Below, in pieces: positions 1 to 64,000 of a stretch of 64,000 nucleotides of DNA. Each line of letters opens with the position of its first letter. Within the stretch, counting starts at the first letter, position 1. The DNA is from an uncultured Desulfobulbus sp. (GTDB taxonomy: Bacteria > Desulfobacterota > Desulfobulbia > Desulfobulbales > Desulfobulbaceae): contig NZ_OY762276.1 of assembly GCF_963665445.1 (NCBI RefSeq), positions 3,528,601-3,592,600 on the forward strand, written 5' to 3'. The notes below the pieces were generated by a model. It worked only from the letters and a program-made list of their open reading frames with translations, did no database searches and had not been told where the DNA came from. A program made the translations under genes and the position numbers.

Positions 1-86
1 ATCCCCTTCAGCTGCTCCGGAACATCCATATAGACCGCCGAAACACTGGCGATCACCGTCAACATGCCCACAGTCGCCGCGTTCAT
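1..86 (-). CDS. 5' end of an unidentified gene, cut by the window edge
   Basis: An ATG at 86 on the minus strand opens a frame that runs off the left edge after 28 codons. The visible residues begin MNAATVGMLTVIASVSAVYM and look like a membrane or signal segment. A weak purine-rich stretch (TGAGCGGAA) precedes the ATG. It follows the FTR1 permease in the same direction, so it may be the next gene of an iron-transport operon. Too little is visible to name a family. Confidence 0.4.
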   Translation of the reverse strand, partial: MNAATVGMLTVIASVSAVYMDVPEQLKG

Positions 87-156
87 TTCCGCTCACCCCA
101 GAGCCTCGTTTCGGGGGGCCATGCAGAACGGGCGGCCTGGCGCTCGACACCGCCGC

Positions 157-1401
157 TCATTGGGCGGATGCGTCCCGGCGTGCAGCCAGATGGGCAGGAT
201 TGCCCTCTGCCTCCCCTCCCTTTTCCCCCTGCCTGAATTTGAGCAGCATCCATCCCAGGGGCAGCAGCGACACCACCACCGCCTGACAGATCATGGATTC
301 GAGCGTGGGAAAGACCCCCAGCCAGCTGATCATCGGCCAGCCCTCGAGCTTGGTGGTATGGAGCATGCCCGCCACCTGCAGCTCCAGGATGCCCTGCCCG
401 GAGAAGACCAGGGCCATCATGTAGAGCAGGATCGCGGTGCCGCCGAAAAAAAGTCCCAGGGGCAGGCGCACCGAGGCCAGCCGCACCAGCAGGTAGACCG
501 CCACCAGCCCCACCAGGGCCAGCCCCATGCCGGCGGCGATGGCGTTGAATTCGCCCGAGGTCCCGGCCATGAGCGCCTGATAAAAGAGGATGGTCTCCGC
601 CCCCTCGCGAAACACGGCGAGGAAGGCGACGAATCCCAGGGCAAAGAGGTTGCCCCGGCTCAGGGCCCGGTCCATCTTCTCCTTGATGAAGGCCTGCCAG
701 CGGTCGGCGTCACGCTTGGCGGTCAGCCAGTAACTGACGTAGATCAGGACCCCGGCGGCAATGAGCATGGTCACGCCCTCGATGGCCTCCTGCTGGGCGC
801 CGCTGGTCTTGATCAGGGTATTGAGCAGCCAGGCCGCGCCGACACTGGCGCCAAGCGCCCAGCCAACCCCCTGCCAGATGACTCCGACCTTGTCGCCGAA
901 GCCGGAACGACGCAGATAGGCCACCAGGGCCGCCACCACCAGCATGGCCTCGACGCCCTCGCGAAAGAGGATGGTGAAGGACTGCAGCGCCCTGCCCCAG
1001 AACCCCTGCTCGCCGTCGGCGCGCGCGTACTGTTCCACCGCGTAATCAAGGTCTTTTTGCAGGGTGGCCCAGGTGGACTCGATGGCCCCCTTGGGCTCGC
1101 CCCGCATGGACTGGCTGATGATCAGGCTGAAGCTCGATTCGATCTTGAGCATGAAGGCGTTGTCCTTCAGCCCCAGGGTGAACTCCATGCCGCTCGTCTC
1201 GAATATATCGAAATATATGCGGGAAAACTCATTGCCGGTGAGCACCCCGTTGGCCGGGGCATAGGCGGCTATGGCAGCCCCGCCCCGCTCCTTGATCTGT
1301 GCCACCACCGGCCCGTAGTTCTCGGTGGCCTTGGCCGCGGCAAAGGCGCAACCGCCCCAGAGGCAGAGGATCATCATCAATAACAGCATCCGTTTGTACA
1401 T
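157..1401 (-). CDS. FTR1-family iron permease
   Basis: Inner-membrane iron permease of the FTR1/EfeU group, which moves ferric iron into the cytoplasm, usually with a periplasmic partner. The 414-residue protein starts with a signal-like segment and an extracytoplasmic domain of about 150 residues. Seven or so hydrophobic helices follow. Both diagnostic iron-binding motifs are present: REGVEA near residue 155 and REGAET near residue 270. A GAGGAAGCC ribosome site precedes the ATG. It lies just downstream of the transglutaminase-like gene (gap 7 bases). Imelysin and dihaem oxidoreductase genes at 25-29 kb are the kind of partners found with FTR1 elsewhere, but they are not adjacent here. Substrate could be another oxidised metal; iron is the default for the family. 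Confidence 0.9.
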   Translation of the reverse strand: MYKRMLLLMMILCLWGGCAFAAAKATENYGPVVAQIKERGGAAIAAYAPANGVLTGNEFSRIYFDIFETSGMEFTLGLKDNAFMLKIESSFSLIISQSMRGEPKGAIESTWATLQKDLDYAVEQYARADGEQGFWGRALQSFTILFREGVEAMLVVAALVAYLRRSGFGDKVGVIWQGVGWALGASVGAAWLLNTLIKTSGAQQEAIEGVTMLIAAGVLIYVSYWLTAKRDADRWQAFIKEKMDRALSRGNLFALGFVAFLAVFREGAETILFYQALMAGTSGEFNAIAAGMGLALVGLVAVYLLVRLASVRLPLGLFFGGTAILLYMMALVFSGQGILELQVAGMLHTTKLEGWPMISWLGVFPTLESMICQAVVVSLLPLGWMLLKFRQGEKGGEAEGNPAHLAARRDASAQ

Positions 1402-1408
1402 GGCTTCC

Positions 1409-3484
1409 TCACGTCATAGATAGAAAACGTTGAATCTGGCGGGTGAACAGGCGCACCGCCTCCGGGTCGTCGCCATCGCCGTAGCGGATCTCGATGTAGC
1501 GGCCGACGATGTCCGTGGCCGCCGAGGTCAGCTCCGGCTTCTCTCGTCCGATCCGCGCCAGAAAGTCCCGGGGGCAATCACTGCTGGTCTTGGCCACGCC
1601 CTGCCTGGCCATGCGGGCGCAGAACCGGTTCCACCCCCGTCCGACCCGGTCGACGGCGGCCCGACTGCGCTGCCAGGCGACCAGCGCATACAGCGCCAGG
1701 AGGACGAACACCCCGCCCACGCCGCCGATGAGCAGATCGACCCAGTTGCTCTCCGGCATGCCCACCCCCTTGAGCAGCTCCATCTGCCGGTCAGGATTGT
1801 AATTGATCACCCATTTCTGCATCCTGGCAAAGACCGAGGCCCAATCGGGCAGGGACCAGGCCGAATCCTTCCTGGCCGGGGCGGTCGTCTTGGCCTTGGC
1901 GGCGGGTTTGGACTCCTTCAGCGGCTGATCGGCCAGCTTGCCCTTGTCCATCTCCACCACGGTGGCGGCTTGCGGCGCCGCTTTGGGCGCGGCCACCGGT
2001 TTGGCGTCCGGCGGCGGGGCGATGATGTCCAGGGCCTCCACCCGGCCCCAGCCCTTGCCGTCCTGCCAGGCCTCGACCCAGGCATGGGCGTCGGAACGCT
2101 TGACGATGACGAAGTTGGTCAGGGCGATGATGGTGCCCCCGCGGTATCCGCTCACCAGGCGGGCCGGAATGCCGGCGGCCCGCAGCAGCATGGCGGTCGC
2201 CCCGGCGAGGTACTCCACCCCGCCCTGCTTCTCGTCGAAGAAATAGCGGTCGAACAGGTCGTCGCCGGGCTCGATCACGTGGTTGGGATCAAAGCGATAC
2301 CGGCCACCGGCGAGGCTGGTATAGATCTGATGGATGATCTCCTCGGGTTGCTTGTGCTCCCCGGCCATCGTTCGCCCCAGGGCCTGCAGTCTGGGGTTGG
2401 TGCCCTCGGGCCAGGCCAGGGCCCGGGCGCGCTGTTCGGGGCTGAGCTTGTCGCCGGCCTGGTAGTCCAGGTAGGAGAGCATCTGCAGCTTGGGCTCGAA
2501 ATCGTCGATGGTGCGGATGCTGAGCAGCTGCAGATCGCTTGAGATCATCGATTCCGGGGCCGGGGCCGCGGGCACGTCGAGCCCGTAGAGCCAGCGGCCG
2601 CCGTTGGGCATCACCCGGAGCGAATAGCGCACCGGCTCGTCTTTGGTGTGCAGGATGCGGTCGAGCTGGGCCTTGGAGCGGATCGCCCCCTTCAGCAATC
2701 GATTGCGGTCGTCCCATCCCTCTTCCAGTTTCCAGTTTTCGCCGTCGTAGTCCCAGAACACCGGTCCACGCCAGTAGAGGCGGCTCTTGAAGGGCACCGT
2801 CCCCTCGAACTCGGCCACCAGCACGTTGTCGTTTTCCTGCTGGGCCCGCTGGATGCCGCCCTGCTGCAGGGTGGTGGCCTTGCCGAAGTCACCGCCGGTG
2901 CGGTCCATCAGCGCCTTGATCGGCAACCCGAAGGCAATGCCGATATCCCACAGGGGCCCGGGAATGCGGGGAAAGGAGAGAAAGAGCAGCAGCATCAGCG
3001 GCAGCCCCAGAAGCACCAGCAGCCCGGCCCGCCTGAGCAGGAACACCGGTCCGGCCCCATCCAGGTGAATCGCGATCAGGCTCACCACCAGGGCGAGGAT
3101 CACCACCAGCATGTGCACCAGGTTGAGCAGGCTCTCGAAGTAGAGCGCGCCCACCGCCGCCAGAATCACCGCCGCGAAGATCAAGAGCAGCATGTCCCGC
3201 CGGCTGCGCGCCTCGCTCCATTTGAGAAAGACCACGGTGATGAAGAAGCTCAGCACCGATTCGCCGGAGAACCAGGACTCGAAGCTCTGCCAGATACCGG
3301 CAATGGCCCCGGCCAGGAGCAGCAGATTCAGTCCGCGCCCGGACCAGCCCCTGCGCCATCTGCCGGCGTAGTGCATGGCACCGCCCACCAGGGCGATCGC
3401 CGCCACCCACCAGGGCAGACGGATGAAGCTGGGCAGGGCCGCGAGAACAAGGGTCACCAGGACCCAATTGGAGGATCGATTCAT
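1409..3484 (-). CDS. TgpA-type membrane transglutaminase-like protein lacking the catalytic Cys
   Basis: A 691-residue protein of the TgpA (DUF3488 + transglutaminase core) family. The first 200 residues hold about six membrane helices, followed by a large extracytoplasmic part with the transglutaminase core (about 370-490), another helix near 600 and a cytoplasmic DUF4129-like tail. In family members the core reads G-x-C-E-x-F/Y-A. Here it is GGVEYLAGA, so residue 423, where the nucleophile should be, is Val (GTG at 2216-2218). The catalytic-type His is kept (SDAHAWVEAW). The start ATG overlaps the DUF58 stop as ATGA, so the two genes are translationally coupled. MoxR-DUF58-TgpA is a standard trio. 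Here the enzyme is probably inactive as a transglutaminase and may act as a binding or scaffold protein. Confidence 0.88.
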   Translation of the reverse strand: MNRSSNWVLVTLVLAALPSFIRLPWWVAAIALVGGAMHYAGRWRRGWSGRGLNLLLLAGAIAGIWQSFESWFSGESVLSFFITVVFLKWSEARSRRDMLLLIFAAVILAAVGALYFESLLNLVHMLVVILALVVSLIAIHLDGAGPVFLLRRAGLLVLLGLPLMLLLFLSFPRIPGPLWDIGIAFGLPIKALMDRTGGDFGKATTLQQGGIQRAQQENDNVLVAEFEGTVPFKSRLYWRGPVFWDYDGENWKLEEGWDDRNRLLKGAIRSKAQLDRILHTKDEPVRYSLRVMPNGGRWLYGLDVPAAPAPESMISSDLQLLSIRTIDDFEPKLQMLSYLDYQAGDKLSPEQRARALAWPEGTNPRLQALGRTMAGEHKQPEEIIHQIYTSLAGGRYRFDPNHVIEPGDDLFDRYFFDEKQGGVEYLAGATAMLLRAAGIPARLVSGYRGGTIIALTNFVIVKRSDAHAWVEAWQDGKGWGRVEALDIIAPPPDAKPVAAPKAAPQAATVVEMDKGKLADQPLKESKPAAKAKTTAPARKDSAWSLPDWASVFARMQKWVINYNPDRQMELLKGVGMPESNWVDLLIGGVGGVFVLLALYALVAWQRSRAAVDRVGRGWNRFCARMARQGVAKTSSDCPRDFLARIGREKPELTSAATDIVGRYIEIRYGDGDDPEAVRLFTRQIQRFLSMT

Positions 3485-4428
3485 GCCGCCCTCTCCTTTT
3501 CGCTCTCATCCAGGCCATAGAGGGCCAGGGCCTTGAGGCAGGCACGCAGATGCTTCTCCTCGCAGGCAGGTTCAAGCCGGGTCCCGGGCAGCTCCAGGCC
3601 GTACTCCCGGCCCAGACGATGGGCATCCAGCACCCAGCGACAGAGCTGGGAGAGCCGGTCCTCGACCGCGGTCACGCGGAGGTCTTCCCAGCGCAGCCAG
3701 AGGGCGGACTGCCCTTGGGCGCCGTCGAATTCCTTGGTGTAGAGCTCGTCAAACCGCGCCAGGGCCTGCCAGGAGATGCGCGAAAGGGGATCTCCCGGGT
3801 TGTAGCGCCGCATGTCGGTGTAGGAGCCGGACTCCTTGAGCTGATGGGCGCTGCGGTTGGGGAGATGTTCGGGCAGGGCCTGGGCGCCGACCGGCTCTGG
3901 GTAGACCAGGCAGCGCGGCAGCTCGCCCGCACGCAACCGGGCCTCGAACAGCCCCAGGGGGAAGGCGCTGCGGATGGTGGCCGCGCTATGGGGCAGGGTC
4001 CCGCGCTTTTTGGCGCTGCGGCGAAGGACCATCTCCGCCCGCTCGCCCCTTGCCAGAAGATGCTCGCCTTCGCTGTCCGCCCCCTTGGCCGCCACGCGCA
4101 GGCCGTAGCGATCCTGTCGGCTGCGGTTTTCCGCCTGGAGGCGATAGACCGCGGTCTGGCCGGCGAACACCGGTTCGACCTGCCAGTCCGCGGGCACGAC
4201 CCCGGCCAGGTTGACCCGGGTGAAGTACCAGCCCACCAGGGCGACGGCGACGAGCAGGAAGGTCATGGCGAAGATCAGGTTGTTGCTGAAATTGATCGAG
4301 AGAAGAAACCCGCAGCCGATGAGGCCGAAAAAGCCCCAGCCCGCCGGGGCCAGGCGGGTGCAGAGCCGCTTCTGCCGTGCTTTCAGCGGCCATTTCAGGG
4401 CAATGGGTGTTGAGAGTATCGAGGCCAT
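3481..4428 (-). CDS. DUF58 domain membrane protein
   Basis: A 315-residue DUF58 protein. Two adjacent membrane helices lie at about residues 28-70, then a beta-rich stretch. The DUF58 motif follows in the second half, with a DMRRYNPGDPLSRISW segment near residue 205 and FDELYTKEF after it. Members of this family are VWA-like partners of MoxR ATPases; their biochemical role is poorly defined. A GGGAG ribosome site sits 7 bases before the ATG. It is between moxR-like (16-base gap) and the transglutaminase-like gene (ATGA overlap), so it is one operon. Confidence 0.88.
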   Translation of the reverse strand: MASILSTPIALKWPLKARQKRLCTRLAPAGWGFFGLIGCGFLLSINFSNNLIFAMTFLLVAVALVGWYFTRVNLAGVVPADWQVEPVFAGQTAVYRLQAENRSRQDRYGLRVAAKGADSEGEHLLARGERAEMVLRRSAKKRGTLPHSAATIRSAFPLGLFEARLRAGELPRCLVYPEPVGAQALPEHLPNRSAHQLKESGSYTDMRRYNPGDPLSRISWQALARFDELYTKEFDGAQGQSALWLRWEDLRVTAVEDRLSQLCRWVLDAHRLGREYGLELPGTRLEPACEEKHLRACLKALALYGLDESEKERAA

Positions 4429-4444
4429 GAAGCCGCTCCCAAAC

Positions 4445-5392
4445 CTATTCCACCGGCACCTGGGCCAGGATCTCCTCGCCGATGCGGGAGCCGGACACCC
4501 TGCCGGTCAGGGGCACCAGACGGTGGCCGGCCAGGGCGGGAAGGACCCGCTGAATATCGCCGGGCAGGAGCCTGTCCTCGCCGTGCACAAAGGCCCAGGC
4601 CTGGGCCGCGCGCAGCAGGCCGAGTCCGGCCCGGGTGGAGAGCCCCGCCTGAAAGAGTCCGGAGTTGCGGGTGAATTCGAGGATGCGATGGAGATAGTCC
4701 AGCACCGGCTCCGAGGTCCGCACCTGTTCCACCTGATGCTGCATCTCCACCAGTTGCGCCGGGCTCACCATGGGGTCGAGGACCTCGAGCAGGCGGCGGC
4801 GGTCCTCGCCGCGCAGCAGGTCGAGCTCGGCCTCGCGGTTGGGATAGCCCATGGTGACGCGCAAGAGGAACCGGTCGAGCTGCGATTCGGGCAGGGGGAA
4901 GGTCCCCATCTGCTCGGTGGGATTCTGGGTGGCGATGACGAAAAACGGCTCCGGCAGGCTGCGGGGTTCGCCCTCGACGCTCACCTGCCGCTCCTCCATG
5001 GCCTCGAGCAGGGCGCTCTGACACTTGGGCGTGGCCCGGTTGATCTCGTCGGCCAGCAGCAGCTGGGTGAAGACCGGCCCCTGGGAAAAGAAGAATTCCC
5101 CCTTGTTGCGGTCATAGACCGAACAGCCGAGGATATCGCCGGGCAGCAGGTCGCTGGTGAACTGGACCCGCTGATAGCTCAGCCCCAGCACCTTGCCCAG
5201 GGCGTGGGCGAGCACGGTCTTGCCCAGGCCGGGCACGTCCTCGATCAGCAGGTGGCCCCGCGCCAGCAGACAGGTCAGGGCCATTTCGATCTGCTCGTCC
5301 TTGCCGAGAATGATACGTCCCAGCTGCGCCATCACCGGCCCGAGCAGACCGGAGGCGACGCCTTCCTCAATGTGTGTTGCCATGGTGTTCAT
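4445..5392 (-). CDS. MoxR-family AAA+ ATPase
   Basis: A 315-residue MoxR AAA+ ATPase, a chaperone-like ATPase thought to activate or assemble VWA/DUF58 partner proteins. Visible motifs are Walker A (EDVPGLGKTVL, near residue 45), Walker B (LLADEINRA, near 110) and the sensor region ATQNPTEQMG. The frame stays open far upstream. I take the ATG at 5392 because AAGGA lies six bases before it and because family members begin close to this point; an ATG three codons later is also possible. It heads the MoxR-DUF58-transglutaminase operon. Confidence 0.92.
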   Translation of the reverse strand: MNTMATHIEEGVASGLLGPVMAQLGRIILGKDEQIEMALTCLLARGHLLIEDVPGLGKTVLAHALGKVLGLSYQRVQFTSDLLPGDILGCSVYDRNKGEFFFSQGPVFTQLLLADEINRATPKCQSALLEAMEERQVSVEGEPRSLPEPFFVIATQNPTEQMGTFPLPESQLDRFLLRVTMGYPNREAELDLLRGEDRRRLLEVLDPMVSPAQLVEMQHQVEQVRTSEPVLDYLHRILEFTRNSGLFQAGLSTRAGLGLLRAAQAWAFVHGEDRLLPGDIQRVLPALAGHRLVPLTGRVSGSRIGEEILAQVPVE

Positions 5393-5438
5393 GTTGATCC
5401 TTATATTGGTTGTATTTCTTGGGCATGGCCCACTCTTG

Positions 5439-6611
5439 CTAAAATTTGAATCCCAACCCGACCACCACCGCGCAGGACTCCCATTCCGCCTCGTTAAAGC
5501 GGGCATAACCAGGCGAATTATCGGCACTGTAATAGGTGTACCCGCCTGCATCGGCCTCGAACTTGCTGTATGTAAATCCAACGGTCCAGAACCACTTTGG
5601 ATTGGGCGTGTACCGATAGGTAATCGAGGCGACCACCCCATCCCCTTCGGAATCATGTTCAAAGCTGATTGGATGGGCAAAATCACTGCGCAGGTTCCAG
5701 TCGGCATCGGCCTCGTAATCGATCCAATGGTATTCAAACGAGGCCAACAGGGCATGCTGCCGGTTGAGAGCCAGCTCCATGTCCAGCCCGATGAACGGGC
5801 CTGCCCAATGGGCGTCGTAATTGCTGTCCAGGCCGGTAAACGGGCCGAGCTCAACCCCGAATCCATAATCGGCGATGACCTGCACCCCGTTGGTCATTGC
5901 CACTTCCTGGGAGTGATAGGAGTACCCGAGAACCGGCATCAGCTGCAGGGTGCTTTCACGGCCGGACAGCGGCAGATCGAAGCGGTAGCCAAGGGCGATA
6001 TCGGCATCGAGCACCGAGCCGCCGTCGCCGTCGGCATAGGAACGGGAAAATTCCAGGGTCCGGTTGTCGCCGTAATAGTCGGAGTCCTGCACCTCGCCGC
6101 TTATGGTCCGCCCTATATCCACACCGCCGCGGACATACACGTTGGAACTGTTGCTCCAGCGCATGCCGGCGGAAACGGTCATGGACTCCAGGTCGTCAAA
6201 GCTCAGCTCGGAAAGGATGTTGGGAGTCCCGCCCAGAGGCGCGATGTTGAACCGCAGGTTGTCCCAGCGGTATCCCGCACCCAGGGTGAAGGAGTTCTGA
6301 TACGCCAGCGACAGGGGCCTGGCCTCCCCGGCAACCAGCTTCTGCCGCTGGCGGGCCGACTCGGCGGTGCTGGACGGCGGCAGGACCGTCATCGGGGTCG
6401 GCTGCACCGTTTTCTCCGCCCCATCCTGATTCTCCTCGGCGCTGAAGGTGATCACCCCGGAGTTGACCGAACCGGGGGCCAGGATCATCTTCAGCTCCGG
6501 CGGCGGCTGGTCGGCCAGGGCCAGGCCCGCCTCCAGGCCAAGGACGATGGCCAGGCCCGCCAGGGTTTTTCCTCCTCTTCGTTGCCGCGTTCTCCATACG
6601 GGTTGCATCAT
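5439..6611 (-). CDS. Outer-membrane beta-barrel protein at the end of the pilus/secretion operon
   Basis: A 390-residue exported protein with an N-terminal signal peptide (hydrophobic run ending ALADQ around residue 32). The remainder alternates short amphipathic strands, for example MRWSNSSNVYVRGGVDIG and TYRYTPNPKWFWTVGFTY. It ends in GLGFKF, and a C-terminal Phe is the usual signal for outer-membrane barrel insertion. I chose the ATG at 6611, which overlaps the secretin stop (ATGA) and has GGAGGGGAG in front. No named family is recognised. Its coupling to the secretin suggests an outer-membrane partner or exported cargo of the same machine. Confidence 0.8.
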   Translation of the reverse strand: MMQPVWRTRQRRGGKTLAGLAIVLGLEAGLALADQPPPELKMILAPGSVNSGVITFSAEENQDGAEKTVQPTPMTVLPPSSTAESARQRQKLVAGEARPLSLAYQNSFTLGAGYRWDNLRFNIAPLGGTPNILSELSFDDLESMTVSAGMRWSNSSNVYVRGGVDIGRTISGEVQDSDYYGDNRTLEFSRSYADGDGGSVLDADIALGYRFDLPLSGRESTLQLMPVLGYSYHSQEVAMTNGVQVIADYGFGVELGPFTGLDSNYDAHWAGPFIGLDMELALNRQHALLASFEYHWIDYEADADWNLRSDFAHPISFEHDSEGDGVVASITYRYTPNPKWFWTVGFTYSKFEADAGGYTYYSADNSPGYARFNEAEWESCAVVVGLGFKF

Positions 6612-8905
6612 CTCCCCTCCAGTGCTGTCTGCTGGGCAAAGGGTTTGTCGGAAATCAGGTAGAGGTAGGTGAAATCCCCTTCCTTGCCTGCGGGCTGCAG
6701 CTGCTGCGACTCCAGGGTCGCGGCGAGCCATTTGCCGCGCATTCTGCCGACATCCAGGACCATCTCGATCCTGTTGGTGTTGACGATCCGCAGGGCGGTG
6801 ATGTAGTGGAAGCCGTTATGCCAGGCCGCCACCGGCACCGCTCTGATCCCCCGATAGGGAAAGAGCGGCACCTCGCCCATGGCCGGCAGGTAGACCGGCT
6901 TGACAGCCCCCTCGGGCTTGCGCGAGAGCAGGGGCATGCGCACCTGCTTTGCCGCCACCCGGGTCAGCTCGATGAAGTTCTGCTCCATGCTGCTGATCTG
7001 GCTTTTGGCCGCCCCTTTGCCGCGGACGCTTGCGGTGCTCGCCCGATCCTTGTCGATCTCATCGAAATACTGATCCATCTCGTTGGGATGGCTGCTCAGG
7101 GCGCCCAGGCGACGCCGGGTCACCTCCTCGCCCTGGGAGGGGGCGCTGAGCACATGCGGGGTGATCAGCAGCACCAGCTCGGTCTTGACATCGCTCTTCA
7201 CATCCTCGCGGAAGAAGAAACCCAACAGGGGGATATCGCCCAGGACCGGCACCTTGCTCTCGGTGGAGGATTTGGAGCGGCGCATCATCCCGCCCACGGC
7301 CACGGTCATCCCGTCCTGGGCCAGGACCGTGCCCTGGAGGGTGGAGGTGTTGACCGTGTCGATATTGACGTACTGAACCTCGCCCCCCACCAGGACCGGG
7401 ATCTTGCCGCCGTTGTCCTCCAGGGATGAGTTCTCATGGACAATGCGCATCACCACCGAGCGATCGGCGTTGATCGAGGGGAGGATGCTCAAGCTGTTGC
7501 CCACACTGCGCACCTCGGTCTTGGGCACGGGCACGGTGTAGATATCGACATCGTCGGAGCTTGTCGAGTTGATCTCCACCTCCTCGGTGGTAAACCCGGT
7601 GGTCAACACCGACTCCTCGCCGATAAAGAGCTTGGCCGGATGGTTGTTGGCCGCCAGCAGCATGGGGGTGGCGATGGAGCTGATGTTGCCCTCCTCCTCC
7701 AGGAGCTGCAGGCGCATGCGCAGGTTGCCGCTCAAGACCTGAAAGACCATGGTCGAATTTTCCATCACCCCGTAGTTGCCCGAACCCAGCAGGGTGCTGC
7801 CGACGCTGGTCGCGCTGGCGTTGAGGGGGCTGATCGCCTGGCCGTCGTCCGGCCCGGTCTTCTGGTTGCCGCTGATGGAGCTGATATCGAAGGCGGACTG
7901 GAACTCGTCGGTGAGCTGCACCTCGAGCACCTTCATCTCCAAGAGCACCTCCGGCACCTGCAGATCCGATTCGGTGATGACCCGGGCAATCTCGCTCATG
8001 GCCTTGTCGTCGGAGGTACGGACAAAGAGGATATTGTGCATCCGGTTGACGGTGACGTAGATGGTCGGCTCCTGCTGCTGGGTCGACACCTTTCCCAGGG
8101 TCGACTCGGAGATCATCTGCGGCTGCTGCCTGTTCTGCAGCTGCTCGAGCAGGGCAAGGCGAGAAGCTGTCAGATCCTTGACTTCCTTGATCTTATCGGC
8201 ATCCCTGTTTTTGTTTTTTGAATTATTGTCCGAGGAGGAGGAAGACGATGATGATGATGAGTCGTCGTCATCGTCATCTTCCATGACACCATCATCCATA
8301 TCCTCGCTAAATCCTGACCAAGCAGCGCTGACCTTGAAATCGTCACCTAGAAATCGGTTCGATTTCCCCAACAGTTCGACTCGGTCGCCATAGAGATCGG
8401 CGATGGTGCGGGCAGCGGTGCCCACATTGAGATACTTGAGCCGGAAGGCGCGGATCGGCTCGTTGCGAAAGACCACGATATCGCGCTGGTACTCCTCGGT
8501 GGTCATGACGATGAAGGTATCGGTGTTGGTGTTGTGGCGGTACCAGAGTCCGGAAATACGGCAGAGGCTGTCGACAATATCCGCGACCGGCAGGTTGCGG
8601 ATAAAGAAGGTCACCTGGCGCTCGCCGGCCTCGGAAGTGGCGACGATGTTGACCCCGGTCATCTCCGAGATCACCCGCACAGCGTCCTGGACCTTGGTCC
8701 GCTTGAACTCCAGCTCCCGAACCATCTTGGCATTGGTTCCGGTCCGCCCGCTCTTTGCCGCCCCCCAGAGGGTCGCGGGGGCGCCGATCTGCAGGCAGAG
8801 CACCGCCACCAGGACGCAGCGCCCCAGCCGCTGTACAAACCGCAGCCGATTTTGATCATCATCCTCTGCTGAAAAGGGGTTCAACATAACGCGCTCACTT
8901 TTCAT
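6608..8905 (-). CDS. Secretin (PilQ/MshL/GspD family)
   Basis: A 765-residue secretin, the outer-membrane channel through which a pilus or secreted substrate passes. A signal or anchor segment lies at residues 28-48. An STN/N0-like domain (FKRTKVQDAVRVISEMTG) follows, then N1-type domains and the secretin core with its typical ITPHVL segment near 590. An unusual acidic and serine tract (six Asp then ten Ser, about residues 215-235, DNA 8222-8290) interrupts the N domains. The C-terminal 130 residues extend past the core. The start overlaps the previous stop (ATGA). Which subtype it is (MSHA-like pilus or type II) is not certain from sequence alone. Confidence 0.92.
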   Translation of the reverse strand: MKSERVMLNPFSAEDDDQNRLRFVQRLGRCVLVAVLCLQIGAPATLWGAAKSGRTGTNAKMVRELEFKRTKVQDAVRVISEMTGVNIVATSEAGERQVTFFIRNLPVADIVDSLCRISGLWYRHNTNTDTFIVMTTEEYQRDIVVFRNEPIRAFRLKYLNVGTAARTIADLYGDRVELLGKSNRFLGDDFKVSAAWSGFSEDMDDGVMEDDDDDDSSSSSSSSSSDNNSKNKNRDADKIKEVKDLTASRLALLEQLQNRQQPQMISESTLGKVSTQQQEPTIYVTVNRMHNILFVRTSDDKAMSEIARVITESDLQVPEVLLEMKVLEVQLTDEFQSAFDISSISGNQKTGPDDGQAISPLNASATSVGSTLLGSGNYGVMENSTMVFQVLSGNLRMRLQLLEEEGNISSIATPMLLAANNHPAKLFIGEESVLTTGFTTEEVEINSTSSDDVDIYTVPVPKTEVRSVGNSLSILPSINADRSVVMRIVHENSSLEDNGGKIPVLVGGEVQYVNIDTVNTSTLQGTVLAQDGMTVAVGGMMRRSKSSTESKVPVLGDIPLLGFFFREDVKSDVKTELVLLITPHVLSAPSQGEEVTRRRLGALSSHPNEMDQYFDEIDKDRASTASVRGKGAAKSQISSMEQNFIELTRVAAKQVRMPLLSRKPEGAVKPVYLPAMGEVPLFPYRGIRAVPVAAWHNGFHYITALRIVNTNRIEMVLDVGRMRGKWLAATLESQQLQPAGKEGDFTYLYLISDKPFAQQTALEGR

Positions 8906-9453
8906 CGAACGATGATCATCTGGTTGAGGGAACCGGCCTCGACCACAACGTGGAGCCGGCTGATCTTGCGTATCCGCAGCACCGAATCGATGCCTAAGTC
9001 GTGCAGGCCCACGGTGTCGCCTTCGCGGACGATATAGGTATCGCCGCCGGTGACCTCCAACAGGGCCAGCACCTCGCCGTTTCCTCCCTGCAGATGCCCG
9101 CGCAACCGCATCTTGGGGATTTTAAGTTCCTGCTTGCTGGGAACAAAGGCCAGCCCCTCGTTGGAGGGGACCACCTTGGGTTCGGCGGGGGGGTTTGCTC
9201 TCAACTCCCGCAATTTTTCCGTGGCGGCAAAGGGGTTGCGCTGCACCGCCTCGGATTGAATGGTCTCCCTGGGGGCGTTGAACTGGGCAAAGGGGTCCCC
9301 CACCCGGTCCAGGTCGATCAGGGGCTGCGGCTGCGCCGTCCCCTTTTCCGCTTCCACCAGCGCCTGCGCCCGGTCCATCGGGGCCCCAAGCCCCCAGCCG
9401 ACCAGAGCGATGAAGATCCATATGCTCAGTTGCAACTTGTTGACATTCGCCAT
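8902..9453 (-). CDS. PilP/GspC-like inner-membrane lipoprotein-like linker
   Basis: A 183-residue protein with one N-terminal membrane segment (LSIWIFIALVGWGLG). Two -PF motifs follow (VGDPFAQF and QRNPFAATE), and a small beta domain lies at the C-terminus (LRGHLQGGNGEVLALLEV ... YIVREGDTVG). This layout matches PilP or the HR domain of GspC, which link the inner-membrane platform to the secretin. The ATG at 9453 is one base after the upstream stop, and AAGGGCGGAA lies before it. The position directly before the secretin supports the call. Confidence 0.75.
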   Translation of the reverse strand: MANVNKLQLSIWIFIALVGWGLGAPMDRAQALVEAEKGTAQPQPLIDLDRVGDPFAQFNAPRETIQSEAVQRNPFAATEKLRELRANPPAEPKVVPSNEGLAFVPSKQELKIPKMRLRGHLQGGNGEVLALLEVTGGDTYIVREGDTVGLHDLGIDSVLRIRKISRLHVVVEAGSLNQMIIVR

Positions 9454-9454
9454 C

Positions 9455-10699
9455 TCACATTCCGCCCTTGGAAACTGCCATAACGGCTTGAAAAAACGCA
9501 AAATACACAAACCCGACCATGCCCCCGATGCCGACGATCAGCATCGGCTCGATCATGATCGAGATCACCTTGACCTTGGCGGCCAACTCCTTGCGATAGT
9601 ACTCGCCCACGCCCTGCATGACCCCGTCCAGCTGGCCCGAACTCTCGCCCACCGCCGCCATGTGCCGCATCATCTGCGGTATATGGGGCTGCTCAAAGGC
9701 CTTGGACAGCGAGCGCCCGGCCAGCAGTCCTTCGGCGGCCCGCTTGAAACAGTCGCTCACCGCCAGGTTGTTGATCACCCCGGTGGTGATGCGCAGGGCC
9801 TCCAGGGCGGTGACGCCGCTGGACAGCAGAATCGCCAGGCTCCACCCCGCCTGGGCCATGGCCGAACAGCGGATAGCCCCGCCGATGACCGGGATGGCCA
9901 GGATCGCCCGGTCGAGCACCTTCTTGCTCTTGGGCTGGGTGGTGGCGGCGAGCAGCGAGAAGATCGCCGTCCCGGCGGCGATGAGGATCACCTTGCCGTT
10001 GTCGTGCATCCAGCCGGCCACGTCGAGCAGCATCTGGGTCGAGGCCGGCAGCTCGGCGTTGCGCGCGGTGAGGAAGGTGGCAAACCGGGGAATGACCCCG
10101 GCCACGAGAAAGATCACCACCCCCACGGCGGCGACGAGCACGAACGAGGGATAGGTCATGGCCGCCACCAGCTGCTGCTTGAGCTCCCGCTTCTTTTCCA
10201 TGTCGTCGGCCAGCCGGTCGAGGATCGAGTCGAGGTTGCCGCTCTGCTCGCCGCTGGCCACCAGGTTGGCGACCATCGGCGCGAACACCTTCTTCTCCCG
10301 GGCCATGGCCGTGGAAAAGCTGGCACCCCGCCGGATCTCGTCGCCCATGCGCCGCAGGACCCGCTTGAGGCGGATCTTGCTCACCATGTCGCAGTTGGCG
10401 TCCAGGGCGGTGACCAGGGTGTAGCCGGAACGGAGCATGAGCGAGGTCTGGCGAAAGAGCATCACTAGGTCCATGGCCTTGATGCCGGCGTACTGGCCAG
10501 GATTGAGCAGGCTCGGCAGCTTGCGCAGCAGATTCCACAGCCGATTGCCGGAACGGGAGCGATCGCCCTCGACCAACTCGAGCACGAAGATGGAGCGCTC
10601 GCGGAGAATGCGCCGAGCCTCCTTGAGATCCTTGGCCTCGACTTGGCCCTGCTGGGCCGCGCCCCGCCCGTCCAGGGCGCTGTAGGAAAAGATCGGCAT
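9455..10699 (-). CDS. Type II secretion / type IV pilus inner-membrane platform protein (GspF/PilC family)
   Basis: A 414-residue GspF/PilC protein, the inner-membrane platform that couples the ATPase to pseudopilin extraction. It has the family start (PIFSYSALDGRG), two repeated T2SSF domains (about 75-195 and 275-400) with KFAxxLALMxRSG-like segments, and three membrane helices. Its length is normal. It lies six bases after the assembly ATPase gene in the same operon. Confidence 0.95.
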   Translation of the reverse strand: MPIFSYSALDGRGAAQQGQVEAKDLKEARRILRERSIFVLELVEGDRSRSGNRLWNLLRKLPSLLNPGQYAGIKAMDLVMLFRQTSLMLRSGYTLVTALDANCDMVSKIRLKRVLRRMGDEIRRGASFSTAMAREKKVFAPMVANLVASGEQSGNLDSILDRLADDMEKKRELKQQLVAAMTYPSFVLVAAVGVVIFLVAGVIPRFATFLTARNAELPASTQMLLDVAGWMHDNGKVILIAAGTAIFSLLAATTQPKSKKVLDRAILAIPVIGGAIRCSAMAQAGWSLAILLSSGVTALEALRITTGVINNLAVSDCFKRAAEGLLAGRSLSKAFEQPHIPQMMRHMAAVGESSGQLDGVMQGVGEYYRKELAAKVKVISIMIEPMLIVGIGGMVGFVYFAFFQAVMAVSKGGM

Positions 10700-10705
10700 G
10701 CGCGG

Positions 10706-12328
10706 TTACTCCTCGGCCCGCAGATGGAGCACGTCGTTCAGGGCGGCCTCACCGGCGAGCACCTTGGCACAGCCGTCCTGCCACAGGCTGCGCAGACCGG
10801 TGGCCATGCGGCGGATCTCGTTTTCGCCCGCGCCCTCGGCGATGGCCACCCGCAAATTGTTGTCGATCCACAGGGCCTCGTAGATGCCCACCCGGCCACG
10901 GTATCCCGAGCCCAGGCAGAACGAGCAGCCCACGGGCTCGTAGATTTCAAGATCGCCCTGCTCGGGCCGTCCAAGCAGACGGAGTTCATCGGGGCTGGCC
11001 GCCCGTTTTTTCCGGCAGTGACGGCAGAGGCGCCGCACCAGCCGCTGGGCGAGGACCCCGATCAGGGTTGAGCCGATGAGAAAGCGCTCGGCGCCGATAT
11101 CGGCCAACCGGGTGACCGCGCCCACCGAATCGTTGGTATGGAGGGTGGAGAGCACCAGGTGGCCGGTCATGGCCGCGCGCATGCCGATCTCCACGGTCTC
11201 GCGATCGCGCATCTCACCCACCAGGATCACGTCCGGGTCGTGGCGGAGAAAGGAGCGCAGGGCCTGGGCGAAGTTGACCTTACCGCTTACCTGCACCTGG
11301 CTCACCCCGACGATGGGCTGCTCAACCGGATCCTCGACGGTGAGCACGTTCATCTTGTCCACATTCAGCTCGCGGATGGCGGCGTAGAGGGTAGTGGACT
11401 TGCCGCTGCCGGTGGGGCCGGTGACCAGGATCATGCCGTAGGGCCGGGCGATGCCGCGCCGGAACTCGCCGAGGATCTCCGGGGGCATGCCCAGGTCCTC
11501 GAGGCTGAGGTTGCCGGTCTCCTGGCCCAGGATGCGCATGGTGCCGCGCTCGCCCCAACGGGTGGGGATGGTGGCGACGCGGATATCGGTCTCGGGGATG
11601 TCCCAGTCGCTGATGGTGTACTTGAGGGCCCCGTCCTGGGCCATGCGCTGCTCGGCGATATCCAGGCTGGCGAGGACCTTGATCCGGTTCATCAGGGCCT
11701 CCTGCTCGGCCATGCTCAGCAGCCGGCCGTAGTCCTGCATCTGCCCGTCCACGCGCAGCCGCACCCGCATGCCGCCCTCGATCGGCTCGAAATGGATATC
11801 CGAGGCCCGCCGCAGGTAGACCTCCTTCATCACCTGGTCAAAGAGCTCCACCGGGTCGTTGTCGCCGTCGCCGCCCTGGGCGATGGCCGCCACCGTGCCG
11901 CCGTCGCCGCTGAGGAGCACGGCGGTGCGCAGGGCGCGCGGCTCGGCCAGGGCCGGGATGAAACGACAGCCCACCGCCCGCTCGGCCCGCTCGACGCTGA
12001 GCAGGTCCTCGGGGTCGGCGAGCACCAGGTAGCGCTCGCCCTTCCGGCGCACCGGCAGCACCGGCTTCTGCTGGCGCATGGTGCGCGGCAGCATGGCCAG
12101 GGCCTCGGCATCTCCCTTGAGATCGCTGGGATGAAAAAACTCCATCTGATGCGAGTCGGCCAGGGCCTGATAGAGGGCCACCTCCGGAAAACGGCCCGCC
12201 CGGGTCACCACCTCGAGAAGGGGCAGTCGCTCGCGCTTGGCCTGGAGCCGCAGCCCCTTGAGGGCCACCGCGTCCACCAGCCCGACCCGGATGCCCGCCT
12301 CGATCAGGGTCGCCTCGGTCACCGCCAT
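10706..12328 (-). CDS. Assembly ATPase (GspE/PilB family)
   Basis: A 540-residue GspE/PilB ATPase that powers pilus or pseudopilus assembly at the cytoplasmic face. An MshEN/GspE N-domain spans about residues 1-140. The ATPase core carries Walker A GPTGSGKST (about 310), the Asp and His boxes, and Walker B with LVGEMRDRET. A C4 zinc element lies near 450 (CRHCRKKRA ... CSFCLGSG). The start ATG overlaps the PilT-like stop by one base (TGATG), and GGAGGGG lies in front. An upstream extension of the frame is not needed. Confidence 0.95.
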   Translation of the reverse strand: MAVTEATLIEAGIRVGLVDAVALKGLRLQAKRERLPLLEVVTRAGRFPEVALYQALADSHQMEFFHPSDLKGDAEALAMLPRTMRQQKPVLPVRRKGERYLVLADPEDLLSVERAERAVGCRFIPALAEPRALRTAVLLSGDGGTVAAIAQGGDGDNDPVELFDQVMKEVYLRRASDIHFEPIEGGMRVRLRVDGQMQDYGRLLSMAEQEALMNRIKVLASLDIAEQRMAQDGALKYTISDWDIPETDIRVATIPTRWGERGTMRILGQETGNLSLEDLGMPPEILGEFRRGIARPYGMILVTGPTGSGKSTTLYAAIRELNVDKMNVLTVEDPVEQPIVGVSQVQVSGKVNFAQALRSFLRHDPDVILVGEMRDRETVEIGMRAAMTGHLVLSTLHTNDSVGAVTRLADIGAERFLIGSTLIGVLAQRLVRRLCRHCRKKRAASPDELRLLGRPEQGDLEIYEPVGCSFCLGSGYRGRVGIYEALWIDNNLRVAIAEGAGENEIRRMATGLRSLWQDGCAKVLAGEAALNDVLHLRAEE

Positions 12329-13488
12329 CAGCGCACCCCTCCGGCCACGCTGAGGTGCTTCTTGAAGCCGTCCTTGTCGTTGCACAGGTCAAGGGCGCGC
12401 TCCTTGGCGATCTTGCCGTTCTTCACCAGCCGGGCCAGCTCCTGGTCCAGGGTCCACATCCCGTCCTTGGCCCCGGCCTCCATCATCGAGTAGAGCTGGC
12501 GGGTTTTCGAATTCTGGATCAGGTTGGCGGCGGCGGTGGTCACCATCAGCAGTTCCACCACCGGCACCCGGCCCTTGCCGTCGACGGTGGGCACCAGCCG
12601 CTGGGCGATGACCGCCTTGAGCACCATGGAGATGCGATGCCGGGCCACGGCCTGCTCCTCGCCGGAAAAATAGCCGATGAACCGCTCGATGGCGCCGATG
12701 GCCTCGCCGGTGTGGAGGGTGGAGAACACCAGGTGGCCGGTCTCGGCGGCGGTGATCGAGGCCTGCATGGTCTGTTTGTCGCGCATCTCGCCCACCATGA
12801 TCACGTCCGGGTCCTCGCGCATGGCCGCGCGCACCGCCTCGGCATAGGAGGGCACGTCGCGGTTGACCTCGCGGTGGTGCACCAGGCTGCGATGGCTCTG
12901 GTGGACGAACTCCACCGGGTCCTCGACGGTGAGGATATGGCACTCGCGGTTGCGGTTGATCTCGTCGAGCAGCACCGCCAGGGTCGAGGACTTGCCGCTG
13001 CCGGTGACCCCGGTGACCAGCACCAGCCCGGACTTGAGATAGGCCAGCTCCCGCAGTCGCGAAGGCAGGCCCAGCTCTTCCAGGGCGAGGATGTTCTGGT
13101 CCAGGTGGCGGATGGCCAGGGCGGGCCGTCCCAGCTCCATGTAGCAGTTGATGCGGAAGCGCTGGCCGGCGCTGTTGGAGTGGCCCAGATCCACGGTCCA
13201 CTGCTGGGCGAACTCCTGGCGCTGTGCCTTACTCATGATCGCGGCGGCCATGGCCACCACCTCGGCCTCGTTATAGACCTTGTCGCCCTGGGGCCGCAGC
13301 CGCCCGTCCACCCGGTAGCTCACCGGCTTGTCGCAGGAGAGGTGCATGTCCGAGGCGCCGAGCTCGACGCAGCGGCGCAGCAGCTCGTCGATGGCGGCCG
13401 CGGCACCTCTGTCGACGGCGGGCTCCGGGCAGACCGGGCAGCGGGTGAGATGTTCCTCAATCATTGGTGGGTGCATAATCCCGCTCAC
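12328..13488 (-). CDS. PilT-like retraction ATPase
   Basis: A 386-residue PilT-family ATPase, normally the motor of pilus retraction. Walker A is GVTGSGKSS (about 165), Walker B includes MVGEMRDKQT, and the PilT-type AEGR-like region appears as MMEAGAKDGM. The first 25 residues carry an unusual CPVC pair (RCPVCPEP). The GTG at 13488 overlaps the previous stop and has GGAG eight bases before it; an in-frame ATG at 13476 is an alternative. A PilT motor argues for a retractable pilus or a hybrid system rather than a plain type II secretion system. Confidence 0.92.
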   Translation of the reverse strand: MSGIMHPPMIEEHLTRCPVCPEPAVDRGAAAAIDELLRRCVELGASDMHLSCDKPVSYRVDGRLRPQGDKVYNEAEVVAMAAAIMSKAQRQEFAQQWTVDLGHSNSAGQRFRINCYMELGRPALAIRHLDQNILALEELGLPSRLRELAYLKSGLVLVTGVTGSGKSSTLAVLLDEINRNRECHILTVEDPVEFVHQSHRSLVHHREVNRDVPSYAEAVRAAMREDPDVIMVGEMRDKQTMQASITAAETGHLVFSTLHTGEAIGAIERFIGYFSGEEQAVARHRISMVLKAVIAQRLVPTVDGKGRVPVVELLMVTTAAANLIQNSKTRQLYSMMEAGAKDGMWTLDQELARLVKNGKIAKERALDLCNDKDGFKKHLSVAGGVR

Positions 13489-14120
13489 ATCGACATCTCC
13501 AGGGCAACGTAAATGGTGCCGTCAACCACCGGCAGGCGCCCTTTCTGCTCCTCGAGCTGACGGGAAAAAAGTTTCATGTTCATCACCGAGACGTAGAAGG
13601 AGAGGTCCTTGAGCCCCTTGAGAAATTCCACCAGCGGGCGGAACTGGCTGTTGGCGGTCAGCACCAGCAGCGGCCGCCCCAGGGCCGGATCGATGGGCGC
13701 GGCCACCATGCCGTCCTCGGTGGAGAGCCCCTTTCTCGAGACCGCCAGCAGGGTGACGCCGGTGCGGTCGGCCAGGGTGGTGATCTCGAGCAAAAGCTGC
13801 TGCCGCACCTCGGCCGACTCCACCGGGGCAAAACCGGTGTCCAGCTCGTTGAAGGACTGGTTGATCTCGACCAGCTTGCGGTCGACCTCGTCGATCTTGC
13901 GCTGCACGGCCTGGGGGTTGGCGTTCATGTTCTTGGTATCGACCTTGGCCCGTTTCGCAATCCGGTCCTTGATGCGGTGGATCGACTTGGACGACTCGAA
14001 CAGGCCGCGATGGGTAAAGGGGTAGAGCCCGGCCCCATAGGCCCCGAGGAGCACGAAAGCGATCACCAGCTGCACCTTGAGACGGTCGGCGGGGGGGAGT
14101 TTTTTCCAGCGTTGTATCAT
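13485..14120 (-). CDS. PilO-like inner-membrane protein
   Basis: A 211-residue bitopic protein. It has a short cytoplasmic start, one membrane helix (LVIAFVLLGAYGAGLYPF), a coiled-coil of about 60 residues (AKRAKVDTKNMN ... LVEINQSFNELD), and a small alpha/beta domain at the C-terminus. That is the layout of PilO/GspM. The ATG at 14120 is used because it puts the helix close to the N-terminus; the open frame continues upstream but reads as proline/arginine-rich noise. It sits between the PilM/PilN-like gene and the PilT-like gene. Confidence 0.78.
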   Translation of the reverse strand: MIQRWKKLPPADRLKVQLVIAFVLLGAYGAGLYPFTHRGLFESSKSIHRIKDRIAKRAKVDTKNMNANPQAVQRKIDEVDRKLVEINQSFNELDTGFAPVESAEVRQQLLLEITTLADRTGVTLLAVSRKGLSTEDGMVAAPIDPALGRPLLVLTANSQFRPLVEFLKGLKDLSFYVSVMNMKLFSRQLEEQKGRLPVVDGTIYVALEMSM

Positions 14121-14181
14121 GGTTGCGTTGTCCGGAGTGATGGCCGGGGAAGTAGATCGGCTGTGGAGGTGGCCATGGGTT

Positions 14182-15951
14182 TCACCGTTTCTTTTTCTTG
14201 GGCGGAGTCTTCGCGGCCTTGCCGCCCGCAGGGGCTGCGGACGCGGATTCCGCTCCCGGCCCGGACTCATTGGGCGCCAGCCAGATATTGAACACATAGC
14301 CCTCGAGGCCGAGCCAGTTTCTGCCGCGCATTATCTTGTTCTCCCGCACCCAGTACTGCCAGGGTTCGAGCTTTTCATTGAGCCGGCTGACAAAGCTCTG
14401 CCCCTCGGTGTCGTTCAGGGCCCAGCCCTCGAGGCGAATGGTGGTGCGCTTGTCGTTCTCCTCGACCACATCGAGGACAATCTCCTCGCCAATCGCAGCG
14501 GCAACCGCCTCGAGTATCCCGGGAACCAGGTCCTGACGGCGGCGGATGACGTTGTCGAGCACCCCCTGCATCTGCTCCTTGGAACTCAGTTCGAGTTGTT
14601 TACTCTCAAGCACCCCTTCAAGCCGCCTGGCCTCGCCCGCCATGGAATCGACCTGGCGTTTGAGCGACAACTGCTGCTCGTACTCCACCTCCAGCCGGGT
14701 CAGTTCGGCATTGTTGTTCGCGGTCCGGATGCGGGCCCAGGTTTCAAAGGAGGCGATGGCGATCACCACCAGACCGATTCCGGCCCAGGGCCAGAGTTCA
14801 CGCCGCTTCCACAGGGGCGGCGGCGGGTCCTGGGCGCGGATGCGCACCAGGGGCACGCCCTTGGCCAGGCCGAGGGCGTGCCGGGCCACGCCCTGCATGG
14901 ACAGTACGCACAGCCCCTGTTCCCCGTCGTCCGCACCGCCCAGCCGCTCCACCCGGGCGGTGCTGTGGGTGAAGGCCTGGGCCAGGGCGGCGGTCAGTTC
15001 CCCGGCCTGCGTCGGTGGGGCGCTGCAATAGATGGTCCGGGTCTCCGGACGGACCAGGTCGCGCACCGCCTCGATCAGCGGTTCGATCTCCACCCGGCCC
15101 ATGGAACAGGGCCGCAGGGCCTGGTAGTCGGGCTGGCCCCCCTGGCCACGGAAGACAAGGACCTGCTCCTGGAGGATATCGATCAGGATCCAGCCTTCGT
15201 CACCGCCCTTCACCAGGGGCAGGCAGGCGCCCAAACGGGGGTAGATCCAGCCGAGGTGGAGGTTGTGGCGGGCAAAGGCCCTGGCCCAGCCGTCGCGGAT
15301 GCCGGCGCCGATCCCGGCCACGGACCAGAGAAAGCCGTCTTCCTCGTCGCCGCCTGCCAGGCCGGTCCAGCCGGTGGCCATCTCGGTGTCGTCGCCGCCG
15401 GCCCAGAGCTCCTGGAGGGCCAGGGCCTGGTCCATGGGTTCAGACTCCACCAGATGGCTGAAGGAGGCCGTGCCCAGGCGCACCTGCTCCTCGGCGGCCC
15501 TGGTCTCGATCGCCAGGCGCTGCTCGGCGCTGATCTCGCCCCGCCCCATGAGCAGGGCCTGCAGGGTCCAGAGCTCGCTCTGCTGCACCAGAAGCTCTTC
15601 GAGCTCCCAGCGGACCAGCTCGGCCATCTGCGCCTCGGGGCGCGGTTTCTTGGGATCGACCGGCAGGGAGTGGAGCGCGCCGGCGGCGCAGGGGGAGATG
15701 AGGACAGCGTTCTTGGGCAGCTGTTTCTTCGACTGGCTCTGCAGCTGGGCCACCACCTCGCCGACCGCTACGGCCAGGTCGGTCGCCGAAGACAGGGCGA
15801 CCGAGCCCAGCATCACCGCCTGGGAGGCGGAGCTCGAGGCAACCGCGCCGTAGAGGTGAAACCCGGTGCTCTCGAACACCAGCACCCGGCCCGGTTTGCC
15901 CAGTTTGAGCTTTTTGAGATTGATCCCCTTGGGGATGTGCAGCTTCAACAT
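14182..15951 (-). CDS. Fused PilM/GspL-like actin fold and PilN-like protein
   Basis: A 589-residue protein. The first 370 residues look like the actin-like cytoplasmic domain of PilM/GspL. One membrane helix near 385 (ELWPWAGIGLVVIAIAS), a coiled coil and a periplasmic PilN-like domain follow, so two genes of the classical pilus cluster appear joined in one. The tail ends in a proline/lysine-rich stretch (KTPPKKKKR). The ATG at 15951 has AGGTG five bases before it; a TTG at 15987 that overlaps the upstream stop is less likely. Role: cytoplasm-to-platform connector of the machine. Confidence 0.82.
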   Translation of the reverse strand: MLKLHIPKGINLKKLKLGKPGRVLVFESTGFHLYGAVASSSASQAVMLGSVALSSATDLAVAVGEVVAQLQSQSKKQLPKNAVLISPCAAGALHSLPVDPKKPRPEAQMAELVRWELEELLVQQSELWTLQALLMGRGEISAEQRLAIETRAAEEQVRLGTASFSHLVESEPMDQALALQELWAGGDDTEMATGWTGLAGGDEEDGFLWSVAGIGAGIRDGWARAFARHNLHLGWIYPRLGACLPLVKGGDEGWILIDILQEQVLVFRGQGGQPDYQALRPCSMGRVEIEPLIEAVRDLVRPETRTIYCSAPPTQAGELTAALAQAFTHSTARVERLGGADDGEQGLCVLSMQGVARHALGLAKGVPLVRIRAQDPPPPLWKRRELWPWAGIGLVVIAIASFETWARIRTANNNAELTRLEVEYEQQLSLKRQVDSMAGEARRLEGVLESKQLELSSKEQMQGVLDNVIRRRQDLVPGILEAVAAAIGEEIVLDVVEENDKRTTIRLEGWALNDTEGQSFVSRLNEKLEPWQYWVRENKIMRGRNWLGLEGYVFNIWLAPNESGPGAESASAAPAGGKAAKTPPKKKKR

Positions 15952-15983
15952 ATTACACCTGCGCCGCCCACCGGCGCCGAAGT

Positions 15984-17144
15984 TCAATAAGAAGTAATTT
16001 TCCGTTCAAATGGTTGCAGCGCAGTTCCAGGAACATAGGTAAATGGGGTCCAGAGTGGCGCACCGGTTGGAAAAGAGTTGGCGCTGGTAAACTGAGTAAT
16101 CGGACAGTTGCCACCACTATCCGCCTCTACAATTGCAAAGGCCGCAGCACCAAGGTAAAACACTGAGCTGGTAGCGAAATCAAACCATACGGTTGCCCTA
16201 TCCCCATTATATGAGATTGTCTTAGATGCAGTTGTTATATATGGCAAATTGGTCGAATCTTTAAAAAAAATTCCATTTTTATTATAAGATACTGCAAGAC
16301 AAACATTTACAGATGGTTGCCATATGATATCACTCTGGTTAATTACAGAATCACCATTGACATCTTCACCTAAGTACGATGCACATCCACTAGCCCCAGA
16401 TGAATCTTGAAGAGATTTCCATGTAAAACCACTCGATACACAAGAATTTTTATCTGAAATATTCGAATAGCCCCCTGAAGAAACCTGACACACATAACAT
16501 TGAGATGAGGACTTAAAATCAAAAACCACCTCTAATTTCGTAAAATTGAGGCTATACTCATTTGCAGTTATCAAAGGGGTAGTACTATCTGGATAATCAG
16601 CATCAAAATCAGAACCGCCACTTGCCCCATCACGGCCATAGCTCTGCACAGTCAGGTCGCCGCTGGCAGAAACGCTGTAGTTCCAGTTATTGCCCCAGCC
16701 ATCCAGGTATGTGCCGGTACTGCCGAAGCCAGGCGGCAGGTAGGGCCCGTTCCACCCCGCCCAAAGGCCTGTGGTCGAATCGTAGGCTGAACCTGTCTGG
16801 ATGATCCAGGTGCCGCCCGCTGTGCCGCAATCGGTGCTGTTGCTGTACTGGGGGAGGCCGTCACAGTAGTTCTGTGCAACCAGGGCCTGCAACTTCGCCG
16901 GCAGCCGCCCCATGTCCGCCACATAGCCGCGCACCTCGGGGCCGCCGTTGACCGTGCGCGAGGTGTCGCCGATGATGGCCCGGCGGATGGCCTGCAGCCG
17001 GTTTTTGGTGTCCTCGAAATGGAGCTGGTCGGTGTTGTTGGTCACCACCCCCAGGCTCATCCAGGCCACGGCGGAGAGGATGGTCACCACCAGCAGGAGC
17101 TCGAGGAGGGTGAACCCGGCCATGTTATCCCGCGTTCTTTCCAT
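15984..17144 (-). CDS. Large type IV pseudopilin with an AT-rich C-terminal module
   Basis: A 386-residue prepilin with a short leader ending MAG and a class III/IV cleavage site before FTLLELLLVV, followed by the usual hydrophobic helix and a GspG-like N-terminal half. The second half (about residues 180-320) has cysteine pairs and a very different base composition: 16,200-16,600 is clearly AT-rich while both flanks are GC-rich. It overlaps nothing upstream and ends four bases past the TTG alternative of the next gene. It is probably a minor pilin or adhesin-type tip subunit; the C-terminal domain family is not recognised. Confidence 0.85.
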   Translation of the reverse strand: MERTRDNMAGFTLLELLLVVTILSAVAWMSLGVVTNNTDQLHFEDTKNRLQAIRRAIIGDTSRTVNGGPEVRGYVADMGRLPAKLQALVAQNYCDGLPQYSNSTDCGTAGGTWIIQTGSAYDSTTGLWAGWNGPYLPPGFGSTGTYLDGWGNNWNYSVSASGDLTVQSYGRDGASGGSDFDADYPDSTTPLITANEYSLNFTKLEVVFDFKSSSQCYVCQVSSGGYSNISDKNSCVSSGFTWKSLQDSSGASGCASYLGEDVNGDSVINQSDIIWQPSVNVCLAVSYNKNGIFFKDSTNLPYITTASKTISYNGDRATVWFDFATSSVFYLGAAAFAIVEADSGGNCPITQFTSANSFPTGAPLWTPFTYVPGTALQPFERKITSY

Positions 17145-17162
17145 GGTACCCAGGCGACCCGA

Positions 17163-17708
17163 TCAGGGGATGGCGGAAAAATCCACCACCAGGATGGCCG
17201 GGCCCTTGGCGTAGCTGTAGACGTGGTAGCCAAGGAAATGTGCCTTTTCCTCTTCCTTGAGCCCGGCGTTGAGTTTCAACACCGCGTTTTTCTCCACGTA
17301 CACCGGGATGATCCGGCCGCCGCTGGACTCGACGAACATCCGGTGATTGATCTCCGGCAGGGGCGAAACCCCGGAGAGCTCGAGGGCCTTGTAGACATAG
17401 GTGACCTGGCGCTCCTCGGGCAGCCGCTTCATGCGCGCGTCAAAGCTCACCGGCCGGGCCATCTTGATCAGCTTCTTGCCCTTTTCCGCGGCATGCTTTT
17501 CCAGCTCGATAAATGTGTCGAGCTCGACCCGGGTGAAGCTCTCCTCCTTGACCGGCGCGGCCTGGCCCACGGTTTCCGGGGCAGCCTGGGCCACCGCCGG
17601 CGGCGTCTCCCGGGGAGCAGGGGCGTTCTCCTCGGCCCCCACGCCCAGAGGCAGGGCGAGAAAGAACAGCAACGCAAGGAACAACTGTATTTTCAGCGTG
17701 TTATACAT
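17163..17708 (-). CDS. Exported protein of unknown function in the pilus operon
   Basis: A 181-residue protein with a clear signal peptide (about 25 residues, ending GVGAEE), a proline/alanine-rich linker to about residue 60, then a compact charged domain ending in VVDFSAIP. No family is recognised. It lies between two pseudopilin genes on the same strand, 18 bases before the next one, so it is probably a periplasmic accessory of the same machine. Confidence 0.72.
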   Translation of the reverse strand: MYNTLKIQLFLALLFFLALPLGVGAEENAPAPRETPPAVAQAAPETVGQAAPVKEESFTRVELDTFIELEKHAAEKGKKLIKMARPVSFDARMKRLPEERQVTYVYKALELSGVSPLPEINHRMFVESSGGRIIPVYVEKNAVLKLNAGLKEEEKAHFLGYHVYSYAKGPAILVVDFSAIP

Positions 17709-17735
17709 ATCGACTCACTCGAACGTTTCACTTGG

Positions 17736-18485
17736 TTATTGCACCGGCAGGACAATATCGTCGCCGGTGTTGTATGCTCCATCCGGCCCCATGCTGACCA
17801 GTTGCCACCGGTTCGGCGAGGCGGCGGTCTGGAGAAACAGATAGGGCCGCCCCCAGGCGTCGCCTGAGGGAATATTGCTCCACTGAAAGATCGACCCTAT
17901 GGGTTTGTGATCAAAGGGGTCGGCGATGCCGACCACATCCACCATGGTCCCGGCGGTGGGGTCGCCGGAGTCATTGTCGGCGAGATCGGGGTCCGTTGGG
18001 TTGAGATCGTCACCGATGTTGACCTCGCCGTCGGCAAAGCCGCTCAGGTAAGGGCCGCGCCAGCCGCGCCCGGTCTCCGCGTTCCAGGTGGCCAGCGGAT
18101 GGGTCGCGGGCAGGGGGCTGGTCGTGGCCAGCAACTGGTAGAGGTTGGCCGGCGAATAGAACCATTCATCATCGCTGCCGTCGTCATGGCTGGGCACGGT
18201 GGTCACCTCGCCGCCATCGGCGGTCAGCCGGAACACACCCTCCCGAGGGAAATAGCCGGTATCCGCCTTGAACTGGCGCAGGGCGCTTGCGATCTGCTGC
18301 ATCTCGCTGTAGGCGAGCCGTTCGTCGGCGTGTTCGGCCACCCCCTTGAAGGTGCCCGAGGCGATGAAGGAGATGGCCGCCAGGATGGCGACAACCACCA
18401 GAAGCTCGAGGAGGGTGTAGCCATCCTGCCCTTTTGCGGTCAAGATCGATCTGTTTCGCGGTTGCGGCCTGTTGGGTTGCAGCAC
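17736..18485 (-). CDS. Type IV pseudopilin (GspG-like)
   Basis: A 249-residue prepilin. The leader ends at QDG before YTLLELLVVVAILAAISF, with a Glu at position 5 of the mature protein. The globular part resembles GspG, including DTGYFPRE and WRGPYLSGF segments. The only plausible start is the GTG at 18485, giving a leader of about 22 residues; no ATG is available and the ribosome site is weak, so the exact start is uncertain. It ends 28 bases before the exported protein gene. Confidence 0.87.
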   Translation of the reverse strand: MLQPNRPQPRNRSILTAKGQDGYTLLELLVVVAILAAISFIASGTFKGVAEHADERLAYSEMQQIASALRQFKADTGYFPREGVFRLTADGGEVTTVPSHDDGSDDEWFYSPANLYQLLATTSPLPATHPLATWNAETGRGWRGPYLSGFADGEVNIGDDLNPTDPDLADNDSGDPTAGTMVDVVGIADPFDHKPIGSIFQWSNIPSGDAWGRPYLFLQTAASPNRWQLVSMGPDGAYNTGDDIVLPVQ

Positions 18486-18595
18486 ATTGCCCCGATAAAG
18501 TCTGCGCCGGGCCAGAGACCCGACTGAATCACGTTGTCACTCCGCTGCCGGGGCGTGGAGCCGTGCTCCAGCGCTCCGCCCCATCGGTAAAAGAT

Positions 18596-18620
18596 GGTGG
18601 GCACAAACTTCGTGCCCACC
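18596..18620. terminator. REP-like hairpin between pilus genes
   Basis: Perfect nine-base arms, GGTGGGCAC and GTGCCCACC, are separated by seven bases. The hairpin lies between the lipoprotein gene and the next pseudopilin on the minus strand and is followed on that strand by TCTTTT. It could attenuate transcription or be a REP-type palindrome. The rest of 18,486-18,759 shows no gene. Confidence 0.5.
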
Positions 18621-18759
18621 CTACCGCTCGCTGTCCGTTTCCCCGATGTTCGCCCGCACTCCGGGAGCGGACACAGGGCCCCCGGAAGGGTCGCGCGCCG
18701 CCGGGACACTCGCCAGGCCGGCGACGCGCGGGCCGCATCCGGGAGCAGCCTGCAACGGG

Positions 18760-19074
18760 TTATTTCTTCACGGCCTTGACGCACTGGGCGCGGGCCTCGC
18801 TCAGGGGCGTCTTGAAATCGGCGGAGTACTTGCGGCGGGTCTTGTTGATCGCCTCGCTCTCCTTGAGTCCGCCGTTGAGCATCCCGGCGAGGTAATTGTA
18901 CTGTTCGCCCTTGACGGTCTTGCTCGCCGCCTCGGCATAGCAGGCGGCCTGGTCGGCGGGGATTCCGCTCTTGATCAGGCCGCTCTTCATGGTTTCGACG
19001 TCCGGCGACGAACCGCAGCCGGCCAGCAACACGGTCAACAGCAACAAGGGGGATATTCGTTTCATGGCTAGCAT
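18760..19074 (-). CDS. Small lipoprotein
   Basis: A 104-residue exported lipoprotein with a lipobox at LLLTVLLAGC; the mature Cys is near residue 22. The remainder is a mostly helical domain with a second Cys pair (AACYAEAAS and ARAQCVKA). The ATG at 19074 has GGAG six bases before it; a second ATG three codons on is possible. It lies within the pseudopilin cluster and could be a pilotin-like factor for the secretin, but that is inference only. Confidence 0.72.
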   Translation of the reverse strand: MLAMKRISPLLLLTVLLAGCGSSPDVETMKSGLIKSGIPADQAACYAEAASKTVKGEQYNYLAGMLNGGLKESEAINKTRRKYSADFKTPLSEARAQCVKAVKK

Positions 19075-19316
19075 CTCAATCTCCAAGGACCCACTCCTTT
19101 GGTTGGATCAGCAGGTGGTTGGTTGGTCAGGCCGGAAATCACGCTCCCGGCAGAGAAATGCCCCGTGCAGAACTGCTCCACACGGGGCCGGACATGCAGT
19201 TTGTTACAGATCGGGCCAGCCCGGCAAGAAATCCGGGAGGGACCGCGACGGAAGGCGGAAGGAGTACAAAGCGCATCCACCGCGGCCCGGGTGCGGCCCG
19301 AAACCGGCTCAGCTCA

Positions 19317-19347
19317 CCTGCCCGGCGCGGGGGGTGCGCCGGGCAGG
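19317..19347. terminator. Strong GC hairpin downstream of a pseudopilin gene
   Basis: Twelve-base perfect arms (CCTGCCCGGCGC and GCGCCGGGCAGG) have a seven-base loop. It starts 15 bases after the stop of the pseudopilin gene at 19362. No T run follows on the minus strand, so it may attenuate rather than end transcription. The neighbouring gap 19,075-19,316 holds one more small hairpin (CCCCGTG/CACGGGG) and no gene. Confidence 0.5.
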
Positions 19348-19361
19348 CTCAAGCCGGGTTA

Positions 19362-20330
19362 TCAGATGGTGTTGCGGGTGCCGTCCCACTCGCCGAGCTC
19401 TTCTTCCTTGGTGTCGAGGGCGCCGTCGACGATAGCGACGAGTTCGCACTGATCACCAGGCTGAATACCACCTGTGGCAGAAGCAAGGTAAGTTCCCACG
19501 TTCCATACGGCGATGAATCGGTTGTACTCATCCGGCTTGACATGACGATAGACAGGCACGGTGGTCATTCCGCCAAGCTCGTTGGCGTTGAACAGAGTCG
19601 ATGCCGGTCCAATACCGGTAAGCAGATAAGCATAGTTGCCATCAGCATTGTAAACGGTACCATCACCAGCAGGATCCTCCTGGCCAGTCAGTCGCTCGTT
19701 TCCACCAATCCACCACACACCAGACACGGTTGCATCGACTGCATCATCACCATCGGCATCAAACGGGACCTCAACGCCGCATCCGTTGGCGTCTGGGGTC
19801 AAGAAAATATTACCAGCAACAACCATATTGGAGCGTGAGTTGATCAGGGCCTGGATATACGTTGCCGAGCAATCCATAGAACCTACGACCGCACCATTGG
19901 GCATGTCTGTGTTATCATTATCGATATACATCATTGACTGTATACCACCATCGTACATGATCTGAAGCACGCCTGTTGGTATAGAGGCAATAGCAGCATC
20001 AGTAGCAGGATCAAAACCAAGCATCCCAGGATCTGTACCGTCTTCAGCCAACAGCGAGTCAAACCGGCTCGGCAGCTCGTTGCGTTTGATAACGCGGTAG
20101 GTGCGGATGCCCTTGTTCAGCTCGTCCATCATGGTGACGTGGGCGGCGGCGGAGGCACGCGCATCCGTATCCTTGAGGGCGATGGTGGCGGTACCGGCGA
20201 TGGCGGCGAGGATGGCCACGACCACCAGCAGCTCGAGCAGGGTGAAACCGTCGTTGTTGCGTTTTTTGCTCTCGAGGATCTGTTTTCTCAGCTCAAGCAT
20301 GGATTTGATTTTTTCGCTCAAAGTCTTCAT
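19362..20330 (-). CDS. Large type IV pseudopilin
   Basis: A 322-residue prepilin with a rather long leader. The cleavage site follows NDG, before FTLLELLVVVAILAAIAG, with Glu at mature position 5. The C-terminal part is acidic, with several Asp-rich turns (DADGDDAVDATV) that could bind calcium as in GspG. AGGAGG lies eight bases before the ATG at 20330; the frame upstream of this is not used. It is probably the first gene of the operon and may be the major subunit. Confidence 0.88.
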   Translation of the reverse strand: MKTLSEKIKSMLELRKQILESKKRNNDGFTLLELLVVVAILAAIAGTATIALKDTDARASAAAHVTMMDELNKGIRTYRVIKRNELPSRFDSLLAEDGTDPGMLGFDPATDAAIASIPTGVLQIMYDGGIQSMMYIDNDNTDMPNGAVVGSMDCSATYIQALINSRSNMVVAGNIFLTPDANGCGVEVPFDADGDDAVDATVSGVWWIGGNERLTGQEDPAGDGTVYNADGNYAYLLTGIGPASTLFNANELGGMTTVPVYRHVKPDEYNRFIAVWNVGTYLASATGGIQPGDQCELVAIVDGALDTKEEELGEWDGTRNTI

Positions 20331-20525
20331 GGGGTTTTCCTCCTGTATGGGGTTAAAAGAAACGACTCTTCTTGGTTGTTCCAGCCATCGCTCCCGCCCC
20401 GGGAGCCGAGCACCGGTGTGCATGTTTTTCTTCCTGTTTCATCCGGCGCCGGTCGACCCGCACGATTGGACACCGCCTGTGGGCATGGCCGCTCGCCACC
20501 GCCCCTCCTTTTTTCGTGAAACGCC

Positions 20526-20786
20526 TCAGCCTGCCGTTGCCTCGCCCTCGCGCCCCTTGCCTGCCAGAACGGCGCTCGTGTCGCGCACGGTCCGCTGCGG
20601 AGTGCAGTTGTTGGCGAAGTCCACCACGAAGCGGTACTGCTTGCCGCAGTGGATGATCACCTCTTTCTGCCCCCGGCGCAGGATCCGCATCTCCAGGCGA
20701 ATATCGCCATAGCCGTCATGGGCAAAGACCTCGTGGTACAAGGCTTCAAACTGTTTCAGTACATCCTGGCTGGTTGCTGTCTCCAT
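20526..20786 (-). CDS. Small conserved-looking protein of unknown function
   Basis: An 86-residue cytoplasmic protein, starting at METATSQDVLKQF with a beta-rich middle (DIRLEMRILRRGQKEVIIHC). No family is recognised. I prefer the ATG at 20786; a longer frame to 20894 begins with proline/glycine-poor noise. It lies 195 bases upstream of the first pseudopilin gene on the same strand and may be the true head of the operon. Confidence 0.55.
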   Translation of the reverse strand: METATSQDVLKQFEALYHEVFAHDGYGDIRLEMRILRRGQKEVIIHCGKQYRFVVDFANNCTPQRTVRDTSAVLAGKGREGEATAG

Positions 20787-21533
20787 TCCCTCTGTACCCT
20801 GGACGTTTTTCCCTTGGTTTGAATTGCAGCGCCGAAACCCCTTTCCGGCGCCCGATGCGCCCGACACAGCCGGTGCATCCCATTTTCGCTTCAAACGGCG
20901 GTCGTCAAAGATCCGGTCGATTCAACCCGGCATGGCGACGATCGCCTTTTTAAGACCAACGACTTTCATTAGCAGATCCAACTTGTTTTAGTTATCGCTA
21001 ATGTTGATTGCACTATAGCCGAAAAATTTCCCCCTGCTGTGACCAGGGTCACGCTTTGGCAAAAAAAAAGACCAAGTTTTCATTTTTTCTGCATGAAAAA
21101 TTTATTCAATTATATCAGTTAGTTAAATTTTTGAAAAAGCCGCGCCCGCTGCTGAACGGGCATGCGCCGCCCGCTGCAAACGCTGCACCTGCATCGTTTG
21201 CAGCGGGCGCGGGCGGCCATTAAATCCATTAAGCCCTAATCTTATTATTCATTGACAACATTATAAGGTATAGCTAAATGTAGCCCGTCGCCGGACGAGG
21301 AATCGATGACACTGTTCGGCAAAAAAACAATGTGATCACCACCAAAGCTCAGCTTAAAAAGAGGCGATCTCTCCCGATGGTCGAGATGACCTCGGGGCGA
21401 TCCTACGCTCCCTGGAAAAGGGCGCCGTATCGATGCCATCCCCTGCCTCCGCGAGGGATCTCGTCTTTGTTTCCCTTGAGCCGAAGTCGAGTGCAGTCAC
21501 CTAATAAAAGTATCGCTACACCCCAGGAGCCCC
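20787..21533. promoter_or_regulatory. Divergent intergenic region with palindromes
   Basis: No gene is convincing in these 747 bases. It contains a TTAG-N6-CTAA palindrome (20988-21001) nested in a CATTAGC / GCTAATG inverted pair (20968-20974 and 20997-21003). A 15-base perfect inverted repeat (21168-21182 and 21195-21209, loop 12) follows, inside an AT-rich stretch. The region separates the pilus operon (minus) from the Crp/Fnr gene (plus) and probably holds both promoters. Confidence 0.5.
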
Positions 21534-22292
21534 ATGAAATATGCGACTACCGCCGCCGCACCGGCCGCGATCACCGAATTTTCCACCAATCAGGAACGAA
21601 AGGGACTCCTGCGCAGCCCCCTCTTGCGTGACCTGGCTCCGGAACTTCGACAGAGCCTGAGCCAGATGGCCATCCTCCGCACCCTGCGCAAGGGCGAGTA
21701 CCTCTTCTTCGACGGCGAGCCGATCCATCACTTCCACTACCTGGGCAGCGGCCGCATCAAGGAGTACTATCCCGCCTGCGACGGCGAACAGTGCCTGCGC
21801 CACATCGCCCTGCCCGGCCATTACCTCAGCCTGCACCAGCTGCTCTCGGGCAAGCCCCATTACAGTTATTCGGCCGTGGCCATAAGCGCCTCGCGCTGCT
21901 GGTCCTGGCCGATCGATTTCTTCCTGGACCTGATGCACCGGGAGCCCACCGTTTCGGTGCAGGTGGTGCGCCTGCTCTCGGAGAACGTGGAGCACTCCTG
22001 CCGCCACAACTGCCTCTGCCGCAAATCCCGCGCCCTGGCCAAGGTGGCCGGCTACCTGCTGAGCAAGAGCCGGATGATGACCCGCCAGGCCAGGCTCATG
22101 GGCAGCATGGCGCCGTCGGTGCGCATCGACCTGCGGCCCCTGGAACTGGCGGCGGCGGAGATTTGCCTGGCCCGCGAGACCTTTTCCCGGGCCCTGTCCT
22201 GCCTCGACGATCGCGGCCTGATCCAGGTGGTGTACGGGGTGGTGGAAATTCTCGACGAAGAGGGGCTGAAGGAGATCAGCGCGGTGGGCTGA
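21534..22292 (+). CDS. Crp/Fnr-family transcription regulator
   Basis: A 252-residue regulator. A cyclic-nucleotide-binding-like beta roll lies at about residues 30-150 (RTLRKGEYLFFDGEPIHHFH), then a dimer helix and a C-terminal helix-turn-helix (LAAAEICLARETFSRALSCL). Four cysteines cluster near 160 (CRHNCLC), but they are not in the N-terminal FNR arrangement. AGGAG precedes the ATG. The effector is unknown. Its position opposite the pilus operon makes that operon a possible target. Confidence 0.88.
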   Translation: MKYATTAAAPAAITEFSTNQERKGLLRSPLLRDLAPELRQSLSQMAILRTLRKGEYLFFDGEPIHHFHYLGSGRIKEYYPACDGEQCLRHIALPGHYLSLHQLLSGKPHYSYSAVAISASRCWSWPIDFFLDLMHREPTVSVQVVRLLSENVEHSCRHNCLCRKSRALAKVAGYLLSKSRMMTRQARLMGSMAPSVRIDLRPLELAAAEICLARETFSRALSCLDDRGLIQVVYGVVEILDEEGLKEISAVG

Positions 22293-22471
22293 TCGATGGC
22301 GGGCTCCGCCGGTCAGCTTCGGCCTGGGCGGGAACGTCCGGACACGGGGGCTTTCTCTCCTTTCCTCCCCCGCTGCCGGGGTGATGCAAACACCCCTGCT
22401 GCCCATGTTCAGGGCCCTGGAAACAGGTGCCTTTCCGGGCCGGGGGCCGCAACCGGTCAGGGATTCCCAAT

Positions 22472-22578
22472 CATGACAGCCTCGTAAAAAGTCAAAAGCC
22501 GAGAAATCACGGTTCGTCAAATCAATACGTTAGAAGGCAAGAAACGTCGTTTTCGTGGCTTTTTACGAGAACGACAAT
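22472..22578 (+). repeat. MITE-like interspersed repeat, copy A
   Basis: About 107 bases bounded by CTCGTAAAAAG at the left and its inverse CTTTTTACGAG at the right. The centre contains gaaacgtcgtt. It is in tandem with copy B, and a near-exact inverse copy lies at 23538-23640. It contains no gene; the size and terminal inverted repeat suggest a non-autonomous element. Confidence 0.75.
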
Positions 22579-22687
22579 CATGATGGCTTCGTAAAAAGTC
22601 AAAAGCCTGAATGTCACGCGTCGTGAAATCAGCAACTTACAAAGCTCGAAACGTCGTTCTCGAGGCTTTTTACGAGAACGACAATCA
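22579..22687 (+). repeat. MITE-like interspersed repeat, copy B
   Basis: The second tandem copy, starting ggcttcgtaaaaagtc and ending ttttacgagaacgac. It differs from copy A in the centre (cacgcgtcgtgaaatcag) and matches the inverse copy at 23646-23751. It ends 27 bases before the prepilin peptidase ATG, so its transcription may cross the repeat. Confidence 0.75.
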
Positions 22688-22714
22688 TCGACATATCACC
22701 AGGAAGACAGCGCA

Positions 22715-23497
22715 ATGAACCTTCTCTCAGCCGTATTCCCCCCCCTGCTTGGCGTGGTGGTGGGCTCTTTTCTCAATGTGGTCATACTCCGCTTGCCCAG
22801 GGCGGATGCCTCCATCGTCTTTCCCGGCTCGCACTGCCCGCAATGCGGCCATCCGCTCAGCTGGTGGGAGAACATCCCCCTGCTCAGCTTTCTCCTCCTC
22901 AAGGGGCGGTGCCGCAGCTGCAGGGCCCCCATCTCCTGGCAATATCCGCTGGTCGAGGCGGCCATGGGGCTGCTGTCGTTTTTGCTCTTCCTCCAGCAGG
23001 GGCCGAGCCTTCGCTACCTGGTGCTGTTTTTGTTGTTCGCGGCCCTGCTGGTCATCCTCGTCATCGACCTCCAACACCAGATCATCCCCGACAGGATCAG
23101 CCTGCCGGGGATCACCCTGGGCTTCGCCGCCTCGTTGTTCACCGATCTCGCCACCTGGCAGCAGTCGGCCCTGGGGGTGCTGCTTGGCGGGGGCATCCTC
23201 GCCCTGGTCTCCTGGGGCTATACGGCCCTGAGAAAACAAAAGGGCATGGGGGGCGGGGACATCAAACTGCTGGCCATGATCGGGGCCTTTCTTGGCTGCC
23301 AGAGCCTGTTGTACGTGATTCTCGCCAGCTCGGTGCTGGGCTCCGTGGTGGGAATCGGTGCGATGGTCAAGCAGGGCGGGGGCGGCAGGATGCGCCTTCC
23401 CTTTGGCCCCTTTCTCGCCCTGGCGGCCATAAGCTGGGTGTTGCTCGGGAAGCAGATGCTCGGCGGGGGAAAGATGGCACTCTTCCTCGCGCCCTGA
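22715..23497 (+). CDS. Prepilin peptidase (A24 family)
   Basis: A 260-residue membrane aspartyl protease that removes prepilin leaders and N-methylates the new end. It has an N-terminal helix (GSFLNVVILRLPR) and a zinc ribbon with two CxxC pairs (CPQCGH and CRSC). About seven helices follow. Both catalytic Asp are present: VIDLQHQIIPD near 125 and the GxGD motif MGGGDIKLL near 186. It is complete for a bifunctional PilD/GspO enzyme. It is the obvious processing enzyme for the three pseudopilins of the minus-strand operon. Unusually it is flanked on both sides by MITE-like repeats in opposite orientation. Confidence 0.95.
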   Translation: MNLLSAVFPPLLGVVVGSFLNVVILRLPRADASIVFPGSHCPQCGHPLSWWENIPLLSFLLLKGRCRSCRAPISWQYPLVEAAMGLLSFLLFLQQGPSLRYLVLFLLFAALLVILVIDLQHQIIPDRISLPGITLGFAASLFTDLATWQQSALGVLLGGGILALVSWGYTALRKQKGMGGGDIKLLAMIGAFLGCQSLLYVILASSVLGSVVGIGAMVKQGGGGRMRLPFGPFLALAAISWVLLGKQMLGGGKMALFLAP

Positions 23498-23502
23498 CTC
23501 AT

Positions 23503-23537
23503 TGATTTGACTGACCGTGATTTCTCGACTTTTGACG
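23503..23537 (-). repeat. Partial MITE-like repeat
   Basis: The stretch tgatttgactgaccgtgatt matches part of the inverse copy that follows (23591-23610), so this is a truncated third copy immediately after the peptidase gene. Confidence 0.5.
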
Positions 23538-23640
23538 TTTGTCGTTCTCGTAAAAAGCCACGAAAACGACGTTTCTTGCCTTCTAACGTATTGATTTGAC
23601 TAACCGTGATTTCTCCGCTTGTGACTTTTTACGAGGCTGT
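23538..23640 (-). repeat. MITE-like repeat, inverse copy C
   Basis: Reverse complement of copy A with only a few changes: tgtcgttctcgtaaaaagcc at the left and gactttttacgaggc at the right, with the shared centre cgtttcttgccttctaacg. Confidence 0.75.
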
Positions 23641-23645
23641 CACGT

Positions 23646-23751
23646 TTGTCGTTCTCGTAAAAAGGCCCGAGAACGACGTTTCGAGCTTCGTAAGCTGCTG
23701 ATTTCACGATGCGTGACATTCAGGTTTTTGACTTTTTACGAAGCCATCACG
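23646..23751 (-). repeat. MITE-like repeat, inverse copy D
   Basis: Reverse complement of copy B, with gtcgttctcgtaaaaaggcc at one end and tttttgactttttacgaagc at the other. Together with copy C it forms a tandem pair mirroring A and B on the far side of the peptidase gene. Confidence 0.75.
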
Positions 23752-23887
23752 TTTCACGAAGACACCTTTTCGAAGCATTCTTTTTTGATTTTCATTCTCA
23801 AAAAAGAATTGACCTTGATCTGACCCCGTGTTAGGGTCAATTCGCAAATGATAATATTTATCAAAACAAAACATGAAGGAGAACACG

Positions 23888-24538
23888 ATGGACCAGGCTT
23901 CCATGCACATGCCCCTGCTCGGCGACCGCTTCCCGGAGATGACTGTCCAGACAACCCACGGCCCCATGACCTTGCCCGACGACATGGACGGCAAGTGGTT
24001 CGTGCTGTTCAGCCATCCCGCGGATTTCACCCCGGTCTGCACCACGGAATTCGTCGGCTTTCAGAAACGTTACGATCAGTTTCAGGCCATGGGATGCGAA
24101 CTGATCGGCATGTCCATCGATCAGGTCTTTTCCCATATCAAGTGGGTGGAGTGGATCAAGGAAAAATTGGATGTGGATATTCAGTTCCCCATCATCGCCG
24201 CCAATGATGCGGTGGCCATGCAGCTGGGCCTGCTGCATCCGGGCAAGGGCACCAACACCGTTCGGGCGGTGTTCATCGTCGACCCCTTTGCCAAGGTACG
24301 TCTGGTCCTGTACTATCCGCAGGAGATCGGACGGAACATGGATGAGATCGTCCGTGCCGTGAAGGCCCTGCAGACCTCGGACAAACAGGGGGCCATGCCC
24401 GCCGACTGGCCCAACAGCGATCTTATCGGCGATCGGGTTATCGTGCCGCCGGCCGGGGACATTTTCCTGGCCAAAGAGCGGCTGAAACAGTACGAGGGCT
24501 ACGACTGGTGGTTCTGCCACAAGCCGCTGGAGAAGTGA
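23888..24538 (+). CDS. Peroxiredoxin (AhpC/TSA, Prx6-like)
   Basis: A 216-residue thiol peroxidase that reduces hydrogen peroxide and organic peroxides in the cytoplasm. The peroxidatic Cys is C51 in [11 protein letters not shown], with the Thr and Arg partners present. The C-terminal extension, ending [10 protein letters not shown], fits the Prx6 or archaeal-type subgroup of about 215-220 residues. The start at 23888 is fixed by AAGGAG six bases upstream; the ATG at 23873 lies ahead of that ribosome site. It is a single gene, probably with its own promoter in the AT-rich stretch before it. Confidence 0.93.
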
Positions 24539-24667
24539 GGGTCGAACCTGAGTGTCGATATCGTCCCGTGTCGTGTTTTGAAGGGGCGGAGGGTCTGCGT
24601 GCCCTCCCCCCCTTCGTCGTTTGCCGGGAATTCGCCCAAACGACTCCCGACGGTGCGCACCGGGCCT

Positions 24668-25030
24668 TCACGCCTTGCTGGAACACCAGGACCTGCATTT
24701 CTTGACATACGGGTCGTGGAGCATCTCCCGGTACTCTTCGGAGTCGCAGGCCACCAGGCCCACCTTGCCCAGGGGGTTGACGTGCACTCCCCAGCCGAAA
24801 CGTTTGGGAAGCTCCATGCCCGCCAGGGGATAGGAGGCGCACTTCAGATGAGGCCGCCTGCGGTGCACATGATGCACCTCGACAAAGAGCTGCCTGGGGG
24901 GCAGCTCATAGGGCTGACGGCTGAGGACCGCATACTCGGCCGCGGCAATGGAACCTGCTTTCTGGGGAACGATGCCCTCGGTGACCAGAGAACCGTCGGC
25001 CACCATGATTAACTTCTCCGCGGTTTGCAC
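24668..25030 (-). CDS. DUF6157 family protein
   Basis: A 120-residue protein recognisable by KRFGWGVHVNPLGKVGL followed by EEYREM near the C-terminus, as in DUF6157 proteins; function unknown. GTG at 25030 follows directly after an in-frame stop and gives the usual family N-terminus. The ATG at 25006 has the better ribosome site (GGAG) and is the alternative start. It ends in a Cys pair (CRSWC). It stands alone on the minus strand downstream of peroxiredoxin. Confidence 0.7.
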   Translation of the reverse strand: MQTAEKLIMVADGSLVTEGIVPQKAGSIAAAEYAVLSRQPYELPPRQLFVEVHHVHRRRPHLKCASYPLAGMELPKRFGWGVHVNPLGKVGLVACDSEEYREMLHDPYVKKCRSWCSSKA

Positions 25031-25169
25031 CCTTGATCATGCGTTGTTGTTCTTGTACTTGTCGTCCGTTTTTTTTTGGGGGGGGACTGTCCCGGCCGCA
25101 GCCTCGGAGAAGCGAGAGCAATTGGGCCGGCTGCAACCGGGACAATGGCGTAGGCCCTGTGCCGGGTGT

Positions 25170-26657
25170 TCAAATGGCCTTGAGAAATTCGATCAGAGCC
25201 GCCCGGTCGGCAGCCGGCATCTTGCGGAAGGCCTCGCGGGACTCAAGCCCCTCGCCGAAATGCCAGAGAATCGCCTCCTCGAAATCGCGCGCGCGGAGAT
25301 CGTGGAACATGTCGGTATGATCGACCACATTGTCCATCAGGCCGCGCGCCCACAGCGGCGGGGTGCGAAAGGTCGGCCGCACCCCGTGGTTGATCTCCCC
25401 CATGTCGTGCATCAACAGGTCGGTATAGGGCCAGATCTTCTGCTTGCTGAAGGCGGGAAGTTCCGGATAGGGGCCGGTCACCCAAGAGGGCTTGTGGCAC
25501 TCGGTGCAGCCGGCCACAAAAAACAGCTCCCTGCCCCGCTTGACCTCGGGTTTGTGCAGGTCGCGCGCCGCCGGGACGCCGAGACCGCGATGCCAGACCA
25601 CGAAGCTGTCGAACTCTTCCTTGCTCATCTCGATGGGCTGGTGCGCTGCCAGGGGCGCGATGTCCAGACCGAGTTCGGCCTGCTTGTCGATCCACTGCCG
25701 GCTGGCAAAGAGCTTCGGCCGGTCCGCGCGGTTGATGTTGGTCACGTTCCAGACCCCGTTGCCCCCCGGGCCGTTGACCACGCTGGCACGGGTGTTGTGC
25801 CAGGTGAAGCGGCCCAGTTTTTTACGGCCGTCGGGTTCGTCGACCCACTTGCCGTGCATGCCCTTGATCGGCCCGGGCTGGGCCTTCTGCCGTTCGTACT
25901 CGGCGAGGATATCCTCGTCGCTGATGGCGTCGAGCAGGCCGGTGCCGAAGATGCCGATGGTCGCCTCGAGGCTGACCTTGTAGTTCTCAGGCAGGGGCAG
26001 GACCGGATCGACCACGTCGGCCGTGGGATAGATCAGGGTGCCCTCGGTGGGCTTGCCCTGGTTGTAGGAGGTGCCGTCGGGGTATTTGTTGCCGTACTCG
26101 TCGACATAGGTGTTCCAGGTGATATCCACGCCCTTGGCCACCGGCGTGTACGGGGGCACGCTCATGGTCTGGAGCATGAACATGTAGCCGTCGACCATCT
26201 TGCCGTCTGGGGTGTGGACGAACACCGTATAGCCGTTGCCGAACTGTGTGCTGAAATCCTCGACCCGTCGTGCCCGCCCGTAGTTGGGGTGGCAGTTGCG
26301 GCAGGAATTGTTGAGGTACACCGGTCCGAGCCCGCCGTATGGGGAATCGGGATCGGTGACGTAGAGGGCCTCGAAGACCGCCTCGCCCGCATCGAATTGT
26401 TCCTGCAGCTTGGGATCGTTGCTGATCGCCGGGGCTTGCAGTTCCAGCGCGCGGGAGGTCGTTGCGAAGACCGTTCCCGCCTTGCCGCCGGTGAAATAAT
26501 CCTCGCTCAGCCCAGGCGGCAGGGTGCCCAGGGCGCTGTGGGCGAAAACCGAGCTGAACATTGTGCCGCAGCTCCAGTCGATGGCCGCGATCAGGGCCAG
26601 GGTGCCAAGGCTCAGGGACCAGATTCGTGCAGGCCGTTTCACTTCTTTAAGGCGCAT
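25170..26657 (-). CDS. Dihaem oxidoreductase (DUF1111/DHOR family)
   Basis: A 495-residue exported c-type cytochrome of the di-haem oxidoreductase (thiol oxidoreductase-like, DUF1111) family. An N-terminal membrane or signal segment is present. The two haem sites are CRNCH (about residue 120) and CTECH (about 385). Members are found with imelysins in iron-related operons (for example in Pseudomonas). I use the ATG at 26657, with GAGGA four to five bases before it; an ATG at 26699 overlaps the imelysin stop but has no ribosome site. It is the last gene of the imelysin operon and would sit on the periplasmic side. Confidence 0.88.
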   Translation of the reverse strand: MRLKEVKRPARIWSLSLGTLALIAAIDWSCGTMFSSVFAHSALGTLPPGLSEDYFTGGKAGTVFATTSRALELQAPAISNDPKLQEQFDAGEAVFEALYVTDPDSPYGGLGPVYLNNSCRNCHPNYGRARRVEDFSTQFGNGYTVFVHTPDGKMVDGYMFMLQTMSVPPYTPVAKGVDITWNTYVDEYGNKYPDGTSYNQGKPTEGTLIYPTADVVDPVLPLPENYKVSLEATIGIFGTGLLDAISDEDILAEYERQKAQPGPIKGMHGKWVDEPDGRKKLGRFTWHNTRASVVNGPGGNGVWNVTNINRADRPKLFASRQWIDKQAELGLDIAPLAAHQPIEMSKEEFDSFVVWHRGLGVPAARDLHKPEVKRGRELFFVAGCTECHKPSWVTGPYPELPAFSKQKIWPYTDLLMHDMGEINHGVRPTFRTPPLWARGLMDNVVDHTDMFHDLRARDFEEAILWHFGEGLESREAFRKMPAADRAALIEFLKAI

Positions 26658-26695
26658 ATTTTCCTCACTTTCCAGATCGATTCGATTCTCCGCCA

Positions 26696-27898
26696 TCATT
26701 GCAGGCGGACATAGGCGGCCCAGGGTTCCGTGACCGGATCGAGGCAGACGGGTCCGACGCTCGCCCCGAACTGCGCCGCCAGCTTCCAGCAGGAGGACGT
26801 CGCACGGCGGACCTTCAGCGCCTTGTCCTGGGGGGAGGCACCGTAGGGATCGCCGATATCGCGCACCCGGTGGCGGGTGTCGGCCAGGGCGATGCGGATG
26901 CGGCGGTCAAGCACCGAATCCTTGTCGGCCACGAGATCGGCCATGGCATGGCCACGTTTCCCCTCAGGACCGCCCAGATAGGCGTTCTCCACCCCCTGGA
27001 TCAGGTTGAGGATGTCGCTCTCGGCGTTGAGACTGTGCCGGGATTCGCTCTTTTTCGGATCGCCGCTGCCAAGCCATTCTTCAATCAGGGGGCAGGTATC
27101 CTCGATGACCGTTTGCGCCTCCTGAAACATCTCCTGCAGAACGATGGAGCGGGAGTAATAGCGGCTCTGCGGCTCACCGGGATGCTTGAACTCTTCGGCA
27201 TAGGAGGAGCGCGGCTTGAGCCCGGCCTGGCTGAGCAGCGCTGCATCGGCCTTGTTCATGTGCCCGGTTCCTGCCCAGGCGGCCTTGAAATCGAGGCTCT
27301 CCTCGAGCATGGCCCGGGAAACGGCCTTGAGGTAGGCGAGCCGTTCCGGGGTCAAGGCACCGGCACTGCGGACCTTGCCATCCTCAAACAGCAGGTACTC
27401 GGCGGTGAAGAACCCTCGCAGGGTGGACAATTTCTTCTCGCGCAGGCTGCGCGCGTCGATCGTTTCCCTGCCGGCGGCAACCTGGGCGATGGCATACTCG
27501 ATCATCGGCCGGTCGATGGGCCAGGAGGCCACCTGCTTGTCGAAATCGTAAAAGGCGCAGGGACCGTAGGCAAAGGTGTTGACCGCCTGCCAGCGGGCGC
27601 GGGCCGTTTTCCAGGATTGAGCCGCGGCCTCCATGGCCCTGTCGGAGGGGCCCTTGGCCAGACGTTCCACCGCCGCGTCGAAGTCGCGGATGCCGGCAAC
27701 GACGTGGTCCAGGGTGTGCAGCACCACCTTGTCGGCATAGTCACCGATAACGGCATCGATGGCGTGGCGGGCCCGGTACTGCTGATACGCGGCCGATTTC
27801 GGGAATAGAATCGCTCCGCAAACCGCTCCGGCCAGGATCACCAGGCCGGCGATGCGGACCACGGGACGGTTGAGCGGGTGTTTTTTGGGGGATGTCAT
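26696..27898 (-). CDS. Imelysin family (M75) iron-regulated protein
   Basis: A 400-residue extracytoplasmic protein with one N-terminal membrane helix (VVRIAGLVILAGAVCGAILF). The remainder is a helical imelysin fold with WPIDRPMIEYA and FFTAEYLLFE segments typical of the family. Imelysins are implicated in iron uptake (EfeO, IrpA and relatives). No GxHxxE metal motif in the usual form was seen. It follows another imelysin gene and precedes the dihaem oxidoreductase on one transcript. Confidence 0.85.
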   Translation of the reverse strand: MTSPKKHPLNRPVVRIAGLVILAGAVCGAILFPKSAAYQQYRARHAIDAVIGDYADKVVLHTLDHVVAGIRDFDAAVERLAKGPSDRAMEAAAQSWKTARARWQAVNTFAYGPCAFYDFDKQVASWPIDRPMIEYAIAQVAAGRETIDARSLREKKLSTLRGFFTAEYLLFEDGKVRSAGALTPERLAYLKAVSRAMLEESLDFKAAWAGTGHMNKADAALLSQAGLKPRSSYAEEFKHPGEPQSRYYSRSIVLQEMFQEAQTVIEDTCPLIEEWLGSGDPKKSESRHSLNAESDILNLIQGVENAYLGGPEGKRGHAMADLVADKDSVLDRRIRIALADTRHRVRDIGDPYGASPQDKALKVRRATSSCWKLAAQFGASVGPVCLDPVTEPWAAYVRLQ

Positions 27899-27922
27899 GC
27901 TCCTCTCTCCAAGCGGTTGGTG

Positions 27923-29005
27923 TTACATCTGGGTTGCACCGGGGCCACGGATGTCGACCTCCAGGTTCAGCGAGGCCTCGACAATCATTTCCTGCAGCTT
28001 CTCGATGCTCTTGTAGAGAGGTCGCAGCAACTGATCGTCCTTCTCCAGCTTCTTGTGAAGGACGATCCCCTCGTCAAGCTCGGCCAGTTGTTTGTCGACG
28101 GTATCCAGCTGCTTGCCGATCTTCGCCGCCAACTCCGGGTTCTTCTTGGTTATCAGGCCGTCCCGGGAGGCGACCAAGGCAGTGATGCCACCCGTGCCGT
28201 CGCCGACCAGGGCCCGACGGAGGCCCGCGATGGACGCCTGAAACGATGTGCGGCTCCTGTCGCTTCTCCAGGCCTCGAGCAGTTCCGGTTTCGAGGCGCC
28301 CTCGAAAAAGCCGCTGGGCGCACAGAGCCGGTCACGGAGCATCCGTTCGGTGACATTGAGCATCTGGGCAAAGACCAGACTCAGGGCATCGCCGGGAACC
28401 AGGTAGGGGTTGCCGTCCCCGGCCGCGACAAAGGCTGCCGACTCCTCCTGCCAGCGGCGCTGGTTGCTGCCGGCCTGGCCGGCGATCTCATCGACCACGT
28501 TCTGCAGGTGGCTGCAGCGGCCCTCGCTGGTTGCCTCGCCGATGCCGGCGGGAGCGAACAGCAGGTATTCCACCGCGGAGAAGCCGCGCACATCGGGGTT
28601 CTCGAGGAGGTGGGCAAGGTCCTTTGCCGATATGCCGCCGTTGAGCACCACCTCGTTGACCGGCCAGTTGTCCACCAGCTGCCTGGCCTTGGACGCCTTC
28701 TCATCGAGCAAGACCGGCTGGACCGATCGCCAGGCCAGGTAGGCCTCGAACCACGCCTCCCTGGCCTTGTGCAGGGACTGCTCGTCCTTGCGGCTGCAGA
28801 GCGTTCGGGTCGCCGTAGCCAGGGTTTCCGAGGCGCTCGCCGCCCGCTGCAGACCGGGCTGAATCGTCTTGCCGGCCAGACTCGTCAAGATCTCCGTCTC
28901 GGTCAACGGCTCCACCCTCGCCTCCGTGGCGGAGGCGAGCACTCCGATCAGGGCTACGGCGAAAATCCGCACAGCGGCGGCGTCCTTCAACACGTTCCAG
29001 CGCAT
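27923..29005 (-). CDS. Imelysin family (M75) iron-regulated protein
   Basis: A 360-residue exported protein with a signal peptide (AVRIFAVALIGVLASATEA), then the imelysin domain with WPVNEVVLNG and GFSAVEYLLFAP. It is a paralogue of the next gene, about 25 bases downstream. AAGGA lies before the ATG at 29005; the frame upstream runs into the MITE-like repeat and is not used. It is the first gene of the iron operon. Confidence 0.87.
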   Translation of the reverse strand: MRWNVLKDAAAVRIFAVALIGVLASATEARVEPLTETEILTSLAGKTIQPGLQRAASASETLATATRTLCSRKDEQSLHKAREAWFEAYLAWRSVQPVLLDEKASKARQLVDNWPVNEVVLNGGISAKDLAHLLENPDVRGFSAVEYLLFAPAGIGEATSEGRCSHLQNVVDEIAGQAGSNQRRWQEESAAFVAAGDGNPYLVPGDALSLVFAQMLNVTERMLRDRLCAPSGFFEGASKPELLEAWRSDRSRTSFQASIAGLRRALVGDGTGGITALVASRDGLITKKNPELAAKIGKQLDTVDKQLAELDEGIVLHKKLEKDDQLLRPLYKSIEKLQEMIVEASLNLEVDIRGPGATQM

Positions 29006-29073
29006 TTTTCCTTCCTCATTGTTCCCACGGCCGCAACACGCCGTGCAAAGGGCGTTGCGACTTTTCTGAAAAT

Positions 29074-29177
29074 TGACGGCTTCGTAAAAAGTCAAAAACA
29101 TAAATGTAAAGCATCGTAAAATCAGTAACTTACGAAGCTCGAAACGTCGTTCTCGAACCTTTTTACGAGAACGACAA
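29074..29177 (+). repeat. MITE-like repeat, copy E
   Basis: The sequence ggcttcgtaaaaagtcaaaa starts this copy and ttttacgagaacgac ends it, with the same centre (cttacgaagctcgaaacgtc) as copy B. Confidence 0.7.
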
Positions 29178-29281
29178 AATTGATGGACTCCTAAAAGGTC
29201 AAAAACCGAGTGTCACGCACCGTGAAATCAGCAAATTACGAAGTGCGGGACCTCGTTCTCAAGCCATTTTGCGAGAGCGGC
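29178..29281 (+). repeat. MITE-like repeat, degenerate copy F
   Basis: A decayed tandem copy beginning tggactcctaaaaggtcaaa; its right end reads ccattttgcgagagcgg. The match to the other copies is clear in the middle (caccgtgaaatcagcaaatt). Confidence 0.6.
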
Positions 29282-29610
29282 CCCCTCTCCACGGAACCTC
29301 ACCGCCTCAGCGCTGTGGTTACGGGAAAATGAATTCCTTTCGTCCTCTCTAAAACTCGACCAATATACCTGGATACCCAATCTTTTCCGTGACCATGGTC
29401 ACAGTTTCAGCAATTTTTCGATGAGGCGGTCCGGGGAAAACGGTAAAAATTGAGAGGAGGCCTGCGGCCACAACTTTAGATGGTAGCACAAAAGTTTGGA
29501 GCTCCTAATAAAAAGATTGACAGCATGGTTCAACAAAGTTAGGAATGCATAAACAAAAACACCCCAGCCCACCGGCTCCACCGACTCACTCTTGATTAAA
29601 GGGAGTAAAA
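29282..29610. promoter_or_regulatory. AT-rich intergenic region upstream of small membrane genes
   Basis: No convincing gene is seen here; a 73-codon open frame on the minus strand has no ribosome site and unlikely composition. A seven-of-eight match to the TTAG-N6-CTAA box lies at 29539-29552 (TTAGGAATGCATAA). It probably contains the promoter of the small genes that follow. Confidence 0.4.
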
Positions 29611-29745
29611 ATGTTTGCATTCATACCGATAGCCTGCAGCGTTGCCACCGCCCTCACCTGTCTCCTCGCCATTCAGACCGGTAAGGGCACCATGCGAACC
29701 CTCGAACGAAGAAAGAGACGAAATGCCCGAAAAGCTCGACCGTGA
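29611..29745 (+). CDS. Possible 44-residue membrane peptide
   Basis: A short frame with GGGAG five bases before its ATG. It encodes a hydrophobic helix (IPIACSVATALTCLLAI) followed by a very basic tail (RTLERRKRRNARKARP). It overlaps the start of the next gene by 23 bases in another frame, which suggests coupling. It is below usual gene-finder length; coding status is uncertain. Confidence 0.4.
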   Translation: MFAFIPIACSVATALTCLLAIQTGKGTMRTLERRKRRNARKARP

Positions 29746-30016
29746 AACCAAAAAAGAGATAGCGAAAATCGGCATGACCGCAGCTCTCGGCGTAACCGTG
29801 ATCACCGCCCCCTTCCTCAAGGGCAATCGGGTGATGAAAAACCTGCACACCGGTGCGGGCGTAGCCCTGGTCGCCCTGAGCCTGTGGCACCATTTTCTCT
29901 ATCAGCCGGAAAAACGCAAAGCCAAGTCGGAAGCCCTGGCAGCCGAGAAAAAGGCAAAAAACACCCCTCTGCCGCAGCCGGCAGCTCCGACCGAATCCGC
30001 TCCGGCCGCCCCCTGA
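29723..30016 (+). CDS. Small two-helix membrane protein, DUF4405-like helix
   Basis: A 97-residue protein with a first hydrophobic segment (IGMTAALGVTVITAPFL) and a second one framed by histidines, H42 and H56/H57 (LHTGAGVALVALSLWHHFLY). The tail is Ala/Pro/Lys-rich. The spaced His pair resembles one helix of cytochrome-b561/DUF4405-type haem proteins, so haem or metal binding is possible but unproved. The ATG at 29723 is preferred over an upstream ATG at 29642 that would add a proline-rich noise segment. Confidence 0.6.
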   Translation: MPEKLDRETKKEIAKIGMTAALGVTVITAPFLKGNRVMKNLHTGAGVALVALSLWHHFLYQPEKRKAKSEALAAEKKAKNTPLPQPAAPTESAPAAP

Positions 30017-30027
30017 TCCCCTGGACG

Positions 30028-30056
30028 ACAAAGCCGCCCTTTTCCGGCGGCCTTGT
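30028..30056 (+). terminator. Probable bidirectional terminator hairpin
   Basis: Eleven-base arms ACAAAGCCGCC and GGCGGCCTTGT surround a seven-base loop, just after the stop of the small membrane gene and before the convergent end of the minus-strand repeat protein. The rest of 30,057-30,226 shows no gene. Confidence 0.55.
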
Positions 30057-30226
30057 CGCTTCCTCTTCTGTCTGCCCCTTCCCCCCACCGCTGGCCCGGC
30101 TCTCCCCTCGCCACCCTGGCCGCACGGTCTCGCCCGCTGGTCCTCTTCGCGCTGCCGTTCCTGGCGCCCTGCCCATCCCGGCAGCATCCCCATGCTGGGG
30201 ATGTGCGGCGCGGTCGCGGACAACGC

Positions 30227-32116
30227 TCAGCCACGGGAGCGGATCGTTTCCGCGAGATCGAGATCACCGAGGGTGCACTGGATAGAGTCTGCAACGGCCT
30301 GCCGCGTTTTCCAACTGCACCGATGGACATCCAGGCGGAGGTAGATCTCTCGGCTCCAGGCATGATCGTGGCAGTGCCTGGCAACGGATTCGGCCAGCAG
30401 CGTCAGGTCTTGCGGCTCTTCCAGCAGGCTTTCCGCTTGCCGATGGAGACGGCGGAGAAACGGCTCGGAGCAGACGCAGCTTCCCACAACCGCCCGAATC
30501 AATCCGGCAAATTCAAGTCCGGTCCTGCAGAGGCCCATAATCCGCAGGTACACCTCTTCCACCCAGGCCGCATCCTGGAGTTTCTCCTCGATGGAGCGGG
30601 CCAGAATGGTCAGTTCGGCCTGGGTAAGGGCTGCCTGGTCCGCGGCGGCAAAGAGTTTGCGGCAATATTTCCGATCCTGCAGCAGGGCGAGAACGCTGAT
30701 CGCGAGGCGGATGAAACACCCGCAGCTGTCGCATTCCCGTTCCAGCCGACGATAAACGGCCTGAGCCCGGTCGCGTCCGTCGGGCATATGCCCGACCATG
30801 ACCCCGACCACCGCATTGACGCTGACAATATCGTGCATGGTCTCCAGCAGCTGATCGCAGATATCGCCCAGCCAGATCGTGTCGCCCACATGCAGCGCCA
30901 CGCCCTCGGCAACGGAGAGGATCTCGGCAAACGATTCGGCCCGTGCCTGCGCCTTGGTGTACAGCCGGCGGCAATAGTGCGCATCACCGACGGCATGGTG
31001 GACATCCCTGGCCAAGGTTCGAAAACAGCTGGAGGTGCGGCAGATCTGCTCCCGCTGCATGAACTGGCTGTAGGCCTCCCCATGCCTGGACCTCGTTTCG
31101 AGTTGCAGGGCGATGGCAGCATGCCAGCCCCGATCGACATCCAAGGCGAGGATGGCCTGGGCCACCGCGTGAAACTCCCTGTGCGTGGCGGCGAGGCCCT
31201 CGGCCCTGCGCAGACAATCGGCCGCCGCCCGCGTGTTGCCGGTCTGGCGCTCAAGTGCGGAGGCCACGGTGACCAGCTGTTCGGCATTGTCCGCCTCTCT
31301 GCCGGCGCGCAACAGAAACGTTTCGGCCAGCTGGAGATCATCGGTGTACTGCCCAACCGCCTGCGCAAGGTGCAGCAGTTCGTCATTCCCCCTCAGCCGG
31401 GCCCCGGCATGGCGCACCATTTCAAGGCCGAATCGCTGATCCTTGAGCGTGGCCACGATCGAACCAAACACCCCGATCACCGATGCAGCTGTGGCCGATT
31501 GACCGGCAGCGGCACGGTAGAGATTGAACGCGGTGGCCGTTTCCCCTAATTCCTTGCAACAGAATTCCGCCATCTGGGTGAGCTCCGCAGGCGACTTGAG
31601 GGTCAGGGCCGTTTCTGCCGCCAAGGTCAATGCGGTGGCATGGTCGCCCAACAGGGTGCGCACGGCAGAGGCCAGGGCCTGGTAATCCTCGGCTGATTTG
31701 CAGATCCGCCGCCCGCTTTCCAGCAACGGATACACCCGTTCACGGTCGTTGGTGACCGCGAGAACTGCGGTCGCCAGTTCGGTATACTCCCTCGTCCTGC
31801 GGCAGGAGCAGGCGGCAAGGTTCAGCAAGGTCTCCTGCAGTTGACGATCCCGATACAGCTCCATCACCGATTTGCTCAAGGCCACCACCTCCAGCCCGGT
31901 GCTGCACCGTTTTGCCGCTGCCAGGTAGAAGGCGCGTCTCGCTTCACCATCATCGGGCCGTGCATGCAACGGTCCCCCTTCGGCCCGTTCAGCCGTTGTC
32001 CACAGACGCCCCGGCGGCAACTGGAGGGTATGCAGACTTCCAACGATTCCCTTGGCCGAATCCCCTCCGAGCATCCGCCCCCCGTGCAACTCTTTCATGT
32101 CGTATCGTGTATCCAT
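30227..32116 (-). CDS. Large 34-residue repeat (TPR-like) protein of unknown function
   Basis: A roughly 629-residue, all-helical, cysteine-rich protein. Its repeat period is 34 residues, visible as EYTELATAV / DYQALASAV / ELTQMAEFC, which fits a degenerate TPR-type solenoid spanning most of the protein. No signal peptide or catalytic motif is seen. The start is uncertain: ATG at 32116 is used; ATG at 32098 or 32185 and a TTG at 32221 are also open, and none has a strong ribosome site. It lies divergent to the STAS-like/flavodoxin genes, across a region holding two TTAG-N6-CTAA boxes. Solenoid proteins of this kind usually organise partner proteins; the partner here is unknown. Confidence 0.7.
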   Translation of the reverse strand: MDTRYDMKELHGGRMLGGDSAKGIVGSLHTLQLPPGRLWTTAERAEGGPLHARPDDGEARRAFYLAAAKRCSTGLEVVALSKSVMELYRDRQLQETLLNLAACSCRRTREYTELATAVLAVTNDRERVYPLLESGRRICKSAEDYQALASAVRTLLGDHATALTLAAETALTLKSPAELTQMAEFCCKELGETATAFNLYRAAAGQSATAASVIGVFGSIVATLKDQRFGLEMVRHAGARLRGNDELLHLAQAVGQYTDDLQLAETFLLRAGREADNAEQLVTVASALERQTGNTRAAADCLRRAEGLAATHREFHAVAQAILALDVDRGWHAAIALQLETRSRHGEAYSQFMQREQICRTSSCFRTLARDVHHAVGDAHYCRRLYTKAQARAESFAEILSVAEGVALHVGDTIWLGDICDQLLETMHDIVSVNAVVGVMVGHMPDGRDRAQAVYRRLERECDSCGCFIRLAISVLALLQDRKYCRKLFAAADQAALTQAELTILARSIEEKLQDAAWVEEVYLRIMGLCRTGLEFAGLIRAVVGSCVCSEPFLRRLHRQAESLLEEPQDLTLLAESVARHCHDHAWSREIYLRLDVHRCSWKTRQAVADSIQCTLGDLDLAETIRSRG

Positions 32117-32195
32117 TGTTCGTGTCTTGAGTATCGTGTCGATCTTGCAAGCTCGGGCTTCGCCCCGGGGCTTGCTCCCCACCATCCGCTCAAAA

Positions 32196-32209
32196 TTAGA
32201 CGCAACTAA
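32196..32209. promoter_or_regulatory. Palindromic box TTAG-N6-CTAA
   Basis: TTAGACGCAACTAA lies upstream of the TPR-like gene. Its form resembles binding sites of DtxR-family metal regulators, but this is a pattern match only. Confidence 0.4.
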
Positions 32210-32235
32210 TATTATTGTCAATCCTAAACATTGTC

Positions 32236-32336
32236 ATCCGCGCAAAAGCCTCGAAAGCGGCGCTTCGAGCTTCGCACCATCCTGATTCCCCGGGACCAGA
32301 GTTCCAGTCTTTGACCTTTTACGATGCGTATCATCA
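32236..32336 (-). repeat. MITE-like repeat, degenerate inverse copy G
   Basis: The stretch gcgcttcgagcttcgcacc and the end ctttgaccttttacgatgcg match the inverse copies near 23.7 kb, with many substitutions. It lies in the divergent region between the TPR-like gene and the flavodoxin gene group. Confidence 0.5.
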
Positions 32337-32414
32337 TTCAACCGACGATCTCCAAACAAGAGTAAAGCTCTTAATTCCAGAGAGTTCCATTTTTATACGG
32401 TCTCCTTACAATTA

Positions 32415-32428
32415 TTAGATATGTCTAA
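32415..32428. promoter_or_regulatory. Palindromic box TTAG-N6-CTAA
   Basis: TTAGATATGTCTAA lies in an AT-rich stretch about 200 bases upstream of the STAS-like gene and just before a TTGACT hexamer-like sequence (ACTTGACTTC). It is a candidate operator for the STAS-like/flavodoxin genes. Confidence 0.45.
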
Positions 32429-32633
32429 AATTTTACTTGACTTCAGCCGCGCACCCCGGCATGATTGGCGAGTTAGATGCCTCTAAAACCAGTCCGCAGG
32501 ATGTGCTTGAGCGGACGCTACGACAGCCTGCCCATTGCCCGCGCCCTCGATGCTGCCGCTTCCATGGGCAGCAGGGAAAGCCGATGCGGCCATTTGAACA
32601 ACGCTTGCCTCAAACAAGCTGCAAGGAGCCACC

Positions 32634-32999
32634 ATGCGCGAACAGACCATCATTGTCAGTCAACAAAACGGCCACCTCCATATCAATCTCAACGGCCATT
32701 TCACCGCGGAAACCGCGCTCCAACTCTCCAATGCCATCGCCCGCAACTACTTTGGAGAGGGGAGAATCTTCATCCATACCGGCAAGATTGCGTCCATATC
32801 GCCGCAGAGCCGTCGAACCTTTTCCGACATGATCGACATTCTCGATCTGCCGCCGGAAAAGATGTATCTGACCGGCAGCCCGGGGCTGAAGATCGGCCCG
32901 GATAAATCCCGGGTGATCGTTTATGGGAAAGCCAACAGCGGCTGCGCTGGCGGAGGATGTGATGACTGTACCTGTCACGACAGAAACGAACCGGAATGA
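32634..32999 (+). CDS. STAS-like protein with a cysteine-rich tail
   Basis: A 121-residue soluble protein. The first 95 residues look like a small STAS-type alpha/beta fold (HLHINLNGHFTAETALQLSN ... RIFIHTGKIASISPQSRRTF). The tail has a compact Cys/His set (CAGGGCDDCTCHD) that could bind iron, zinc or a cluster. AAGGAG precedes the ATG. It lies 60 bases upstream of flavodoxin and probably shares its promoter. No named family is claimed; STAS similarity is by pattern only. Confidence 0.6.
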   Translation: MREQTIIVSQQNGHLHINLNGHFTAETALQLSNAIARNYFGEGRIFIHTGKIASISPQSRRTFSDMIDILDLPPEKMYLTGSPGLKIGPDKSRVIVYGKANSGCAGGGCDDCTCHDRNEPE

Positions 33000-33059
33000 C
33001 GGCCAAAATGAGTGGCAATCATCCGGCGTAAACTCAAAACCACTTCAGGAGATGCACAC

Positions 33060-33506
33060 ATGGCTAAAGTATTGATCGTCTATGGATCGACAACAGGGAA
33101 CACGGAGAGTACCGCCAAGCAAATCGGCGAGATGCTGACTGCCGGCGGGCATGAAATCGTCATCAAGGATGTTCGCAAGACCACGGTCAACGAACTGGGG
33201 AACGGGTACGACATGACCCTGCTCGGCTCCTCCACCTGGGGCGATTCGGAAATCGAGTTCCAGGAGGATTTCGCTGATTTCTATGCGGAAATGGACAAGG
33301 CCGAACTCAAGGAGAAGAAAGTCGCGGTTTTCGGTTGCGGAGACTCCAGCTACACCTTTTTCTGCGGCGCTGTCGACCAGCTGCAGGAAAAAGTCGAAGC
33401 CCTTGGGGGCCTGCTCGTCACCGACCCGCTGAAGATCGACGGCGACCCCACTGACGCGGCCAGCGATATCAAGGATTGGGCGCAGGCGGTTGCAGACGCC
33501 TTATGA
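33060..33506 (+). CDS. Flavodoxin
   Basis: A 148-residue flavodoxin, an FMN-containing electron carrier that replaces ferredoxin when iron is scarce. The phosphate-binding loop is YGSTTGNTES near the start, and FMN ring loops lie at SSTWGDSE (about 55-62) and FGCGDSSYTFFCGA (about 88-101). Its length is normal for a short-chain flavodoxin. AGGAG eight bases upstream fixes the ATG at 33060 rather than the upstream one. Neighbouring FeoA and metal ATPases fit an iron-limitation regulon. Confidence 0.95.
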   Translation: MAKVLIVYGSTTGNTESTAKQIGEMLTAGGHEIVIKDVRKTTVNELGNGYDMTLLGSSTWGDSEIEFQEDFADFYAEMDKAELKEKKVAVFGCGDSSYTFFCGAVDQLQEKVEALGGLLVTDPLKIDGDPTDAASDIKDWAQAVADAL

Positions 33507-33516
33507 TGGGGGATGG

Positions 33517-33549
33517 GCCCGGTCGTCCCTATGAGGCCGGGCTCTTATT
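33517..33549 (+). terminator. Probable terminator after flavodoxin
   Basis: GCCCGG and CCGGGC pair around a 14-base loop and are followed by TCTTATTA. It lies 11 bases after the flavodoxin stop. Confidence 0.55.
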
Positions 33550-33612
33550 ACTGACCGATTTCACGGGTACAGGCAAGCAAGACACAAGCCCCGGCAGATC
33601 CAGGAACAGGCG

Positions 33613-33894
33613 ATGAACAAAACCGATTTGATTGAGAGGGTGGCCGGCGAATGCGGCTTGAGCAAGCTGAACGCCGGTCGAGTGGTCAACAGTGTATTGA
33701 GTATCATATCGGAAGCCCTGGCTAGCGACGACAGGGTCAAACTGGTGGGTTTTGGGACTTTTTCGGTAACGCAGCGCCCACCCCGCAATGTGCGGGTTCC
33801 CCAAACCGGGGCAATGATGCAGTTGCCGGCAAGGAAGGCCATTCGCTTCAAGGCTGGGACGAAATTCGTCGAGACGATTCGCGCGATCGTGTAA
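33613..33894 (+). CDS. HU/IHF-family DNA-binding protein
   Basis: A 93-residue histone-like protein that bends and compacts DNA as a dimer. The family pattern is complete: helical start NKTDLIERVAGECGLSK, the GFGTFSVTQRPPRNVRVPQTG arm and a C-terminal AIRFKAGTKF. It is a single gene between flavodoxin and FeoA. Whether it is a housekeeping HU or a local architectural factor cannot be told. Confidence 0.93.
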   Translation: MNKTDLIERVAGECGLSKLNAGRVVNSVLSIISEALASDDRVKLVGFGTFSVTQRPPRNVRVPQTGAMMQLPARKAIRFKAGTKFVETIRAIV

Positions 33895-33906
33895 ACACAT
33901 TTTTCC

Positions 33907-33940
33907 GGCATCATCGGCGAGCCCCCTCTTCGATGATGCC
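33907..33940. terminator. Hairpin after the HU gene
   Basis: Ten-base perfect arms GGCATCATCG and CGATGATGCC surround a 14-base loop. It probably ends the HU transcript and may also serve the convergent FeoA gene. Confidence 0.5.
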
Positions 33941-34029
33941 CCTCTCCTCCCATGCCCCGCCCTGCATCCGGGCCGGCGAACATCGAACGTCCCCCGGACG
34001 ACGACCAGATGTCGGTTTGCTGCGCGTTC

Positions 34030-34326
34030 CTATACCTTGGCGACGTTGATCTTGAGGGCCATTCCTCCGCCCAGGGCGAAGCGGACACCATCCTTCTCTA
34101 TGAGCAGGGCACCGCCCCCCTGTTTCTGCACCACGGTTATCTCATCGTGCAGGTTGATCCCCATGCTCATGAGCCTTTCCTGCAGCTTCGTGCCAACAGG
34201 GAGTGAGGCCACCGTGACGACTTCTCCCACGCCGGCCAGGGCCAGGGGGAAGAGCTGTGAATGAGCCTGTGGGGGAACCTGGGTACAGGTCTGCTGTTCA
34301 GTGGGCATGCCGTGACGGTGACGCAT
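34030..34326 (-). CDS. FeoA-domain protein
   Basis: A 98-residue protein made of one FeoA/SH3-like domain (VGEVVTVASLPVGTKLQERL ... GINLHDEITVV, then GGALLIEKDGVRFALGGGMA) with a 25-residue N-terminal extension. FeoA partners the ferrous transporter FeoB, but no feoB is in this window. The ATG at 34326 has GGAG five bases in front; MPTEQQ six codons later is an alternative. It is probably last in a minus-strand run after ATPase 1. Confidence 0.85.
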   Translation of the reverse strand: MRHRHGMPTEQQTCTQVPPQAHSQLFPLALAGVGEVVTVASLPVGTKLQERLMSMGINLHDEITVVQKQGGGALLIEKDGVRFALGGGMALKINVAKV

Positions 34327-34417
34327 AGGAGCTCCAAAGTAAAAAAATTTCCGTGTAAATGCACATTGCGCCAGATGGCCTGTTGCAGCGTGCGAGATCG
34401 ATGTCAGCTGTGTCTCT

Positions 34418-36664
34418 CTAATTGCCTGCCAGGTGCGGCCTTTGCTCGATCGCCTTGTCGAAGGCAGAGGACTGCGGGCCGGAATCGTTCTGTTTTTCCT
34501 GGGGACGACGGGCCAGGGTTGAGGCGTTGGCCACGGCCAGAACCGTGGTCAGGTTGTGCAGCAGGGCCCCGCCCACGGGAGAGAGCAGGCCAAGGGTTGT
34601 CAGTCCAAGGATGACGCCGTTGAAACCCAGGGCCAGGGCGTAGCACTCCCTGATGGTGCCCAGGGTACGTCTTCCCAAGGCCAGGGCATCGGCCGCCTGA
34701 TCGAGCCCGCCGCGCTGAAGAACGATATCGGCGTACTCAACGGTCACATCCGCCCCCCCCTGCCCGATGGCCAGACTGAGGTCGGCCGCCGCAAAGGCCG
34801 GGGTGTCGTTGATGCCGTCGCCAACCATGGCCACCATCGCCTGGGGATGCTCTCGCTTCCAGGCGGCAATCCAGGCCGCCTTGGCCTCGGGGGATTGACC
34901 GCAGAGCACCTGGTCAAATTCGCGCTCGAGCTCCTCACCGATGCCCGCACGATTGTCGCCGCTCAAGAGGACAATGGGGCCGATGCCCAATTTTCGGAGA
35001 CGGGCCAGGGCCTCGCTGGTTCCAGGCCGCCTCCGGTGCCGCACCTGGATCGCGCCAATCAGCCGTCCGTCGCAGGCCACAAGCAGCTGGCCCCTGCCAG
35101 GCGGGACAGCAACATCCCGGCCATTGATGGCGACCCCGCGTTCGCGAAGCAATGTGCCCTTGCCAACGAGCACGGACTGCTCGCCAATTCGGGCACAGAC
35201 GCCCTGCCCGACCACCAGTTCCGGGTCCATGACCGGCAGAAGGCTGATCTGCCCGGCGCGGGCACGTTCGACCAGGGCCCGGCTGAGCGGATGCGACCAG
35301 GCCTGCTGGGCGCTGGCTGCAAGTCGCAGGACCGTATCTTCGCGGAAACGTCGGTCAAAAACGGTGATACCGGTGACCTCGGCGCTGCGGTCGGTGAGGG
35401 TGCCGGTCTTGTCCACCGCAAGCACATCGACCTGGCCGGCGATCTCCACATAGCGGCCCCCCTTGATGAGCACCCCCTGGCGGGCCGCGCTGCTCATGGC
35501 GGCACTGACCGCAACCGAGGTCGAGAGCCGCAGGGCGCAAGGACAGGTGATGATCAGCACGGCCATGGCCTGCATCAGGTTGCCGGTGATGAGAAAGGCG
35601 GCTCCGGCCAATCCAAGGGAGACCGGAACCATGGCCTGGGAGAAGCGGCGGCTGGTCAACTGCAGCTCGCCCGGGTCCTGTTCCGCGTGCTCGATCAGAC
35701 GAATGATGGCCGCCAGTCGAGTGTCCTCGCCGGCCCGTTCGACCCGGACCTGGAGAGAGCCGTCCACCAGCACCGTTCCCGCAAGCACTGCGTCACCGAT
35801 GGCGCGCGGCAGGGGCTCGTCTTCGCCGGTGAGGGCGGCCTCGTCGACCAGGGCCGTTCCCGAAAGGACGATACCGTCGGCGGGAACGACGTTGCCCATG
35901 CGCAGGACGATCAGATCGCCCGGCTGCAGCTCGGCCGCCTCCACCTCGACTTCCATGCCGTCACGCAGCAACCAGGCCTGCTGGCAGGTATCGGAGAGCA
36001 TCTCCCGGACCGCCTGACGGGTACGAATGCGAATCCTGTCCTCCAACCAGCTGGAGAGATTGAACAGCCAGAATACGGTCAGGGCGGCCAGGGTATTGCC
36101 GGTGAGCAAAGAAAAATAAAGGATCCCCGTTGAAATCAACCCCATATCCGGTTTGCCCGAACGACGGAAATTGTCCACCGCCTGGCGTTGGATGGGCAGG
36201 GAAATGGCAAAGGCGACCAGGGCCGGCAGGGTGAGAATGCGCACCGGGCCTGCGGTCGCGGGGGCCAGGGCGAGCAGCACCCGCTTGCCGTAGAGATAGA
36301 GCAGATAGAGTCCGGAGAAAAGCAGCGCCGCTCCGGAGATATGAGAATGGACATCCTGCCTGCGCGATGGCGCGGCCAGGCAGCCGCACTCCATTCGCGT
36401 TCCCCGAGGCGGAGCTGTGGTGAGACGCGCGATCGTGGCCTGAATATCGGCGAACAGCCGTGCAAGATCCACGGGTCCATGGGGATGGACCAGGATCACC
36501 GACCCGGAACGCCAACGAACCTGCACATCCTCAACCCCCTGGATGCGGGCAAGGGAACGGCGTACCTGCTCACAGACCTCGGGCTGGCGCCAGAGGCAGG
36601 AAAAACTGATTCGGGTGCGGTACCCGGTCCGCTGACGGATGCGATATTTCAGGGCGAGAGGCAT
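34418..36664 (-). CDS. P1B-type metal ATPase 1 (CPC type) with N-terminal HMA_2-like region
   Basis: A 748-residue heavy-metal P-type ATPase. Residues 1-90 look like a degenerate HMA_2 domain without the CxxC pair (SLARIQGVEDVQVRWRSGSV). The membrane metal motif is TCPCALRLST. The phosphorylation site is DKTGTLT, the actuator loop motif is TGED and the hinge is GDGIND. The ATG at 36664 is chosen because upstream frame residues are arginine-rich noise. It is one of three such pumps in 12 kb. Substrate is not established; the setting suggests iron or another transition metal moved into a compartment or out of the cell. Confidence 0.9.
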   Translation of the reverse strand: MPLALKYRIRQRTGYRTRISFSCLWRQPEVCEQVRRSLARIQGVEDVQVRWRSGSVILVHPHGPVDLARLFADIQATIARLTTAPPRGTRMECGCLAAPSRRQDVHSHISGAALLFSGLYLLYLYGKRVLLALAPATAGPVRILTLPALVAFAISLPIQRQAVDNFRRSGKPDMGLISTGILYFSLLTGNTLAALTVFWLFNLSSWLEDRIRIRTRQAVREMLSDTCQQAWLLRDGMEVEVEAAELQPGDLIVLRMGNVVPADGIVLSGTALVDEAALTGEDEPLPRAIGDAVLAGTVLVDGSLQVRVERAGEDTRLAAIIRLIEHAEQDPGELQLTSRRFSQAMVPVSLGLAGAAFLITGNLMQAMAVLIITCPCALRLSTSVAVSAAMSSAARQGVLIKGGRYVEIAGQVDVLAVDKTGTLTDRSAEVTGITVFDRRFREDTVLRLAASAQQAWSHPLSRALVERARAGQISLLPVMDPELVVGQGVCARIGEQSVLVGKGTLLRERGVAINGRDVAVPPGRGQLLVACDGRLIGAIQVRHRRRPGTSEALARLRKLGIGPIVLLSGDNRAGIGEELEREFDQVLCGQSPEAKAAWIAAWKREHPQAMVAMVGDGINDTPAFAAADLSLAIGQGGADVTVEYADIVLQRGGLDQAADALALGRRTLGTIRECYALALGFNGVILGLTTLGLLSPVGGALLHNLTTVLAVANASTLARRPQEKQNDSGPQSSAFDKAIEQRPHLAGN

Positions 36665-36714
36665 AGGGAGGCCTGAAAGCCCCGGACCCGTACTGAGGGT
36701 CCGGGGCAAGCGGA

Positions 36715-37005
36715 TTATTCGTTGCCCGATTCGGCGATGGCCTCGGCCTTGGCGTCCTCGAACTTCTCCTTCATCTCCTCGATCCCGCTCTGGGCAGCGG
36801 CGCTGACCTTGGCAATCGCCTTGACCACGCCTTTCTGCACGCTTTCGTTGGTCACGAGGAGGGTCACGGCCGCGCCGATCAGCGCCCCCTTCCAAAACTG
36901 GTTGTTCTGCAAGTCAAGGCCAAGAAAGGTGTTGGCCGGGGCTTGCGGGTACAGGGGCTGCACCACCTGCTGATAGTAGGCCTGAGCGGGTTTGTTCTGT
37001 TCCAC
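36715..37005 (-). CDS. Small glycine/alanine-rich membrane protein (WKGALIGAA motif)
   Basis: A 96-residue protein. It has a polar Gln/Tyr/Pro-rich start, one hydrophobic segment with the motif FWKGALIGAAVTLLVTN, then an amphipathic acidic tail (EEMKEKFEDAKAEAIAES). The same motif occurs in the 229-residue protein at 37501 (LWKGALVGAAATVLLTS), so they share a module. It starts with GTG, and AAGGAG lies six bases upstream. Perhaps it is a membrane-remodelling or scaffold protein of a metal compartment; no family is named. Confidence 0.75.
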   Translation of the reverse strand: MEQNKPAQAYYQQVVQPLYPQAPANTFLGLDLQNNQFWKGALIGAAVTLLVTNESVQKGVVKAIAKVSAAAQSGIEEMKEKFEDAKAEAIAESGNE

Positions 37006-37071
37006 GGTATGCTCCTTTTCTTATGATAGTGTCGATTATGTGATGAAAATTTGGGGTCGCACCCTGCCTGA

Positions 37072-37497
37072 TCAGGATTTGCTGAGCAGGTAGCTGACGC
37101 CGGTGGCGGTGGCCAGGGTCACCGCAAGGCCGAGCAGTCCGCCGCTGGTCAGGGAAGTGGAGGCGGCGGTGGCGGCGGCGGTGGCAATTCCGCCGACAGC
37201 GCCCCTGGAAAGGCTCTGGCTCACGGCCTCGCCCATGCTCATGTCACCTTCGCTGACCTTGTGCAGATTGGCGCCCATGGTGCCGGTGCCGACCACCACC
37301 AGACCGAACAGACCGGCGGCCAACACCTGGGAGGTCTGCACGGGGGCCGCGGGCAACTGCATGACCTGTGCGGCCTGCGGGACCGGCTGGGCGGCAGTCC
37401 CCAGGTAGGTGGGATTGTACTGGTGCTGGGCCATGGTCTGCGCCTGTCCCATGCCTGCGTCGGCAGCGGCGCCGTTCATGCTTGCTTGCTGTTGCAT
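37072..37497 (-). CDS. Small glycine/alanine-rich membrane protein
   Basis: A 141-residue protein with a Gln/Ala-rich soluble start of about 55 residues. Two or three hydrophobic, small-residue helices follow (VLAAGLFGLVVVGTGTMGAN and LLGLAVTLATATGVSYLL), with a loop rich in Ser/Gly/Ala between. AGGAG precedes the ATG. It is in an operon-like run with the genes on both sides (4-67 bases apart). The glycine-zipper-like helices resemble organelle or magnetosome-type membrane proteins in style only. Confidence 0.72.
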   Translation of the reverse strand: MQQQASMNGAAADAGMGQAQTMAQHQYNPTYLGTAAQPVPQAAQVMQLPAAPVQTSQVLAAGLFGLVVVGTGTMGANLHKVSEGDMSMGEAVSQSLSRGAVGGIATAAATAASTSLTSGGLLGLAVTLATATGVSYLLSKS

Positions 37498-37500
37498 AGA

Positions 37501-38190
37501 TTACTCCTTCCCGGATTTGAGGGGGTCAACGGTGGTCGAGGCAGGAGCCCCGCTCGCCTTCTGTTGCGGTTTGAGTCCCGGAAACACGCTGCCAAAGGTC
37601 TTGCCCATGGCCTCGCGAACCGGTTTGCTGGTGAGCAGCACCGTGGCAGCCGCGCCGACAAGGGCGCCCTTCCACAGCTGATCGTACTGCGCGGTGTTGG
37701 TATAGAGGGTCTTCACCAGGTCGGAAACCGTGGTCTCGCCCTGGACGAACCGCTCAAAGGACTGCATGATCTGTCCGTAGCGCTGCTGTTCCAGTGCCTG
37801 CCGAGCGGCGGCCTGTTCCGGAGTCTCCGCCTGTACGTAGACCACGCCGGGCTGTGGGGGGGGAACCGGCTGCTGATATATCGGCTGCTGGTACACCAGC
37901 CCGACAAAGACCACCTGCCCGCTAACCGGATCGACCGCATATCCGGGCGGCAGGGTTTGCTGCGCCCACTGATGGTGGGGCTGATGCCCTTCCGCCGCCC
38001 CTGCTGCGGCGGCGTACGATTCAGCGGCAGTTGCCTTGATTTCGGCGTTTTGGACCGTTGCTTCCGCGGCCTCCGGTGGGGCAACCGCTGCCTGCGGTGC
38101 TTGATCCGTTGCAGCCTTGGGCGGCGATGCCGTCATCGTTTCCATGGCCGCGTCTTCCGGTACCATGGCGTGCGGATCTCCCTGTATCAT
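37501..38190 (-). CDS. Proline/alanine/glutamine-rich protein with the WKGAL module
   Basis: A 229-residue protein. About 90 residues are Ala/Pro/Glu-rich and probably disordered. A Tyr/Gln/Pro-rich stretch (VYQQPIYQQPVPPPQPGV) follows, then a helical region and a hydrophobic module LWKGALVGAAATVLLTS before a Lys/Pro tail. It shares the module with the 96-residue protein at 36715. AGGAG lies seven bases before the ATG at 38190; an upstream GTG at 38214 is less likely. Function unknown; possible tether or crowding factor of a membrane structure. Confidence 0.72.
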   Translation of the reverse strand: MIQGDPHAMVPEDAAMETMTASPPKAATDQAPQAAVAPPEAAEATVQNAEIKATAAESYAAAAGAAEGHQPHHQWAQQTLPPGYAVDPVSGQVVFVGLVYQQPIYQQPVPPPQPGVVYVQAETPEQAAARQALEQQRYGQIMQSFERFVQGETTVSDLVKTLYTNTAQYDQLWKGALVGAAATVLLTSKPVREAMGKTFGSVFPGLKPQQKASGAPASTTVDPLKSGKE

Positions 38191-38353
38191 ATTTTTCTCC
38201 TCTCCTGTTGCCACTGTTCAAAACTCAAGGATGCGTCATCGTCAAAAGACAGAAATCGAGACATTTTCACGAAACAAAGCAAAGAGTTCTTGATCGTTTT
38301 TTCAAGGTCAAACGGGTCTACATCCCACCCCGGACAAGGTTCTTGCCTCATTT

Positions 38354-38734
38354 TCAGGCATTCGCTGGTTGGGCCTCATCACGGGCAAGTCGTTGAGGCA
38401 CGGTCTCCGACAGAATCACCATCAACTGTTCGCTCACACTGTCGCGTTTGCCCGGAAACTGTCCGACAGATGCGACTTCTTCCCAGAGAGAAGGGGGAAG
38501 TATCTCGGTATCATATTGAATAATCACCGACAGCGCCTTCTTGTTCACCCGATAGTCCACTATTCCTGGAATGGACGCAATAATCGATGTCATCTCCCTT
38601 TCATTGACCGCCGCAAGTTTCTGGGCACCGCTCCAGCTGGCCTTGACGCGAATGCGGCCGGGAACATGGTGGGCAATGTTCAGATACAGCATGTGGTCAA
38701 GCAGACCATCGACGAGCTGCTCATTAGTGTACAT
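38354..38734 (-). CDS. Stand-alone HMA_2-like metal-binding or chaperone domain protein
   Basis: A 126-residue protein with the HMA_2-type opening HHVPGRIRVKASWSG and the matching second half (IPGIVDYRVNKKALSVIIQY). The same fold is found at the N-termini of the three nearby ATPases. No CxxC is present, so if it binds metal it does so by other residues. AAGGAG lies four bases before the ATG at 38734, which overlaps the end of the upstream YceI-like gene by 11 bases. It is likely an accessory of the neighbouring pumps. Confidence 0.78.
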   Translation of the reverse strand: MYTNEQLVDGLLDHMLYLNIAHHVPGRIRVKASWSGAQKLAAVNEREMTSIIASIPGIVDYRVNKKALSVIIQYDTEILPPSLWEEVASVGQFPGKRDSVSEQLMVILSETVPQRLARDEAQPANA

Positions 38735-39251
38735 GAATCTCCTTTTCATCTCCTGAGGGAATGAATTCAAGATGTGCTTTGATATCGACAATATCCCGCA
38801 CGCACAGCATCAACAGGCGTGGTGCCTTCAACCCGTAGGCCCTGAAGGACCACTTGCACTGCAGCTCCCAGAGCAAACGGCCGCCCTCCTCCCGGACCGT
38901 CCCGGTGACGGGCAACTGGCGGCGGATATCGACAAAGGAGAGGATGCCGAGCATCCGGACCCGCCAACACCCGCCCCCCTCGGAGACGATCTCCTGGCAT
39001 TGGCTCAGGGCAAAGGAGGCATGGGGGTGCTCGGCTAAGGAAAAATACCGGCTCATCGCCTCGGTACGATCCGGGTCCGCGGTATCAAAACAACCGGTCT
39101 CGACTTCAGCCGCAAGGCTCTGCAGAATGCCGGCGCTGAAATTCGCCTCCAATGTCACCTGCACCCCCTCCACCGCCCAGCCCTTGAACGCATGCAGCGG
39201 GGCTCGGGCAATGAAATCGACCCGACTGTTGTCGGTCAGCACATACTTCAA
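38724..39251 (-). CDS. YceI-like protein without a signal peptide
   Basis: A 175-residue YceI-type lipocalin-like barrel. The domain begins at once (KYVLTDNSRVDFIARAPLH) and shows HPHASFALS and GILSFVDIRRQLPVTG blocks. Most YceI proteins are periplasmic with a leader; none is present here, so this one is probably cytoplasmic. The start is a TTG at 39251, chosen because AAGGAG lies seven bases ahead. The gene begins 20 bases after ATPase 2 and overlaps the HMA_2-like gene by 11 bases. It may carry a hydrophobic ligand or lipid for the membrane system. Confidence 0.75.
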   Translation of the reverse strand: MKYVLTDNSRVDFIARAPLHAFKGWAVEGVQVTLEANFSAGILQSLAAEVETGCFDTADPDRTEAMSRYFSLAEHPHASFALSQCQEIVSEGGGCWRVRMLGILSFVDIRRQLPVTGTVREEGGRLLWELQCKWSFRAYGLKAPRLLMLCVRDIVDIKAHLEFIPSGDEKEIHVH

Positions 39252-39271
39252 ACTCGTACTCCTTTCATATA

Positions 39272-41668
39272 TCACGTGTTGAGGTTGGTTTTCGGCGGGA
39301 CCAGCCGAAGCTGGGCCGGGTTCACATCCGGCAGCAGAACCAAGGAGTCCCGCCGGTGTTCGCTCTGAGAGCAGGGATGATCCTCGCGTTCGCAGCGCTT
39401 GCAGCATTTCAGCGGTTCCACCGGCGGTTCCCAGCGCAGCAGCCGCCCCGAGTTGAGCAGAATGCCCCCGGTGTGGACGATGTGGATCAATCCCGCCAGG
39501 ACAGGTGAAAGGAACCCGAGCATGGCCAGCGCGGCACCGATCAGGTCGGTGGACACGGCCAGATAGTGGTTCTGGTCGATGATGCGCATGGTCTGATGGC
39601 TGAGATTGCGGACCTTCATCAACCCCTCGAGATCGGAATCGGCCAGGGCGATATCCGCGGCCTCCATGGCCACCTCGGCACCGGCTGCGCCCATGGCCAC
39701 ACCGATGTCCGCCCGGGCCAGGGCGAGTGCGTCGTTGACCCCGTCGCCGACCATGACCACCGAGCCGTTCCTTTTCAGCTCATCGACCCGCTCAGCCTTC
39801 TCCTCGGGCATCAACTCGGCCCGGCACTCGTCGAAGGGGAAGACGTCCATGAGCGTCTCCGCAATCTCGCGACTGTCGCCGGTGACCAGGTGCAGCGACC
39901 TGACCCCGTCGCGGCGCAGGCAGTTGAGCACCCTCCCCGCCTCCGGCCGCACCGGATTGGCAACGCCGAGCATGCCCTGGACACCGCCGTTTTTCGCCAC
40001 ATAGACCACCGTGTTGCCCATGGCGCGCTGACCGGCCGCTTTCTTGTCGAACCAGCGGACATCGATTTCATGTTCATCCATGAACTGGCGGTTGCCCACC
40101 AGGATCACCGCATCACCGCCCACGGTGCAGAGGACGCCGCGACCGGCCTTGAAGTCGCAGACGGCGTGCGGCTCCGGATTGAGATTGCGCTCCTGGGCCG
40201 CGGCGAGGATGGCCTTGGCCATGGGATGCTGGTTATGCGATTCCGCGGTGGCGGCCATGGCAAGGATGGCATCTTCGCTCATCGAAGGAGTGCGGCCATG
40301 GACGGCTATCACCTCCGGCTGCTCCATGGTCAGGGTGCCGGTCTTGTCGAAGCAGTAGATATCGGCCTGGCCAACCGTTTCGAGATAGAGCCCCCCCTTG
40401 ATCAGGATCGAATGCCGGGCCGCATTGGCCAGGGCGGCGGTGATGGCCGATGAGGCGGCCAATACGGTGGCGCATGGACAGGACATCACCAGCATCACCG
40501 TCAGCGCCCGCATGGGGTCCAGGGTCAGGAGCAGGGTCAGGGCGGTGGCGGCGAACCCGACTTTCATCAGCCGCCCGGCCAACTGATCCGCCTTCTGCTC
40601 CACCGGTGCCTTGTTCGCCAGGGAGTCCTCCACCATCTTCATGATGTGGGCCAGGTAGGTGTCCTCGCCGGTCTTGGTGGTCTGGATGAACAGCACCCCC
40701 TGGCTGATGATGGTGCCGGCGAAGACCTGGTCGCCGCGACCGCGCATCATAGCCTCGGAGCGACCGTTGATCGAGGATTCGTCCACCAGGGCCTCGCCCT
40801 CGCTGACCAGTCCGTCCACCGAGATTCGCTCGCCGGTGTGCACCGCAACCACGTCACCGGGCCGGATCTCGCCCACCGGGGTTTCCACCTCCATGCCGTC
40901 GACCATGACAAAGGCGTTGGCCGGCGCCACCTGGAGGATATCGCGAATCGCCTGACGGGAGCGCTGGGCCACGTACTCCTCGGTCAGTTCGGCCACGTTG
41001 TAGATCCAGAGGATCTGCAGGGCGGAAAAGGCCTGGCCCATGGCGATGGTGATCAGCGAACCGGCAGCGAGGAAGGGCGTCACCGTGACCTTCTTCTTGA
41101 CCATGATATCCTCAAGGGCCTCGCGGGCAAGCGGCAGGGCGCCAAGCAGGGCCACCGCCCCGAGCAGGCTGAAGGGCGTCTGCACCAGCGGCAGCTTGAA
41201 GACCCACATTCGCAACGCCGCATAGGCCATGCAGCCGCTGAGCCAGATCACCCGCCGAAGCTTGGTGCCAAAGGAGGCCTTGGGTTCGCAATCGCAGACC
41301 GAACAGGCCTGTTTGAACCCGGGCAGGGTTTCCACCGCTTTCGGTGGTTCGGCAGAGGTCATCGGACGAAACACCTGCTGCACGATCAGGGTCAGCAGGG
41401 TGCGGCTGCAGATTCGATCGGGATCGAAAACCACGATCACGGAACCGCTGGTCGCCCTGGCCTCGACACTGAGCACGCCCCCCGCCTTCAGGAGATGGGC
41501 ATGCATCCATCCGGATTGCCGATCCCTGCCCCGCAGGGCCGCGACCCGTACGCGCATACGGCCGGCCATGGACTGCTTGACCGCAACTCCGGCCTTTTTC
41601 AGCAGGGAGGTGGTCAGACGAAAGGGTGGAGTGCTTACCTTGGAAGAACATGTTCGAACTGCAGACAT
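39272..41668 (-). CDS. P1B-type metal ATPase 2 (CPC type) with Cys-rich segments
   Basis: A 798-residue heavy-metal P-type ATPase. The start has an HMA_2-like region (AGRMRVRVAALRG) and a Cys cluster before the first helix (CSVCDCEP). The membrane motif is MSCPCATVLAASS, and DKTGTLT, the TGD-type hinge (LVTGDSREIA) and GDGVND are intact. In the actuator loop the usual TGE is replaced by NGRSE (SSINGRSEAMM). The C-terminus carries another Cys group (CCKRCEREDHPC). I use the ATG at 41668; a GTG at 41728 is open. It is probably first of a transcript ending with FeoA. Confidence 0.9.
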   Translation of the reverse strand: MSAVRTCSSKVSTPPFRLTTSLLKKAGVAVKQSMAGRMRVRVAALRGRDRQSGWMHAHLLKAGGVLSVEARATSGSVIVVFDPDRICSRTLLTLIVQQVFRPMTSAEPPKAVETLPGFKQACSVCDCEPKASFGTKLRRVIWLSGCMAYAALRMWVFKLPLVQTPFSLLGAVALLGALPLAREALEDIMVKKKVTVTPFLAAGSLITIAMGQAFSALQILWIYNVAELTEEYVAQRSRQAIRDILQVAPANAFVMVDGMEVETPVGEIRPGDVVAVHTGERISVDGLVSEGEALVDESSINGRSEAMMRGRGDQVFAGTIISQGVLFIQTTKTGEDTYLAHIMKMVEDSLANKAPVEQKADQLAGRLMKVGFAATALTLLLTLDPMRALTVMLVMSCPCATVLAASSAITAALANAARHSILIKGGLYLETVGQADIYCFDKTGTLTMEQPEVIAVHGRTPSMSEDAILAMAATAESHNQHPMAKAILAAAQERNLNPEPHAVCDFKAGRGVLCTVGGDAVILVGNRQFMDEHEIDVRWFDKKAAGQRAMGNTVVYVAKNGGVQGMLGVANPVRPEAGRVLNCLRRDGVRSLHLVTGDSREIAETLMDVFPFDECRAELMPEEKAERVDELKRNGSVVMVGDGVNDALALARADIGVAMGAAGAEVAMEAADIALADSDLEGLMKVRNLSHQTMRIIDQNHYLAVSTDLIGAALAMLGFLSPVLAGLIHIVHTGGILLNSGRLLRWEPPVEPLKCCKRCEREDHPCSQSEHRRDSLVLLPDVNPAQLRLVPPKTNLNT

Positions 41669-41850
41669 AACTCGTGTACCATCCTGTTTGGCAAGGTTAT
41701 CTTCGGGGAAAGCAACTTCTTTTATCACAACGAAAAAACATCATAAGATTGGGTACTTGACAACAAGAGCCCTGTCGTTTACCTTATATCCACCATCAAA
41801 GGCTGCCACGATATTCGGGCAGAGGCCATTTTATCTTCTAGGAGGCATCC
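41669..41850. promoter_or_regulatory. Divergent promoter region of the metal island
   Basis: An AT-rich gap separates ATPase 2 (minus) from the two small membrane genes (plus). It holds a TTGACA hexamer at 41757-41762 reading to the plus strand; a good -10 at the ideal distance is not evident (TTATAT lies 21 bases on). On the minus strand TATGAT at about 41744 is a possible -10. Confidence 0.4.
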
Positions 41851-42033
41851 ATGTTCTATCTCCCCCTGACCACCACACCGGTTGGCTGGCTGATCCTCGG
41901 CCTGGGCGGGTACGCGCTGTACCAGGCAGGCAAGAAAAAAGGCGAGGAAGAGGCCGCAGCCGCACAGATCACCGCAGTTCCCGCACCTGTGGAAGTCCAT
42001 CAAGAATCCGCGGAGCACAAAGGAGAAAAGTAA
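41851..42033 (+). CDS. 60-residue membrane protein with TTPVGWLILG helix
   Basis: A single hydrophobic helix (TTPVGWLILGLGGYALY) is followed by a Lys-rich hinge (QAGKKKGEEE) and an acidic tail. AGGAGG lies five bases before the ATG. It is a paralogue of the next gene (NPVGWAVLGVAGYLTYKAGKKAGK) and shares one base with it (TAATG), so both are made together. Function unknown; divergent to ATPase 2. Confidence 0.75.
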   Translation: MFYLPLTTTPVGWLILGLGGYALYQAGKKKGEEEAAAAQITAVPAPVEVHQESAEHKGEK

Positions 42034-42314
42034 TGTCGCATCCCATCATCGGTATCCCGCTGTTGACCAGTAACCCTGTCGGCTGGGCCGTTCTCGGCGT
42101 GGCCGGCTACCTGACCTACAAGGCTGGAAAGAAGGCCGGAAAACGCAGCGTCGAGCAGGTCGACCAGGAGTGCCTGACCGACCGCGCCGTCAAGGGCGCG
42201 ATGAAATCGGTCTACAAGGCCAAGCTGAAAACCGACGCCATGTTCAGCTCGACCAAGGAAAAATACGGCGAGATGTGGAAAGAGGCCCAGGCCGAAGCCA
42301 GTCAGCAGGCCTGA
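42033..42314 (+). CDS. 93-residue membrane protein, paralogue of the preceding gene
   Basis: One N-terminal helix with NPVGWAVLGVAGYLTYKAGK is followed by a 60-residue amphipathic, YtxH-like tail (VYKAKLKTDAMFSSTKEKYG). AGGAG precedes the overlapping ATG. The helix-plus-charged-tail layout suits a membrane-associated structural protein. Confidence 0.75.
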   Translation: MSHPIIGIPLLTSNPVGWAVLGVAGYLTYKAGKKAGKRSVEQVDQECLTDRAVKGAMKSVYKAKLKTDAMFSSTKEKYGEMWKEAQAEASQQA

Positions 42315-42436
42315 ATCGCCATCGCCCCTCATCCCATGTTTTCCCCTTTCCGGCAGAGGCTGTACGCCTTTGCCGGATTGTTTTCCCTCTATCGCCCACA
42401 GCAGACACCGCATCCTTCGCCGCCCTGATTATCCTC

Positions 42437-43195
42437 TCACGACAGCTGATCCGCGGGGGCCGAATGTCGTGCAAATTCTTGACTCCTGACGATCACCTGT
42501 CCGGCCTGGGTTCGGTTGAGGTAGAGCCGCAGGCCGCTCTGGCTGGAGATGGTCACCGGTTCCGCCCCGGGTTTGTGCAGTTCCCTGGTCTGCTCGATCG
42601 ATTCGAGCAGCAGATTGCACCCGGGGCTGATGCCGTGGGTCTGCAGGTGTTCCCTCACCTTTCGCCCGCCGATGATTTCCAGCAGCTCGAAGGATTGCTT
42701 GCGGGTGGCGAAGTAAAACTGGCGTTCGCCCCCATCCTCTCCCCTGCCCCACAACCGGGCCGCCTCGCCCTCGGTCAGCCGGGTGCGCTCGCGGCGGTCG
42801 ATCAGAGTTACGTAATCCATGTGCGGCAAGGCACGGATGAAGGTGACTCGCGCCTCTTCCGACAGGCCGAGGTGGCTCAGGGCATGGGCGCAGCCGCGGC
42901 CACAGGACATGGTCTCCACATGGCCCTGCTCCTTGCGCTTCATTTCCACCAGCGGTTTGCGCTCCCCGGAATCCACATGGACAAAGACACGAATACCCAG
43001 ACCTGCCGGGACCACCACATCTCCGCGACTGGTACGTACCCGAACCGGGAAATAGTTGACCTCCTCGTCATGGCGCATCAGATGACTGCCACCATAGAGC
43101 CCCAACCGCTGCAACCATCGCTTCAGTCCGGGATGGGTGACGTCCAGCAGGGTGAGATCGGTGTGCACCGGCGCATCCAGCAATGAAGAGTACAT
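42437..43195 (-). CDS. Protein with two FeoA-like domains and a Cys motif between them
   Basis: A 252-residue soluble protein. An N-terminal FeoA-like domain (LTLLDVTHPGLKRWLQRLG ... VRVRTSRGDVVVPAGLG) spans about residues 14-90. A middle helical part carries SCGRGC (about 97-102), and a second FeoA-like domain lies at about 168-245 (SFELLEIIGGRKVREHL ... GLRLYLNRTQAGQVIV). Its ATG follows directly on the TAA of ATPase 3, so the two are coupled. FeoA domains regulate iron transporters; a double-domain form joined to a pump suggests a regulator or chaperone of ATPase 3. Confidence 0.75.
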   Translation of the reverse strand: MYSSLLDAPVHTDLTLLDVTHPGLKRWLQRLGLYGGSHLMRHDEEVNYFPVRVRTSRGDVVVPAGLGIRVFVHVDSGERKPLVEMKRKEQGHVETMSCGRGCAHALSHLGLSEEARVTFIRALPHMDYVTLIDRRERTRLTEGEAARLWGRGEDGGERQFYFATRKQSFELLEIIGGRKVREHLQTHGISPGCNLLLESIEQTRELHKPGAEPVTISSQSGLRLYLNRTQAGQVIVRSQEFARHSAPADQLS

Positions 43196-45325
43196 TTACT
43201 TGCCCCCCTGATCGTCGGAGACGGCCTTGACGGCCTGTATTTTCGGGACCCTGCGCCCCCTCAGACCGGCATAGCCGAGGATGCCGACTGTGCTGAGGTT
43301 GTGGAGCAGGGCAGCAGCCACCGGCTGCACCAGACCAAAGGTTGCCAGAAGGAGGAAGGTGGAATTCAGGCCTATGGCGGCATAGAAGGAGTTGAGAATG
43401 GTCTGCTGGCTGTAGAGGGCCGTCAACCGCCCAGTCAGCAAACAGTTCAAGTCTTCGCGCAAGAGGATCACCTGCGCGGATTCCTTGGCCAGATCGGCAC
43501 CCTGGGGCAGGCAGATGCCCACCTCCGACGACACCAGGGCCGGCGCGTCGTTGACGCCGTCACCAATGAAGCCGACGCGGTGCCCCTGCTCCTGCAGGGA
43601 CCGGACAATGGCGGCCTTGCCCTCGGGTTTCAGCTCCCAGTGGACCTCGTCCACCGAGGGGAGCTGCGCGGCGATCGCCCGGGCGGTGAGCTCGGCATCG
43701 CCGGTGAGAATGACGATCTTCTCGATGCCAGCCTGCTTCAGCCCGCGAAGCACCGATTCAGCCTCGGGCCGCAACTCGTCGCGCAACCCGATCACCCCCA
43801 CGAGCTCCTCCTCACAGGCCACGTAGAGCAGGCTCTTGCCCTGCTGCTGCAGTTCGGTTGCGATCTCGTCCACCGCATTGCAGGCAATGCCTTCATCATC
43901 CTCGATAAAATGACGGCTCCCCACAAGGACGTTCTTGCCGTGGATATAGGCGGAGACGCCATGGGCGACGATGAAGTCGACCTGGCTGGTGGGCGGCAGT
44001 TCCAGTCCATGTTCATGGGCCGCAGCAACCACCGAGGCGGCGACCGGATGGGTGTAATGCTCCTCGGCTCCGGCCGCGAGTTGCAGCAGATCCAGATCAT
44101 CAAAGCCGTTGACGCCGTGCAGGTCGGTGACCACCAGCTGTCCCCGGGTCAGGGTGCCGGTCTTGTCGAAGATGAGCGTGTCGATCTTGGAGAGGCTGTC
44201 CATGGCCTGGGCACCCTTGAGAAGAACGCCCTGCTTGGCGGCGGTGAACATGGCCACGCGAACCGCAACCGGATTGGCCAGATCGATGACGCAGGAGTAA
44301 TCGACCGTGAGCACGGCCGCGGCCTTGCCCAGGTCTCGGGTGATCGCCAACAACCCAAGCCCCAGACCAAAGGTGACCGGGACCAGACGGTCGGCAAGGC
44401 GGTCGCTGTCCTTCTGCGACTCGGATTCACTGCGCAGCGACTGCTCAAGAAAGGTGGCTATCCGCGCCATCGAGGTCTCGCCGCCGACATGGCTGGCAAC
44501 AAAGACGATGCGGCCGCTCTCCACCACCGAACCGCTCAGCACCTCGACACCGGGATGCACATGCACCGGCACCGATTCGCCGGTGATCGAGGCGGTATTG
44601 ATCGAGGCCTCGCCTTCGACCACCTCCCCGTCCAGGGGAATCAGTTCGCCCGCACCGCAGACGACCCGATCGCCGATGCGGGCCTCTTCAAGAGGGATTT
44701 CCAGCTCGCGGCCATCGACTACGATCCAGATCTTCTCCACCTGGGGTTTGAGCAGACTCTTGAGCAGACCAGTGGTTCGATTTTCACTGAGCTCCTGCAG
44801 ATACTCGCCGGTTGAAAGCAGGAACACGATGCTCGCCGCGGTGAAGTAATCCTGCCGCACCAGCGAGAAGAGCACGGCCGAAGCATCGAGCACCTCGACC
44901 TTGATGCCTCGGGTCCACAGGGTCGATAGGCCCTCGAATATGACCGGCAGGGAAAAGACCACCGCAACCGGCGCGGCGAACACCTTGGGCAGAGCGAGCA
45001 ACGTGAGCGCAAGAGTGCCGCGAACGGCCAGGGAGAGCGGCGACTGAAGGGTCCTCGCCTTGCCGTTTCCGCCGAGGGTCCGTCCTGGGAGCTCAGCCAT
45101 ATAGCGCAATATGGCATTGCGGGTGGCATCGCGCCCATCGTGGTCAATGGCCACCGAGGCCGCACGGCTGTTGATCCGTACGCTGGTCACTCCGGGAATG
45201 GATTCCAGCCCGGCTTCGAAGAAATCCGGGTCCAGACTGTGATTGCCGATCAGGGGGCTGCGCAGACGGATGCGTCCCCGAACCTCATGGGCAATGGAGA
45301 TAGGTTGTAGCCCCCAGGGGTTCAC
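43196..45325 (-). CDS. P1B-type ATPase 3 with YSC in place of CPC (ferrosome FezB-like candidate)
   Basis: A 709-residue heavy-metal P-type ATPase. It opens with an HMA_2-like domain (AHEVRGRIRLRSPLIGNH, GVTSVRINSRAASVAI). The membrane metal motif lacks CPC and reads VDYSCVIDLANP (about 44287-44304). DKTGTLT, TGES and GDGVNDAP are intact, so it should be catalytic. Absence of CPC recalls the P1B-6 type to which FezB of ferrosomes belongs; this subclass call is inference. GTG at 45325 overlaps the upstream stop. It is coupled to the double FeoA-like gene downstream. Confidence 0.9.
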   Translation of the reverse strand: MNPWGLQPISIAHEVRGRIRLRSPLIGNHSLDPDFFEAGLESIPGVTSVRINSRAASVAIDHDGRDATRNAILRYMAELPGRTLGGNGKARTLQSPLSLAVRGTLALTLLALPKVFAAPVAVVFSLPVIFEGLSTLWTRGIKVEVLDASAVLFSLVRQDYFTAASIVFLLSTGEYLQELSENRTTGLLKSLLKPQVEKIWIVVDGRELEIPLEEARIGDRVVCGAGELIPLDGEVVEGEASINTASITGESVPVHVHPGVEVLSGSVVESGRIVFVASHVGGETSMARIATFLEQSLRSESESQKDSDRLADRLVPVTFGLGLGLLAITRDLGKAAAVLTVDYSCVIDLANPVAVRVAMFTAAKQGVLLKGAQAMDSLSKIDTLIFDKTGTLTRGQLVVTDLHGVNGFDDLDLLQLAAGAEEHYTHPVAASVVAAAHEHGLELPPTSQVDFIVAHGVSAYIHGKNVLVGSRHFIEDDEGIACNAVDEIATELQQQGKSLLYVACEEELVGVIGLRDELRPEAESVLRGLKQAGIEKIVILTGDAELTARAIAAQLPSVDEVHWELKPEGKAAIVRSLQEQGHRVGFIGDGVNDAPALVSSEVGICLPQGADLAKESAQVILLREDLNCLLTGRLTALYSQQTILNSFYAAIGLNSTFLLLATFGLVQPVAAALLHNLSTVGILGYAGLRGRRVPKIQAVKAVSDDQGGK

Positions 45326-45741
45326 GGTTTCACCGTCGCATCAACGGCACAGAGTTCGCGTTTGCTCTTTTTCATGGTCGCATCGATCATGTACCCGGCT
45401 GCGGCCAGGACAGTCGCGGCAAGAGCGATCTGCAGCGGCGTGCTGCGACTGGTCGCCTTGAGAATCAGGGTTGCGGCAGCACCTTTGGCCATACCGTTGA
45501 GTACGGCCTGGGCAGGAATCATGGCGCCGTTGCGGACATCGACCCAGTTGGAACCGATGGAAACCGCGCTGGCAATGGTCAGGGCGCCAACCATGCCGCC
45601 GAACAGTGGGGTTGGTTCCCTCATCAAAATGGGGCCATTCTCCATTCCAGGTCCGGGCTGCAGTCCTACGGGCAAGGTGCCGAACGGGCTGCTGCTATTC
45701 ATTTGGCCTGCGAAATTTCTTTTTTCATAGACGCTCTTCAA
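45322..45741 (-). CDS. Glycine/alanine-rich membrane protein upstream of ATPase 3
   Basis: A 139-residue protein. A polar Pro/Gly-rich start is followed by three short hydrophobic, small-residue segments (FGGMVGALTIASAVSIG, MAKGAAATLILKA, LQIALAATVLAAAGYMI) and a Lys-rich end. TTG at 45741 has GGAGG nine bases before it; ATG at 45702 is the alternative. It overlaps the ATPase start (GTGA). In style it belongs with the other small membrane proteins of the island. Confidence 0.68.
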   Translation of the reverse strand: MKSVYEKRNFAGQMNSSSPFGTLPVGLQPGPGMENGPILMREPTPLFGGMVGALTIASAVSIGSNWVDVRNGAMIPAQAVLNGMAKGAAATLILKATSRSTPLQIALAATVLAAAGYMIDATMKKSKRELCAVDATVKP

Positions 45742-45780
45742 GGTACACAGCCTCCGGGATATTGAACGCTGAAAACTCTA

Positions 45781-46278
45781 TCAGGATGCGGGCCCCTTTT
45801 CGGGTGGAGCGCACCTTTTCTGCTGCTGCAGATACTGTTGGAATCGCTCCGCGACCCCCAATTGACCACTCCCCAGATCCTCCCGAGCAAAACGGGTGTA
45901 CAAGACTAGGCGTCGTATCAGATTGGTGGATGTCGAGTGCTCCAATTTACATGCAGATTCTTCGGCCAACTCTTCTTCGACCCCGAGAATTTCGATAAAA
46001 AATCGCTTCAGCGTTTCATGACGATGATAAATCTCGCGCGCTGCCGTTTCTCCGTTTGAGGTGAGTGTAATTGGCCCATATGGGATGTAGTTGATCAATT
46101 TTTTCTCTGTCAACACATGAAGCGCTTCGGTAACCGAAGGACCGGTGACCCCGAGTCGGGTAATTAACTCTTTCGGACGCACCGGAACCCCGGCAAGGCC
46201 TTGAAGATATATGGCCTCGAGATAATCTTCCAGACTGGAACTGAGGCTTGTGCCTGCCGTCATTTTGGTTTGGTCCAT
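45781..46278 (-). CDS. DtxR/MntR-family metal-dependent repressor
   Basis: A 165-residue regulator with the DtxR winged helix (SLEDYLEAIYLQGL ... LGVTGPSVTEALHVLTEKKLI) followed by the metal and dimer domain (REIYHRHETLKRFFIEILG ... ACKLEHSTS). There is no SH3 C-terminal domain, as in MntR-like members. It would bind Fe2+ or Mn2+ and repress nearby operators. I use the ATG at 46278; a GTG at 46323 is open, and neither has a strong ribosome site. It is probably the first gene of the transcript leading into ATPase 3. Confidence 0.88.
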   Translation of the reverse strand: MDQTKMTAGTSLSSSLEDYLEAIYLQGLAGVPVRPKELITRLGVTGPSVTEALHVLTEKKLINYIPYGPITLTSNGETAAREIYHRHETLKRFFIEILGVEEELAEESACKLEHSTSTNLIRRLVLYTRFAREDLGSGQLGVAERFQQYLQQQKRCAPPEKGPAS

Positions 46279-46394
46279 ACTTTGTGGATCATCCGGATGA
46301 ACTTTGTTTCCTCGATGGATCACTTGCCACGCATGCCTCCTCCTAACGCCAACAGTTTAAAGACTGCTTCTTAAATTCAGGAAGCACAATCGAG

Positions 46395-46408
46395 TTAGGG
46401 TCATCTAA
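46395..46408. promoter_or_regulatory. Palindromic box TTAG-N6-CTAA upstream of the DtxR-type gene
   Basis: TTAGGGTCATCTAA lies about 117 bases before the regulator start, in an AT-rich stretch, and could be its own operator. The gap 46,279-46,847 otherwise shows no convincing gene. Confidence 0.45.
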
Positions 46409-46552
46409 AATATAGCGGGCTATTTGTCAATTATATTTTTTATTGGGCTCTGAATTAATTTGCCAACCCTAAGTTATTATCTCCAACCTAGCCCCACCAT
46501 CGATGAGGTCCTCTTCTGGAGCCATAGAAACAGCCCCAAAAACATAACGAAT

Positions 46553-46594
46553 ACGGTTAGATTGTGAGAGCGCAGCGAACCACAATCTAACCGT
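46553..46594. repeat. Perfect 14-base inverted repeat
   Basis: Arms ACGGTTAGATTGTG and CACAATCTAACCGT surround a 14-base spacer. No T run follows. It lies at the border between the metal island and the mobile debris; a recombination-site remnant or a regulatory hairpin is possible. Confidence 0.5.
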
Positions 46595-46847
46595 CTGTTG
46601 GACGAGCCCGGTGGTCATCTCGAGAAAAAAGCTTTTTGGCGCTGAGGGGGTGGGTCAGACGGCTGGGGGACAGGAAGGTGGCAAAGCCCGCCTCGATGGT
46701 CGTTGCGATGATTTTTTTTGTGGGATCATGCCGTTGTATGGTGATTGACGCCCTTTTTCAAGCGCACGAATCACGTTCCGGTGCAAACCGGCTTATTTTT
46801 ACATACGATGTCGCGGTTTTTTTACAAGCCCGATACCTCCGGTTGGT

Positions 46848-47249
46848 CTACGGCCGGGACCCAGCGGCCAGTGTCGGTGGCCGGGGGAGCATCGTTGCGA
46901 TGATCACCATGGTCGCCCCGCAGGTCGGGCAAATGATTGCCGGTTGTTGTTTCTGGTTGCGGACCAGGGAGCGCCCAAGATAGACAAGGGCCTTCTCGCC
47001 GGTGCCCACATCCTTGCAGTCAACCACCCACTGTTCGGGGCAATCGGAGGGAACCGGCAGCTCGTGTTCGACCAGGGACTGGAGAAATTTTGCCCGGAAC
47101 ACCTTGGCCAGGGCCTTGTGGCTGAAAAGATATTTCCCGGACCTTTCTTTCCACAGCCCTGTTTTCTGGTTGATGCTCGCCGCTGGCATGACCACATGGA
47201 TGTGGGGATGATAGTCCAGATTTCCATGTGCGCACGTCACATATTTCAT
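46848..47249 (-). pseudogene. IS91-family transposase remnant
   Basis: A 133-codon fragment with the IS91 landmark YHPHIHVVMPAAS and the YLGRSL segment, joined directly to the zinc-type end (ICPTCGATMVII). The N-terminal region and the stretch with the catalytic Tyr pair are missing, so this is a truncated and internally deleted copy. It is not functional. Confidence 0.75.
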
Positions 47250-47403
47250 CCTACGTCATACTAAGCACATCATCTCTAAGAATCATTAGAAAAAATCAAA
47301 CAGGACGAAAGCAGATGAACGGTAAAACCCAGAAAAAAATGCTCAAGGCTCAGGTGTTCGGCAACACCAAGAGGGGAGGTCTTCAGAACCATGGGGCCAC
47401 CAA

Positions 47404-47471
47404 TCAATGCAGCATAGGTTCAGTGATCCCCATGGCTCGCGCTAATTTTTTGCGGGTGGCTTTACGCGTCT
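47404..47471 (-). pseudogene. 3' end of an XRE-type gene interrupted by the IS element
   Basis: The minus strand here reads TRKATRKKLARAMGITEP and stops at 47404. It is a fitting C-terminus for the truncated helix-turn-helix gene on the other side of the insertion sequence. Confidence 0.6.
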
Positions 47472-49538
47472 TAACCCATATTTAACACTGTAAAAAATAA
47501 TCTATTTAAAATCAGCAAATTAGAATTTTATAAAATCTCCAGTGGCACTACATTTGTTTTTTTTGAGGCATCATTTGATCATTTTCTTCACGCCACCGGG
47601 GGTTGGTGCCAGCCCCAGGGCGTTATAAATTTTTCGTAACGCCGGTTCGGGAGCGGTGGCCTTACGCACATGCAGGGTGCAACCGTCGCGTTGGCTGAAA
47701 GTGGCGCTTACCCGTTGCTGGACAGCGAGTATGTTGCGCAGCGATGCCCAGCTTTCGTTGATACTGTGGGCCTTGAGTTTGCACCTCACGGCCTGGACCG
47801 CCTGATAGGCCAACACGGTGATGAACAGGTGTCCTTCAGCCCGATCCTCCTTGTGATGGTAGATCGGACGTAGCCCCAATTCGGATTTGAGGCTGCGGAA
47901 CACTGCCTCCAGATCAGTGAGCATGGTATAGGTCTGCCACAACTTGGCCGCGTCCCAAGTCAGTTCGTTGGTGCGCAGGCAGTAAACGCCGGGATGGGTG
48001 AGCATACTGCCCTCTCCCGGCAACCGCTCCCAGGTAAGGCCAATGGCCTTGGTGCCGCCGGCATCGGGGATCAGCTCGATGCGATAGTGCTGGCCAACAC
48101 CATGGGATTTGGCAACCAGGCGGCCGATGCGCAGTAACAGCTTGTCGCGGTCCTTGGTGGTGCGCGGTTTGTTCAGACCATCGGCAATCTTGGTCAACTC
48201 CTGCTCGAACTGATCGATAAAAGCGTTGGTTGATAGCCTCTTCCTTGTTTTGCCGTTCTTCTGAGTGACAGTAGAGCCTGGCTTCTGTGCCCTCTTCATT
48301 CAGCACCCGCTGGATGCGGATGGTCTGACCACAGGCGGAGGACGTCTCCACGGCGTCATTGGCATCAAATTTCCGAACACGCTCCCGGCTGACCACCAGA
48401 TAACGATATTGGTGGTCTACAAGCCAGGTGATGTTCTCCTCGGTGGCGATACCCCTGTCCATAATCACCAGGGCCGAGGCAGGGGCATTGAGCCCTTCGA
48501 GCATCTCGGCAAGCGTTGTCCCCTCAACGACGTTGCCGGCAAACATCCGTGAACGCCGGACGAAGCCGCTGCCGTCCAGCACCAGACCGAGGGGCACCAA
48601 GGGGCAATCCGAGCGTTTTTCCTTGGAATGTCCCCGTTTGGCCTTGTGGTTGCTGCCCATCTCCCCCTCGAAATACGTATTGGTCAGATCGTAGAGGGTG
48701 ACGGTTGACGGCAGGGAAAACAACGTGTCGATACGCTGAAAGAGCATTTCCTCAATGGTCTGCCGGTGCTTGACCAGCAGATCCGAGGTCCGGTAGAGGC
48801 GCATCAGGGGCATTGCCTCGAAATCAACATCGAGTAATTCGCCAAGGCCGCTGCGTTCCCGCAGCCAGTGCCAGGTGGACAACTCGCTGCCCGGAGCGGC
48901 CATGCGGCCAATCACACTGCCGATAGCTGCCGCCTGCTGAACGCCGTTGAGGCCAACCATTGCAAGTATGTTGGCGAAATCAAGCCAATTCAAGGCAGCC
49001 TTGCCCACATGCTCAACCCCGATCGACCGAGGCCGGACCAACTCCAGCGAGTTGACATCCACCTCCTGATAGTCGGCATCGGTTTTGGCGTCCGCCTCGA
49101 AATTTTGGTTGCTCAACCGTGCGGCATAGCGCTGCGCCAGGGGTTCGATTTCGCTCGGCGCTGGCATGAGCGACATCTGCCCGGAGAGGATTTGCTCGAT
49201 GCGTGTGCACAACTCCGGCCAGTGCTCCCGGGCAAGGGAAAAGTTGCTCCCCAGGTTCAGCAGGGTTCGCTGCCGTACCTTGCCCTCGATACGCTCCGAG
49301 GCCACCAGGCGGAAGGTATAATAGGCCTCCCCCGAAGCGGCGTTGCTGGTTTTGGTTTGTCGAATAAACATGAAGTGAATAGAGCAGCCATGTTTACCTG
49401 AAAAAGTCAATAGCCTTTATAAAAATTATGGCACTACAAACAGGTTTTCCTGAATTTTTTATTGAAATTATTGAGTTTTTTCGACGGAAATAGCTCAAAA
49501 AAGAAGAGATTAGGTATCCCTATGTTAAATATGGGTTA
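47472..49538 (-). mobile_element. IS1634-type insertion sequence with 16-base terminal inverted repeats
   Basis: The ends are TAACCCATATTTAACA (47472-47487) and its exact inverse TGTTAAATATGGGTTA (49523-49538). One transposase gene is inside. Total length is about 2,067 bases. No clear target duplication was seen. It splits an XRE-type gene in two. Confidence 0.8.
47571..49371 (-). pseudogene. IS1634-family transposase, frameshifted
   Basis: A DDE-type transposase of about 600 residues read in two frames. The N-terminal part (start MFIRQTKTSNAASGEAYY at 49371, with TLYDLTNTYFEG and ALVIMDRGIATEENI) runs to about 48,220. The C-terminal part (RLVAKSHGVGQHYRIE to LGLRPIYHHKEDRAEGHLF) continues in the next frame. 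The break is at a T run on the coding strand (48219-48222), consistent with one extra base. It is probably inactive unless the base call is wrong. Confidence 0.82.
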
Positions 49539-49699
49539 GGTTCGCCGGACTCAATCTGGGAGAGTGCGGCCTGGGTGATACCCGCCCTGGATGCGACCTC
49601 ATCCTGGCTGAGTCCCAGATACTCGCGCCAGGCACGCACTGGGGTTATCCAGCCCTCGATGACGGCTCCGACCACCTCGTTGGGAATCAGTCCAGCCAT
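49539..49699 (-). pseudogene. 5' part of an XRE-type helix-turn-helix gene, truncated by the IS
   Basis: ATG at 49699, three bases after the BrnA stop. The 54 retained codons encode VRAWREYLGLSQDEVASRAG and ITQAALSQIESGEP, a typical XRE helix-turn-helix. Translation now enters the IS end and stops at 49520. The missing tail lies at 47404-47471. It is probably a third member of the BrnT/BrnA operon. Confidence 0.75.
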
Positions 49700-49702
49700 G
49701 AA

Positions 49703-50005
49703 TCAGGGCCGATGCTCCTTGAGCCAGTCGCGCAGGGCATCGTTCATGCGCGTTTGCCAGCCTCGCCCAGTGGACTTGAAGGCGTCGAGCACGTCGGTGT
49801 CGAAACGGACGGTGGTCGACCGCTTGGTACCACTGCCAGGCGGGCGCCCCCGCAACAATTTCTTGATCTCATGGCGGGCTTCGTCCTTGGAAACAACCCG
49901 TTCGCCAATCATCCACTGGCCGCGTGCGAAATCTTCCTCGATCAGTTCAGGGGCGTCGTCGGGATCAACCCAGGCGTCCGGCGTATTTTTTCCTTTCGCG
50001 CTCAT
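49703..50005 (-). CDS. brnA: BrnA-type antitoxin
   Basis: A 100-residue antitoxin. The N-terminal toxin-binding part has DAWVDPDDAPELIEEDFARG, and the C-terminal ribbon-helix-helix carries TKRSTTVRFDTDVLDAFKS and MNDALRDWL. It neutralises BrnT and autoregulates the operon. ATG at 50005 is chosen, with GAGG seven bases before it. It overlaps the toxin gene by 41 bases, as is usual for BrnTA. Confidence 0.9.
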   Translation of the reverse strand: MSAKGKNTPDAWVDPDDAPELIEEDFARGQWMIGERVVSKDEARHEIKKLLRGRPPGSGTKRSTTVRFDTDVLDAFKSTGRGWQTRMNDALRDWLKEHRP

Positions 50006-50237
50006 TGGCATACCTCATGGAAATAATGCGGCGTTTATCACCGCGTGGTGTCCAGACCAGGACTACAACCCGCTCACCAAGCATGCCAACGGTCGCGTTG
50101 CGCTGTTCGCCATAATCGCGCCGGATGTCCGGGATGGTGACAGAGACGCCGGCAAACACCTCGGCGGCATCGGCGAAATCGAGTCCGCGCTCACGCAAGG
50201 TGATGTCGCGTTTGTCCTGATCGAATTCAATATCCAT
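49965..50237 (-). CDS. brnT: BrnT-type toxin (RelE-fold ribonuclease)
   Basis: A 90-residue BrnT toxin with the standard pattern: IEFDQDKRDITLRERGLDF, then ERVVVLVWTPRGDKRRIISM and RYANERERKKYAG. BrnT cleaves RNA and stops growth when BrnA is lost. ATG at 50237 gives the family length; the open frame further upstream is not used. Confidence 0.92.
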   Translation of the reverse strand: MDIEFDQDKRDITLRERGLDFADAAEVFAGVSVTIPDIRRDYGEQRNATVGMLGERVVVLVWTPRGDKRRIISMRYANERERKKYAGRLG

Positions 50238-50363
50238 AGACTTATTGTAGTAACGTTTATTAGCCTTATCAAGAAAAAGAACGTGTGGGTGGTGGCCTCC
50301 AGGGCCGTTTGCCGCGCCCACTCCACCAGGGAGCTGTTCAACGAACGCAACGGGAGATGATCA

Positions 50364-51071
50364 ATGCATGACGCAGCACACGACATAGCGGCCCGTTACG
50401 GACTGCGCAAGAGCGGCAACCGGCATACCGGTCCGTGTCCCAAGTGCGGCGGATCCAAGGACTCGGACAAGTTCGTACTGTTCACCGATGGTGGATTCCG
50501 CTGCTTTGCCTGCGGCTTCAAGGGCGATCGCATAAAGTGGCTGCGGGAGATGGAAGGCATGAGCTGTCGCGAGGCCCACGATGCCGAGGGCAAGGATTGT
50601 TCCTCTGCCTGCCCGAACTACGGTCCGTGCCGCAACGGCGAACCGGTGAAACGACGTCCCCGGTCGGTGAGACCGCAAATTGGCGGCATGCCGGACGGCC
50701 TTGCCGAGATGACGGCCGCCCAGCCGGGAACCGCATGGCGCACCTGGGCCGGAAAGCTGGTTGAAAAGGCCCGGCTGGCCCTGGCCAGGGAACCGGAGGA
50801 AAATCGCTGGCTGGAAAGCCGCGGCATCGGCACTGACCAGGTCGACCGGTATCGATTGGGTTGGCTGGCGCACGACATGCGGGTGGACCGGCGCGAGCTG
50901 GGCCTGCCGGTCGAGGAAGGCAAGGAACGGTTGTGGGTGCCCGGCGGCCTGTTGATCCCGATCTTCGACAGTCGGGGCGAGCTGCATCGGCTGCGGATCC
51001 GGAGGACGCCGACAGTGCGGAAGAATTTTTTGTCCGACCACCCAGAGGATTACCGGTCACAAATCATTTGA
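50364..51071 (+). CDS. Phage-type primase zinc-finger protein, truncated
   Basis: A 235-residue protein. The CHC2-like zinc finger is GPCPKCGGSKDSD ... FRCFACGFKGD at about 24-55, a second Cys group follows (CSSACPNYGPC), and the first part of a primase TOPRIM-adjacent domain is present (LLIPIFDSRGELHRLRIR). The protein ends abruptly after RKNFLSDHPEDYRSQII, before the TOPRIM core, so it is probably cut by an integration event just downstream. GGGAG precedes the ATG. It is a prophage or plasmid remnant. Confidence 0.75.
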   Translation: MHDAAHDIAARYGLRKSGNRHTGPCPKCGGSKDSDKFVLFTDGGFRCFACGFKGDRIKWLREMEGMSCREAHDAEGKDCSSACPNYGPCRNGEPVKRRPRSVRPQIGGMPDGLAEMTAAQPGTAWRTWAGKLVEKARLALAREPEENRWLESRGIGTDQVDRYRLGWLAHDMRVDRRELGLPVEEGKERLWVPGGLLIPIFDSRGELHRLRIRRTPTVRKNFLSDHPEDYRSQII

Positions 51072-51239
51072 TATGGTACGTGATGTACAGCCACCAGAAC
51101 AGGAATCACATTGACTCCGCAATGGACAAACTGGAAGCAAGATATCAAATCGACAAGTAAGTCGCCCGACACAATTACACAGGAAGTACACAGCAACAGA
51201 AAAGGGTTCCAGACATAGAGCTGTAACCCTTTGATTTAT

Positions 51240-51284
51240 TGGTGCTCCAGAGAGGATTCGAACCTCCGACACCAGGATTAGGAA
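51240..51284 (-). other. 3' half of a tRNA, probably tRNA-Arg(CCT): attachment site
   Basis: On the minus strand it runs from a TTCCTAA anticodon loop through the T arm (GGAGGTTCGAATCCTCT) to the acceptor end CTGGAGCACCA. The 5' half (D arm and 5' acceptor strand) is absent. A crossover in the anticodon loop of tRNA-Arg is a classic use by tyrosine integrases, and the integrase gene begins 64 bases away. The intact tRNA should lie at the other end of the element. Confidence 0.75.
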
Positions 51285-51327
51285 TTAGAAATTCGTTTTA
51301 ATCGTTTTTAATTTCAAAGCGTTACAA

Positions 51328-51352
51328 GGTGACACGGATACGTCGTGTCACC
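51328..51352. terminator. Hairpin at the integrase stop
   Basis: Nine-base arms GGTGACACG and CGTGTCACC overlap the last codons of the integrase gene. It could end transcription near the att site. Confidence 0.45.
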
Positions 51353-52382
51353 GCCTTACCCCTTGCTCACGGATTTTACGGGCCTCTTCACCGACGAAAT
51401 CGAGGCCAACATGGGTGTATATCTTATTGGTTGTCTCTATATTGCTGTGCCCCATTATCCGCTGTAACGCATAAGGGTTCATACCGGCCTCGGCAGCCAG
51501 AGACCCAAAAGTATGGCGCAGCAAGTGGTGGTAAATTTGCCGACTCAATCCAGCCTTTTTTCCTGCCCGGGTCAATCCCTTCCGGATTGAATAATATGGT
51601 TTTCCGGTTGCGGAATTGACGACAAGGAAACCTTCAAGCCGTTCAGAAAGAATCTTATTCAACTCATCCTCAAACCTGATGGATAGAAAGGGAACGATTC
51701 TATACTTGCTGCCCTTCCCGTAGACTCGAATCGTTTTGCGGGCTTCATCGATATCTTCAACACGCAAGTTCAGGGCTTCTTCCTTCCGAAGCCCATGGTC
51801 CGCCATCAACAAGAAAAGCAGCCGATACTCTGGATCCAGGCATTCATACAATTTATCCACCTGGCGCCGAGTCAAAGGTTGAACAGGTTCAGCCGTAGTT
51901 TTCTTCTTTGAAAAACGAGGAATGGTGAACGCCAAGCGCTGACAGTACCCATGTTCTGCGGCCCATTTCAACAGACTAGAGAGATAACTCAGGTTTTTGT
52001 TGATCGTGACTGGGGCCAAATTCCGTTCAAGCAGATCTGCTTTGAATTTGTTGAATAGAGCCACGGTCAACTGTTTCGGCTGAAAATTACCGAACCAGGG
52101 GATTATGTGGTTATCCAGGCAAAACCGCATGTCATTGACCGTATTGATGGAATTTTCCGTCCGGTACCACTCAAGGAAGACGGTCACCATATCCTTTATT
52201 TTGGGGACGGATCCCTCAACAATATGGTCGGGTTGTTGCCGTACGGATCTCTCGTACCTCCACGCCTCCTCATACGAGCCGTTAAAGGTTATGCGTTCCC
52301 GTTGCTTGCCTCTTCCAATATCAATGACCCACCATTTCCCTGGTTCATTTTTCGATTTGGTGGGATGTGGGCGAACACTCAC
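51348..52382 (-). CDS. Tyrosine recombinase (phage-type integrase)
   Basis: A 344-residue integrase with an SAM-like core-binding domain (about 60-160) and a catalytic domain. The active residues visible are Arg in HGLRKEEAL, His/Arg in YHHLLRHTFGS, and His and Tyr in MGHSNIETTNKIYTHV. It integrates the element at the adjacent tRNA end. The GTG start overlaps the stop of the ASCH gene (GTGA). Confidence 0.95.
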   Translation of the reverse strand: MSVRPHPTKSKNEPGKWWVIDIGRGKQRERITFNGSYEEAWRYERSVRQQPDHIVEGSVPKIKDMVTVFLEWYRTENSINTVNDMRFCLDNHIIPWFGNFQPKQLTVALFNKFKADLLERNLAPVTINKNLSYLSSLLKWAAEHGYCQRLAFTIPRFSKKKTTAEPVQPLTRRQVDKLYECLDPEYRLLFLLMADHGLRKEEALNLRVEDIDEARKTIRVYGKGSKYRIVPFLSIRFEDELNKILSERLEGFLVVNSATGKPYYSIRKGLTRAGKKAGLSRQIYHHLLRHTFGSLAAEAGMNPYALQRIMGHSNIETTNKIYTHVGLDFVGEEARKIREQGVRR

Positions 52383-52843
52383 GGTTCGTCAATTTCCACA
52401 GCTGAAGCTTTTGCGTGTTTTTTCCTTCTTTTTAACGCCTTCCAAAGGTTGTTATCGACGTATGCAAAGGATTGGGGCGGTCGGCACCCGGTTGCAATCC
52501 GATCAAGCGCCATCGGATTCTTAAACACTTCCACCTGATCCACAAGAAGCCCCAAGCCAACGTCCTGATTTCCATAATACTCAAAGAAAAAATCTTTCGT
52601 TGTCCCAGACACTTTTTTGAATTTTCTCCAGAGCTCGGAAGGGTTTGCTTCGACCACATCCTTCACGCTGAAATAACCTGCAATTTTCCCTTCAGGAGCA
52701 GTCACATACATTACGACGTGCTCGACATGACGCGGAATATTAAGTTTTCTGAATTCTACCTTTTTTTCCCCCCTGAATATTGCGTGGGCAAATTCGGGAT
52801 GAATCGAAATCATGATTACATCTCTACGTGTTGCCTTATCCAT
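52379..52843 (-). CDS. ASCH/PUA-like domain protein paired with PIN-GNAT
   Basis: A 154-residue protein with the ASCH signature G-x-K-x-x-E-x-R (GEKKVEFRK, about 25-33), then VVMYVTAPEGKIAGYFSV. ASCH/PUA folds bind RNA or modified nucleotides and some are nucleases. The C-terminus is Lys-rich. It overlaps the PIN-GNAT gene by 28 bases and the integrase by 4, so the set is cotranscribed. Candidate antitoxin or effector of a PIN system. Confidence 0.75.
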   Translation of the reverse strand: MDKATRRDVIMISIHPEFAHAIFRGEKKVEFRKLNIPRHVEHVVMYVTAPEGKIAGYFSVKDVVEANPSELWRKFKKVSGTTKDFFFEYYGNQDVGLGLLVDQVEVFKNPMALDRIATGCRPPQSFAYVDNNLWKALKRRKKHAKASAVEIDEP

Positions 52844-54303
52844 TGTATCGCCGTTGCGCTGAGTTCAGTGATAGATTGTGGTTGCGCTTTTAATATACCA
52901 TTTTTTTTGAGTGTTGGCAGACGAATATAAGGTGGCCCGATGGACTTTACCATTCTAAAGAGAATAGCCAACACCTCGTTTGAATTACACATTTCTACTA
53001 TTTCGCCAAAAGGATACACCGTTCTCTTTCCCACAAACCGTGCAATTTCTGAAGCATCGCGAGAGCGAATAATATCCTCAACAATGCCGACGCAGGTGAT
53101 GGCAGATATATCATGCGACCTATAAAAAAAGAGGTTATCCCCGACACAAATTTTTTTCGTCGCTGCATTACATATATATGCTTTACGGATTGCGTTACCA
53201 CACGGTTTTAGTGGCACAGGCGTAATGCTTATTTGAATTGGCCCCAATTCAGGGAACAAGGTCAAGTGATATTCTGGCTTGATAGGAACAACGAAGGATG
53301 CATTGTTTTTGAAACTCGTAATCCTTGGGCCGAAATTGATATGGAACTCCAAGGAGGATAGATTTTCGGCCTCTTCTGTTGAATATTGGAATCTCTTGCA
53401 GAGAGCAAGTTCACCGGGTGAATCGCCATTCTCGATCTCAAAGAAACCGAAATCATTCGCGAATGCAATGAGTTGATCCTGTTTTGGGAAGGCGGTGAAA
53501 TACGAAAATTGATATTTATTATGCTCGATGAACTCGAATAATGGCTTCAAGAGAAGCTCGCCTATCCTATTCCCCCCGTGGGCCCCAGAAACTTTGAATG
53601 TACAAATCTTTAAGACCTTACCCTTTTGTCCATTTGGCAAAGAATCCTCAGGTTTCCAGATGAGAATTCCGGACAACTCGCCAGTTGTCGACCTGACGAC
53701 ATAAGCCTGTCTATGTTCCTTTTTACACTTTACCAGCCACCGATCAAACTGCACCCCTCCGTAATCGGCCCGCAATGATTCAAAGATAGGGTCATCTGTG
53801 TCAATTTCATAGATGTACTGGGTACTGACGATTGGGTGCGGCGGAGGTGTTTTGTCGAACAGATCCTGAAGTAGCGTGACCGCATCGCTTAAAAGCAAGA
53901 CACGTGGGCCCAAGCCGAGAAGTTTTGCTTTTTTATGGATCCCGATATCTTCGGAAACAAGATAATCGACTAGGTCACCCTTGAGTGACGCCAAGAGGCA
54001 ATTATCCACCCAGTTATTTGAATTTTCTTCCGCCGGTGGAACTATAGATGGATCTAAAATCGTTGGTGGAGGAGGAGATGCAAGCACATTATATCGTCCG
54101 ACAAGAGTCGCCCGAAGCGCTTTTCTTTCGTCATCTTTATCTTTGCCAATATCAATAGTGACTGCGGGGTGAACAAACAGTTTATTTCCAGATTTTGAAC
54201 ATAGGCTGCAGAAATTGAGAGCTATCTCTGTATTTGCCTCTAGATCAGATTTTGATGCAGGCTCAAGGGGGATCAATATATTTGTATCTATAAGAAAATT
54301 CAT
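52816..54303 (-). CDS. PIN-GNAT fusion protein with a PUA-like C-terminus
   Basis: A 495-residue fusion. Residues 1-140 are a PIN ribonuclease domain (FLIDTNILIPLEP at the start; acidic residues at WVDNCLLASL and YLVSEDIGIHKKAK). Residues about 170-310 look like a GNAT acetyltransferase (RQAYVVRSTTGELSGILIW, GGNRIGELLLKPLF, FAFANDFGFFEIE). The last 160 residues resemble an EVE/PUA fold (ICVGDNLFFYRSHD). It is upstream of and coupled to the ASCH gene. GC content is lower than the chromosome. Probably a toxin-antitoxin or anti-phage effector; mechanism unknown. Confidence 0.78.
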   Translation of the reverse strand: MNFLIDTNILIPLEPASKSDLEANTEIALNFCSLCSKSGNKLFVHPAVTIDIGKDKDDERKALRATLVGRYNVLASPPPPTILDPSIVPPAEENSNNWVDNCLLASLKGDLVDYLVSEDIGIHKKAKLLGLGPRVLLLSDAVTLLQDLFDKTPPPHPIVSTQYIYEIDTDDPIFESLRADYGGVQFDRWLVKCKKEHRQAYVVRSTTGELSGILIWKPEDSLPNGQKGKVLKICTFKVSGAHGGNRIGELLLKPLFEFIEHNKYQFSYFTAFPKQDQLIAFANDFGFFEIENGDSPGELALCKRFQYSTEEAENLSSLEFHINFGPRITSFKNNASFVVPIKPEYHLTLFPELGPIQISITPVPLKPCGNAIRKAYICNAATKKICVGDNLFFYRSHDISAITCVGIVEDIIRSRDASEIARFVGKRTVYPFGEIVEMCNSNEVLAILFRMVKSIGPPYIRLPTLKKNGILKAQPQSITELSATAIQWIRQHVEM

Positions 54304-54418
54304 TACAAATAATCAATTCACTCTATAGAGGCGACCCCGTTAAGGATTTGCGAAAATTCTAGACCCAAATGCCAAAAAGTTACTCTAAAAAAAAACTGCA
54401 TATATCATGAAAAATAAT

Positions 54419-54973
54419 TCACTTATTTGAAAAATAAGATCTTATCATTTCCGCCAGTCCTGGTAGGAAACTTAGATCATCCCCAGATACATCTAAAAAT
54501 GTAATTGGAACATTGATTTCATTTGCAACTAAACGAGAATGTTCAACTTCAGCAGTTTGCAATTTCTCAAGTTTATCAATACTTAACTTTGATACATTTT
54601 TATCTCTCCTGATCAGTCTATCCAAAATAACAGAAGGAATACATGTCAGCATTACAATGTAATCAACATTGAGTTCATTAAATAGACAAGGAGCAATTGG
54701 ACATATTTCATACTCCTTATTATAAAGGCAAAAATGACCATCTAGAAGTATAAACGGACTGGCAGTCTTGCATTTAGCTAACTCTTCCACCAATACAGCC
54801 TGATTCTCGTCAATACCAGAAATTGCCTTTGCCGCACCTAATTTCTTACGTCCTTTTATAAGACTGCTTGCTGTTATATGCAGACCATCAAGTATTGGTG
54901 CAAGCTTACCACAAAAATAGCCTTTTCCGACTCCATGTACCCCAGCAACGAATACGATGCGTCTATTGTTCAC
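54419..54973 (-). CDS. P-loop (adenylate-kinase-like) NTPase
   Basis: A 184-residue P-loop protein. The Walker A is unusual, GVHGVGKG with Gly after Lys instead of Ser/Thr (about residues 11-18). An acidic Walker-B-like run is ILLDGHF, and a lid-like region is LDRLIRRDKNVSKLS. The GTG at 54973 with AGGAGG four bases before it gives a sensible N-terminus (NNRRIVFVAGVHG). It follows the NACHT gene on the same strand after a 178-base gap. It may be a nucleotide kinase or sensor of the defence block. Confidence 0.75.
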   Translation of the reverse strand: MNNRRIVFVAGVHGVGKGYFCGKLAPILDGLHITASSLIKGRKKLGAAKAISGIDENQAVLVEELAKCKTASPFILLDGHFCLYNKEYEICPIAPCLFNELNVDYIVMLTCIPSVILDRLIRRDKNVSKLSIDKLEKLQTAEVEHSRLVANEINVPITFLDVSGDDLSFLPGLAEMIRSYFSNK

Positions 54974-55151
54974 AATACCTCCTATCTCAGAAACAATCTT
55001 CAGTCCAGAGGTCTCAGCAATATCTGAGAACGATTCTCCTGGTATAACGATCAGCAGAATCGCCCAAGAGCTATCATTAGCGAGTCGCATAAAGTCAAAG
55101 ATGCATTTTAGCCGATCATATCGGCATTTGGTATTTACAGGGGCACACCTC

Positions 55152-58100
55152 TTATTTCTCACACTGGGCCAGAAGATCGAGGGTGATCTGGTCCGGCCAC
55201 TTTTCTGCCAACGCATTCAGCGCCTCGAGGCGGACTTCGGGGTGGTCGTCCTGGACGGCTCGCTGGACGAAAAGATCGCGAGTGATCTGGTCCGCCCAAT
55301 TCTCTGCCAACGCCTTCAGCACAGAGAGGCGGACTTCAGGGTGGTCATCTTCGACGGCTCGCTGGGCGAGAAAATCGTGAGCGGTCTGGTCCGCCCAATT
55401 CTCTGCCAACGCCTTCAGCACAGAGAGGCGGACTTCAGGGTGGTCATCCTCGACGGCTCGCTGGGCGAGAAAATCGTGAGTGGTCTGGTCCGCCCAATTC
55501 TCTGCCAACGCCTTCAGCGCAGAGAGGCGGACTTCAGGGTGGTCATCCTCGACGGCTCGCTGGATGAGAAGATCGCGATTGGTCCGGTCTGCCCACTTCC
55601 CGGTCAACGCATCCAGCGCCGCGAGGCGGACTTCAGGGTGGTCATCCTCGACGGCTCGCTGGGCGAGAAAATCGTGAGTGGTCTGGTCCGCCCAATTCTC
55701 TGCCAACGCCTTCAGCGCAGAGAGGCGGACTTCAGGGTGGTCATCCTCGACGGCTCGCTGGATGAGAAGATCGCGAGTGGTCCGGTCTGCCCACTTCCCG
55801 GCCAACGCATCCAGCGCCGCGAGGCGGACTTCAGGGTGGTCATCCTCGACGGCTCGCTGGGCGAGAAAATCGTGAGTGGTCTGGTCCGCCCAATTCTCTG
55901 CCAACGCCTTCAGCGCAGAGAGGCGGACTTCAGGGTGGTCATCCTCGACGGCTCGCTGGATGAGAAGATCGCGAGTGGTCCGGTCTGCCCACTTCCCGGT
56001 CAACGCATCCAGAGCCCCGAGTCGGACTTCGAGGTGATCATCCTGAGTGGCTCGCTGGGCGAGAAAATCGCGAATGGTCCTGTCTGCCCAATTCCCGACC
56101 AACGCATCCAGCGCCACGCGGCGGACTCCATGTTCGTCATCCTGGACGGCGCGCTGGACGAGAAGATCACGAGTGGTCCGGTCTGCCCACTTCTTCACCA
56201 ATCTCCGCAGCGCCGCGCAGCGGAGTTTGGGATGATCACCCTGGACAACGTGCCGAGTGACCAGAGCGCGAGTGGTCGGGTCTGGCCACTTCTCTACCAA
56301 CACATCCAGCGCCACGAGGTGGCATACTATGTCCCCACCCTGGATGACGTGCTGGGTGAGCAGATCACGAGTGGTCTGGTCTGGCCACTTCTTTGCCAGC
56401 ACCTCCAGCGCCACGCAGCAGACTTCGGGGTAGTCATCCTGGACGGCGCGCTGGACGAGAAGATCGCGAGTGGTCCGGTCCGCCCACTTCTCTGCCAACG
56501 CCTTCAGCGCCACGCAGCAGACTTCGGGGTAGTCATCCTGGACGGCGCGCTGGACGAGAAGATCGCGAGTGGTCCGGTCCGCCCACTTCTCCGCCAACGC
56601 CATCAGCGCCACGCAGCGGACGTTGGGGTAGTCATCCTGGACGGCGCGCTGGACGAGAAGATCGCGAGTGGTCCGGTCCGCCCACTTCTCCGCCAACGCC
56701 ATCAGCGCCACGCAGCGGACGTTGTGATGGGCATCCTGGACGGCACGCTGGACGAGAAGATCGCGAGTGGTCCGGTCCGCCCACTTCTCTGCCAACGCCT
56801 CCAGCGCGGCACAGCGGGAATAGATGCCCCCACCCTGGACGACATCCTGGGTGAGCAGATCGCGAGTAGTCGAGTCTGGCCACTTCTCTGCGAGGAACCA
56901 AACGGCTGATGCTCTCACAAAAGGAGACTGCGAATCTGCGAGGGCGGTCATTCGCTCCCGATCTGAATCAACCACGGCAATGAGGCTTACCCAAGGATGT
57001 TCACCGTAACCTCTCATTGCGTCAGGTCCAGAGTGTTTAAACTCGTACACCTCCTCTTTCCCTGGCCATCGCTCCCCAAGGTCGCGAGCTGCAGGAAGGA
57101 CGGCATCAAACCAAAAGTCTAATTCAAATATACTCCATTCTAACAATGCGAGGCATTGTTGCATTAGCAACGATCCCGCCTTTTCTAGTTTGGCAGGATT
57201 TCGCACCTCGCTTAAGCACCAAATTGCCAACGGCAATTCCAATAATGATATATTCGGGTCAGACGTCTTTAACTCCGTCCGTGTAGCCAATCGTTCGACG
57301 ATCCGTCCGACGAATCCCTCATCTATCTGCCCGCAGATCAGACGCAATACCTCGCGCCAATCGTCGTCACGGCAGTGCTGGTCGAACAAAGAGATCAGTC
57401 CATCAACGTCCAGCGTTTTGGCGACGTTGAATCGATGTACGAAATCGGCGGCGCAGAAGTACTCTAGGAACGTACGATGGATGAAGGCATAGCTGTCCGT
57501 GCCCACAGAGCAGAGGATGAAGTTCCTCAGCCGCAACTGCTCGACCACCGCCCGGGCCACGGCGCGGGATTGGGTAATGTGCAATTCGTCTTGCAGGTAG
57601 CCCTCGATCAAGCTAGTAAGCGTTGAGCCATCAATCTGGTTGCCCTTCAGCCCGCCGGGTGCGACCTGCATGTGCGCGGCGATGAGCCGGAGGAGATCGG
57701 TCTTTTCCCGTAGGCCTATGTCGGCACTTATGCCCGGGAATTCCGCCAAGGTGCGTTCGGTGTCCCACTGGTGTAGAAGCAAACGAGAGACCTGGGTGTA
57801 AAGGTCGGCCCGGTCACGTGGCAATTCCTGGTTGCGGTTCAGGATGGCCATCATCGTCAACAGCAGAGGATTGCCAGCCAGTAGGGTGATGGCCCTGGAC
57901 TCGCGGATGGCCTTCTGCAAGCGATCGCGCTTCGGCGTCGCCTTCGCTGGAACGTCGAAGGTCACCTCGTGCCAGCGCTGCACGAAGTCGGCGATCTGAG
58001 TGGCTTCCAAATCTTGCAGCATAAAGTGCCGGAACTCAGCGTTGCGCAGCCGCTGTGTCTGATAGCCCACGATGCGCGACGTGACGAGGATGGACAAGTG

Positions 58101-59432
58101 GGGGAACTGGCTGCTGAAGCGCTGGATGTCATCCATAATGTTCGCCCGGAGCTGCGCGTCAAAGACTTCATCAAGTCCGTCCAGCAGCAGTACGGAGCGG
58201 CCCGGCTGTGCGATGAGCTTGCGAAGCAGACCGGGGGACCATTGGTGCCACCCGGGGGCTTCTTCCAGGAAGAGGATGAAATCCTTGCGCCGGTCGCACA
58301 GCCAGCGGCCATAAGTGGCCAATTCGACTACCAGCGGAATCGGCAGCTTGTCTCGGACCGCCGACTCAGTAATATCCGCCCAGCGCACGGCCAGGTAGCG
58401 GACCAGTGACGATTTACCGGAGCCGGGATCGCCCAGAATAACCAACTTCCGAGCCATCCGCGCTGCCGAGGCGCGAAAGGCCTCGTCAACAACCTCAAGC
58501 ACCGGGCGGAGCGGCTGGTGAAAGTATTCCTGCCGTAGCCGATCCGCCTGTCGTTCAACTTCCGGGAGTTCTTTGGCTATGATCTCGCCGGTGCCCAGGA
58601 ACAGGCGCTGATGTTCTTTAGGGATTTCCAGCAGGCGCGGGTTGTATTGGTGGCATTCCCGCACCGATTGCTCCACGAAGACGCTACACAGGCGGACCTC
58701 ACTGTAGAACGCGCCGGTAGTGTCGAGCATCTCGAAGTTAAACTTGTCGAACCGTTTGAGTACTGCGGTTCGGTAGCTTTCAGCGTCGAACTCGGCAGGA
58801 AGTGCAGGTGTGCTCATACCGCCAGTTGTGGCGATATGGGCGGCAAGTTCCGCCGCCCAGGGCCGTGAGGGATCGGCCAACCAGTGGTTAAGATCACGCG
58901 CGAGCACCTCAGCGAAAGCCGCAGGACTCGGATACTCGACATAGAAAACTGGATTGCTCAAATCCTGCATCCGCTGGCGGAAGGCGAGGACCTTTTGCCA
59001 TTGCTCGACCGCGCTCACTAATTGGGCCGGATCTGCCGGCATCTCCAGCTTGTCCACCTTCCGGAAAAACCACTTAATCTCCGGGAATCCCGAGGCCGCG
59101 TGCCTCTCCATCGCCCAATTGAACTCTTCCTCAGTGCCCGATTCCGCCTTGCCGCTTGGTGAACCGAACCGCTGGCCCATAATGCCGATGACCAACGCAA
59201 GCGAGTCGCGGTGCTTCGCCAGCGTTTGTTGCGTGATGAGCTCCTGAGGCCGGCCTATACCGATCGTCGAATAGTTCTCGCAATCAACGACATCAAATCG
59301 TGCGTTCCAAATGTGGGCCGTATGGCGGTTGTACTCGTCGAAAAACTTACGAACGTGCTGGCGCTCTACCGCGACATCACCTGGCGAAGCAAGAAAGACG
59401 TGGTATGTATGGGTTGTACGAGGGGAAAGCAT
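55152..59432 (-). CDS. DUF4062-NACHT NTPase with 17 near-identical 33-residue repeats (NLR-like)
   Basis: A 1,426-residue protein. DUF4062 lies at the N-terminus (TYHVFLASPGDVAVERQHV). A NACHT ATPase follows, with Walker A LGDPGSGKSSLVRY (about 337) and Walker B LLLLDGLDEVFD (about 413), then a winged-helix region. The C-terminal 575 residues are helical HEAT-type repeats with the consensus WADRTTRDLLxQRAVxDDHP. This is the layout of bacterial NLR-like anti-phage proteins, where DUF4062 may be the effector and the repeats the sensor. The ATG at 59432 is used; a GTG one codon earlier is possible. No strong ribosome site. Location in a prophage-like defence block fits. Confidence 0.9.
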   Translation of the reverse strand: MLSPRTTHTYHVFLASPGDVAVERQHVRKFFDEYNRHTAHIWNARFDVVDCENYSTIGIGRPQELITQQTLAKHRDSLALVIGIMGQRFGSPSGKAESGTEEEFNWAMERHAASGFPEIKWFFRKVDKLEMPADPAQLVSAVEQWQKVLAFRQRMQDLSNPVFYVEYPSPAAFAEVLARDLNHWLADPSRPWAAELAAHIATTGGMSTPALPAEFDAESYRTAVLKRFDKFNFEMLDTTGAFYSEVRLCSVFVEQSVRECHQYNPRLLEIPKEHQRLFLGTGEIIAKELPEVERQADRLRQEYFHQPLRPVLEVVDEAFRASAARMARKLVILGDPGSGKSSLVRYLAVRWADITESAVRDKLPIPLVVELATYGRWLCDRRKDFILFLEEAPGWHQWSPGLLRKLIAQPGRSVLLLDGLDEVFDAQLRANIMDDIQRFSSQFPHLSILVTSRIVGYQTQRLRNAEFRHFMLQDLEATQIADFVQRWHEVTFDVPAKATPKRDRLQKAIRESRAITLLAGNPLLLTMMAILNRNQELPRDRADLYTQVSRLLLHQWDTERTLAEFPGISADIGLREKTDLLRLIAAHMQVAPGGLKGNQIDGSTLTSLIEGYLQDELHITQSRAVARAVVEQLRLRNFILCSVGTDSYAFIHRTFLEYFCAADFVHRFNVAKTLDVDGLISLFDQHCRDDDWREVLRLICGQIDEGFVGRIVERLATRTELKTSDPNISLLELPLAIWCLSEVRNPAKLEKAGSLLMQQCLALLEWSIFELDFWFDAVLPAARDLGERWPGKEEVYEFKHSGPDAMRGYGEHPWVSLIAVVDSDRERMTALADSQSPFVRASAVWFLAEKWPDSTTRDLLTQDVVQGGGIYSRCAALEALAEKWADRTTRDLLVQRAVQDAHHNVRCVALMALAEKWADRTTRDLLVQRAVQDDYPNVRCVALMALAEKWADRTTRDLLVQRAVQDDYPEVCCVALKALAEKWADRTTRDLLVQRAVQDDYPEVCCVALEVLAKKWPDQTTRDLLTQHVIQGGDIVCHLVALDVLVEKWPDPTTRALVTRHVVQGDHPKLRCAALRRLVKKWADRTTRDLLVQRAVQDDEHGVRRVALDALVGNWADRTIRDFLAQRATQDDHLEVRLGALDALTGKWADRTTRDLLIQRAVEDDHPEVRLSALKALAENWADQTTHDFLAQRAVEDDHPEVRLAALDALAGKWADRTTRDLLIQRAVEDDHPEVRLSALKALAENWADQTTHDFLAQRAVEDDHPEVRLAALDALTGKWADRTNRDLLIQRAVEDDHPEVRLSALKALAENWADQTTHDFLAQRAVEDDHPEVRLSVLKALAENWADQTAHDFLAQRAVEDDHPEVRLSVLKALAENWADQITRDLFVQRAVQDDHPEVRLEALNALAEKWPDQITLDLLAQCEK
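55155..56882 (-). repeat. Tandem 99-base repeats in the NACHT gene with a 198-base higher-order unit
   Basis: Seventeen full 33-codon units and a partial one. From about 55,474 to 56,032 the DNA repeats every 198 bases with only a few substitutions, that is two alternating unit types (ADRTTRDLLIQRAV and ADQTTHDFLAQRAV). The units nearer the NACHT domain are more diverged. This is typical of recent duplication and gene-conversion-like homogenisation. Confidence 0.9.
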
Positions 59433-59639
59433 CACGAAGAGATAACTGTTACCAGAAGAGGCTCCGAGGGACCTAACCCCATCTTTCGTGCAGCTTCGTG
59501 GCGCAAATCGGGGTCTACCCCCCGATTGTTGCTGTTTATTATTCTTATAGTCAAGGTATTGTTAAACAAAGTTGCATTATCGATCAAAACTATTTATTCA
59601 CATATATATTCACAGATAGATATATATCTCTCCTAAGGC
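59433..59639. promoter_or_regulatory. AT-rich gap between the NACHT and HEPN genes
   Basis: No gene is seen. On the minus strand a TTGACT hexamer lies at about 59,560 and may be part of the promoter of the NACHT gene. The rest is AT-rich. Confidence 0.35.
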
Positions 59640-60236
59640 TCAAACAAGCTGATAAATCGTTTCACCGAGTAAACTAATAAAATCTTCAGCTCGTTCAGAA
59701 TCCTCTGGCAGGATTGGCATTTTTTGCGCGGTGCTTGGGTCACGATCTGTTTCATGCACGATTGCGTTCCGTCTCTTGTAGAGATTGCGAAGCTCTGTTA
59801 TAGCTTGTTTTCGGTCCCGCCCCATTGCAGCTGCAATTACTTGCCATTTGTGCGCCTCTGACCACACCAGCCCCAGTGCATCTACAAGTTTATCGGGATC
59901 CATAAATGATTGGTGGGCCATTTTGGTGCGAACAATACCTTCAAAAATTATTTCCGGCGGAGGCATCGTAGCCCCCATCAAAGATGTGTGATTTCCTAAA
60001 TTGATAGTCTCTGCTAAATATTTCTGAGACGGCAATCGACGACCCATAAAGATTTCGACCATATGATGAATTACGATGTCATGCACCAGCTTATCTAAAG
60101 CACTCATACAATAGACAAACCCCATACGAAGCAAATCTCCATACTCGCCAGGAAGTCGCAAGTCATTAATACAATGATGATAAAGGGTTCGAAGATTCGC
60201 TGAATCTGCAATACTGCTTCGGAATGTTTGTATCAT
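59640..60236 (-). CDS. HEPN (RiboL-PSP-HEPN-like) putative ribonuclease
   Basis: A 198-residue all-helical protein with the HEPN motif R-x4-H as RNAIVH in LYKRRNAIVHETD (about residues 153-165). The first part contains GFVYCMSALDKLVHDIVI, typical of RiboL-PSP-HEPN proteins. HEPN proteins cleave RNA and serve as toxins in defence systems. ATG at 60236 is five bases after the ParA-like stop, so they form an operon. Confidence 0.8.
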   Translation of the reverse strand: MIQTFRSSIADSANLRTLYHHCINDLRLPGEYGDLLRMGFVYCMSALDKLVHDIVIHHMVEIFMGRRLPSQKYLAETINLGNHTSLMGATMPPPEIIFEGIVRTKMAHQSFMDPDKLVDALGLVWSEAHKWQVIAAAMGRDRKQAITELRNLYKRRNAIVHETDRDPSTAQKMPILPEDSERAEDFISLLGETIYQLV

Positions 60237-60241
60237 CGCGC

Positions 60242-61264
60242 TTATGCTGTCAAACGGAGAATCTCGCCTGCTAGAGCGGTGAACAGTTGACCAAAACGAT
60301 TCCGATTTTCCTGCATTTGATGCAACACTGGCCCAGTTTCACCAATTTCGGCATCAGTTAAATCGTACACCGGAACACCAGCGGCATGAGCCTTAGGCAG
60401 AAGACCTTGGAAGTCAGATATCTCAGAAAGACATAAACCATTACTGATAAGCGGTCCCCCATATACATCATCGCGCAAGAGCATTCCAGCGTTATGCAAT
60501 GACGGCTTGAGGTCTCCAATAACCTTCTGTTTTATTTCTCCAATATTATCTCTATATGGCTTTGCAGCACGGCCTTTTCGAACGTTGAATCTCTGGATGA
60601 CGGTCCCTAGAAGCTTAGGCGGATCTATATCGAGAGGATACGATGATCCTGAAAACATGGGACCGCTTTGACGAAGCCATGCTGCCCAGCGCGGCAATAT
60701 CGTTTTTAATGTCTCCAGAGCCATAATAGAAAATGGATCTGGGTTTGTCGGAATAACAAGGTAATCAGAGGCCAACACTAGATTCTGATTGATTGAACTC
60801 AATCCTGGGTTTAGGTCAATGATAGTATAGGCAATGTCATACTTTTCCTCCACCGTTCGGAGAAACTCGCTAAATGCTCCGGGGAGATTCTCGAGCGTGG
60901 CGATGGCATTGTTAGAGGTCTGAGCGAACGTGAGTGCAGCCTCGAACTCAGACAGGTTTTGATGTCCAGGTACTAAGAATAACCCTTGGCGGCGAGCTGG
61001 TTGAAAACAATCAATAGCAGTAATTGGAGCAGGACGTCCTTTAAAAGCAACTTCGACACCGTCTCGTAAATTGTTTAGTCGTGTCGCATCATTAATATAG
61101 TAATTATCAAAGTCTTCTATCAATAGACTTGTCAGATTACACTGAGGATCAGCATCAACTATCAGGACATTATAGTTTTCAGATAGCTTCCAACCAAGAT
61201 TAAAAGCAGTAGTAGTTTTACTAACACCACCCTTGTGATTAAAAAAAACAACTCTTTTTGACAT
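60242..61264 (-). CDS. ParA-like ATPase coupled to the HEPN gene
   Basis: A 340-residue ParA/MinD ATPase. The deviant Walker A is HKGGVSKTT with the signature Lys, then DADPQCNLTS, and a switch-like segment IDLNPGLSSINQN. There is no ParB nearby and no centromere-like repeat seen, so a partition role is unlikely. The tight link to a HEPN gene suggests a sensor or antitoxin for it. ATG at 61264 is preferred to GTG at 61273. Confidence 0.82.
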   Translation of the reverse strand: MSKRVVFFNHKGGVSKTTTAFNLGWKLSENYNVLIVDADPQCNLTSLLIEDFDNYYINDATRLNNLRDGVEVAFKGRPAPITAIDCFQPARRQGLFLVPGHQNLSEFEAALTFAQTSNNAIATLENLPGAFSEFLRTVEEKYDIAYTIIDLNPGLSSINQNLVLASDYLVIPTNPDPFSIMALETLKTILPRWAAWLRQSGPMFSGSSYPLDIDPPKLLGTVIQRFNVRKGRAAKPYRDNIGEIKQKVIGDLKPSLHNAGMLLRDDVYGGPLISNGLCLSEISDFQGLLPKAHAAGVPVYDLTDAEIGETGPVLHQMQENRNRFGQLFTALAGEILRLTA

Positions 61265-61324
61265 TTGCCGCACCCAGGTATTTATTTAAATTCAATGCAT
61301 TTTTTTCAACTTACATACACGTCA

Positions 61325-62401
61325 CTATTCTTCATACAATCTAATGGCATCCCTGATCTGATCAGTGAAATCGAAAATCTGGTTAAGGTTGTCGATGGCC
61401 ATTCTTGTTTCATTTCGCTGGTTGTCAAAAATTCCAATATACTTCTGTTGAGCGTTGAAACGAAGGCGACAGATTGGTTTCCTATTGTTGTCATCAAGCA
61501 ATATGCCGCAATAGCTTTTTGTGTCTCGCATTGCTACCCGTTCAATATCAACAACTGGCCTTAGTATTGCCCGAACAATATAGTACCCCTCTATCTCTTC
61601 ATGCGTGGTCACTATGCCATTGCTGCTGTTTTCAACGTTAGATTCCTCTTGTTGCACATCGTCCTCATTTCCACTTGGCAGCTGCCCCCCGCTCGACAAT
61701 GCTGATTTTAACCGTGCGTTGATTTGTTCATTAATGACGGCTACAAATGCCTGTTTTACCAACGGTGTAAACTGTTCTATGACTATTTGGGTTTTCATCC
61801 CCGAATAAAAGTCAGCCAGGACCAGACGAACAAAATCAGGATCAGGCGACTTTAACTGCCGCTCTAAGTATCCTTTTATTTCCCGAGTATATTTAAGATT
61901 ACTCGCCGTAGAGAGCATTTGATCGAGCTCGAAAGACGACTTGGAGAGTTTTTTGAGTTCTGGGACAAGCTGTTCGTCGAGATCTAGCAGATCAACCTCC
62001 ATAAACGGCTTTTTATCCATAATGTTGGGTTCATCTAGATCGGCAAAGAATTGGTATTTGTGACCGTTCGTAAGTACTCCAATTCTTGCTGCAGTAACGT
62101 GAAAATAACGCCTGAGCTGAGCGGCATGGTTATCGTTTAAGTCTGCATCGCTACATTTGCATTCGATCAGCATCGATGGCTTTCCTTCAACCATGATTGC
62201 GTAATCGATCTTTTCCCCTTTCTTACTTCCAACGTCTGCTATGAATTCAGGGACAACTTCAGTTGGATCAAAAACGTCATACCCAAGGGTTTGAATAAAC
62301 GGCATTACAAACGCTGTTTTTGCAGCTTCCTCCGTTTGAATAGCGACTTTTTGTTTCTCTATTCTTGAGGCAAGGGATGTAAGTTTATCAGCGAAATCCA
62401 C
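61325..62401 (-). CDS. Stand-alone HsdR N-terminal-type nuclease domain protein
   Basis: A 358-residue protein with the type I restriction HsdR N-terminal nuclease motif: Asp in GEKIDYAIMVEGKP and E-x-K in LIECKCSD. There is no helicase region, so it is not a full HsdR. A middle helical and a C-terminal domain of unknown type follow. Similar free-standing proteins occur near prophage repressors. GTG at 62401 has GGGGG seven bases before it. Probably a DNA-cutting defence or maintenance protein. Confidence 0.8.
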   Translation of the reverse strand: MDFADKLTSLASRIEKQKVAIQTEEAAKTAFVMPFIQTLGYDVFDPTEVVPEFIADVGSKKGEKIDYAIMVEGKPSMLIECKCSDADLNDNHAAQLRRYFHVTAARIGVLTNGHKYQFFADLDEPNIMDKKPFMEVDLLDLDEQLVPELKKLSKSSFELDQMLSTASNLKYTREIKGYLERQLKSPDPDFVRLVLADFYSGMKTQIVIEQFTPLVKQAFVAVINEQINARLKSALSSGGQLPSGNEDDVQQEESNVENSSNGIVTTHEEIEGYYIVRAILRPVVDIERVAMRDTKSYCGILLDDNNRKPICRLRFNAQQKYIGIFDNQRNETRMAIDNLNQIFDFTDQIRDAIRLYEE

Positions 62402-62431
62402 TGGAATTCCCCCTTAAAAATATATTGTTAT

Positions 62432-63109
62432 TCAATACCTCTTCTCTTTAGCCACAACCACACCGATGATTCTGAACTCTATGCCTGTCATATCTTTGAT
62501 GGGGTAGCGGGGGTTCAGTGGTTTCAGGAACACACTTGATCCATCAAATACGAGCTGCTTGAAGGTAGCCTCGTCCTCCCCATTACTGGCAATTACATAA
62601 TTCCCATTTATCGCTTCTTTTTCCGGATCAATGGTGATGATGTCGCCTTCGACGAATTCAGGCTCCATCGAATCCCCGTGAACCACCAGAGCAAAGGCAT
62701 TCGGATGCTTGGTCGCCGTTGTATATATCCATTCTTCGGCGAGTCCTGGAAGAAAGGGATCAATCACTTCAGCCCAGTCGCCAGCCTGAACCCAAGAGAT
62801 GATAGGAACTCGACTCAAAATGGGTGGGCCTAAGGATACGTTGGACGGACCTAAGGAGTTGGTATCGTCATCAGTATTTTTGCGAACATGGTTTTCACCT
62901 GTAAGCAACCAAGCAACAGTTCTATTCACAGCCTTAGCAAGTGCTATCAACTGAGGTCTAGTTGGTTCCCCTCCTTTTAAATACGCAGCAAGGGTTGATT
63001 GAGGGATACCAGAAAGTCTCGATAATGCACTTTGCCCTCCGGCTTCTTTCGTTATTTCGTCCATCCTTTCGATAAACGCCAAATCTGGTTCGACTTTTTT
63101 CCGTGCCAT
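62432..63109 (-). CDS. CI/LexA-like repressor with S24 self-cleaving domain
   Basis: A 225-residue phage-type repressor. An XRE helix-turn-helix spans about 20-65 (SALSRLSGIPQSTLAAYLKG), followed by a linker and an S24 peptidase domain with the catalytic Ser in HGDSMEPEF (about 150) and Lys in EATFKQLV. It keeps the element silent and would be inactivated by RecA-driven cleavage. Operator-like repeats lie just upstream at 63133-63192. Confidence 0.93.
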   Translation of the reverse strand: MARKKVEPDLAFIERMDEITKEAGGQSALSRLSGIPQSTLAAYLKGGEPTRPQLIALAKAVNRTVAWLLTGENHVRKNTDDDTNSLGPSNVSLGPPILSRVPIISWVQAGDWAEVIDPFLPGLAEEWIYTTATKHPNAFALVVHGDSMEPEFVEGDIITIDPEKEAINGNYVIASNGEDEATFKQLVFDGSSVFLKPLNPRYPIKDMTGIEFRIIGVVVAKEKRY

Positions 63110-63132
63110 TTTAGATATTTATCATGATTTAT

Positions 63133-63192
63133 CGTTAAAACGTTAACAATGATCGTTTTTTCGATTGAAATTCTATCGTTATTTCGCTAACG
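63133..63192. promoter_or_regulatory. Operator repeats of the CI-like repressor
   Basis: Two CGTTA-N5/6-TAACG palindromes: CGTTAAAACGTTAACA at 63133-63148 and CGTTATTTCGCTAACG at 63177-63192, separated by 28 bases, in the divergent region between repressor and early genes. A third half-like TCGTT lies between them. Pattern fits lambda-type control. Confidence 0.7.
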
Positions 63193-63233
63193 TATTTTCA
63201 ACAACGGACATTGACCAGCGCCAAGGAGGCTCC

Positions 63234-63287
63234 ATGTACGAACAGGGAGTTAACGATCGGCTTCCCCTGTCAATGCACGGTCGTTGA
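63234..63287 (+). CDS. 17-codon leader-like open frame with strong ribosome site
   Basis: AAGGAGG lies four bases before an ATG that opens MYEQGVNDRLPLSMHGR and then stops. It is the first translated unit on the plus side of the operators, where a cro-like gene would be expected. It could be a leader peptide or a vestige of such a gene. Confidence 0.35.
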   Translation: MYEQGVNDRLPLSMHGR

Positions 63288-63515
63288 TTCGTGAGCTACA
63301 AACCCTTGTCGTTCTAGCTTCAACCACCTGACGATGGCGGGAGCATCTTCCCTGAGCTTGGCGATGAATTCCTCCGAGTCTTTGTCGGAGAGATTTTTGT
63401 CCCAGGAACCACCAGGTTTTGCAGCTTTCATTGTTTTGACGAACTCGAGGATACGGTCGGGTGCTTCACCGGTAACCTCGGAGAGAATCTGTACGAATAT
63501 TTCCTGACAAGTCAT
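63270..63515 (-). CDS. Small acidic protein of unknown function
   Basis: An 81-residue protein (EIFVQILSEVTGEAPDRILE at the start, WDKNLSDKDSEEFIAKL in the middle) with a good amino-acid balance but no ribosome site that stands out. It is opposite in strand to its neighbours and overlaps the 17-codon frame at its end. Coding status is moderate. Confidence 0.5.
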   Translation of the reverse strand: MTCQEIFVQILSEVTGEAPDRILEFVKTMKAAKPGGSWDKNLSDKDSEEFIAKLREDAPAIVRWLKLERQGFVAHESTTVH

Positions 63516-63559
63516 TTCGGTTTGCTTGTTGAATTTTTAACAGCCACCAAGGAGGCCCT

Positions 63560-63790
63560 ATGAAATTTTCTCCCGCCGTAAAAAAACAAAAAGCCATCCA
63601 GGCATACCGAAACCTCTCAAGGCAAGGAGAACTCATAGCAGCACACCGTGTACTCCATCTTCTCCAGACGGGGCGTGTCTACCTCGGCCTTGGAGATAAT
63701 GATTTTGCCGCAGAATGCGCCCTTGAGAAGGTCGGCCTTGATGGTGTCCCAGGACGGAATTACATGCGGAATCGATTCTCCATCCAGTGA
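63560..63790 (+). CDS. Small phage-type early protein
   Basis: A 76-residue basic protein (QKAIQAYRNLSRQGELIAAH). AGGAGG precedes the ATG. No family recognised. First of a plus-strand early operon, followed 14 bases on by the next gene. Confidence 0.7.
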   Translation: MKFSPAVKKQKAIQAYRNLSRQGELIAAHRVLHLLQTGRVYLGLGDNDFAAECALEKVGLDGVPGRNYMRNRFSIQ

Positions 63791-63804
63791 ATCAAGGAGG
63801 CGGC

Positions 63805-63993
63805 ATGAAAGATCTCGATCAATTGACGATCAAGCACACGGCATTTCCAAGATTTTCGGATCTCCTCAACGCTGGCGGCGGTTACAGGCCGTCGCTCGGC
63901 ACATCCAGCAGCACTGAAAAATCCGTGCTCGCCGACGCCTACGACAAGGCCCAAGGACTGAGAGGCGACCGCCGCAAGGCCTTCCGCTTCTAA
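63805..63993 (+). CDS. Small phage-type early protein
   Basis: A 62-residue protein (KDLDQLTIKHTAFPRFSDLL, ending GDRRKAFRF). AAGGAGG lies four bases before the ATG at 63805; an upstream ATG at 63787 is not needed. No family recognised. It is complete in the window. Confidence 0.65.
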   Translation: MKDLDQLTIKHTAFPRFSDLLNAGGGYRPSLGTSSSTEKSVLADAYDKAQGLRGDRRKAFRF

Positions 63994-64000
63994 ACTGGAG

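Follow-up and report, generated by a model that had tools for sequence, protein, structure and literature searches.

Ferrosomes are recently recognised iron organelles, and fez genes or ferrosomes are known from Desulfovibrio magneticus, Rhodopseudomonas palustris, Shewanella putrefaciens, and Clostridioides difficile. In R. palustris, ferrosomes are the product of six fez genes, RPA2333-2338 (PMC12016538), FezC is described as a haem-binding, DUF4405-like cytochrome (PMC11334425), and P1B-6 ATPases are listed with Fe(II) (PMC7558416, Table 4). Among the ferrosome papers listed since 2022, considered mainly at the level of titles, no title names MamC, FeoA, or a P-type pump without the TGE glutamate. 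The island described here lies in a 64,000-nucleotide stretch of DNA from an uncultured Desulfobulbus sp. (the window), and its gene content, order, conservation, and motifs point to a probable expanded subtype of the ferrosome-type (fez) cluster, which would very probably build membrane-wrapped iron stores.

Results

Gene content and conservation of the island

The initial annotation placed the island at 34030-46408, where all the parts it named were found, while two further parts, a FezC-like gene and a short ORF overlapping its start, lie outside that range (Table 1). The three P1B-type pumps, all on the minus strand, each pass NCBIfam TIGR01525 (heavy-metal P-type ATPase). The free HMA_2-like protein scores 27.2 bits, just below Pfam's 30, the leaderless YceI-like protein 28.3 bits against a cut-off of 23.7, and the DtxR-type regulator exceeds its two Pfam cut-offs, as do the FeoA proteins, including the single one (PF04023, 49 and 32.7 bits against a gathering cut-off of 23). 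The packing is as tight as first described (94% coding), with s4 and s5 on the plus strand and the other twelve genes on the minus strand. All six small Gly/Ala-rich proteins (Gly+Ala 22-32%) are present as well, but only s2 and s6 have a 19-residue stretch with a hydropathy of at least 1.6, the hydrophobic stretches of the remaining four being weaker or shorter, so that the label of membrane protein is presumptive for s1, s3, s4, and s5. Profile-profile alignment (hhalign) sorts the six into three related pairs, s1/s3, s2/s6, and s4/s5; the first two kinships were computed with disjoint alignment rows, and the match of s6 with s2 reached 94% (E 1e-7, 86 columns, no shared rows).

Table 1. Parts of the island and its outlying genes, in window coordinates.
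Feature	Position	Strand	Remarks
Pump 3, FezB-like P1B ATPase	43196..45325	-	TM4 DYSCVIDLANP; TGE, DKTGT, HP, GDGVND all present
Triple-FeoA protein	42437..43195	-	First base directly after pump 3 stop; PF04023
s6, small membrane protein, distant relative of s2	45322..45741	-	hhalign
DtxR-type regulator, first gene of pump 3 block	45781..46323	-	PF02742, PF01325
s5, small protein (PVGW..LG..GY..YKAGKK)	42033..42314	+	Related to s4
s4, small protein	41851..42033	+	Last base is first base of s5
Pump 2, CPC-type P1B ATPase	39272..41668	-	TGE to NGR (Arg303); DKTGT, HP, GDGVND intact; N-terminal HMA_2
YceI-like protein without leader	38724..39251	-	PF04264; TTG start chosen by ribosome-binding site
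Free HMA_2-like protein	38354..38734	-	PF19991 E 4.4e-6, below curated cut-off
s3	37501..38190	-	Pro-rich N-terminus and [FL]WKGAL.GAA hydrophobic stretch; related to s1
s2, MamC-related small membrane protein	37072..37497	-	NF038051 E 1.5e-5
s1, YtxH-like small protein	36715..37005	-	PF12732 weak, E 0.012, below cut-off
Pump 1, CPC-type P1B ATPase, own clade	34418..36664	-	CPCALRLSTS; TGE kept
Single FeoA, loosely associated	34030..34326	-	PF04023
FezC-like half-cytochrome candidate	29723..30016	+	Two conserved histidines H42, H56
44-aa single-TM basic ORF	29611..29745	+	Overlaps FezC-like start

The island is real and conserved. The order DtxR-(s6)-pump 3-triple FeoA-(s5, s4 divergent)-pump 2-(YceI)-HMA_2-s3-s2-s1 was found again, to the extent that the contigs allow, in 12 other loci, namely 11 genomes of the same order and Desulfobulbus rhabdoformis DSM 8777 (L039). 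Among these, s4 and s5 are present in all 12, s6 was detected in eight, and DtxR is in place in nine; with the window counted, DtxR adjoins s6/FezB in 10 of 13 own-lineage loci. YceI occurs in six other own-lineage loci and in G049 (L160), and most loci showing s3 have the free HMA_2 protein ahead of it. Pump 1 was detected in eight genomes (the window, L039, L054 in G055, L074 in G066, L156 in G161, L157 in G061, L158 in G114, and L160 in G049) and is absent from G056 (L044), G142 (L056, L077), and G045 (L159), where the sequence continues past s1; the contigs of G034 and G172 end before its position and were counted neither way. The single FeoA also follows pump 1 in G055 (L073) and G049 (L160) and is absent within 1.2 kb of pump 1 in L039. 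Imelysin and di-haem oxidoreductase genes, which we take to be iron-type neighbors, lie near the island. No 12-mer is common to three or more of 16 regions upstream of DtxR, s4/pump 2, and the FezC-like gene, and the inverted repeats in these regions are single and without a visible common pattern; the 64-kb window holds no tRNA and no Rfam match at gathering score.

The FezC-like protein, whose H42 and H56 are invariant in 23/23 aligned members, matches the DUF4405 Pfam model weakly in 13 of these 23, the window's own protein not being among them. It occurs in nine of the 12 island genomes (it was not found in G061, G114, and G172), and its gene is loosely linked, lying 4.4 kb from pump 1 in the window, about 760 kb from the island in G055, and on other contigs than the island in G034, G056, and G161. 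The 44-aa ORF has a similar sequence at the same spacing in six of nine FezC-like loci (window counted; filtered on the letters GKG).

Pump 3 and the triple-FeoA protein

Grouping of pump 3 with copper or zinc pumps, and small proteins unrelated to fez clusters, had been set beforehand as results that speak against a ferrosome. Pump 3 instead belongs to a 29-row clade of D-[YF]-[SA]-C pumps (SH-aLRT 100) apart from Escherichia coli CopA and ZntA, in a quickly built tree that carried long-branch warnings and from which, as from the motif counts, four rows not of the usual P1B kind (L002, L004, L005, and L030) were left out. The clade includes pumps adjoining HMA_2-DUF4405-like genes in L049, L058, L061, and L067, and some members adjoin FezC-like and YtxH-like genes; the clade is called FezB-like here, the tree rows including no named, experimentally proven FezB. 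Pump 3 can be assigned putatively to the iron-type P1B-6 group, as it lies outside the CopA/ZntA clade and has DYSC in TM4, presumably the mark of P1B-6, although in the form DYSCV rather than the commoner DYSCA. Its N-terminal HMA_2 match of 27.4 bits is below the cut-off of 30, and copies 62-81% identical to it occur in eleven other genomes among the 257 of its own order.

As for the small proteins, s1, s2, s3, and HMA_2 all have counterparts adjoining FezB-like pumps in other taxa. The ferrosome-type assignment is well supported because the HMA_2-s3-s2-s1 module recurs beside a FezB-like pump on a Vibrio megaplasmid, where the order is HMA_2-s3-s2-s1-FezB, in Desulfovibrionales, and in a Deferribacterales genome. 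Similar sets exist in Cereibacter, Azospirillum, and Arcobacter; s3 counterparts were seen in the Vibrio and Cereibacter clusters and none in that of Arcobacter. Relatives of s1 directly precede FezB in other phyla (Vibrio, Azospirillum, Arcobacter, and Cereibacter), whereas the window has s1 in front of pump 1; with its weak, below-cut-off likeness to YtxH, s1 is a tentative FezA-like candidate.

The protein behind pump 3, first read as a double FeoA, has three FeoA-like repeats, although Pfam marks one. The two-repeat reading was dropped on the basis of repeat-to-repeat profile matches and an AlphaFold2 model (pLDDT 88) with three such repeats. Repeat 3 is the weakest in the profile comparison (28% with repeat 1, 72% with repeat 2), and shuffling repeat 1 five times gave values below 2% throughout in the same comparison; three scores obtained with an FeoA family alignment as a fourth partner were set aside, that alignment possibly holding triple-FeoA rows. 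A Foldseek search with the model gave FeoA entries among the top matches, none reaching E 0.001. PF04023 is found in 27/27 aligned members of the triple-FeoA family, and the protein directly follows FezB in 32 of the 43 loci with a FezB.

Pump 2, a P-type ATPase without the TGE glutamate

Pumps 1 and 2 also fall outside the CopA/ZntA groups, in separate clades each with SH-aLRT 100 (with a long-branch warning for pump 1), and were told apart by their TM4 motif because their iterated profiles overlap. The TGE glutamate of the A-domain, which is used in dephosphorylation (PMC11970713), is replaced in all 49 pump 2 sequences, by Arg in 47 (28/28, 18/20, and 1/1 in the three sets) and by Asn in two (2/20), while it is kept in 79/79 other pumps of the comparison set. 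DKTG, HP, and GDGxND are each present in 28/28, DKTG and GDGxND also in 20/20, and 19/19 aligned sequences show no change in the CPC motif or in those for phosphorylation and ATP binding; the N-terminal HMA_2 match reaches 32.6 bits against a cut-off of 30. From these motifs, pump 2 would be expected to bind metal and to be phosphorylated by ATP, whereas the usual route of dephosphorylation should be closed to it; with the phosphorylation motifs kept and the glutamate lost, its most likely role is that of a structural partner of FezB or a switch that responds to metal, not that of a cycling transporter. That pump 2 is instead a normal transporter, in which another acidic residue dephosphorylates and the loss of TGE has no mechanistic meaning, appears less likely, though it deserves to be taken seriously: the invariance of the other motifs suggests selection on an active cycle, and the change from Glu to Arg could be compensated by another residue, but every pump of the comparison set outside the pump 2 clade keeps the glutamate, and the Arg that nearly always replaces it is a non-conservative change. 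Pump 1 probably functions as a second, active pump.

Such expanded clusters are no rarity: pump 2 is present in 10/257 genomes of its own order, each of them one of the 12 that carry pump 3, and in 42/297 genomes of a second order, where 38/44 copies have a FezB at a distance of 3.7-5.1 kb. Two genomes carry pump 2 but no listed FezB.

Relationship of s2 to MamC

The s2 protein matches the MamC profile NF038051 with 25.2 bits, aligning to positions 5-88 of its 97 and staying below the curated cut-off of 100 bits. The profile also matches, specifically and over nearly its full length, 28/31 aligned members of the s2 family, an alignment that includes rows placed by eye, such as Azospirillum L067, without an s2-profile match. 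Profile matches occur in 9/257 own-order genomes, all island carriers, in 42/297 second-order genomes, 41 of which carry pump 2, and in 0/14 control genomes; of 52 listed places, 44 were used, one per cluster, the other eight being second copies in the same genomes. No match in 554 genomes exceeds the curated 100 bits, the best s2 relative reaching 62.1. By this profile evidence, s2 is a distant relative of the magnetosome protein MamC.

Discussion

If the island builds ferrosomes, pump 3 would drive Fe(II) from the cytoplasm into inner-membrane-derived vesicles, and the triple-FeoA protein, presumably produced together with it, might serve as its regulatory subunit, as FeoA does for FeoB. The free HMA_2 protein could dock onto pumps 2 and 3 at their HMA_2-like N-termini, whereas s1/s3, the MamC-like s2/s6, and s4/s5 might coat and shape the vesicle membrane or template the mineral. 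The two-histidine FezC-like protein may adjust the redox state of the stored iron, and DtxR would tie expression of the island to metal supply.

It is rather improbable that the genes form a plasma-membrane island for metal export or tolerance, in which the three pumps expel iron or another metal, the small proteins are pump subunits, and no organelle exists. Three P1B pumps, DtxR, FeoA, and YceI are all compatible with plain metal homeostasis, and any organelle role of the genes here is putative; nevertheless, none of the three pumps groups with CopA or ZntA, the complete loss of the TGE glutamate from pump 2 would be unusual in an efflux pump, clusters that resemble the six-gene fez operons contain a matching small-protein module, and s2 matches a protein of an organelle. 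A compartment or pump set for Mn, Co, or Zn that re-uses ferrosome-like parts is very unlikely, since, even though the DtxR family includes manganese sensors and the regulator could answer to that metal, the TM4 of pump 3 departs from the commoner form, and CPC pumps are usually Cu or Zn pumps, an FeoA-family partner stands directly behind pump 3 in most FezB loci and the imelysin and di-haem oxidoreductase genes are nearby.

For the ferrosome-type cluster, a joint reading may be offered tentatively, at somewhat under even chances: a permanently non-cycling P-type ATPase serves FezB as a metal-sensing switch and has been retained in two or more phyla, the MamC family is common to ferrosome-type clusters and magnetosomes, and the triple FeoA is an FeoA-type subunit of a P-type pump. 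With MamC relatives in both, two bacterial iron organelles would therefore have drawn on a common protein stock. The subtype gives three testable handles, a partner pump predicted to be unable to dephosphorylate, a putative FeoA-type FezB subunit, and a ferrosome-magnetosome sequence link.

Compared with MamC (Mms13), a magnetosome membrane protein, s2 shares most of the profile but stays below the equivalog cut-off. The triple protein belongs to the same Pfam family as FeoA, over the cut-off, but holds three repeats in one chain and stands behind a P-type pump instead of FeoB; to our knowledge, no FeoA-type subunit has been paired with a P-type pump before. With the fez operons, the island appears to share a FezB-like pump, a YtxH-like small protein, HMA_2 proteins, and a candidate FezC-like two-histidine protein. 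Its additions are the TGE-less CPC pump, a third pump, the triple FeoA, DtxR, YceI, and further small proteins; unlike those operons, it consists of two blocks on the minus strand, separated by s4/s5. Clusters of Desulfovibrionales and other taxa (L046-L048, L051, L109-L121, and L124-L126) share pump 2 (contig permitting), HMA_2, s3, s2, s1, the FezC-like protein, usually just before FezB, FezB itself, and the triple FeoA; s4/s5, DtxR, and pump 1 were not detected in them, and 12 carry a second FezB-type pump. The uniform layout of L109-L126 is biased because most of these loci were chosen among the highest-ranking FezB matches, a bias that the genome-wide counts in 257 and 297 genomes do not share. 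The initial description of a version expanded by two extra CPC-type pumps is literally right, yet pump 2 is no ordinary pump, and together with the FeoA protein it is a regular feature of a widespread subtype, of which the three-pump form with pump 1 is found in the eight genomes given above.

Organization and conservation of the island

The evidence supports the view that the island is a ferrosome-type (fez) cluster of an expanded subtype. The host genome consists of one contig of 5.08 Mb, of which the window represents 3,528,601-3,592,600, and 14 genes, including those of three P1B ATPases and six small proteins (s1-s6), lie in 34030-46323 of the window, covering 94% of that sequence. The genes of pump 3 and the FeoA-family protein are separated by 0 bases.

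Genes and open frames of the island and its surroundings (block members in order of transcription)
Position	Strand	Feature	Remark
25170-29101	-	two imelysins and a di-haem oxidoreductase	consecutive; close to FezC-like gene
29611-29745	+	44-aa ORF	overlaps FezC-like start; equal spacing in 6/9 loci
29723-30016		FezC-like protein, 97 residues	outside the range of the initial annotation
30227-32221	-	664-aa protein	no Pfam match
32634-33506	+	121-aa protein and flavodoxin	121-aa protein of no Pfam family
	-	block 2: pump 2, YceI-like, free HMA_2-like, s3, s2, s1, pump 1, single FeoA	
	+	s4 and s5	two small genes between the two minus-strand blocks
	-	block 1: DtxR-type regulator, s6, pump 3, 252-residue FeoA-family protein	
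46848-49410	-	transposase-like open frames, one split (judged by eye)	just past DtxR gene; G+C down to 0.51

Among the 257 genomes of the order of the host, copies of pump 3 with 62-81% identity occur in 11 others, and the closest among named records are from Desulfobulbus species, followed by Desulfocapsa and others. The gene order of the island is repeated, as far as contigs extend, in 12 loci, 11 in genomes of this order and one in Desulfobulbus rhabdoformis (L039); the named members also include D. alkaliphilus (L043) and Desulfocapsa (L040, L045). In these 12 other loci s4 and s5 are always present (12/12), s6 was detected in eight, the YceI-like gene lies in six, with one more on a second contig of genome G049, and the DtxR gene adjoins s6/FezB in nine, or in 10 of 13 with the window. 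Pump 1 was found in eight genomes (those of the window and L039, G055, G066, G161, G061, G114 and G049), all of which keep its TGE glutamate; it is absent from G056, G142 and G045, where the sequence continues far enough, and the contigs of G034 and G172 end early.

Identity of the pumps

In a quickly built tree of 64 pump rows, whose midpoint root serves for display only, pump 3 falls inside a 29-row clade (SH-aLRT 100) that has D[YF][SA]C in TM4 of all rows and takes in pumps adjoining HMA_2-DUF4405-like genes (L049, L058, L061, L067). CopA and ZntA of E. coli stand together in a 15-row clade. Separate clades are formed by pump 2, with 12 rows, and by pump 1, with five rows from four genes and a long-branch warning. 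The catalytic motifs of pump 3 are intact. Against the Pfam cut-off of 30 bits, the N-terminal HMA_2 domain scores 32.6 bits in pump 2 and 27.4 bits, slightly below it, in pump 3, and no significant Pfam match to HMA_2 was found at the N-terminus of pump 1. The P1B-6 class is given with Fe(II) as substrate in a published account (PMC7558416), and Fe(II) is likely the substrate in this genome because of that class assignment and the FeoA and DtxR partners.

Pump 2 lacks the A-domain glutamate of the TGE motif, the task of which, according to PMC11970713, is dephosphorylation. In a first set of 28 sequences the residue is invariably Arg (Arg303 in SINGRS in the window), with DKTGT, HP and GDGxND unbroken in 28/28; 20 further sequences, more divergent members included, have Arg (18), Asn (two) or Glu (none) and all retain DKTG and GDGxND. 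The copy of G049 also has Arg, which brings the total to 47 Arg and two Asn in 49. The glutamate is kept in 79/79 comparison pumps (45 FezB-like, 12 second FezB-type, 14 ordinary CPC, four pump 1, three DYSCG and one other), and the CPC motif is invariant in 19/19 aligned pump 2 sequences. From the motif at the TGE site and its conservation it would follow that pump 2 serves as a non-cycling switch or scaffold.

At E 1e-200, pump 2 was found in 10 of the 257 genomes of its own order, each of which is also one of the 12 pump 3 carriers; in G061 and G045, the two pump 3 carriers left over, a partial pump 2 stands at contig ends. In a second order, that of genome G257, 42 genomes out of 297 carry it, and 40 of these carriers belong to the 161 genomes with a FezB-class match. 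The pump 2 clade is one lineage, and its distribution counts are therefore not independent events. Thirty-eight of the 44 copies in the second order lie 3.7-5.1 kb from FezB on the same contig, four have FezB on a different contig of the same genome, and two, in G536 and G540, come from genomes for which no FezB was listed.

Small and accessory proteins

The protein s2 matches the NCBIfam magnetosome model MamC with E 1.5e-5 and 25 bits, against a curated cut-off of 100 bits, and the model matches 28 of 31 aligned s2 members at E <= 0.01 (best, 1.7e-16). A whole-genome search of the own order gave matches in nine of 257 genomes, each with the island and each site adjoining s1 or s3; none in the 257 genomes exceeded the cut-off, and none of 14 control genomes matched. 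Judged by sequence, s2 is thus a homologue, yet no MamC equivalog by the model's own rule. s6, a more distant relative of s2, gave no match to the MamC model itself. In the second order the model matches 42 of 297 genomes, 41 of which carry pump 2 (hypergeometric p 4e-48, relatedness ignored), and when one site per cluster was taken (44 of 52), 43 of the 44 were <=12 kb from pump 2 or FezB. Only 40 of the 161 FezB genomes have a match; therefore, most FezB clusters of the second order are without one.

Pfam FeoA was marked in 27/27 aligned members of the 252-residue FeoA-family protein. An AlphaFold2 model from 27 sequences (pLDDT 88) has three repeats of similar strand-helix pattern, and repeat-repeat matches were 92% (1-2), 72% (2-3) and 28% (1-3), compared with <2% in shuffled controls. 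A Foldseek search with this model placed FeoA entries near the top, none of them significant.

The FezC-like protein has relatives close to FezB in L038, L046-L048, L051, L056, L057 and Arcobacter L068, and one ~7 kb from FezB in L055. FezC is described in PMC11334425 as a haem-binding DUF4405-like cytochrome that may build its haem site as a homodimer. When the family was aligned with HMA_2 fusion proteins of smaller clusters, two histidines were kept in 23/23 and Pfam DUF4405 matched weakly in 13/23, the window's protein not among them. The gene is present in nine of 12 island genomes, but its linkage to the cluster is loose in this lineage, since it lies ~760 kb from the island in G055 and on a different contig in G034, G056 and G161.

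The product of the 44-aa ORF combines a single hydrophobic segment with a basic tail (FIP.AC..A..LT...A..TGKGT.......RRNA.K). The sole relative of the 664-aa protein in the 52 mapped loci is in G066 (L074; 1096 bits), ~4 kb beyond pump 1. L058 and L062 each have relatives of the pair of 121-aa protein and flavodoxin near a FezB-like pump, and a flavodoxin also occurs in L039, L046, L116 and L123.

Comparison with known clusters

The 52 loci were mapped by profiles and then recounted by strand and TM4 class. A FezB-like pump is present in 43, with a FeoA protein directly behind it in 32; 27 of these also have pump 2, and in the other five (L038, L041, L046, L047, L057) the contig breaks at the pump 2 site, with a partial pump 2 at the contig edge in L038, L041 and L057. 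The remaining 11 of the 43, which are smaller sets, have neither a FeoA protein directly behind FezB nor pump 2. A second FezB-type pump follows the triple FeoA in 12 loci (L046:4792-6885, L048:12621-14717, L109-L114, L116, L117, L125, L126), its TM4 being FACAVKF in nine and YACAVK, YVCSVK or YACSVK in the others. Pumps of L063-L065 (12012, 9090 and 9354) form a small separate clade with DYSCGVRLSTA in TM4, and HMA_2-like genes and a DtxR relative are close by.

Desulfovibrionales and a Deferribacterales genome typically have the order pump 2, HMA_2, s3, s2, s1, FezC-like, FezB and triple FeoA, from which L109, L110, L120 and L121 differ in the placement of one gene. Vibrio sp. THAF190c has HMA_2, s3-like, s2-like, s1-like and FezB, as frames read from an unannotated record. 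In R. palustris, ferrosomes are produced by six fez genes, RPA2333-2338 (PMC12016538). Azospirillum brasilense has six consecutive genes, encoding an HMA2 protein whose C-terminal half is FezC-like, a further HMA_2-like protein, a small protein, one that may be s2-like as judged by eye alone, a YtxH protein and, last, FezB; these probably correspond to the six of R. palustris.
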